Shown: piece after piece, positions 1 through 20,282 of the stretch
Layout of the letters: every line of letters starts with the position of its first letter
Position numbering within the stretch: position 1 is the stretch's first letter
Origin: a virus
Reading direction: 5' to 3' (one strand)
DNA: 20,282 nucleotides
IMG/VR virus record: IMGVR_UViG_3300048113_000142
Location: 1-20,282 of that record
Notes under the pieces: generated by a model
Databases searched by the model: none
Told to the model about the DNA's origin: nothing
What the model saw: only the letters and a program-made list of their open reading frames with translations
Position numbers and translations under genes: made by a program

Positions 1-508
1 TGGTTGCGATACGATAAAAAAAAAGCAGACAACCTAGAAAGATGTCAGCAGATAGATCCTGAAAGCCTAAGCCATCATGCACCTCTGGATCATAATTCTC
101 AATGCTATGCCTTCCAAATACCTTCTTGGTAATAGGTCTATACAATACACCTAAAACCTTCTCAGCGTTCTTATATGGCTCTTTTAGATATGTATCTAGA
201 TCAACATACTCCCCCATAGAGATATCTTCTATCTTAGGGTGAAAGCCATACTCCCTCCCCTTGAATTGGAATGTCTTTATCAGGTTAGGCTTCTCAGATA
301 ATACTTCTCCTATTTGATTCCTGATCAGATCCAGATCCTTCTTCTTCATTCCTTCCTGTTGAGCAGGAGTCAATCCACAGAATTGATATAAAGCTATCTC
401 ATCACCATTCTCCTCATTAGCCATAAGTATGAATTTCTTGTATACAGATAACTTCACATCTGATAGATTCTCTGGAATCTCTATGCTAACGGATTGTGTA
501 TCTCCCAT
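1..508 (-). CDS. Conserved phage protein downstream of terminase, 3' end missing
   Basis: An open frame starts at ATG 506-508 (MGDTQSVSIEIPENL) and runs off the left edge after 169 codons with no stop. It overlaps the last 23 bases of the large terminase gene, so it is probably translationally linked to it. The visible part has a GREYGFHP motif near residue 85, an aromatic and acidic stretch, and a hydrophobic segment (FLGCLLFFY) near the truncation. The pattern of GREYGF followed by GEYVDL and a later VLYRPI resembles an uncharacterised structural or tail-assembly-like family I associate with phages of Bacteroidetes, but I cannot name a function. A run of nine T in the coding strand (plus strand A at positions 16-24) stays in frame here. 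I see no clear ribosome binding site. Confidence 0.7.
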   Translation of the reverse strand, partial: MGDTQSVSIEIPENLSDVKLSVYKKFILMANEENGDEIALYQFCGLTPAQQEGMKKKDLDLIRNQIGEVLSEKPNLIKTFQFKGREYGFHPKIEDISMGEYVDLDTYLKEPYKNAEKVLGVLYRPITKKVFGRHSIENYDPEVHDGLGFQDLSADIFLGCLLFFYRIAT

Positions 509-1640
509 AATTAGGTTTGCTTAGTTTATTATATACCCCATATCTCAATGCATCAATGAGGTGATTGTATTTATCCTCTGGCTTATTCAATAGATTTCCG
601 TTCTTATCCTCCATCCATTTATAATTCTCCATCTCCTTCATGAGATTACTTCCTATGATATGGATCTTATATCTCTTTAACATATCAATCCCTGCATTAA
701 CAGAGTCTGCTCCTTTCTGAGTAGGTTTTATATTCCATCCCATTCTATGTAGTTCCTCTATACTCTTAGGCTCTGAGGAATCGCCAAAGATCTCATCATA
801 TCTCCCTATATCCAACTTCTGGAATTCTCTATTCAGATCCTGATTAGTTAGGTTAGTTGAATATAGTAATTCCTGAAAATAAAGATTATCTCCTTCCTGA
901 TAACATCCCACCAATGCAGAAGGATCATTAGTGAATCCAAAGTCAAGACCAAAGGAAAGAAACTTAGCAGTAACAGGAATCTGTTGGATAGTTGTGAATT
1001 GGAACACCTGTGCTCTATTCGTTCCTCTCTCACCTAATCCATAGACTCTCCAATAATGCTCATCTGTTTGCTTTAGTCTCTCTATCTCATCTATGATAGT
1101 CTGATCTAGGAATGGATTATCTAGGTATGTCGTTTGATAGAAGTCAGCATCATCTCTTGGTATTACCCTATCATAAATCCAATGGAATGTATCTGAAGGA
1201 TTGTAATCCAGAATGATCCTGCCGTTGGTACGGAATACAATTTGTTGCCAATCCTCAAAGGTCAATTCATTAGCCTCATTTAAGAAAGCCAGATCTCTCT
1301 TCCTACCTCTGATCTTCTGTGGCTGATCCATAGATATGAACTCTACTAGATTGCCGTTTAGTATATACTCTGAATTGGATTTGTTATGATTCTCCTCTCT
1401 ATATAGATCTGATCCTTTTAGGATATCTAAGAAGTCCCTCATGACTGAGGAGCGAACTGCAGGGAATGTCTTCCTAGCGATTGTAATAGTCTTACCTACA
1501 TTCTCCCCACAATAGTAGAAGATAATCCATAAGAGGATGTTGTATGTCTTTCCAGAGCGAGTACCTCCCTGTTCTACTACTATCTTCTTATCTGATCTCT
1601 TAAGATGTCCGTAGACTTTATTAACTCGGATCTTGCTCAT
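486..1640 (-). CDS. terL: Phage terminase large subunit
   Basis: This is the ATP-driven DNA packaging motor and nuclease that cuts concatemers and pumps DNA into the prohead through the portal. The 384-residue protein has a Walker A motif GGTRSGKT at residues 25-32, a Walker B DLAFLNEA at 116-123 with the acidic pair NE, and a coupling-like segment DYNPS at 145-149. The C-terminal RNase H-fold nuclease domain shows the expected acidic residues: D233 in GLDFGF, D287 in GDSSEP and D363 in HLIDALRYG. This architecture fits the Terminase_3/PBSX-like group. It is slightly shorter than many relatives, but all catalytic motifs are present. The start ATG lies inside the end of the small subunit gene (20-base overlap), the usual terS-terL arrangement. 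Confidence 0.95.
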   Translation of the reverse strand: MSKIRVNKVYGHLKRSDKKIVVEQGGTRSGKTYNILLWIIFYYCGENVGKTITIARKTFPAVRSSVMRDFLDILKGSDLYREENHNKSNSEYILNGNLVEFISMDQPQKIRGRKRDLAFLNEANELTFEDWQQIVFRTNGRIILDYNPSDTFHWIYDRVIPRDDADFYQTTYLDNPFLDQTIIDEIERLKQTDEHYWRVYGLGERGTNRAQVFQFTTIQQIPVTAKFLSFGLDFGFTNDPSALVGCYQEGDNLYFQELLYSTNLTNQDLNREFQKLDIGRYDEIFGDSSEPKSIEELHRMGWNIKPTQKGADSVNAGIDMLKRYKIHIIGSNLMKEMENYKWMEDKNGNLLNKPEDKYNHLIDALRYGVYNKLSKPNYGRYTIR

Positions 1641-1968
1641 CCACTTCCTCTATCTGGAATGTCTTCAGCCCTTCATGGGCTATCTCCTGTCTCTCAATAT
1701 ATCCTCTCTTCTTACCCTTAGTCTTTAGATAGAAGATCGTGCTACTAGGATTCCCTCCCTTTATCTGCTGATGTAATTGTGATTCTGCAAAGTCTAGAGC
1801 AACATTAGATAGATCATCTACTGCATCCTTATACTTCTCATCTTCTCTCATCCATCTATAGTGAGTCTCTCTTGAGATACCTACTGACTTACAGGCAGAT
1901 GTTACAATACCTAGAGATTTCTCTAAAGCATCAATCATTGCCTTTTTTGTTATGTCATTATTTGCCAT
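1621..1968 (-). CDS. terS: Terminase small subunit-like DNA-binding protein
   Basis: This probably recognises the packaging site and loads the large subunit. The protein is 115 residues from ATG 1966-1968 (MANNDITKKAMIDALEKS). A TTG two codons upstream is possible but less likely. A helix-turn-helix is visible at about residues 14-40, where ALEKSLGIVTSACKSVGISR is followed by ETHYRWM. It is followed by an acidic helical segment and a basic tail (KTKGKKRGY), the pattern of small terminases and related phage HTH proteins. The assignment rests on this HTH plus its position immediately upstream of, and overlapping, terL. It could instead be a generic HTH regulator, but the position argues against that. 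Confidence 0.8.
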   Translation of the reverse strand: MANNDITKKAMIDALEKSLGIVTSACKSVGISRETHYRWMREDEKYKDAVDDLSNVALDFAESQLHQQIKGGNPSSTIFYLKTKGKKRGYIERQEIAHEGLKTFQIEEVDEQDPS

Positions 1969-2003
1969 ATTCAATATCTTATGTTATATTGCATTAATGT
2001 TAT

Positions 2004-2073
2004 GCGATAGTAGTGTAATAGTAGCACATCTGGCATCCAGCTAGAAGGTGAGGTGCAAATCCATCCTATCGCT
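2004..2073 (+). tRNA. tRNA-Gly(UCC)-like gene, possibly degenerate
   Basis: The plus strand folds as a cloverleaf. A perfect 7-bp acceptor stem pairs GCGATAG (2004-2010) with CTATCGC (2066-2072). The D arm GTGTAATAGTAGCAC resembles the glycine-tRNA D arm. A 5-bp anticodon stem TCTGG/CTAGA (one G-T pair) closes the 7-base loop CATCCAG, in which positions 34-36 read TCC. The departures are A instead of U at position 33, a T-loop TGCAAAT instead of TTCAAAT, A in place of G18, and a T-stem GAGG/CCATC that is one base short on its 5' side. It lies antisense to all protein genes and its 3' acceptor strand overlaps the stop codon of the Mom-like gene. It may be a divergent phage tRNA, a decaying one, or a tRNA mimic. 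Confidence 0.5.
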
Positions 2074-2653
2074 CTAAGGCCATATCTTTTTTAGGGTATG
2101 GCTTTTTTAATTCCTCACATAATGATTTAAGAGATTTATCAATAGGATAGATATATTTATTCTTTCCAGATGATTTTCTTTTCTTAGCAATCTTCTTAAT
2201 ATGTGGTTTTATCGCTTTAGCATGTCTCCATTTACCATCAACAAAATATTCCATACCTGAAGAATCTGAGTCTCCTACATAATACCAATTAGTGGCTTGA
2301 TATATTGTTCCTTTATGATTCTGACCTTTATCAGCATACGAGATCACCAATCTAACCAATGGGCTATGTTTCTTTAATAATTTCAAACCTAATGCAATTA
2401 CTTTTGATGTTGTCTCTTGTTTACCATTAAGAGCGACTCTAATTAATTCAACTGCCTCACCCTGTTTCAATCCATATGGAGATCCAATCTGTGGAGTTGC
2501 TCCCATTCCAAAACAAATAACACCACACCATTCTCCATTTCCATTAAATACAGAATATGCATTATCATGAGCACGGGGGGCAATAGTTTTAGCATAATGA
2601 AATTTCATTAAAGCATAATCTACTGCCTTTCTTGAGGCTTTCTCTAATCTCAT
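2066..2653 (-). CDS. mom: Mom-family DNA adenine modification protein
   Basis: The 195-residue product resembles phage Mu Mom, a GNAT-like enzyme that converts DNA adenine to N6-methylcarbamoyl-adenine and so protects phage DNA from many restriction enzymes. Visible hallmarks, in order, are KFHYAKT near residue 20, a GVICFGMGA strand, the SPYGLKQGEAVELIRVAL segment at about 58-75, SYAD at 105-108 and GTIYQATNWYYVG at about 115-127. The C-terminus (about 150-195) is very lysine-rich, consistent with DNA binding. ATG 2651-2653 overlaps the stop of the ParB-like gene (ATGA), and a purine-rich AGGAGAGAT lies directly upstream, so the two are probably made together. The stop codon lies inside the tRNA-like element on the other strand. 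Function is inferred from family resemblance. Confidence 0.8.
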   Translation of the reverse strand: MRLEKASRKAVDYALMKFHYAKTIAPRAHDNAYSVFNGNGEWCGVICFGMGATPQIGSPYGLKQGEAVELIRVALNGKQETTSKVIALGLKLLKKHSPLVRLVISYADKGQNHKGTIYQATNWYYVGDSDSSGMEYFVDGKWRHAKAIKPHIKKIAKKRKSSGKNKYIYPIDKSLKSLCEELKKPYPKKDMALER

Positions 2654-3183
2654 ATCTCTCCTGCACTTACTGAGAAGTATGCTCCCTCATATTTTCTATC
2701 AATCAACTCCTGAATGTCTATCTCTGCCTTCTGTAGTTGTTCAGGGGAATCAAAAGTAATCTTCATTGTTGCAGGTTTGCTTTTAGCATCTGCAATAAGA
2801 TCATCCATATCTGGCTCTTCTAACAGAACAGGCAAATCTATACCCCAATCTTCTAGCTGATCAGCATTCCATTCATTAGCTATTAAATCCCAGTCCCATT
2901 CACCGAATGAAGAGTTGTCTTTAATAATAAATTCTCTCTGTTGATCTTCAGTAAGTTTGTCTGCAAATATTACAGGTATTTCTGTTAGTCCTGCTTCTTC
3001 ACAAGCCTTTAATCTCATGTTACCTCCTAATACAATCATATCCTGATTCACTACAATAGGACGAAGTTCTAACATTTCAGGAAATTCCTTTATGCTCTTC
3101 ACTAACTTCTCAAACTTATAGTCCTTAATGAATCTGGGATTGTCAGGGTTTGATCTAATTTGCTTAATATCTACTCTTTCCAT
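2650..3183 (-). CDS. ParB/sulfiredoxin-fold N-terminal domain protein
   Basis: The 177-residue protein carries the ParB-N/Srx fold signature: IRSNPDNPR at residues 9-17, a central strand LRPIVVNQDM at about 40-49, and the nucleotide-binding box VLGGNMRLKA at 51-60. Residues 79-115 (TEDQQREFIIKDN, then GEWDWD and WGID) are typical of stand-alone phage ParB-like proteins. No partition partner (ParA) or HTH domain is visible, so plasmid-type segregation is unlikely. Such proteins bind or hydrolyse nucleotides and often sit next to DNA-modification genes in phages. Here the gene is translationally coupled to the Mom-like gene (ATGA), which suggests an auxiliary role in DNA modification. That role is inference. 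Confidence 0.85.
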   Translation of the reverse strand: MERVDIKQIRSNPDNPRFIKDYKFEKLVKSIKEFPEMLELRPIVVNQDMIVLGGNMRLKACEEAGLTEIPVIFADKLTEDQQREFIIKDNSSFGEWDWDLIANEWNADQLEDWGIDLPVLLEEPDMDDLIADAKSKPATMKITFDSPEQLQKAEIDIQELIDRKYEGAYFSVSAGEI

Positions 3184-3197
3184 AATTATATAACCTT

Positions 3198-3332
3198 TTA
3201 ATACTCAACTAAGTTACGCAAAAACTCCCTCTCATGGGGAGCAAGTTTATTTCTTTGATCTAATTGTATCATAATCTCTAGTAGTTTATGATAGTTATTC
3301 CTATTGACTAGTATGAGACTAGATTTACTCAT
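3198..3332 (-). CDS. Small protein of unknown function, 44 residues
   Basis: A short frame starts at ATG 3330-3332 (MSKSSLILVNRNNYHKLL) and ends with TAA at 3198-3200. Its start overlaps the end of the 98-residue upstream gene by 8 bases, and it stops 15 bases before the ParB-like gene begins. It therefore fills a gap in an otherwise continuous gene string, which is the main evidence that it is real. The product is helical, mildly basic, with no membrane segment and no motif I recognise. Confidence 0.6.
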   Translation of the reverse strand: MSKSSLILVNRNNYHKLLEIMIQLDQRNKLAPHEREFLRNLVEY

Positions 3333-3621
3333 CTCTTGATTTATCAATGACTGCTTTGAGTTGTGCTATCTCTTCCAGAGATAAGTCTAGAATCATCTCT
3401 ACCTTATTCTGTATGTCATTCATCATCATCTCATCAGTGCCATCTAACTTACTCATAGGCTCTCTGATCATTCTCTCTATAGATTTCTCTAGAGTATTCA
3501 TCTGCTGCTTTACCCTCTGCGAGTATATAGGTGTTCCCTTCATCAGATCCATCTGCTCTAGAGTTACCTGATACAAAGCCATTAGCTTTACTCCATGCTT
3601 GAATAATTCAAACTCAGTCAT
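3325..3621 (-). CDS. Helical protein of unknown function, 98 residues
   Basis: The product (MTEFELFKHGVKLMALYQ) is predicted almost entirely helical, with repeated hydrophobic heptad-like spacing and several methionines (KLDGTDEMMMNDI in the middle). No catalytic or metal-binding motif is visible. It ends overlapping the start of the 44-residue gene, in the same small-gene string that leads to the ParB-like and Mom-like genes. I do not recognise a family. The 71 bases between it and the next gene upstream hold nothing I can identify. Confidence 0.6.
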   Translation of the reverse strand: MTEFELFKHGVKLMALYQVTLEQMDLMKGTPIYSQRVKQQMNTLEKSIERMIREPMSKLDGTDEMMMNDIQNKVEMILDLSLEEIAQLKAVIDKSRDE

Positions 3622-3692
3622 TTTCTATTCCATTTTGATTTAAATCTCTTAGACATAGATCTACTATATCTGTAGTATTGCAGTTGCAATCT

Positions 3693-3965
3693 TTAATTGT
3701 ATTGACCTGTAATAACATTTCTTATTTCTTTTTCAGTCTTAATAGCAGTTCTATAAGTTTTTGTTTTATTAGCGAAACCAAGTCTTGCTTTTATATTCAC
3801 ATCATACAATTGAACAGGTTCTAAGATATTTCTTTTCTTATTCAACTCCAGATAATTCCAATACTGCAATGAGCCTTGATACTTAAATACAATCTCATCT
3901 AAATAATAAACCTTTCCTTTGTATTTACATTTAGCATCTATAAATAATATCTCATCTTCTTTCAT
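3693..3965 (-). CDS. Protein of unknown function, 90 residues
   Basis: This is a lysine- and tyrosine-rich 90-residue protein (MKEDEILFIDAKCKYKGKVYYLDEIVFKYQ) with alternating hydrophobic residues that suggest a small beta fold at the N-terminus. There is no known motif. A purine-rich stretch (AAAGAGAG) lies just before the ATG. The region upstream (3966-4053) contains a pair of 16-base direct repeats that could regulate it. Confidence 0.55.
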   Translation of the reverse strand: MKEDEILFIDAKCKYKGKVYYLDEIVFKYQGSLQYWNYLELNKKRNILEPVQLYDVNIKARLGFANKTKTYRTAIKTEKEIRNVITGQYN

Positions 3966-4005
3966 CTCTCTTTGGTTTTAAAGGTGTCAAGCTATATCCT
4001 GACAA

Positions 4006-4053
4006 TGTATTATTAAAGGTCAGTTTATACCCTTACTTGTATCATTAAAGGTC
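4006..4053. repeat. Pair of 16-base direct repeats, 32-base period
   Basis: TGTATTATTAAAGGTC at 4006-4021 and TGTATCATTAAAGGTC at 4038-4053 differ at one position and are 32 bases apart, about three helical turns. A weaker relative, TTTTAAAGGTGTC, occurs at about 3976-3988. The pair lies upstream of the 90-residue gene and the second copy overlaps the stop of the 46-residue gene. Same-face spacing suggests paired protein binding sites, for example an operator. No recognisable -7 promoter element was found beside them. Confidence 0.5.
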
Positions 4054-4185
4054 GTGTTCTATGTTCTGTCTCTCAACATACCTGCGCCACATATTAGCAG
4101 CCCAAGCCTTTCTCTGCATCTTGTTAGGATACACCTTCTTTAGTCTCGCATTTGCTATGCGTAGGAACTGATTCATCTTATTCAT
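4045..4185 (-). CDS. Small basic protein, 46 residues
   Basis: An open frame runs from ATG 4183-4185 (MNKMNQFLRIANARLKKVY) to TAA 4045-4047. The product is strongly basic, with an aromatic centre (KAWAANMWRRYVERQ), as seen in small nucleic-acid-binding phage proteins. It occupies the space between the tRNA-like element and the 90-residue gene. No family recognised. An alternative in-frame ATG lies three codons downstream. Confidence 0.55.
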   Translation of the reverse strand: MNKMNQFLRIANARLKKVYPNKMQRKAWAANMWRRYVERQNIEHDL

Positions 4186-4199
4186 AGTAATTGATTTTG

Positions 4200-4283
4200 T
4201 AGGATGGGGGGGAGTTGAACCCCCCTTGCAGTATAGATACTCCGTTGGTTCCCGCCCAATATCTACCTACCTCCATTCATCCT
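4200..4283 (-). tRNA. tRNA-like element with long variable arm
   Basis: On the minus strand the T arm is textbook: a stem of five G (4224-4220), the loop TTCAACT (4219-4213), and five C (4212-4208). The next seven bases CCATCCT (4207-4201) pair 6 of 7 with AGGATGA (4283-4277), giving an 84-base molecule with discriminator A at 4200. Between them ATTGG/CCAAC (4 of 5 pairs) encloses the 7-base loop GCGGGAA, followed by a self-complementary stretch AGTATCTATACT that could be a class II variable arm. The D arm is poor, although a GG-containing loop is present. The loop would give GGG as anticodon, which does not fit a class II tRNA, and position 33 is not U. The 5' end overlaps the last 21 bases of the HNH gene. 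Confidence 0.4.
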
Positions 4284-4520
4284 TTGTTCATGTATGTCCT
4301 TTAACCATTGAACTCTATCAGGTACATCTCCGTACTTAATATGATCTGCTCTACATAGAGCCATTAGGTTCTCTATTCTGTCCTTGTCTTTAGCACCTCC
4401 TGCTCCTCTATTCTCTATATGATGAATATCAACTGCTCTGCCTCCGCAGATCTCACAGGGAATGAAATCATCCAGAACATAATTGAAGTGCTTCATATAG
4501 ATCTTAGTATGCTTTTTCAC
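4263..4520 (-). CDS. HNH endonuclease
   Basis: This is a compact 85-residue HNH nuclease. A Cys pair CEIC (C22, C25) is followed by DIHHIENRGAGG (D31, H33, H34), then IENLMALC with N51 and C56, and ADH with H60. This is the beta-beta-alpha-metal active site with a structural zinc ribbon. Such proteins nick or cut DNA and in phages act in packaging, recombination or homing. The start is GTG 4518-4520, which overlaps the TGA of the exonuclease gene (GTGA), indicating coupled translation. M9 is a less likely alternative start. It is far from terL, so a packaging role is not favoured by position. Confidence 0.85.
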   Translation of the reverse strand: MKKHTKIYMKHFNYVLDDFIPCEICGGRAVDIHHIENRGAGGAKDKDRIENLMALCRADHIKYGDVPDRVQWLKDIHEQRMNGGR

Positions 4521-5290
4521 AATGTTCCTGTAATTGTGTAAGTATCTAGATCCTGACCTCTAACGAAGAAATCTCTGTACAAAGATATTGCTCTATTGAA
4601 CTTTGCTTCTCCTCTCTTATAGAACTCCTCTGATACATCATAGATTCCTATATCTGTAGATGACTTATCTAATACTATAAATGTGAAGTCCTTATATGAG
4701 GTCTTGAATAGATTGCAGTAGATATAGCATTGTAGATCATATCCATATTTATCTGCTGAATATTTGAAGGCTTTTAGATCTGTGGTTGTCTTAAGATCAA
4801 TGATCTCTCCTCCTCTCTGGATATCTGCTTTGCCTCTAAAGGGGAATCCTCCAACTAGATCTACCATAGGAACTTCACATTCAGATCCTGATAGATAACT
4901 CAATGCTAATTCATTCCTATTAAATGCATCAGCCATACGATCTCCTGCTTCCTTATCCTTTCTAGTGATGCAAGTCTTAGGATTATCTAACTGAGCCTCC
5001 TTAAAGGCTTTAGTATTCTTAGAAGCAACATCTACTACCTCAAAGATATCATCAAAGTTCTGAGGCTCTAAGATCATCACATGAATAACCCTTCCCATTA
5101 GAAGAGCAGGTGATGATTCTACTGATCCATACTTCTGAACATTATAGAATGTCTTAGGACTATCTAGAAGCATCTTGCAACTAGAAGAGGATAATGCTAT
5201 CTTATTCAATGCTCCATAATAGAACTCATCACCTCTGGCTTTATCTATTAACCATTGCTGATCGTAGTCAGCACCATCTAACATTAACAT
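4517..5290 (-). CDS. RecE/lambda-exo type PD-(D/E)xK exonuclease
   Basis: The 257-residue protein matches the C-terminal nuclease domain of RecE (exodeoxyribonuclease VIII-like PDDEXK family). An N-terminal helix LSSSSCKMLLDSPKTFY is followed by GRVIH at residues 66-70, then GKADIQRG with D156, the core DLKTT (D165, K167) and YDLQCYIY with Q187. These form the metal-binding catalytic site that degrades the 5' strand of DNA ends to leave 3' overhangs. The usual partner, a RecT/Beta annealing protein, is not visible in the window, although an SSB and RusA resolvase are. The first ATG is 5288-5290, and a second lies two codons later. Confidence 0.85.
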   Translation of the reverse strand: MLMLDGADYDQQWLIDKARGDEFYYGALNKIALSSSSCKMLLDSPKTFYNVQKYGSVESSPALLMGRVIHVMILEPQNFDDIFEVVDVASKNTKAFKEAQLDNPKTCITRKDKEAGDRMADAFNRNELALSYLSGSECEVPMVDLVGGFPFRGKADIQRGGEIIDLKTTTDLKAFKYSADKYGYDLQCYIYCNLFKTSYKDFTFIVLDKSSTDIGIYDVSEEFYKRGEAKFNRAISLYRDFFVRGQDLDTYTITGTL

Positions 5291-5409
5291 GAGTAACAGG
5301 TTAAGATTTCTACTAATTCAAATACTGCTATCATAGCAACCATTCCTAGAATGACCATAGTCTGCAAGAATGCAACTACTGCTACCTTATTCCAATCAAT
5401 CTTTTTCAT
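5284..5409 (-). CDS. Small single-span membrane protein, 41 residues
   Basis: A frame from ATG 5407-5409 (MKKIDWNKVAVVAFLQ) to TAA 5284-5286 encodes one hydrophobic helix at about residues 9-37 preceded by a charged N-terminus, and ends CYSC. A strong purine-rich site AAGAGAGAG directly precedes the ATG. Its stop overlaps the start of the exonuclease gene, so it appears to be the first gene of that unit, just after a hairpin terminator. Function unknown. Confidence 0.6.
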   Translation of the reverse strand: MKKIDWNKVAVVAFLQTMVILGMVAMIAVFELVEILTCYSC

Positions 5410-5429
5410 CTCTCTCTTATTTAAATGAA

Positions 5430-5447
5430 GGAGGGGTTCCCCCCTCC
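5430..5447 (-). terminator. Hairpin terminator after the 71-residue gene
   Basis: GGAGGGG (5430-5436) and CCCCTCC (5441-5447) form a perfect 7-bp stem with a 4-base loop, 10 bases after the TAA of the 5458-5673 gene. On the minus strand it is followed by TTCATTT, a weak U tract. The element and its flank (CTCCCTTTGATTATT on the plus strand) recur almost identically at 10062-10089. Confidence 0.6.
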
Positions 5448-5457
5448 CTTTGATTAT

Positions 5458-5673
5458 TTATTCAAAAACTACCTGCTTTCTACCTCTTGCATTCATCAAT
5501 TCAATGATCTCTTTTTTGAAGAATTTATTCAAATCATCAGAAGGCTCAATAAATACAATATCTTTCTCAGTATCAATATTTGCTAAGATCTCAAATGAAT
5601 AGAAGTTATCTTCTATGTTTCCGTAGAACTCAATGTTGTAAGTGTTTCCTGATTTAGCGCAATAAATTTCCAT
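5458..5673 (-). CDS. Protein of unknown function in its own transcription unit, 71 residues
   Basis: This is an acidic 71-residue protein (MEIYCAKSGNTYNIEFYGN) with alternating hydrophobic residues in the first half, suggesting a small beta sheet, and a C-terminal helix with basic residues (ARGRKQ). No family recognised. It has its own near-consensus promoter (5696-5725), a strong ribosome site AAAAGAGAGAGAT adjoining ATG 5671-5673, and a hairpin terminator after the stop. It is thus a single-gene unit inside the replication region, arranged like the 10087-10464 gene. Confidence 0.65.
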   Translation of the reverse strand: MEIYCAKSGNTYNIEFYGNIEDNFYSFEILANIDTEKDIVFIEPSDDLNKFFKKEIIELMNARGRKQVVFE

Positions 5674-5695
5674 ATCTCTCTCTTTTAATGATATT

Positions 5696-5725
5696 CAAAT
5701 CTAAGGAAGATATTTGAATTGACAA
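5696..5725 (-). promoter_or_regulatory. Bacteroidetes-type promoter
   Basis: On the minus strand TTG (5725-5723) is separated by 19 bases from TAGATTTG (5703-5696), an exact match to the Bacteroidetes primary sigma -7 element TAnnTTTG with normal spacing from the -33 TTG. The ATG of the 71-residue gene lies 22 bases downstream of the -7 box. An inverted repeat, ATTCAAAT (5693-5700) and ATTTGAAT (5712-5719), spans the promoter and could be an operator. Confidence 0.7.
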
Positions 5726-5738
5726 TGAATTTTAATAA

Positions 5739-5864
5739 TTATTTTTCATCATCATCAAAAAAAGTTTCTCCAATGAATGTCTCCAAGTCATCAACTCTCC
5801 TATTGAGTGATCTGATCTGATTAAGAGCAATACCTAATCCTATCCCAAATAATATCAATATCAT
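5739..5864 (-). CDS. Small membrane-anchored protein, 41 residues
   Basis: The frame from ATG 5862-5864 (MILILFGIGLGIALNQIRS) to TAA 5739-5741 has one N-terminal hydrophobic helix (residues 1-15), a basic turn, a short coiled-coil-like part (RRVDDLETF) and an acidic tail DDDEK. The start overlaps the stop of the preceding 176-residue gene by the ATGA pattern, strong evidence that it is translated. Function unknown. Confidence 0.65.
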   Translation of the reverse strand: MILILFGIGLGIALNQIRSLNRRVDDLETFIGETFFDDDEK

Positions 5865-6391
5865 TTCTCTACTATTTTATATGGTAGGATCTCAAAGATC
5901 AGATCCTGTACATCTTCCATCTTCAGATAAGTAAACACATCCTGTGCGCTATATCTACCTACCCACTTATACATCGCTTCCTGATATGGAATCCAATTCT
6001 TTCTTAAGACCTTAGACCTATCAAACTCCTCACATAGATCTAATGCTCTTCTCCTCAGGTGATTCTTCCTGAATATATAGAAGGCATCTGGAAATTGAAA
6101 GGCTATATATTCTGCCTTGCTCTTCTTACTGCACCATCCATGACCTCCCCAGACATTAATAAACTCCAGAAGGATATATCCAGAATGATGCATCTTCTTC
6201 AATCCTTTGACATCTACCTTCATATCTCCCCAATAGAAGTCTATATGCTTCTTGTCATCAGCAAGTGAAGACTTATGTGCTCCTGTGAGTTCCTTGAATA
6301 ATGCTTCTCCTGATTTGCCTACATCAACACAAATAGCGGTTCTATCATCACTAAGTTTTCTCCCTTCCTTAAGATACTTCCTTAGTTGCAT
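5861..6391 (-). CDS. Putative PD-(D/E)xK-fold nuclease
   Basis: The 176-residue protein has features of a PD-(D/E)xK nuclease: a helix with GEALFKELTG (E29), then HIDFYWG (D51), the core strand KVDVKG (D60, K62) and a following strand YILLEFINV with E76. The remainder is basic and aromatic (FYIFRKNHLRRR). The order and spacing resemble small phage endonucleases or resolvases, but I cannot place it in a named family. Its start lies inside the end of the AT-hook protein gene (23-base overlap) and its stop overlaps the next start. Role could be DNA repair, host DNA degradation or recombination. Confidence 0.55.
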   Translation of the reverse strand: MQLRKYLKEGRKLSDDRTAICVDVGKSGEALFKELTGAHKSSLADDKKHIDFYWGDMKVDVKGLKKMHHSGYILLEFINVWGGHGWCSKKSKAEYIAFQFPDAFYIFRKNHLRRRALDLCEEFDRSKVLRKNWIPYQEAMYKWVGRYSAQDVFTYLKMEDVQDLIFEILPYKIVEK

Positions 6392-6839
6392 CTAGCAGTT
6401 CTTGAAGTTCTCTTACCCATTGCATCCAGATCTTAGGTGAGCAGGTACAGGGTATGTCAAACTTATGGTTAAACACTCTAGCGTGAATCGTAGCAATCCT
6501 CTCACGATCCTGATACTTAAGTGTGCTTTTTCTTAATATCCCTGTAGATAGATATTCAATCTCATCAGGCTCTAAGCATTCAGGCTGAACCTTCTTATAA
6601 GGGAATAACTTATTCAATGCATCTCTACGCTCATCACATCCACAATCCTCACCTGCAATAGCCTTGACTACCTTCTTGATTCCTGTAGCTTCTGTGAACT
6701 GCTCAATAGTATCTCCTAAGCCCTTAGGCTTATTCTTACTTCCCTTTGGTCTGCCTCTCTTCTTAGATTTTTTCGTAGTCTCCGTTTCCGAAATCTTCCC
6801 AATCTTCTCTGAGTCTGTCGTGGATTCTTGCTTTGCCAT
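6369..6839 (-). CDS. AT-hook protein with paired CxC motifs
   Basis: The 156-residue protein begins with a polar, disordered segment, then an AT-hook KKRGRPKGSKNKPKG at residues 26-40, which binds the minor groove of AT-rich DNA. A conserved-looking block ATGIKKVVKAIAGEDCGCDERR follows, with C66 and C68, and a second CxC (C131, C133) lies near the C-terminus. The four cysteines could bind a metal. The gene overlaps the sigma-like gene by 77 bases in a different frame, and no later ATG could shorten this much. I recognise the CGCDERR block as recurrent in phages of Bacteroidetes but know no function. A DNA-binding regulatory role, perhaps with the sigma-like factor, is inference. Confidence 0.7.
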   Translation of the reverse strand: MAKQESTTDSEKIGKISETETTKKSKKRGRPKGSKNKPKGLGDTIEQFTEATGIKKVVKAIAGEDCGCDERRDALNKLFPYKKVQPECLEPDEIEYLSTGILRKSTLKYQDRERIATIHARVFNHKFDIPCTCSPKIWMQWVRELQELLDATKEVS

Positions 6840-7302
6840 TCTTGATCGTATTCTTAATTGATGTTAAACCTATATCTGTATCTCTATGGATCTGATTCAT
6901 ACTCGTTCCCTCCATATGTATTCTGATCATCTTCTCATCATACCAATGAAGTTCCTTCATCTCATCCTCCATATAGGTTATGAGTTTCTCAAGTGCTGCT
7001 TTCTCCTCTGGATAGGGTTTGTAATCTTCAATATCAAAATCCTCTAGAGATACCTTATTGATCTTCTTCTTTGCTCTCTGGTATTTAAGAGCCGTATTGA
7101 TACAGGATCTATAGACATAAAAAAAGTTAAGGGAGTCCTCCTCGTAAAAGTTGGTTCTCCCTTCGCTCTCTAATTCTAAAAGTCGTAGAAACACCATCTG
7201 AACTATGTCAGATGCAATCTCATAAGAACCATCAGTATATTCCTTAATGAATCCTGTGAGTCTTTTGAAATTCTTCCTGTAGAATGTTTCTATTCTTCCC
7301 AT
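6763..7302 (-). CDS. Sigma-70 family-like transcription factor
   Basis: The 179-residue protein has the two-domain layout of an ECF-size sigma factor. Residues 8-45 look like region 2 (FYRKNFKRLTGFI, then ASDIVQMVFLRLLELE), followed by an aromatic helix (FFYVYRSCINTALKYQRAKKK) like regions 2.3-2.4. A helix-turn-helix like region 4 lies at about 125-160 (MIRIHMEGTSMNQIHRDTDIG, then TSIKNTIKNGKARI). This would redirect host RNA polymerase to phage promoters. The match is by pattern and the domains are divergent. The start ATG 7300-7302 overlaps the end of the 47-residue gene. Confidence 0.7.
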   Translation of the reverse strand: MGRIETFYRKNFKRLTGFIKEYTDGSYEIASDIVQMVFLRLLELESEGRTNFYEEDSLNFFYVYRSCINTALKYQRAKKKINKVSLEDFDIEDYKPYPEEKAALEKLITYMEDEMKELHWYDEKMIRIHMEGTSMNQIHRDTDIGLTSIKNTIKNGKARIHDRLREDWEDFGNGDYEKI

Positions 7303-7433
7303 GTTATTTGTACCATAACTAAACCTAGCCCCATCTGGATCAGGTGCATTGGTTTACGCTCAATATCCTCAGGATAGTAAGCATAATTAAGTCCAAACAT
7401 CAATCCATATAAAGGGCTAAATTCAATTTGCAT
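7290..7433 (-). CDS. Small hydrophobic protein, 47 residues
   Basis: The frame from ATG 7431-7433 (MQIEFSPLYGLMFGLNYAY) to TAG 7290-7292 overlaps both neighbours: 11 bases with the DnaA-like gene end and 13 bases with the sigma-like gene start. Without it a gap of 120 bases would be left in a tightly coupled string. The FSPLYGLMFGLNY segment and a terminal GLGLVMVQITW suggest membrane association or a small beta structure. A similar short protein recurs in phages of Bacteroidetes in my recollection, with no known function. Confidence 0.6.
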   Translation of the reverse strand: MQIEFSPLYGLMFGLNYAYYPEDIERKPMHLIQMGLGLVMVQITWEE

Positions 7434-7872
7434 TTATCAACTCCTTAAAGTTTTTATTTTGTTTTCGTAATATACTGCAATTATCATTCAATTCTTGACA
7501 CTTCAGTGTTAATTTCTGCACTTCATACTCTAGTTCTACAATTCTCATCTTCTGTCTAGTGAACTGAGCCTGTAATCTGTTATCACTTTGAATGTTCTCA
7601 ATAGGGCAATCCAGAAGCATCTGCGTTGCAGTTGAGAAGTAGAATCTATACAACTCACTCCAATCATGATTAATCTCGTGATTCTTAACTGCATGATGTA
7701 TTGTAGCGTGATTCTTATCAAAGATCCTGCCTATCTGCATCAAGGTCATATACTTTCTCATTGAGACCATCATAGCTGATCTCGCATATACCTGTTCTGT
7801 TTCTCTAGTATTATTAGGGATCAGATTGATCTCATCATAATACTCCTTCAATATTTTACTTAAATCTTCCAT
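7423..7872 (-). CDS. DnaA domain IV-like DNA-binding protein with C-terminal coiled coil
   Basis: Residues 30-66 (ARSAMMVSMRKYMTLMQIGR, then IFDKNHATIHHAVKNHE) match the C-terminal DNA-binding domain of the replication initiator DnaA, including the signature helix NHATIHHA (DHTTVxHA in DnaA). There is no AAA+ ATPase domain. After a linker, residues 105-145 form a long coiled coil with regular leucine and charge spacing, suggesting a dimer. It lies directly upstream of the sigma-like gene and downstream of the helicase unit, which supports a role at the phage origin or in regulation, perhaps by binding DnaA-box-like sites. Function inferred. Confidence 0.7.
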   Translation of the reverse strand: MEDLSKILKEYYDEINLIPNNTRETEQVYARSAMMVSMRKYMTLMQIGRIFDKNHATIHHAVKNHEINHDWSELYRFYFSTATQMLLDCPIENIQSDNRLQAQFTRQKMRIVELEYEVQKLTLKCQELNDNCSILRKQNKNFKELINAN

Positions 7873-8090
7873 GTTATCTCTTTTTCTTTATCTATTATCC
7901 TTTGAAATGGGATCCTGTGTAGTCTCCCTGTTGATGTGTTTCTCACTATGTAATAACTAGATCCTACATCAATATCTGATTCTTCCTGATCGGTTCTCGT
8001 TTGTAGATATGCATGAGTCTCCATACATACGAACTCCATACCATTGATCTCAAACCTTTGGCCGTTGAGCATCTTCCTTTTAAAATCCAT
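7860..8090 (-). CDS. Protein of unknown function, 76 residues
   Basis: This small protein (MDFKRKMLNGQRFEINGMEF) has alternating hydrophobic and polar residues consistent with a small beta barrel, and ends in a charged helix. It overlaps both neighbours (11 bases at its start, 13 at its stop). No motif recognised. Confidence 0.6.
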   Translation of the reverse strand: MDFKRKMLNGQRFEINGMEFVCMETHAYLQTRTDQEESDIDVGSSYYIVRNTSTGRLHRIPFQRIIDKEKEITWKI

Positions 8091-8394
8091 CCATCTCTCT
8101 ATTTAACATCTCATTTAATTTATGATTCTCTTTCTTCAGATCATACAACTCCTGCTTCAATTTCCCATTCTTAACCCTAGCATCTAGGATCATTTTATCT
8201 AGAGTCGTAAAGTAATCTGTAATATGTCTATAGACTGCTGCAGTATCAGCGCAGATATGAAACACCTCCCACATCTGTTCTTTAGTCATTGATTCCTGAT
8301 CACTTAATTCTTTACTTAGGTAATCTAGAGCCTGATATAACTCTGATTCCTTTTCCATATAGTATAGCCTATTACCTTCAAAATGGAGATCCAT
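8080..8394 (-). CDS. Coiled-coil protein of unknown function, 104 residues
   Basis: The protein (MDLHFEGNRLYYMEKESELY) is mostly helical. Residues 65-100 form a clear coiled coil (LDKMILDARVKNGKLKQELY, then DLKKENHKLNEML). It immediately follows the helicase gene with a 17-base overlap, so it may be a helicase accessory protein, but no motif supports a specific role. Confidence 0.6.
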   Translation of the reverse strand: MDLHFEGNRLYYMEKESELYQALDYLSKELSDQESMTKEQMWEVFHICADTAAVYRHITDYFTTLDKMILDARVKNGKLKQELYDLKKENHKLNEMLNREMDGF

Positions 8395-9304
8395 CTAATT
8401 GTCTTTCTTTAGTTACCAAATTTATTCCATTTATTCTAAACCCACAATTTCCATTTGTAGATTCCATCCTGATCGGTAAATCTAATGGTGTAGGTCTACC
8501 TCCAGATTCTAACTCCTTCACTTTCCTCACATGAATATCGGTAAAGATCCAATCCTGACTATGCTGCGTGTATCTGTGAATCACAAAGAATTCATCAGAG
8601 CGGTTCACGAATTTACCACCGCCTTCAACATCACTCGCCATAGGAGGCATCGTATGATTTACATATTCATGAGATCCTCTATGAACTTGTCTTAGGGCCT
8701 GTGTTGCAGGATGCGTATTCACTATCGTAGTTACACCATATTCCTTACAGAACTTTCTAATATGGCTTGTTACCTCGTAATGATATTCGTGTGTAGTGAT
8801 TCCCTTACCTACATCTTCCTTCTTAATCGTTAGCGAGTTATAAGGATCTATCATCATTCCCTGAAACTCCCAAGCATCATATATCTCTCTAGCAATATCT
8901 AATAACTCAAAAGCATTAACGATCAACTCTGAATCTATGAATGCCCAATGTCCCTCTACAAAAGCATGATGTCTCCAGAATGTCTGTTCATCAATCTGAT
9001 TGATTGGCTTTCCTGCTAGGAATTCAATGATCTTTCTCTGGAGGGATTGAACCTCATTCTCTGAGGAATAGATCAGCCATCTAGTTCCATTCTCTAAGGT
9101 ATGTAGTAATTGCAGGTATGTCATCGTGTGAGTCTTTCCTACATTAGCGTGTCCTGTTACCACTACGAAGTTTCCCTTCTTGAATCTTAAGTGATCATCT
9201 ATCTCTCCTACTCCAAATCTTGATGCCTCTGATATCTTACCCTCTCTCGCTCTCTCTAGATAGCGTAGAGTCTTATTTGATTGTATTATGTGTTTATGTA
9301 TCAT
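8378..9304 (-). CDS. DnaB/RecA-type replicative helicase ATPase
   Basis: The 308-residue protein is a RecA-fold ATPase of the DnaB-like type, moving along single-stranded DNA to open the phage replication fork. It has Walker A GHANVGKT at 51-58, an H1a-like E83 (SSENE), Walker B GMMIDPYNS with D153, a sensor segment IVNTHPA at 194-200, and a C-terminal VRKVKELESGG with a candidate arginine finger at about 259-269. The N-terminal DnaB helical collar and any primase domain are absent, so it is a minimal helicase core. No primase gene is visible nearby. The ATG 9302-9304 follows a GA-rich site (AGAGGG), with a strong terminator upstream. A -7-like AATGTTTG sits between them but lacks a convincing -33. 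Confidence 0.9.
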   Translation of the reverse strand: MIHKHIIQSNKTLRYLERAREGKISEASRFGVGEIDDHLRFKKGNFVVVTGHANVGKTHTMTYLQLLHTLENGTRWLIYSSENEVQSLQRKIIEFLAGKPINQIDEQTFWRHHAFVEGHWAFIDSELIVNAFELLDIAREIYDAWEFQGMMIDPYNSLTIKKEDVGKGITTHEYHYEVTSHIRKFCKEYGVTTIVNTHPATQALRQVHRGSHEYVNHTMPPMASDVEGGGKFVNRSDEFFVIHRYTQHSQDWIFTDIHVRKVKELESGGRPTPLDLPIRMESTNGNCGFRINGINLVTKERQLDGSPF

Positions 9305-9346
9305 CCCTCTAATTTAACAAACATTTTTAATATCTCAGATCCTGAG

Positions 9347-9375
9347 AAAAAAAAAGAGGAGTATTTCTACCCCTC
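9347..9375 (-). terminator. Strong intrinsic terminator after the SSB gene
   Basis: On the minus strand GAGGGGTA (9375-9368), a 4-base loop, and TACTCCTC (9363-9356) pair with one mismatch and are followed by nine T (9355-9347). This is a classic Rho-independent terminator, 22 bases after the SSB stop codon. A second small hairpin CTCAG-GAT-CTGAG (9346-9334) follows directly. Confidence 0.85.
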
Positions 9376-9397
9376 TCTACCTAACACAATCAATCAA

Positions 9398-9913
9398 CTA
9401 GAATGGTAAGTTATCATCTGTTGCTTGTCCGTTTACGATAGCATTTGCTACCTCTATCTTTTCCTCTCTGGAAGAGAAGTGATTATCATATGTAGTCTCC
9501 TTCTTATCATCTTCCATAACCCAACTCACAAATGAGTCTGCTACCTTTAGAACATCTGTGCTCTTAGCACCTTTGTCTTTTAAGAGATCAACTGCTGCTT
9601 TTAAACAGGATTGCTTTACGATCATCTTCTGCTTAGTGTCTCCTCCTGAAGAGTAACTACCTCCAGAATATCCACCACCTGAGAAACCACCTCCCTGATT
9701 GTAAACAGGCTTGATGCGATTACCATATTGAGTAGCATTCAATTCATACTCTGCTTCCATACCAACTACGAACTTAGTCTGATCTGGTTTAACTGAAGAG
9801 TATTCTCCTGAATCTCCATTGTCAAATGTTAGAGCGAACTTATATAAAGTTCTTCCATCCTTTAACTGATAATCTCCCTGCGGATTAACCGCAACTACTT
9901 TTGCTTTCTTCAT
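9398..9913 (-). CDS. ssb: Single-stranded DNA-binding protein
   Basis: The 171-residue protein has an N-terminal OB-like beta region (residues 1-72), a flexible glycine/serine linker (GGGFSGGGYSGGSYSSGG, 74-91), a helical segment (100-132) and the acidic tail DDNLPF. That tail is the hallmark SSB C-terminus that recruits replication and repair proteins. The helical segment between linker and tail is unusual compared with ordinary bacterial SSB, where the linker leads straight to the tail. It coats single-stranded DNA at the phage fork and during recombination. The gene is followed by a strong terminator, so its expression may be set separately from the helicase unit. Confidence 0.8.
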   Translation of the reverse strand: MKKAKVVAVNPQGDYQLKDGRTLYKFALTFDNGDSGEYSSVKPDQTKFVVGMEAEYELNATQYGNRIKPVYNQGGGFSGGGYSGGSYSSGGDTKQKMIVKQSCLKAAVDLLKDKGAKSTDVLKVADSFVSWVMEDDKKETTYDNHFSSREEKIEVANAIVNGQATDDNLPF

Positions 9914-9915
9914 GA

Positions 9916-10044
9916 TTATTTACTTGATTGATTAATAATGTGCACCTCTAGCATTGCTAGTCTTTCCTTCATCCATTCGCTTCCTACTCTCTCTGCGAAT
10001 CCTTCTAGATCATCAATGATCTGATAAATGTTCTCTGTATTCAT
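9916..10044 (-). CDS. Small acidic helical protein, 42 residues
   Basis: The frame from ATG 10042-10044 (MNTENIYQIIDDLEGFAERV) to TAA 9916-9918 ends two bases before the SSB start, and has a purine-rich site (ACAGAGAT) upstream. The product is amphipathic and helical. It lies just after the hairpin terminator of the 125-residue gene and is probably the first gene of the SSB unit. Function unknown. Confidence 0.6.
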   Translation of the reverse strand: MNTENIYQIIDDLEGFAERVGSEWMKERLAMLEVHIINQSSK

Positions 10045-10061
10045 ATCTCTGTTTTTAAATA

Positions 10062-10077
10062 GGAGGGTTTCCCCTCC
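10062..10077 (-). terminator. Hairpin terminator after the 125-residue gene
   Basis: GGAGGG (10062-10067) and CCCTCC (10072-10077) form a 6-bp stem with a 4-base loop, 9 bases after the TAA at 10087. It is followed on the minus strand by TATTTAAAAAC. The stem and the sequence between stem and stop codon nearly repeat the terminator at 5430-5447. Confidence 0.6.
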
Positions 10078-10086
10078 CTTTGATTA

Positions 10087-10464
10087 TTATTCTTCAATAA
10101 AGAATTTTTCGTTCTTCTGGTTAATGATGATCTCTCCTTTGTCTGTATTGATGATGATTCCATTTACTCTATCACTCCACTCTCCATTTGAATAAGCGAA
10201 ACCTTTAACTCCTTGAAACTCTACTAGAAATCCGAATTTTAGTAATGCATCTTTCTTTTTACGGATACTAGTTCCTTGTGTTCTGTTCAACTCTTTTCTT
10301 GTGTAGTATTCTCTAAGAGTTTCGTATGAATCTGAATATCTATCATAAATAGGAGCATCAACATCATCACCTAATGAAATTCTTTCATTCATAGTTGATT
10401 CATATGTCCATACATAGAATTTAGTTCCTTCTGTCATCTCTTTTGTTGTCATCTTAATTTTCAT
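10087..10464 (-). CDS. Protein of unknown function in its own transcription unit, 125 residues
   Basis: The 125-residue protein (MKIKMTTKEMTEGTKFYVWT) has a mixed alpha/beta look with many charged residues and an aromatic YSDSYETLREYY helix. No known motif. It has its own promoter (10487-10517), the ribosome site AAAAGAGAGAGAGAT adjoining ATG 10462-10464, and a hairpin terminator after the stop. These flanks closely resemble those of the 5458-5673 gene although the proteins do not look alike. Confidence 0.65.
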   Translation of the reverse strand: MKIKMTTKEMTEGTKFYVWTYESTMNERISLGDDVDAPIYDRYSDSYETLREYYTRKELNRTQGTSIRKKKDALLKFGFLVEFQGVKGFAYSNGEWSDRVNGIIINTDKGEIIINQKNEKFFIEE

Positions 10465-10486
10465 ATCTCTCTCTCTTTTGATACTT

Positions 10487-10517
10487 CAAAGAAAAGAATA
10501 AAATCTGAGACTACAAA
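10487..10517 (-). promoter_or_regulatory. Bacteroidetes-type promoter
   Basis: On the minus strand TTTG (10517-10514) is followed after 19 bases by TTTCTTTG (10494-10487), which differs from the -7 consensus TAnnTTTG at one base. The spacing and the distance to the ATG (22 bases from the -7 box) equal those of the promoter at 5696-5725. It lies immediately after the RusA gene. Confidence 0.6.
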
Positions 10518-10523
10518 GAATTA

Positions 10524-10892
10524 TTAAAAAAGTTTGTGAATTATTTTTCCCTCTATCTGGATCACTGATGTATCCTTAGGGATGTCAGAAGCAGGTTCTA
10601 TCCTGACTGACTTGATGAATTTCTTATTATCATCTGCTATCATTCCTGCATCTACCAATGCATCCTGAGTGAACTTGATAGCCATTATGCAATTGTCCAG
10701 ATCATATCTGTAATTGACCTTTGCAGTAATTACGCAATACTCAAATTGAAAGTCATAATCTAACTGATCAGTAATGATCTCCTTCCATTTAGTCTTCTCT
10801 CTGGATCTGAATGTCCAATGAGGTGAAGAGTAGAATTTATTAAGGCTAGGTATCTTACCTAATGTTATCTCTATTTTAGTATGATCAGTCAT
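10524..10892 (-). CDS. rusA: RusA-family Holliday junction resolvase
   Basis: The 122-residue protein has RusA hallmarks: the N-terminal strand and loop ITLGKIPSLNK, the active-site motif YRYDLDN (D64, D66) followed by MAIKFTQDAL with K73, and the second acidic site MIADDNKK (D87, D88). RusA dimers cut four-way DNA junctions symmetrically, resolving recombination intermediates and branched DNA before packaging. Length is typical. The ATG overlaps the end of the upstream 57-residue gene by 8 bases. It is the last gene of the 11334-10524 unit. Confidence 0.9.
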   Translation of the reverse strand: MTDHTKIEITLGKIPSLNKFYSSPHWTFRSREKTKWKEIITDQLDYDFQFEYCVITAKVNYRYDLDNCIMAIKFTQDALVDAGMIADDNKKFIKSVRIEPASDIPKDTSVIQIEGKIIHKLF

Positions 10893-11058
10893 ATCCTAAT
10901 CTCTCAGCATACTCTGAATCAATCTCTGCTATTCTACCTAAGTATCTTCTCTCTTCTTCCTTAGCATAGATCCTTTCCTCTGGAGTTGATTCTAGACCTA
11001 AGTTCTGATATAACATAGCCATCTCATGAAGATATCTATCAATGTTAGGATCTCTCAT
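10885..11058 (-). CDS. Small charged helical protein, 57 residues
   Basis: The frame from ATG 11056-11058 (MRDPNIDRYLHEMAMLYQNL) to TGA 10885-10887 overlaps both the preceding 46-residue gene and RusA. The C-terminal two thirds is strongly charged and helical (ERIYAKEEERRYLGRIAEI). No known family. The position suggests an accessory role in the RusA unit. Confidence 0.65.
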   Translation of the reverse strand: MRDPNIDRYLHEMAMLYQNLGLESTPEERIYAKEEERRYLGRIAEIDSEYAERLGYD

Positions 11059-11185
11059 CTGCTTCTTTTATTTCATATACTACTCCATTCATTGTTAGCT
11101 TAACGCTAAACCCCTGAACTGCCCAAGCAGTATATCCCTTATCATTAAGGCTAACTGCTAAAGTCTGTGCTTCTCTCATTGTCAT
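11045..11185 (-). CDS. Small protein of unknown function, 46 residues
   Basis: The frame from ATG 11183-11185 (MTMREAQTLAVSLNDKGYTA) to TAA 11045-11047 starts at an ATGA overlap with the preceding gene. A second ATG two codons later is an alternative start. The WAVQGFSVKLTMNGVVYEIKE part looks like a small beta hairpin after an N-terminal helix. Function unknown. Confidence 0.65.
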   Translation of the reverse strand: MTMREAQTLAVSLNDKGYTAWAVQGFSVKLTMNGVVYEIKEADERS

Positions 11186-11334
11186 ACGCTCTGCTCTGTT
11201 TGATAATACTTCCAGAAATTAGAATGATCAGATCTCTGTTCATCATGAAATCCAAAATGAGATAAGAAGTGATTATTGTAATCATCCTCTAACTTATCCA
11301 TCTCTATAGCTATACTCTTCTGTCTTCTAGTCAT
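11182..11334 (-). CDS. Small protein of unknown function, 50 residues
   Basis: The frame from ATG 11332-11334 (MTRRQKSIAIEMDKLEDDYN) to TGA 11182-11184 is the first gene after the AT-rich repeat region. A purine-rich AGAGAGAAA precedes the ATG, and its stop overlaps the next start (ATGA). The product is polar with several histidines and aromatics (HFLSHFGFHDEQ). No motif recognised. Confidence 0.6.
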   Translation of the reverse strand: MTRRQKSIAIEMDKLEDDYNNHFLSHFGFHDEQRSDHSNFWKYYQTEQSV

Positions 11335-11344
11335 AGTTTCTCTC

Positions 11345-11441
11345 TGTAAGAGAGTAATATATAGTATAATAGTATTATAGTTAGTTACTCTTTCAGAGTA
11401 ATATAGTATAATATATATAATATAATATATATATAGTATAA
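11345..11441. repeat. AT-rich repeat region with hairpins
   Basis: This non-coding stretch is almost pure A/T. The core AGTATAAT occurs three times, within AGAGTAATATATAGTATAAT (11351-11370), AGAGTAATATAGTATAAT (11395-11412) and TATATAGTATAATTA near 11430-11444. Two inverted repeats lie among them: CTCTCTGTAAGAGAG (about 11340-11354) and TTACTCTTTCAGAGTAA (about 11385-11401). It separates the lysis cassette from the RusA unit. Easily melted DNA with repeated sites fits a replication origin, a promoter region for the RusA unit, or both. No exact TAnnTTTG element is present. Confidence 0.6.
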
Positions 11442-11849
11442 TTACTTAAGTAACTTAATAAGACCGAAGGTATAAAGGATTATTGAGATAATCAAGATAT
11501 ATAGATATTTCCTATCAAAGTTCTTTTTCTGATAGACAAGTTGAGGTACTTTGATCTCCTTCTGGATCCTGATAGTATCACTAGGACATTCAACATCTAC
11601 CTCTATAGTGTCATATACCCTTCTCAGATCAATTCTAATGCCGTTTCTCTCTAAAGTGATAGTATCTATCTTCTCAAGAATTAAAGTGTCTCTAACCTCT
11701 TCTTTTTGAGTTATGATTAGAGTATCCACTTTCAGGGCAACTGAATCTAGGATCTGAGGATCTTTTGCAATTGCACGATTTAGGTGATACTTCGCACCAC
11801 AAGACCAAAAAAGCAGCCCTATTAGAACTGCTCTTATTACGATCCACAT
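11442..11849 (-). CDS. Putative unimolecular spanin (lipoprotein with C-terminal membrane anchor)
   Basis: From ATG 11847-11849 (MWIVIRAVLIGLLFWSCGAK) the 135-residue protein starts with a lipoprotein-type signal ending at a candidate lipobox LFWS-C17. It continues with a long periplasmic part of repeated DT-rich beta or coiled segments (SVALKVDTLIIT, VRDTLILEKIDTITLE), and ends with a transmembrane helix (YLYILIISIILYTFGL) near the C-terminus. A lipid anchor in the outer membrane plus an inner-membrane helix in one chain is the u-spanin layout, which fuses the two membranes in the last step of lysis. Position after the endolysin and holin candidates supports this. The lipobox is not canonical (W at -2). 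A TTG three codons upstream is an alternative start. Confidence 0.65.
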   Translation of the reverse strand: MWIVIRAVLIGLLFWSCGAKYHLNRAIAKDPQILDSVALKVDTLIITQKEEVRDTLILEKIDTITLERNGIRIDLRRVYDTIEVDVECPSDTIRIQKEIKVPQLVYQKKNFDRKYLYILIISIILYTFGLIKLLK

Positions 11850-11947
11850 GCTTCGCAATCTTCAGGGTTATCAATGTTGCAACTAGGTTGCTCCATATTC
11901 TCTAACTCATCTACAAAATCCGCAAAGCTATCTCCAAAATCATCCAT
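11837..11947 (-). CDS. Small acidic Cys-containing protein, 36 residues
   Basis: The frame from ATG 11945-11947 (MDDFGDSFADFVDELENMEQ) to TAA 11837-11839 lies between the holin candidate and the spanin-like gene, overlapping the former by 8 bases and the latter by 13. It is very acidic with a C-terminal cluster CNIDNPEDCEAC (three cysteines). This could bind a metal or be a regulatory peptide. Function unknown. Confidence 0.5.
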   Translation of the reverse strand: MDDFGDSFADFVDELENMEQPSCNIDNPEDCEACGS

Positions 11948-12107
11948 TCATTTTGTCTTTAGAAAAGAATAATACAAACGCTACACCAAAGAAAGTTCCT
12001 GCCTCTGTGAGACTCGCTTTCTCCATAGCCACTAATGTAATACCTGCTGCGAATAATACTGCTCCTACTGCCGTAGTTTTCCAATTCTTTGTAACTCTAT
12101 CTATCAT
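11940..12107 (-). CDS. Small two-span membrane protein, candidate holin
   Basis: The frame from ATG 12105-12107 (MIDRVTKNWKTTAVGAVLFA) to TGA 11940-11942 encodes 55 residues with two hydrophobic helices (about 12-27 and 37-49) separated by a short charged turn. The C-terminus is KDKMNG. Two helices, short length and position between the endolysin and the spanin-like gene fit a class II holin, which would open the inner membrane at lysis time. The start overlaps the preceding stop (ATGA). Two other membrane proteins upstream are competing candidates. Confidence 0.5.
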   Translation of the reverse strand: MIDRVTKNWKTTAVGAVLFAAGITLVAMEKASLTEAGTFFGVAFVLFFSKDKMNG

Positions 12108-12385
12108 CCTCTTAGTCTATCATTTTCTTTTTTTAAAAAACCTACCTCTGTTCTCAGCGCATGAACCTCAGCAGTAAGTTCTAATACCTTAGTATTACTC
12201 TCCTCTAATAACTGCTCCAATCTAGCAACTCTATTCTTTAGATCATCACGATATTGAACACCATCACTATTCTGCACAGATTCCTTTTTATAGTCCGTTT
12301 TGAGTTTCAATCTAAATTCTAAAAACTTCCAGATACCTGCAGATGCAAGTATTGTGCCTATCGTGATTATTACCTGACTATCCAT
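12104..12385 (-). CDS. N-anchored coiled-coil membrane protein, lysis cassette
   Basis: The 93-residue protein has one N-terminal membrane helix (VIITIGTILASAGIWKFLEF, about residues 5-24), then a basic stretch and a long coiled coil (about 48-92, RVARLEQLLEESNTKVLELT and following leucine heptads). This single anchor plus coiled coil resembles an inner-membrane i-spanin (Rz type) or a holin-associated protein. Because a u-spanin candidate is also present, an Rz role would be redundant. The start overlaps the membrane-protein gene upstream by 8 bases. Confidence 0.55.
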   Translation of the reverse strand: MDSQVIITIGTILASAGIWKFLEFRLKLKTDYKKESVQNSDGVQYRDDLKNRVARLEQLLEESNTKVLELTAEVHALRTEVGFLKKENDRLRG

Positions 12386-12749
12386 TTCTTGCTGCTCTTT
12401 CTTTTTCTACTCTGATCACATTCCAACAAGCAAAGGCGAATATAATGATCCATCCTGTTCTACTCCCTTCCATCAATCCTACCATTGATAGGTTAATTAT
12501 CGTAGCCAATGCAATTATAGAAGCCAATTTCACCGCTCTTAGTCTATTTCTAAGAGATCCATCATACAGAACTGCCCACAATTGAAACCCTCCTGCAAAT
12601 AATGCTCCTAGAATCAGCCAATAGTTCGGATCCTGATACTCAGCACATATGCTCAATGGTAAGCAGATTAAATGACATAAAGAGATCAGGATCTCATTAG
12701 GCTCAGAATCTGAATATAAAAATATGCTCTTAGCTTTCTTTAATCCCAT
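12378..12749 (-). CDS. Multi-span membrane protein, candidate holin
   Basis: The 123-residue protein shows hydrophobic segments at about 19-37 (EILISLCHLICLPLSI), 43-62 (YWLILGALFAGGFQLWAVLY), 72-92 (AVKLASIIALATIINLSMVG) and 98-112 (GWIIIFAFACWNV), with a basic C-terminus (RVEKERAARNG). This is compatible with a class I-like holin or a small channel protein. It lies directly after the endolysin gene (10-base overlap). I cannot tell which of the three small membrane proteins is the holin. Confidence 0.55.
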   Translation of the reverse strand: MGLKKAKSIFLYSDSEPNEILISLCHLICLPLSICAEYQDPNYWLILGALFAGGFQLWAVLYDGSLRNRLRAVKLASIIALATIINLSMVGLMEGSRTGWIIIFAFACWNVIRVEKERAARNG

Positions 12750-13225
12750 CTCTTATATATTACCCTTCCAGATTGGCGAACGGCTCTTAGAACCTCTCCT
12801 CTGTTGTTTTCTGACTTATAAGATACATGAACCCAATCAGGGTTCTCATCATCTCCAAACTCCCAGATAAGTTGATCAAACTCTAGGTTGTTCTTAATGA
12901 ACTCAAAGATATAAGCATTCTCTACTGATCCATCTAAATCTAAAGCCTCACCTTTTGAGTGCTGAGATCCTGAAGCACCACCGATCAGATCATTCAATGC
13001 CTTTGATCTATATCCTGAACTCACTATGATAGGCTCATTAAAATGATCTCTTATAGGTTGGAAGATCTTGTTAGCTATCTGGATTAGGTTAGATAAATGA
13101 TCACCACTAGGCTTATTGCTTATCCCATACTTAATAGCAGTATGCGATTTTGTAGCCTCTGATAATGTTAGATTCTTACTTAGCTTCATAGTATCATATT
13201 GAAATAAGGCTTTCAGCCATCTCAT
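12740..13225 (-). CDS. Endolysin, M15-family peptidase
   Basis: The protein matches the peptidase M15_3 family, zinc enzymes that cut peptide bonds in peptidoglycan. Counting from ATG 13223-13225, it has SSGYRS at 69-74, the zinc-site segment SQHSKGEALDLD with H89 and D96, a catalytic acid E122 in LIWEFG, and the final zinc ligand H133 in WVHVSY. The length, 161 residues, is normal for a single-domain phage endolysin without a cell-wall-binding domain. The chosen start overlaps the stop of the tail-protein gene (ATGA). A second plausible start is MKLSKNL 12 codons later. No signal peptide is visible, so it would depend on a holin for release. Confidence 0.85.
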   Translation of the reverse strand: MRWLKALFQYDTMKLSKNLTLSEATKSHTAIKYGISNKPSGDHLSNLIQIANKIFQPIRDHFNEPIIVSSGYRSKALNDLIGGASGSQHSKGEALDLDGSVENAYIFEFIKNNLEFDQLIWEFGDDENPDWVHVSYKSENNRGEVLRAVRQSGRVIYKRWD

Positions 13226-14949
13226 ATCGTTGTTAGTTCTATACACTCACTATCAGTTAGGGCAGTTGGGAAGATTGTGAATTGGTTTGTTACATTTCTT
13301 GATAGTCCATTGTAATTTAACATTTCTAAACCTTCAGGAACTTCAGTAATATATGTATGTACAAGAGACCCATTAACAAATAATTTAGAATTTAACCCAT
13401 TTAAAACAAATGCTACTTTGTCTCTTGTTGTACAGGTGTAGTCTACGGAGGTAGTGCTTGTATTTGAATATACTTGATATCTTAACCTACCATCTGTCAA
13501 AGAAACTATTCTAAATGATTGTAAAAAATTATCATTAACATATCCCCTAACAATGTCTCTATTAAATGTTGATTTTCCTTCCATATCACCCCAATCAAAG
13601 AACAATGTATTGTAGGCAGATGTAAAAGAAGAAATGTCAAGTAAATTTGCTAATGTATCCCCTAACCTCGTTTGACTTACACCATATGTAGGTATATACG
13701 ATGTTGGGTAGGTCGCATCTTGCTCCGCTTGGAAGCCATATATATATAATCCATCGCTTCCGTTTCCTGTGGCACTTAAAGTGTAAGCAGGTGAATCAGT
13801 TGAATCTCCTATTGATAAGTGTGCATATCTATTTGTTGAGTTGGCTACATATACCCATACTCTATACCAACCATTTCCCATATCTTCAATACCTGTATCA
13901 TCAGCAATAGAGTTGATTAGCGTTCCATTGGTCAAATTGTACATTGCATAGAGATATCCAGTTCCTGTATATGAAGAAACTGATATGGCGTTTTTTTCTC
14001 CTGCTTTAGCAAATACTGAAACTACTTGGCTTCCAGAACCACTTGTTTGCTTAAATAATCGTGTGTTACCTCCTCCAGATGTTACAATTAATTTAGTAGC
14101 ATTTGTTTTGCCTTCAGGAGATGATGCAGAGTTATAATCAAATGAAATATTACTAAAACTAAATGTAGCAGAAGATATGTACTCACTATGCTCTAAAACA
14201 TTAGTCCGACTCGGCTCTAACAACAAAGCAGGACACGAACCATTAGAATAGTCAAGGCGAGGCATATCCTCCAAGATACCACCTGCTACAGGAGCAGTAG
14301 TAGTCTCTTTATATGGGTAGGCTACAAGACCTTGATTGAGCATTGCATCTTGGATGTAGATAGTTCCTGCGGCATCTTGATTAGATGCGTTTTGTGGTTT
14401 TAATAGCAGGTTATTAGTTTCGTTCTTGTTGATGGTTATAGAACATCTATACCAATCCGTAGTACCTGATACCAACTCAATTGTTTGGGCAATTGGTGTG
14501 CCTCCTGCTCTAGTAGCGGTAACATTCTCTAAATCAAATCGTGCAGCATCTCCCGCAGTAAATAGAAATATCCTATCTAATGTACCTGCTTTGGCATAAA
14601 AACTAATGGTCACTACACCTGTATACACTAAACTATTTTTGCCGAAATATGCGTTCCCTGTGGCTAATTTATTTACAAGCCAAGCATCATTTGTTCCATC
14701 ATATCCTGCTTCACCATTTGTTATAAGGTAAGACGAGTCATCTCTTGCGAAATCATTAGAACCAATAATAGTATTCTCATACCCCTTCTCTATATAGCCA
14801 TCCGCATTAACACGAGTAGCACTTGTATTGCTACCTCTACTGAAGGTAAAGTCTCCTGTGCCATCCGTAGGCTTCAAACTCCCTAATGTACCATCCTCGT
14901 AGCCACTCGGTATCATTACCAAACTCGCTGACTCTAATGCATTCGCCAT
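13222..14949 (-). CDS. Large tail/adhesion protein, paralogue A
   Basis: The 575-residue protein is rich in Ser, Thr, Asn and Gly, with the beta-rich look of phage receptor-binding or tail proteins. The N-terminal block LKPTDGTGDFTFSRGS (about 25-40), ATRVNADGYIEKG and the mid-protein LLLEPSRTN recur in the 15836-17530 protein, so the two are paralogues. Repeated patterns (DWYRCSI, then GNGWYRVWVY, and sugar-binding-like SFYAKAG and SVFAKAG segments) suggest two or more carbohydrate-binding jelly-roll modules. The C-terminal part (VAFVLNGLNSKLFVNGSLVH) resembles a concanavalin/LamG-like fold. It probably binds host surface glycans. There is no GATC site in the gene, unlike most of the window. 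Confidence 0.75.
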   Translation of the reverse strand: MANALESASLVMIPSGYEDGTLGSLKPTDGTGDFTFSRGSNTSATRVNADGYIEKGYENTIIGSNDFARDDSSYLITNGEAGYDGTNDAWLVNKLATGNAYFGKNSLVYTGVVTISFYAKAGTLDRIFLFTAGDAARFDLENVTATRAGGTPIAQTIELVSGTTDWYRCSITINKNETNNLLLKPQNASNQDAAGTIYIQDAMLNQGLVAYPYKETTTAPVAGGILEDMPRLDYSNGSCPALLLEPSRTNVLEHSEYISSATFSFSNISFDYNSASSPEGKTNATKLIVTSGGGNTRLFKQTSGSGSQVVSVFAKAGEKNAISVSSYTGTGYLYAMYNLTNGTLINSIADDTGIEDMGNGWYRVWVYVANSTNRYAHLSIGDSTDSPAYTLSATGNGSDGLYIYGFQAEQDATYPTSYIPTYGVSQTRLGDTLANLLDISSFTSAYNTLFFDWGDMEGKSTFNRDIVRGYVNDNFLQSFRIVSLTDGRLRYQVYSNTSTTSVDYTCTTRDKVAFVLNGLNSKLFVNGSLVHTYITEVPEGLEMLNYNGLSRNVTNQFTIFPTALTDSECIELTTI

Positions 14950-14951
14950 AT

Positions 14952-15482
14952 CTAACTAATTTCTATCGCTACCAATTCATTCAACGCTGCGTAAGTACAA
15001 GCCTCCGCCTCAAACACATCCATCCTGCCCTGTAAAGTATATACATACTCACTTGTCTCTACTATCTTCTCAATAGTTCTGGTAATAGTCTCACCTTGAT
15101 TCGGATCTGCTAGATAAGCAGCTAGTGTTAATGTTCCATCAGCAAGTGCTGATATATCAACAGGGACATCCAACTCTGTATTACCTCCCATATTCACTGA
15201 TCCTATCAGGATCTGATCATCAACATCTGTAATAGTATAATAGACATAAGCCTGAGCCTGTCCATTACCTACATGAAAGGAAGCACTCTGATAATTCTGG
15301 AAGTCTAAAACACTTTGATTCCATTCAATAGTATATCCAGAAGGCGGTTCAGTATCTACACTAATACCTATCCCCTGTGCCCATAGAGAGCCATCACAAC
15401 ACTCTATTGAGTATGTGTTTCTTCCTCTACATAAACAGGCTCTCTTTCCTCCCTTTGGAGATGTTCTACTCGGTATCTTCAT
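14952..15482 (-). CDS. Structural protein with Cys-rich N-terminal motif
   Basis: The 176-residue protein begins with a basic stretch and the motif CLCRGRNTYSIECCDGSLWA (C17, C19, C28, C29), then QGIG. I associate this motif with phage structural proteins in Bacteroidetes. The rest is beta-rich and acidic (DTEPPSGYTIEWNQSVLDF, VPVDISALADGTLTLAAY), as in an Ig-like or baseplate domain. Four cysteines could hold a metal or form disulfides after assembly. Unlike its neighbours it contains four GATC sites, so it has the composition of the core genome. It lies two bases before paralogue A. Confidence 0.6.
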   Translation of the reverse strand: MKIPSRTSPKGGKRACLCRGRNTYSIECCDGSLWAQGIGISVDTEPPSGYTIEWNQSVLDFQNYQSASFHVGNGQAQAYVYYTITDVDDQILIGSVNMGGNTELDVPVDISALADGTLTLAAYLADPNQGETITRTIEKIVETSEYVYTLQGRMDVFEAEACTYAALNELVAIEIS

Positions 15483-15834
15483 CTATTGGTGGGTTACAAT
15501 ATGTTGAGTTAGGGTATAGGATGCAGTAAGCCGTTGCGTACTCATCTCTTGAACTTGAACTACCAAAGCTATGTATTCCCATAGGTGTAGGCCATACAAG
15601 GTACTGCTGCCACTCTTGATTAGGCACATCTTTCCAATGTACATCTACTGCATAGACCTCACTTACGATAGCAGGTGTTAGTTCATTTCCTTCCTCATCA
15701 TATGTAGCAGGAGTTGTAACGAGGTAGCCTAACTTGACTACTGCTTCTGTTAGGTTTCCTTCTTCATCTCGTAGAATGTCTATTGCAACATCTGCTGCTG
15801 CCTCATCTACAAACTCGTATTTTCTTGTAATCAT
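15466..15834 (-). CDS. Tail-associated protein of unknown function, 122 residues
   Basis: The protein (MITRKYEFVDEAAADVAIDI) is acidic with an EEGNLTEAVV segment, a VDVHWKDVPNQEWQQYLVWP core and a tail rich in small residues and cysteines (AYCILYPNSTYCNPP). Similar small proteins next to tail genes can be assembly factors or minor structural parts. The N-terminal half has the pattern of a small helix-sheet domain. It overlaps the Cys-rich protein gene by 17 bases. No family recognised. It contains no GATC. Confidence 0.6.
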   Translation of the reverse strand: MITRKYEFVDEAAADVAIDILRDEEGNLTEAVVKLGYLVTTPATYDEEGNELTPAIVSEVYAVDVHWKDVPNQEWQQYLVWPTPMGIHSFGSSSSRDEYATAYCILYPNSTYCNPPIDEDTE

Positions 15835-15835
15835 T

Positions 15836-17530
15836 TTATATCGTTGTAAGGGTTGCTAAATCTGCGTTTGATAGTCGTGTCTTAAATACAAGGGCTTGAG
15901 ATACAACACCGCTCATATTTGCAGTATTTGCGCTATAACCACCTACCCTTAAATCATCATATGTAACCGCAGGAGTATAAGTTACTGAAGATGTATCTAT
16001 CTGCTCACCATTAACATACAATACACTATTCCCACTTTCAAATGCAAATGCTGCTTTGAGTGTATCAGCAACATTGTTTTTTTGGAAACTGAATATAGTG
16101 CTATTATTATTTCGGTAAGACACAAATAAATTACCTGCCACACTTCTTGCAATAAATATAGTGTTTGCAAAAGAGGCTTGTTCTATTCTCATCAAGTAGC
16201 CTTCAGTATTTACTGCATCTTCAATAGTTGCCTCTACATACATCGTTCCTGTACCTTGAGGAAGTAAATCACTAATCCCACTTGCAATTTGCATAGCATC
16301 CGCCCCCCTCGTAATCGTGCCGCCCGAATGATTCGGAATGTAGGAAGTTGGGTAGGAGCCCGCTTCTTGCATTATTCCGTAAACAAAAATTGTTTGTGCT
16401 GGATTCGTGATTCCATAATCACCTAAAAGAATTAAAAAATCTTTATCTGAATTATCAGCCGTGAATGTAATGTCAAATCGCTTCCATTCAGTAGTCAATT
16501 CAGCGATTATCTGCTCGGTAGTTCCTCTTGTGAAAGAACATTTAACATTTACATTTGACGCATCGCTCTTTAGATAAAAAGAAAAAGAATATGTAGTTCC
16601 AATTGTTGTGTTAAATCTACCTAAATCAACAAATGCATTTGAATTTGGGTTTGTTGTAGTCCATTTGTATGCATTGCTTAAACCTTCTGGTGATTCATAA
16701 AAACCACTTTCCAAAGTAACATTGATTGATGAAAAACTATTATTATTTGTCAAGTATTCACTATAAGGAATCAAGTTAGTCCTACTCGGTTCCAATAAAA
16801 GAGACGGGCAATCACCCGAATAATCAAAACGGGGTTCGTCCTCTAATAATCCCGCCTTTCCCGTTGTTGCACCCGTTGAAATTACTTCAGTTGCTGCGAG
16901 GCCGATTTCCAATTGTGAGTCTTGGATGTAGATGCTTCCGCTTGTGCCGCTTTCATCATTATTTCCATCCGATGGGTATAGTCTTATTGAACTTAATGAT
17001 GAATTAAATGTAACGCTACAACGATACCATCCATTTCCAACATCTTCAATTTCTCGTTCAATGGCATTAAAAACATAACCCCCTAAAACACCATTTTCTA
17101 AATCATAGTATGCCCTAACATTTGGACTACCCACTGCATATATTTGAAGCCAACTATTTGTATTTTTTTTAGCATATACCGAAATAGTTTGAACTCCGCT
17201 TGATGATTTGTTTTGATATATAGTTCCGTTTGCTCCACTTTTAGTCAATAACCACGCATCCGAACTACCATCATATCCACTTTGTCCGCTTGTTTCCGTA
17301 GTCAAGTAATTGACCCAAGTCGTATCAAACTGGTTGCTCTGCAAAAAAAGATTCTCCCGCCCTTTCTCAATCAATCCATCAGCACCCACACGAGTAGCTG
17401 ATAGGTTTGAACCTCTTGAAAAGGTGAAGTCGCCATCACCATTAGTAGGCTTTATGCTATACGCTTTTCCATCTTTACCTGCTGCTCCGCTTGGTAGGAA
17501 TGCTAAACTTGCATCGTCAAAAAAACTCAT
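15836..17530 (-). CDS. Large tail/adhesion protein, paralogue B
   Basis: The 564-residue protein parallels paralogue A: IKPTNGDGDFTFSRGS near residue 25, ATRVGADGLIEKG, a carbohydrate-binding-like module (TISVYAKKNTNSW, then GNGWYRCSVTF), LLLEPSRTN in the middle, a second module (SFYLKSD, then EWKRFDITF), and a C-terminal concanavalin/LamG-like domain (AAFAFESGNSVLYVNGEQID). It likely recognises a host surface polysaccharide together with, or instead of, paralogue A. The ATG overlaps the stop of the 72-residue gene by one base (TAATG). There is no GATC site in the gene. Confidence 0.75.
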   Translation of the reverse strand: MSFFDDASLAFLPSGAAGKDGKAYSIKPTNGDGDFTFSRGSNLSATRVGADGLIEKGRENLFLQSNQFDTTWVNYLTTETSGQSGYDGSSDAWLLTKSGANGTIYQNKSSSGVQTISVYAKKNTNSWLQIYAVGSPNVRAYYDLENGVLGGYVFNAIEREIEDVGNGWYRCSVTFNSSLSSIRLYPSDGNNDESGTSGSIYIQDSQLEIGLAATEVISTGATTGKAGLLEDEPRFDYSGDCPSLLLEPSRTNLIPYSEYLTNNNSFSSINVTLESGFYESPEGLSNAYKWTTTNPNSNAFVDLGRFNTTIGTTYSFSFYLKSDASNVNVKCSFTRGTTEQIIAELTTEWKRFDITFTADNSDKDFLILLGDYGITNPAQTIFVYGIMQEAGSYPTSYIPNHSGGTITRGADAMQIASGISDLLPQGTGTMYVEATIEDAVNTEGYLMRIEQASFANTIFIARSVAGNLFVSYRNNNSTIFSFQKNNVADTLKAAFAFESGNSVLYVNGEQIDTSSVTYTPAVTYDDLRVGGYSANTANMSGVVSQALVFKTRLSNADLATLTTI

Positions 17531-17748
17531 TAGCTTATTTCGTTTTGTGGTTCGGGAACGGGTACATATTCAATGCGTTCCAATTCATTTAAGTCATCGT
17601 GTATTGCTGCAAAGGCAGAATCATCTAATACCGCAGTTCCTACAATCCAATTGTCGTTGCCATCTTTAGCGAACTTCAAAAGGTTGTCTCCGTTTCTATA
17701 TCCATCCAACGCATCATACTGCGCTTGTGTTGCTTTTAATACTATCAT
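17530..17748 (-). CDS. Small tail-associated protein, 72 residues
   Basis: The protein (MIVLKATQAQYDALDGYRNG) is acidic and combines a helix-turn start with DNWIVGTAVLDDSAFAAIHD, and ends VPVPEPQNEIS. Such short proteins often sit beside fibre or adhesin genes in marine phages and may act as assembly helpers. That is inference from position. It is coupled at both ends: ATGA with the WGK-repeat gene and TAATG with paralogue B. Confidence 0.6.
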   Translation of the reverse strand: MIVLKATQAQYDALDGYRNGDNLLKFAKDGNDNWIVGTAVLDDSAFAAIHDDLNELERIEYVPVPEPQNEIS

Positions 17749-18755
17749 AGTGATGTGAAATAGTTAGTGTACCACGCTTCTTCTACATCTTGCATCTCTG
17801 CCGTTGTGAGCGATGAGCCTAAAGCGAAGATTCCCATTTTTGCCGTTTGCTCAAACAAACCAGTAAAGAATCTCAAAAGTATAAGTTCATTGCCTATGAG
17901 TGGTTCGCTTGGTACATTTCCAGAAAGAGTGCTTGTATTTTCGCCAACTAAATCCGTGTTTCGTTGATTCACACTAGTGCTTGATGTTCTGTTGTAAAAA
18001 TGAATAGTATCATCTTGTTTGTAGATAAGGTAATTAGCAAGTCGTTGAGATGTGCTATTTAACCATATTCTGTTGATATTGTTCACCCCATCTATATCAA
18101 TTCTTGAACTTAAATAGTTATTTTCTACATCCGTACCAAATGGTCGGTTATTGACTAAAGATGTTGAACTTAAAGTTGGGAACGCTACAAACACCCCCGC
18201 ATTATTTTGCGTATAGTTTGTGCCGTGAGTATCTAATACAAAGCCAGTATCAAGAGATGCCGTACCACTTTGAGCAAAACCTTCATTTGCCGTAAATGTC
18301 GGGCTATTGGTTTTAGTCGCTTGGAAACTGCTCGGTGCTTTCCAATTCAATGTCGCAAAGTCACTATCGCCATCCGTAGCGAAACAATAGAACACATCTA
18401 ATTTATCCCAAACACCCGCAGTTTTCAAATCCTCTACAAGTGTATTCTGCAAGGTTTGTTGTGTTGCACTTGGTGCGGTGTAGCCTAAAGTAGTTGACCT
18501 GTCTAATATCGCTTGATAGTCAGCATCAAATGCAGAAGGCTCTGGGTTATTTACAAGGAAAGTTAAATCAGTAGACATACATTCAGTAGACTCAACACTA
18601 CCTCCATCTGCCTCTACCCTTGATACAAACTCACTTACTAATGCAGGAACAACTCCTGCTAAATCAGCATATGCCTTACCCCAACTTATATTATTGTCAG
18701 TATTCCCCCAATAGGTAGACTCATATATCTTTCCCCAATTTATAGTATTAGCCAT
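17745..18755 (-). CDS. Tail protein with WGK repeats and lectin-like C-terminus
   Basis: The 336-residue protein starts with an imperfect repeat, INWGKIYESTYWG and ISWGKAYADLAG, a short aromatic motif seen in phage virion proteins. Residues 35-110 are helical. The C-terminal part from about 120 has a beta-sandwich look (FATLNWKAPSSFQAT; SFQATKTNSPTFTANEGF; VFVAFPTLSSTS) of the kind used for receptor or glycan binding, ending with EMQDVEEAWYTNY, a helix typical of the end of concanavalin-like phage proteins. There is no GATC site. Proposed role: tail or head decoration and host attachment. Confidence 0.65.
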   Translation of the reverse strand: MANTINWGKIYESTYWGNTDNNISWGKAYADLAGVVPALVSEFVSRVEADGGSVESTECMSTDLTFLVNNPEPSAFDADYQAILDRSTTLGYTAPSATQQTLQNTLVEDLKTAGVWDKLDVFYCFATDGDSDFATLNWKAPSSFQATKTNSPTFTANEGFAQSGTASLDTGFVLDTHGTNYTQNNAGVFVAFPTLSSTSLVNNRPFGTDVENNYLSSRIDIDGVNNINRIWLNSTSQRLANYLIYKQDDTIHFYNRTSSTSVNQRNTDLVGENTSTLSGNVPSEPLIGNELILLRFFTGLFEQTAKMGIFALGSSLTTAEMQDVEEAWYTNYFTSL

Positions 18756-18840
18756 TCTTCTTATTCTTTTTCATGAGGTACTTCTTCAACTTCTGTATGT
18801 TAGCCTTCTTAGGCTTATAGGTATTCTTTACAGAACCCAT
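18748..18840 (-). CDS. Lysine-rich 30-residue peptide
   Basis: A frame from ATG 18838-18840 (MGSVKNTYKPKKANIQKLKK) to TAA 18748-18750 fills the gap between the connector-like gene and the WGK-repeat gene, overlapping each (13 and 8 bases). About 40 percent of residues are lysine and there are no acidic residues. It could bind DNA or the capsid interior. Very short, so caution is needed, but the double overlap favours a real gene. Confidence 0.5.
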   Translation of the reverse strand: MGSVKNTYKPKKANIQKLKKYLMKKNKKNG

Positions 18841-19328
18841 CCTGCAAAATTCTGATTCTTGCTAGGGTACATATCATCATTGTTATTCTGATTGTACTCT
18901 GGATATGTAGCATTATTGAAACTCATATGATCTACAAATCTCCTAGCATAATGCTCTGCTATATCTCGCTCCTTCTGTACTAAATAATCTAAATCTTCCT
19001 TAGTAACACTCGTTCCATTCTCTGATCCTTTAGTATAGATGCCTCCATTTGCTACTTTAAAGTGGATATAAGGCAATATCTCTATCGCTGCATAGTGGAT
19101 TACCATATCCTGAATGTAATCATCTAAGAGAGTCTGGTAGTTAGTAGGTATATTTCCTGCTTCAATATCAGTTTTGAACTTCTCAAATAATCTAGTTCCC
19201 ATGATACCCTGTACATGAATATCCTGAGCGATCTTAATGAATTGAATCATCTGATCACGATCAACATTCCCATTGATACCTGTTCTCTTTATAACATCAG
19301 CAGGGCTGACAAATAGTACCTGTGCCAT
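18828..19328 (-). CDS. Head-tail connector-like protein (DUF6712-like)
   Basis: The 166-residue protein begins with MAQVLFVSPADVIKRTGING and contains NVDRDQMIQFIKIAQDIHVQ followed by GIMGTRL, then a helical core (LLDDYIQDMVIHYAAIEILP) and SVTKEDLDYLVQKERDIAEHYA, ending in an Asn-rich tail. This helical-bundle pattern matches the family I know as DUF6712 in Bacteroidetes phages, located right after the portal gene like the gp6/gp15-type head-tail adaptors. It would form a ring under the portal to join head and tail. The gene starts one base after the portal stop region. Confidence 0.7.
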   Translation of the reverse strand: MAQVLFVSPADVIKRTGINGNVDRDQMIQFIKIAQDIHVQGIMGTRLFEKFKTDIEAGNIPTNYQTLLDDYIQDMVIHYAAIEILPYIHFKVANGGIYTKGSENGTSVTKEDLDYLVQKERDIAEHYARRFVDHMSFNNATYPEYNQNNNDDMYPSKNQNFAGWVL

Positions 19329-19329
19329 A

Positions 19330-20282
19330 TTAGTTTAATTTTCCTCTGTTCGGCATATCTATAGGGCGAGTATTTGCAGTATCATAATCCTTAGGATTAA
19401 TCTTACTCTGTGGTACACCTGCTGCTGCCGCCTGTGAAGGTGCTACTCTCTTATCATTCTCTAATGCCTCTGTCTGGCTCTTTGGTAAGAACTTACCTCC
19501 TGATCTCTTTCTAGTATAGATCAATCGCTGCCATTTGTGATGACAATATGCTCCTCCCTTATACTTGAAGATAGAATATGTGCTTCTGCCCTTAGGCGAG
19601 AATTGACCATTAACTCCAGAGAAACTCATTTGATTGATATCCTCTTTTCTATAGACCTTACCTGAATCAGATAATCCAACCATCTCAACACAGAATGTTC
19701 TGCTATTAGCACTCAATGATCCTGAATATCTATAGCGAATCTTAAACATACCTGCATCTCCTGAAGATCTCTCCTCAGCATCACCATATGAAGAAACTGC
19801 TGCCATATTCACAGAAGTGATAGCCTCTACGATCTGATCCTCATTATCTGGATCTAAGACATCCTGCACCGCAGTTAATTCCCATTCCTCTTCATTGATA
19901 TCTTCTCCCTTATCAGCTAGGTGTTCTAACCATTCCTTTTCATCATCTTTAGTGAATTCAGGATCTGCTGCTAGTTTGATTCCTGTTTCTTCCTCTATTA
20001 CTTCCTCATCATTAATATCTTCAATCTCAGTAAACTCTAAAGGAGTTAATGTTTTGAAGTATAGACTCAATGAGACATTATTAAAGGCTAGGATCTGATC
20101 TAAGGCATCTATCACCTGATTCTGCTTAGGTCTGATCACACTATTATCAAACAAGGTGAATGCAGTCTTAATCTCATCAGCATTATTACCTAATCCTGTC
20201 TGATCCTTAACACCAAATAACATAGGGCTAGTGATTCTATGACCTACCAATACCTTCTGTTGTGATTCCTTAGATAAGAACT
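19330..20282 (-). CDS. Portal protein, 5' part missing
   Basis: The frame is open to the right edge of the window. The in-frame TTG at 20250 is not needed as a start, because codons continue upstream (FLSKESQQKVLVGHRIT). The segment GHRITSPMLFGVKDQTGLGN followed by NADEIKTAF matches the C-terminal region of phage portal proteins, in which this HRxTSPxLxG motif precedes the crown helices. The portal is the dodecameric ring at the head vertex through which DNA enters and leaves. The distal part holds an acidic region (INEEEWELTAVQD) and a basic, proline-containing C-terminal tail (PSQAAAAGVPQSKINPKDYD). The connector-like gene follows directly. About 317 codons are visible. Confidence 0.8.
   Translation of the reverse strand, partial: FLSKESQQKVLVGHRITSPMLFGVKDQTGLGNNADEIKTAFTLFDNSVIRPKQNQVIDALDQILAFNNVSLSLYFKTLTPLEFTEIEDINDEEVIEEETGIKLAADPEFTKDDEKEWLEHLADKGEDINEEEWELTAVQDVLDPDNEDQIVEAITSVNMAAVSSYGDAEERSSGDAGMFKIRYRYSGSLSANSRTFCVEMVGLSDSGKVYRKEDINQMSFSGVNGQFSPKGRSTYSIFKYKGGAYCHHKWQRLIYTRKRSGGKFLPKSQTEALENDKRVAPSQAAAAGVPQSKINPKDYDTANTRPIDMPNRGKLN

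Follow-up and report, generated by a model that had tools for sequence, protein, structure and literature searches.

Two questions are raised by a locus in which the gene of a Mom-family DNA-modification enzyme directly follows that of a ParB-fold protein: from what donor the enzyme would draw the group that it attaches to DNA, and what the ParB-fold protein does beside it. Swinton et al. 1983 reportedly found the product of phage Mu Mom to be a glycinamide attached through adenine N6, and to our knowledge the donor has been open since that product was solved in the 1980s. The locus lies in a viral contig of 20,282 bp (the whole of it analysed here, and called the window) whose close genomic relatives are mostly Bacteroidota; read on the minus strand, the genes run parB, mom, terS and terL, accompanied by a tRNA-Gly-like gene (Table 1). 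Our main reading, to which we assign a probability of about 60%, is that this is a Mom cassette with glycyl-tRNA as the donor.

Table 1. Features of the mom locus, with coordinates in the window and the evidence for each
Feature	Coordinates	Strand	Evidence or remark
terL	486..1640	-	PF04466, E=8e-23
terS-like gene	1621..1974	-	phrog_309 (PHROG terminase small subunit), E=4e-7
tRNA-Gly-like gene	2004..2074	+	between mom and terS; antisense to mom
Mom-family GNAT-fold DNA-modification enzyme, 195 aa	2066..2653	-	PF25680, E=7e-32
ATGA overlap, ParB stop and Mom start	2650..2653	-	sequence; 4-nt offset in 130/172 distinct ParB-Mom pairs
AGGAG ribosome-binding site for mom	2658-2662	-	encoded within SAGEI codons of ParB tail
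ParB_N-fold partner protein, 177 aa, constant head and class-specific tail	2650..3183	-	PF02195, E=5e-7
ParB tail, enzyme-specific, C-terminal SAGEI	2650..2829	-	tail HMM and sequence
ParB head, codons 1-118	2830..3183	-	76-98% DNA identity with loci of other modification enzymes

A Mom-family enzyme and its ParB-fold partner

The sequence-only reading of this DNA had called the enzyme gene Mom-like, and the identification is borne out. The ORF scores 111.1 bits against Pfam Mom PF25680 (curated cut-off 27.1, also passed by 29 of 29 aligned relatives), matches phrog_1384 at 2e-45, and compares with Mu Mom (8bv8) at E=2.6e-8 by phmmer and 6.9e-19 by profile. Its AlphaFold2 model (pLDDT 89.9) is nearest to Mu Mom 8bv8, with a VIA Z of 19.8 over 183 residues vs. 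12.0 for the next-best GNATs, as expected of a Mom-like protein with a GNAT fold. The likeness to Mu Mom thus takes in family, fold over the whole length, the serine loop and the S-x-A-D motif: SYAD occupies residues 105-108, followed by GTIYQATNWYYVG at residues 115-127, and S83 of the window Mom aligns with Mu S124 at a nearly invariant position (S124 is termed 'essential' after a PDB title that calls the S124A mutant of Mu Mom inactive). Mu differs in its surroundings, having com upstream of mom, no parB (as the earlier reading had said) and no tRNA element. The predicted function of the window Mom is to make N6-glycinamide (N6-methylcarbamoyl) adenine in DNA.

The ATGA overlap of the two genes, also part of the sequence-only reading, was confirmed on the minus strand, and a survey of the neighbourhood shows pairing far beyond chance. 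ParB is directly upstream of mom in 78 of 80 related viral loci, the remaining two having mom ≤20 nt from the contig end; 72 of these 78 pairs show an offset of exactly 4 nt, and the ParB gene terminates in ATGA in 76. In the full set of distinct ParBs, mom comes next in 172 cases (with the 4-nt overlap in 130) and lies upstream in eight, counts to be read with the reservation that many of the compared contigs are fragments and that distinct loci are not fully independent of one another. The eight are mainly from Chloroflexota, with the order tRNA-mom-parB, so that both neighbours of mom are retained despite the reversed arrangement. The pair is kept in Bacteroidota, Bacillota, Pseudomonadota, actinobacterial phages and Chloroflexota, and occurs in the isolated phages phiEf11, Appa (a Microbacterium phage) and Wyborn, and in the Arthrobacter phage Shade with one small gene intervening; it is absent in Mu, Listeria LP-026 and Staphylococcus Alsa_2. 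No natural fusion of ParB with Mom, TAGT, TET or GNAT-ABC was found in the loci compared. Overlap length alone was rejected as evidence of pairing, 4-nt overlaps being common in phages. One locus has a tandem pair of Mom genes after a single ParB (L171:1991-3213).

The position next to the packaging genes had suggested modification shortly before packaging. This idea is weak, because the terS-side slot is constant in the window's phage group only, and ParB-Mom pairs in Microbacterium and Arthrobacter phages adjoin helicase/SSB or sliding-clamp genes. Elsewhere in the window, two large proteins (13222-14949 and 15836-17530) with similar N-termini (FTFSRGSNxSATRV), the second of which gives weak laminin-G and carbohydrate-binding matches, are probably tail-fibre-like.

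The N domain of the ParB partner fits CTP-binding ParB: its AlphaFold2 model, of modest confidence (pTM 0.56), matches CTP-bound ParB 7bnr with a Foldseek E of 5e-6, in keeping with the fold first assigned to it. The canonical GERR of the P-motif is replaced by GGNMR, in which G54 is invariant and R57 nearly invariant among relatives, and a GGxxR-type motif is present in 139 of the 172 Mom-paired ParBs. By Pfam, ParB_N stands alone in the 177-aa protein, with no helix-turn-helix (parS-binding) domain, and it is the sole Pfam domain in 25 of 29 relatives; no parA was found among the 20 window ORFs scanned, the contig being incomplete. Such proteins are often annotated as 'ParB-like nuclease', and a nuclease would turn the pair into a restriction-modification or attack system; we regard this as highly improbable in view of the fit to CTP-binding ParB N domains, of ParB_N as the only domain that Pfam finds in the whole protein, and of a PADLOC match that is limited to the N-terminal part of a methyltransferase profile. 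In a 2025 survey, ParB folds fused to DNA methyltransferases bound ATP and one acetyltransferase fusion bound GTP, and nucleotide binding was lost on mutation of the P-motif arginine (PMC12704722); that survey concerns fusions and does not mention Mom. With this arginine kept, it is plausible that ParB is a nucleotide-dependent helper or specificity factor for Mom, as had been proposed from the sequence.

An exchange slot for modification enzymes

The ParB head is not special to Mom. Searching with ParB, we found the same head in loci with a TAGT glycosyltransferase, TET/JBP, a fused N6/N4 methyltransferase, GNAT-ABC, an FkbM methyltransferase or a sulfotransferase, and the search also gave a radical SAM partner (with a distant head) and loci with terS directly after ParB. 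Head protein identity between enzyme classes reaches 99%, and the partners that carry a label are nearly all enzymes that modify DNA or sugar. Of the fixed ParB-Mom pair suggested earlier, then, the conservation holds and the exclusivity does not, since the head pairs with at least six other modification enzymes.

In 261 locus pairs with unlike enzymes, the head DNA is alike up to codon 118 (median; IQR 111-120) and then diverges, and identity returns near the stop of the enzyme gene. Measured on the window, the left edge of identity falls at 2816-2869 against TAGT, MTase, TET, GNAT-ABC, sulfotransferase and Mu-like Mom loci, and the terminase-side edge at 1794-1985 for all 46 non-Mom cassettes (another enzyme or none). 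The TAGT locus L187, for example, has 98% and 93% identity to the window down to 2830, and 95% from 1951 on. These DNA comparisons establish both the cassette and its exchange, and by the same comparisons the exchanged unit is the ParB tail together with the enzyme gene; that the window, DNA of a tailed phage, carries Mom in an exchangeable ParB cassette is, we judge, very probable. Parsimony on the head tree counted 48 partner changes, an upper-biased figure because the head is short.

Several slot occupants are of interest in their own right. In L195 (1160-2251), L196 and 12 further loci, a fusion of a GNAT domain with an ABC-type ATPase, a candidate DNA acyl-modifier, takes Mom's place behind the same ParB head, with a conserved ParB tail of its own that ends in ECRLLTL. 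Sulfotransferase, FkbM methyltransferase and radical SAM genes stand beside ParB in or near the slot (L282:2155-2781; L297:5570-6268; L381:3965-4657; L079:7987-9021), and these enzymes might decorate DNA bases or sugars carried by the DNA.

ParB beside TET/JBP and TAGT operons was reportedly described by Iyer 2013. For an intragenic exchange point and an enzyme-specific tail, no earlier description was found in the literature searched. Phage fusions of ParB_N with DNA methyltransferases (PMC12704722; phrog_498), of which we count 43 cases, have the same head at up to 99% protein identity and differ from the window in their tail and in that the window enzyme is a separate, translationally coupled gene. 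CmoX presents a further likeness, with ParB_N genes adjoining base-modifying enzymes (PMC12783734).

The tail beyond the exchange point is class-specific. A profile built from the tails of Mom-paired ParBs matched 138 of these 172 at E<1e-3 and none of the 91 ParBs paired with MTase, TAGT, TET, GNAT-ABC, FkbM or sulfotransferase; the exceptions, outside the tested classes, were L186, where terS follows directly, and L072, a weak match. In L186 (2330-2857), a ParB with a shortened Mom-type tail (YSGAYFVTTAI) immediately precedes terS, apparently a remnant of the slot after loss of Mom. This tail (tail A) accompanies window-like Moms in 132 of 157 cases; a second tail type, with a 22-nt overlap, accompanies 14 of the 15 Mu-like Moms of the slot. 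Since the mom ribosome-binding site lies in the SAGEI codons, part of the conserved C-terminal motif may serve translation rather than protein function. Within a class, Mom and tail distances correlate weakly (Spearman 0.15; head 0.23), so we claim class specificity alone and have dropped the idea of a fine co-evolution of Mom with its ParB tail.

A universal head, an enzyme-specific tail and translational coupling lead us to favour, if slightly, a role for ParB as the docking subunit for Mom on DNA. ParB would be made by translational coupling with Mom, would bind the DNA of the phage, probably by acting as a nucleotide-dependent clamp, and would recruit Mom there. For this step alone there is the competing account that the adjacency reflects ordinary mosaicism, the head merely supplying recombination homology and ParB having an unrelated role in partition or transcription. 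Exchange breakpoints do lie within the conserved head, compact phage genomes often contain 4-nt overlaps, and the correlation of Mom with the tail within a class is as weak as just stated; yet the tail is exchanged along with the enzyme and is specific to its class, the adjacency to Mom survives the reversal of order in Chloroflexota, the labelled partners nearly all modify DNA or sugar, and ParB is found fused to methyltransferases. We consider mosaicism an unlikely explanation for the pair.

A tRNA-Gly-like element beside mom

The tRNA-Gly-like gene, which shares 9 nt with the final codons of the mom ORF, went unnoticed in the sequence-only reading. ARAGORN reports no tRNA in the window, and the default filters of Rfam likewise miss the element at 2004-2074; with laxer filters it scores 40.6 bits against Rfam tRNA RF00005 (gathering 29), and R1, a covariance model built without it, matches it at 75.4 bits (E=2e-19). 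All 19 pairs of the model are standard in the window element, and in comparison with the elements of L197 and L184 there are five compensatory pair changes and no broken pair, so this is not a decaying relic. It has a GCG...CGC acceptor, U73 and C35C36, together with A33 for U33, A at 18 (G18 lost) and G at 55 (U55 lost).

The structure is likewise conserved among relatives: in an alignment of 29 elements 96.6% of cells are paired, with 175 double-change cells vs. 50 in shuffles. Among 100 elements, G1:C72, C2:G71 and C35C36 are present in all 100, G3:C70 in 98 and U73 in 96; G1:C72, C2:G71, U73 and C35C36 are the glycine identity positions that we take to be recognized by bacterial GlyRS. A 7-nt anticodon loop with U33, present in nine of nine host tRNA-Gly genes, was found in 17 of the 100 elements, and most of them would accordingly be poor decoders. 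A bulged A on the 3' strand of the T-stem, unusual for a tRNA, occurs in 97 of 100 (column 90 of the A4 alignment).

With R1, an element is located next to mom at 103 of 142 distinct Mom loci and is detected at one of the 102 loci that lack Mom, figures that concern position relative to mom only and were taken with controls, since the model detects ordinary bacterial tRNA-Gly as well (host genes score roughly 40-60 bits). By sample, the element is present in 84 of 90 viral and 19 of 52 genomic distinct Mom loci, and three isolated phage genomes have exactly one match each, adjoining mom. The ARAGORN scan gave tRNA genes next to 53 of the 198 distinct Mom loci and at none of 91 loci with other enzymes; wherever the anticodon could be read it was that of Gly (TCC, ACC, CCC). 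In 70 cases the element is found 3' of mom and on its strand, in 26 it is 3' but on the opposite strand, and in seven (Chloroflexota) it is 5'; with elements on either strand, co-transcription with mom is not general.

The edges of exchange tell the same story. Between the window and Mu-like Mom loci the terminase-side identity spans the tRNA, to 2076-2078, in seven of 11 comparisons, and in the 46 comparisons of the window with loci of another enzyme or no enzyme it never includes the tRNA, stopping at ≤1985; the tRNA thus follows Mom, and does so across two Mom clades. The Mu-like clade in the slot (31-36% identity to Mu) has both ParB and tRNA-Gly, unlike Mu itself. The element is absent beside Mu Mom and many Moms of Bacillota, Pseudomonadota and some Bacteroidota, so the gene is not needed in cis, and host tRNA-Gly would have to serve such enzymes.

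A tRNA-like element at the terminase-side end of Mom cassettes, with some exchange edges (2076-2078) just beside it, might also be an anchor for recombination or integration at that end of the slot. An anchor, however, needs neither intact compensated pairing nor glycine identity elements; the element moreover lies on both strands and also 5' of mom, the non-Mom exchanges end beyond it at terS (1794-1985), and no integrase domain was found in the 20 window ORFs scanned. We hold such an anchor to be very unlikely.

Two further observations concern the element. Its sole occurrence in a non-Mom locus (L372:3576-3646) is 146 nt upstream of a ParB-methyltransferase fusion. In L012 (1261-1335), L034 (2675-2748) and others, the Mom ORF runs through the tRNA-Gly gene and gains a spurious-looking C-terminal extension (VGGSNPTLAL and similar).

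Glycyl-tRNA as the putative donor

A glycine tRNA that is linked to mom, chargeable and mostly unfit to decode is most simply Mom's donor, and it is the glycinamide on adenine made by Mu Mom that leads us to propose glycyl-tRNA in this role. We consider glycyl-tRNA the probable donor, judging from the features of the element. Once expressed, the tRNA-Gly-like RNA would be charged by the host glycyl-tRNA synthetase and, mostly kept from decoding by its structure, would hand its glycyl groups to Mom; Mom would then attach a glycine-derived group to adenine N6, and in one possible chemistry the glycyl group would first pass to N6 and then rearrange to give the glycinamide. An analogy, and no more, is offered by staphylococci, whose cell-wall tRNA-Gly is charged but bypasses translation and serves a non-ribosomal glycyl transferase (FemXAB); that tRNA acts in peptidoglycan, whereas the acceptor proposed here would be DNA. 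No report of a tRNA link to Mom was found in the literature searched, preprints and most subscription papers being outside its reach.

The GNAT fold of Mom agrees with a different donor, a CoA thioester (glycyl-CoA or acetyl-CoA), and one published prediction for Mom is an acyl-CoA, for instance glycyl-CoA (PMC7824862). The tRNA-Gly would then be a passenger, tRNA genes being frequent in phages, or a supplement for the translation of glycine codons. Yet the GNAT CoA motif [QR]xxGx[GA], which belongs to the same loop as Mu S124, is missing in Moms apart from three of 191 distinct ones. A passenger does not account for glycine alone at this place, with no other amino acid, nor for an element that goes where Mom goes and is missing beside other enzymes, even the other GNAT-type one; and a translation supplement fits poorly with elements most of which lack the 7-nt loop with U33. 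A CoA donor therefore seems to us unlikely.

We give still less credence to the view that the glycine-charged RNA regulates or senses Mom, for instance by inhibiting a toxic Mom, instead of serving as its donor. Artificially expressed Mom is toxic and translation of Mu mom is tightly regulated (PMC12707154, PMC6483171), and some elements are antisense to the mom 3' end. Sense (70) and antisense (26) copies are both common, however, and regulation would leave the invariant glycine identity alongside lost decoding features unexplained.

With glycyl-tRNA as donor, a broader picture emerges, for which we see somewhat better than even odds: Moms would be aminoacyl-tRNA-dependent DNA modifiers that work via glycyl-tRNA, many phages would carry a dedicated non-translating tRNA-Gly for them, and the ParB head would be a universal adaptor for interchangeable enzymes with matching tails. 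The glycine tRNA, which accompanies mom and not the other modifiers of the slot, offers a concrete, testable donor; should this be true, we know of no earlier DNA base modification that uses a charged tRNA. The exchange slot likewise offers a way to approach the role of phage ParB domains beside DNA-modifying enzymes, the function of which was stated to be unknown in 2025 (PMC12783734). The enzyme that a ParB serves is predicted by its tail, and the tails also flag GNAT-ABC, FkbM methyltransferase, sulfotransferase and radical SAM proteins as candidate DNA modifiers.

Follow-up and report, generated by a model that had tools for sequence, protein, structure and literature searches.

Receptor-binding cassettes of a marine phage family probably carry the combined restriction-site avoidance of the backbones on which they travel

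The locus studied here raises the question of why GATC, which is dense over most of a viral sequence, is absent from two blocks holding candidate adhesin genes. The window, i.e. the whole 20,282-bp IMG/VR virus record IMGVR_UViG_3300048113_000142 (probably a genome fragment), carries all of its main genes on the minus strand. Exact counts gave 120 GATC in positions 1–13102, none in 13103–15103, four in 15104–15219 (at 15104, 15199, 15210 and 15215), none in 15220–18900 and 17 in 18900–20282, in agreement with the distribution described in a first-pass annotation of this DNA. That annotation had put the expectation for the empty blocks at some 50 sites, and had read the pattern as modular exchange of receptor-binding genes next to a GATC-enriched core, the enrichment being linked to methylation or mutation bias.

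At the core rate, ∼54 GATC would indeed be expected in the empty blocks, but this rate exaggerates the anomaly because the blocks are poorer in GAT and ATC than the core. Site counts were compared with two null models, a second-order Markov model and shuffling of synonymous codons within genes. The Markov model predicts 19.7 GATC for the empty blocks, and synonymous shuffling predicts ∼10 for the GATC-free genes of the window, so that the earlier figure was overstated; the raw shortfall is mostly a matter of protein and codon composition. The zeros are still improbable, with a chance of roughly exp(−10) to exp(−20) in the window alone. The core, on the other hand, is not specially enriched, as its 137 GATC compare with 125.6 predicted by the Markov model. 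Across the phage family, core GATC exceeds the synonymous shuffles 1.22-fold, and the neighbouring words AGAT (1.24-fold) and ATCA (1.23-fold) are equally high. Since the Markov model predicts the counts and these neighbours are raised to the same extent, the GATC-rich core is a sequence-context effect with no sign of GATC methylation or selection, and methylation or mutation bias as the source of the core density was rejected. Two further features were missed in the first-pass annotation: compared with the core, the same two blocks are also short of CTAG and CATG, and the window as a whole has no ACGT, CCGG, CGCG or TCGA. All six of these words are classic Type II restriction sequences, and we therefore reinterpreted the finding as restriction-site avoidance and examined this reading in relatives.

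The locus lies between core genes on either side, and every gene described below is on the minus strand. The C-terminal part of a portal protein (19330–20280; PHROG 33693 portal, 8.6e-41; 88–94% amino-acid identity in close relatives) forms a resident core flank. It is followed by a gene for a DUF6712 protein (18828–19328; PF20459, 1.2e-19), the last core gene before the exchanged locus, which has five GATC against 3.9 expected, extending up to position 18929. The first core gene after the locus encodes a peptidase M15 endolysin (12740–13246; PF08291, 1e-19; PHROG 894 endolysin, 9.9e-35) and contains nine GATC, the closest to the locus at 13099. Within the locus, the gene for a 336-aa WGK-repeat protein (17745–18755; PHROG 26223, unknown function, 5e-12) has observed/expected counts of 0/2.5 for GATC, 1/3.3 for CTAG, 0/1.2 for CATG and 0/3.8 for TCGA; the N-terminal module of the protein is kept and the remainder is exchanged. 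The adjacent 72-aa cassette gene (17530–17748) is site-free in the window and in relatives, and genes of ∼72 aa adjoin adhesins in unrelated phages too.

Adhesin 1 (564 aa, 15836–17530) has no GATC, CTAG, CATG, TCGA, ACGT or CCGG in its gene. It matches a PHROG of tail proteins (PHROG 5939, 3.5e-46) and the Pfam family Laminin_G_3 (PF13385, 2.5e-06; 28.2 bits, cut-off 27.6), with CBM_4_9 scoring 23.4 bits, below its cut-off of 25.9. An AlphaFold2 model (mean pLDDT 73, pTM 0.40) predicts an N-terminal anchor and three beta-sandwich domains, the last of them LamG-like, and a Foldseek search with this model returned phage tail fibres (8env/9b45) as well as CBM and LamG folds. Together, these matches and the model suggest that adhesin 1 is located in the tail and binds a receptor. 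The top Foldseek matches also included Cry and laminin chains at high rmsd, which we take only as shared beta-sandwich folds. Adhesin 2 (575 aa, 13222–14949; PHROG 34853, 2e-34) is a paralogue of adhesin 1 with no Pfam match and with observed/expected counts of 0/3.2 for GATC, 1/7 for CTAG, 0/2.2 for CATG and 0/4 for TCGA. A 122-aa accessory cassette gene (15466–15834) has three sites against 25.3 expected when pooled over the family. The 176-aa Cys-rich gene between the adhesins (14952–15482) has normal counts (four GATC, two CTAG and one CATG), and its orthologue in the relative G006 (83%) has five GATC. Because of these counts and the same pattern in the orthologue, the Cys-rich gene looks resident rather than exchanged, and the core-like GATC attributed to it earlier was borne out.

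Relatives were collected with the large terminase subunit (TerL) of the window (486–1640; PF04466, 8e-23; 13 GATC), which as a query gave 80 IMG/VR contigs at 85–99% identity; 16 relatives among these matches, with contigs of 14–31 kb, were analysed, the contigs being metagenomic and mostly incomplete and the relatives non-independent samples. With adhesin 1 as the query, 80 further contigs were obtained, many of which share only the adhesin with the window's family. The phage family is marine. Among named phages, blastn found no more than a 156-bp stretch in Flavobacterium elemo phages (72%), tblastn found only matches of 25–34% (in phages including those of Nonlabens, Synechococcus and Rhodobacter), the best TerL relatives listed were 34–37% identical, and no cultured representative with a known host was found. 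Bacterial genomes scanned with TerL yielded a single Bacteroidetes MAG at 50% identity, and those scanned with the adhesin yielded no relative. Bacteroidota are, on weak grounds, the likely host group.

In every relative covering the locus, the DNA between the DUF6712 and M15 endolysin genes is free or nearly free of GATC, and in most of them the remainder of the contig is GATC-dense. The borders for GATC, CTAG and CATG are sharp, with sites resuming in or beside these two genes. Not one GATC was found in the 12 adhesin genes of the family against 37.5 expected, and the observed/expected counts are 0/∼22 for CATG, 4/∼62 for CTAG, 0/37 for TCGA, 0/51 for ACGT and 0/21 for CCGG. When depletion was pooled by gene family over 17 genomes of the phage family, the adhesins were the only strongly depleted family (GATC, CTAG and CATG together, 4 vs 122.5 expected, z = −14), nearly all other gene families having observed/expected ratios near 1. 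Next in order were the cassette neighbours and the non-homologous genes that occupy the locus in G005 and G013. When the 136 tetranucleotides were ranked by depletion at the adhesin locus of the family, the first eight places all went to palindromes (chance 5e-9); some non-palindromic words (CAG-containing words and GACG) are also depleted there and are unexplained.

The cores of the family differ in the sites that they avoid. All of them lack ACGT (0 vs 647 expected) and CCGG (0 vs 165 expected); those of G004 and G012 lack CTAG and AGCT as well, and that of G015 is without GATC and keeps GGCC. The cores of G007, G008 and G014 keep TCGA (147 vs 308 expected), which is absent from their blocks (0 vs 17.5). 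Each core lineage thus has its own avoided set and the adhesin locus lacks a superset; lineage-specific sets of this kind would be expected if cores track the enzymes of their own hosts.

Comparison of the locus with its flanks supports the modular exchange proposed earlier. Flanks are 80–96% identical within the family, whereas adhesins are only 33–45% identical: between the window and G001, TerL is 99%, the portal protein 94% and the adhesin ∼42% identical, and between the window and G006 the flanks are 87–92% and the adhesin 45% identical. In the adhesin tree, family and unrelated adhesins interleave with seven changes, and the histories of adhesin and backbone disagree. Recombination between backbones is recorded in 24 patches, each no shorter than 120 bp and with a nucleotide identity of 85% or more, that are shared by adhesins of contigs with no backbone gene in common. 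Such patches reach 85–94% over 122–416 bp, and those between adhesins on unrelated or barely related backbones reach 85–98%. Adhesin 1 of the window matches L001, a short contig with only three other genes, over 416 bp of the LamG region at 89.9%. The patches often fall at about codons 1–65 or 195–255, which correspond to the N-terminal anchor and to the linker of predicted domains 1 and 2. Over all pairs, anchor codon identity is not raised (0.37–0.56 everywhere); the high-identity patches are pair-specific, and fixed, nucleotide-conserved anchors as recombination sites were rejected. Among the long contigs of relatives, 6 of 10 break inside the locus, which fits strain-level variation there.

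The GATC-free pattern that the first-pass annotation had named as counting against its reading is, taken literally, present in all relatives covering the locus, and what it excludes is limited to a single recent exchange. A single acquisition from a donor that avoids GATC does not explain the block, because in these relatives the block is GATC-free with different adhesins in it and because many motifs, not GATC alone, have been purged.

The depletion also follows the adhesin onto unrelated backbones. In 46 contigs whose adhesins belong to the same clade and which we call class A, adhesin GATC is 14/195 observed/expected, and class A adhesins are depleted even on backbones that keep the site in question (CATG 0/39 in 16 contigs, GATC 11/88 in 24 contigs and CTNAG 25/157 in 35 contigs). 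When the count was limited to sites retained by the backbone, depletion was strongest in the adhesin in 32 of 37 contigs against 2.6 expected; long genes reach larger z-scores, and class B adhesins, which are of similar length and served as the control, rank first in 2 of 15. The share of backbones avoiding a motif correlates with its depletion in adhesins (Spearman −0.79 for 32 motifs, and −0.86 for the 16 four-base palindromes only). Accordingly, adhesins have normal counts of TTAA, TGCA, GCGC, GANTC and GCNGC, motifs avoided by almost no backbone; GTAC is mildly depleted in adhesins (0.64) without being strongly avoided by any backbone. Our main observation is that the sites missing from the adhesin pool are the union of those avoided by its carrier backbones.

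Class B adhesins, a sister group from 15 contigs and of the same protein family, have near-normal counts except for CCGG; the two classes were separated on the tree with knowledge of the site counts. CCGG is the only site that every one of the 14 testable backbones of this class avoids. Purging in class B adhesins does not go beyond that of their own backbone, so that protein function does not require it, and a constraint at the protein level was rejected.

We consider it probable that circulating receptor-binding cassettes carry the union of the restriction-avoidance signatures that they have met. The GATC-free blocks would be such cassettes, made up of the 336-aa gene, the 72-aa gene, one or more adhesins and the 122-aa gene, seated between the resident DUF6712 and M15 endolysin genes and recombining often from one phage backbone to another, in part within conserved stretches of the anchor or linker. 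On any one backbone, a cassette would face the pressure acting on that backbone. Each backbone would have shed only the sites cut by its own hosts, while a moving cassette would be selected against every site cut by the host of any carrier and would leave a permissive backbone before sites could regrow. The outcome would be a cassette without the union of sites (GATC, CATG, CTAG, TCGA, ACGT, CCGG and others), and the GATC-dense core would mean that GATC goes uncut in the present range of hosts. What the counts and alignments show is a depletion that is confined to this locus, does not depend on the backbone and agrees with the union of sites avoided by backbones, together with recombination from backbone to backbone. 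That restriction enzymes exert the selection is our inference, and circulation between hosts would be the route by which the union was gathered.

Other explanations account for parts of these data. Adhesins rich in Ser, Thr, Asn and Gly could use few GAT and ATC codons, with the same cause behind the GATC-rich core, and composition does hold for most of the raw deficit, which shrinks from 54 to 20 with the Markov model and to 10 with the synonymous shuffle; the core excess, too, is a context effect. As a full explanation, composition is refuted by the within-gene shuffles and is very improbable, given that 0 vs 37.5 in the family and 14/195 in the 46 contigs persist after control for protein and codons, that the depletion is specific to palindromes that some phages avoid, and that class B adhesins are normal. 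Still less probable is a single ancestral import, by which one fully site-avoiding donor gave the family its locus long ago and the locus was inherited since. Although the block has the same place and the same flanks in every relative covering the locus, the family's adhesins are only 33–45% identical where TerL is 88–99% identical, they interleave with unrelated adhesins on the tree, and some relatives hold non-homologous, equally purged genes at the locus. Moreover, within the GATC-rich clade, in which 7–13 GATC sites of TerL are common to relatives and window, the synonymous codons of TerL have diverged (codon the same, given the same amino acid, in a fraction of 0.54–0.84), yet no GATC arose in the adhesins. 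The lowest probability goes to a local functional constraint, with palindromes harmful per se (through expression, packaging, the DNA-entry end or a methylation-dependent process) and no history of exchange. The restriction of the depletion to one locus agrees with it, and several contigs end there, a possible hint of a genome end. These contig ends are scattered within the locus, however, and G005, G006, G008, G013 and G014 read through it, so that an explanation by genome end or entry order was rejected. Against a local constraint also stand the class B adhesins, which belong to the same protein family and are unpurged except for CCGG, the match of the purged motifs to restriction motifs avoided by other backbones, with TGCA, TTAA and GCGC spared, and the content of the locus, which holds late structural genes and no early anti-restriction gene.

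An unlikely but more serious candidate is that the cassette is itself a module for surviving restriction: in a restricting host the site-dense core would be cut, the site-free cassette would stay intact and be rescued through recombination into a co-infecting phage, and only site-free cassettes would spread. Classical phage genetics has established that markers can be rescued from restricted phage DNA, which speaks for such a process, as do the sharp borders at which GATC, CTAG and CATG resume in or beside the DUF6712 and M15 genes, the core flanks, whose homology across relatives would supply ends for recombination, and a purged set broader than that of any single backbone. The correlation with backbone avoidance, however, is equally explained by passive travel on avoiding backbones. 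If rescue does operate, bacterial restriction would itself drive the exchange of receptor-binding genes and would keep cassettes free of every site that they have met.

Unusual oligonucleotide content is said to mark imported DNA, and oligomer frequencies are reportedly used on this basis to detect horizontal transfer. The signal described here differs in being the complete absence of specific palindromes across diverse, unrelated cassettes rather than a donor-like composition. In dsDNA phage genomes, short palindromic Type II sites have been reported to be almost completely lost (observed/expected <0.1 for eliminated sites), in a study that treats each genome as one unit matched to the enzymes of its host and mentions neither mosaicism nor recombination nor horizontal transfer (Rusinov et al. 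2018, PMC6286503). The adhesin locus resembles those phages in its near-total palindrome loss; unlike in that study, avoidance differs sharply here within one genome, and a union of signatures is found in one part of it. Plasmids with a broad host range avoid more restriction-modification targets, an effect seen in whole plasmids with palindromes of 6 bp, whereas those of 4 bp showed no correlation with host range (Shaw, Rocha, MacLean 2023, PMC10359461). Stronger target avoidance where more hosts are met would be common to both systems, but ours concerns single gene cassettes in phage genomes and palindromes of 4 bp and 4+N. Unrelated phages are also known to have exchanged domains of receptor-binding proteins in recent times, from work in which restriction is not mentioned (Smug et al. 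2023, PMC10684548); the exchanged DNA here differs in bearing a signature of restriction history, a possible independent marker of mobility. The literature searched, which covered few subscription journals, contained no account of a phage genome whose modules differ in the sites that they avoid, nor of exchanged modules bearing a union signature. Both site avoidance and the shuffling of tail proteins are already known, and the search offers weak evidence that union avoidance at the level of modules is new.

If cassettes do circulate as proposed, one genome combines parts with different restriction histories, and the sites missing from a receptor-binding gene list the restriction barriers that this gene has crossed. 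Truly mobile phage modules could then be spotted from sequence only, one could ask which host communities exchange tail genes, and an old question would become testable, namely whether restriction acts against gene exchange among phages or in favour of it. A circulating and a settled pool of adhesins, as in class A and class B, would also be distinguishable. Nested among the purged adhesins is a class B subclade with intermediate counts (0.27–0.7), as would be expected of purged genes that have settled and are gradually regaining sites.

ACGT and CCGG are missing altogether from the cores (the phage genes outside the adhesin locus) of the window phage and its 16 relatives, with 0 occurrences of each against 647 and 165, respectively, expected. 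Strong depletion in these cores extends to TCGA, CGCG, GGCC and AGCT. The set of missing core sites varies even among close relatives: CTAG and AGCT have been lost from the cores of relatives G004 (L168-L169) and G012 (L187), and the core of a third, G015 (L184), has lost GATC and kept GGCC. We infer from these differences that the core site sets are a quickly changing record of host enzymes. Depletion also affects words that are not palindromic, as GACG/CGTC is strongly under-represented in the cores of the phage family (122 observed versus 940 expected), and the adhesins of the family are depleted in the CAG-containing words ACAG, CCAG and CAGA. Possibly, both groups of words correspond to sites of other restriction types.

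In two relatives, G005 (L171) and G013 (L181), the adhesin locus, which lies between the DUF6712 and M15 endolysin genes, is filled by different, non-homologous genes that are likewise site-free. The second adhesins of five contigs carrying adhesin-1-related genes (L029, L032, L036, L038 and L043) belong to class B, the sister group not purged beyond its own backbone; they are nested among purged adhesins and have intermediate site counts, which perhaps act as a clock of settling.

The window also encodes a Mom-family DNA modification protein (2066-2653, minus strand; PF25680, 7e-32), with an adjoining ParB_N-domain gene (2650-3183, minus strand). A Mom homologue is present in few of the relatives examined; the predicted Mom-type modification could give the phage extra anti-restriction protection. 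The gene at 7423-7872 (minus strand), which adjoins replication genes, encodes a small protein that carries the C-terminal DNA-binding domain of DnaA (PF08299, 3.2e-08).
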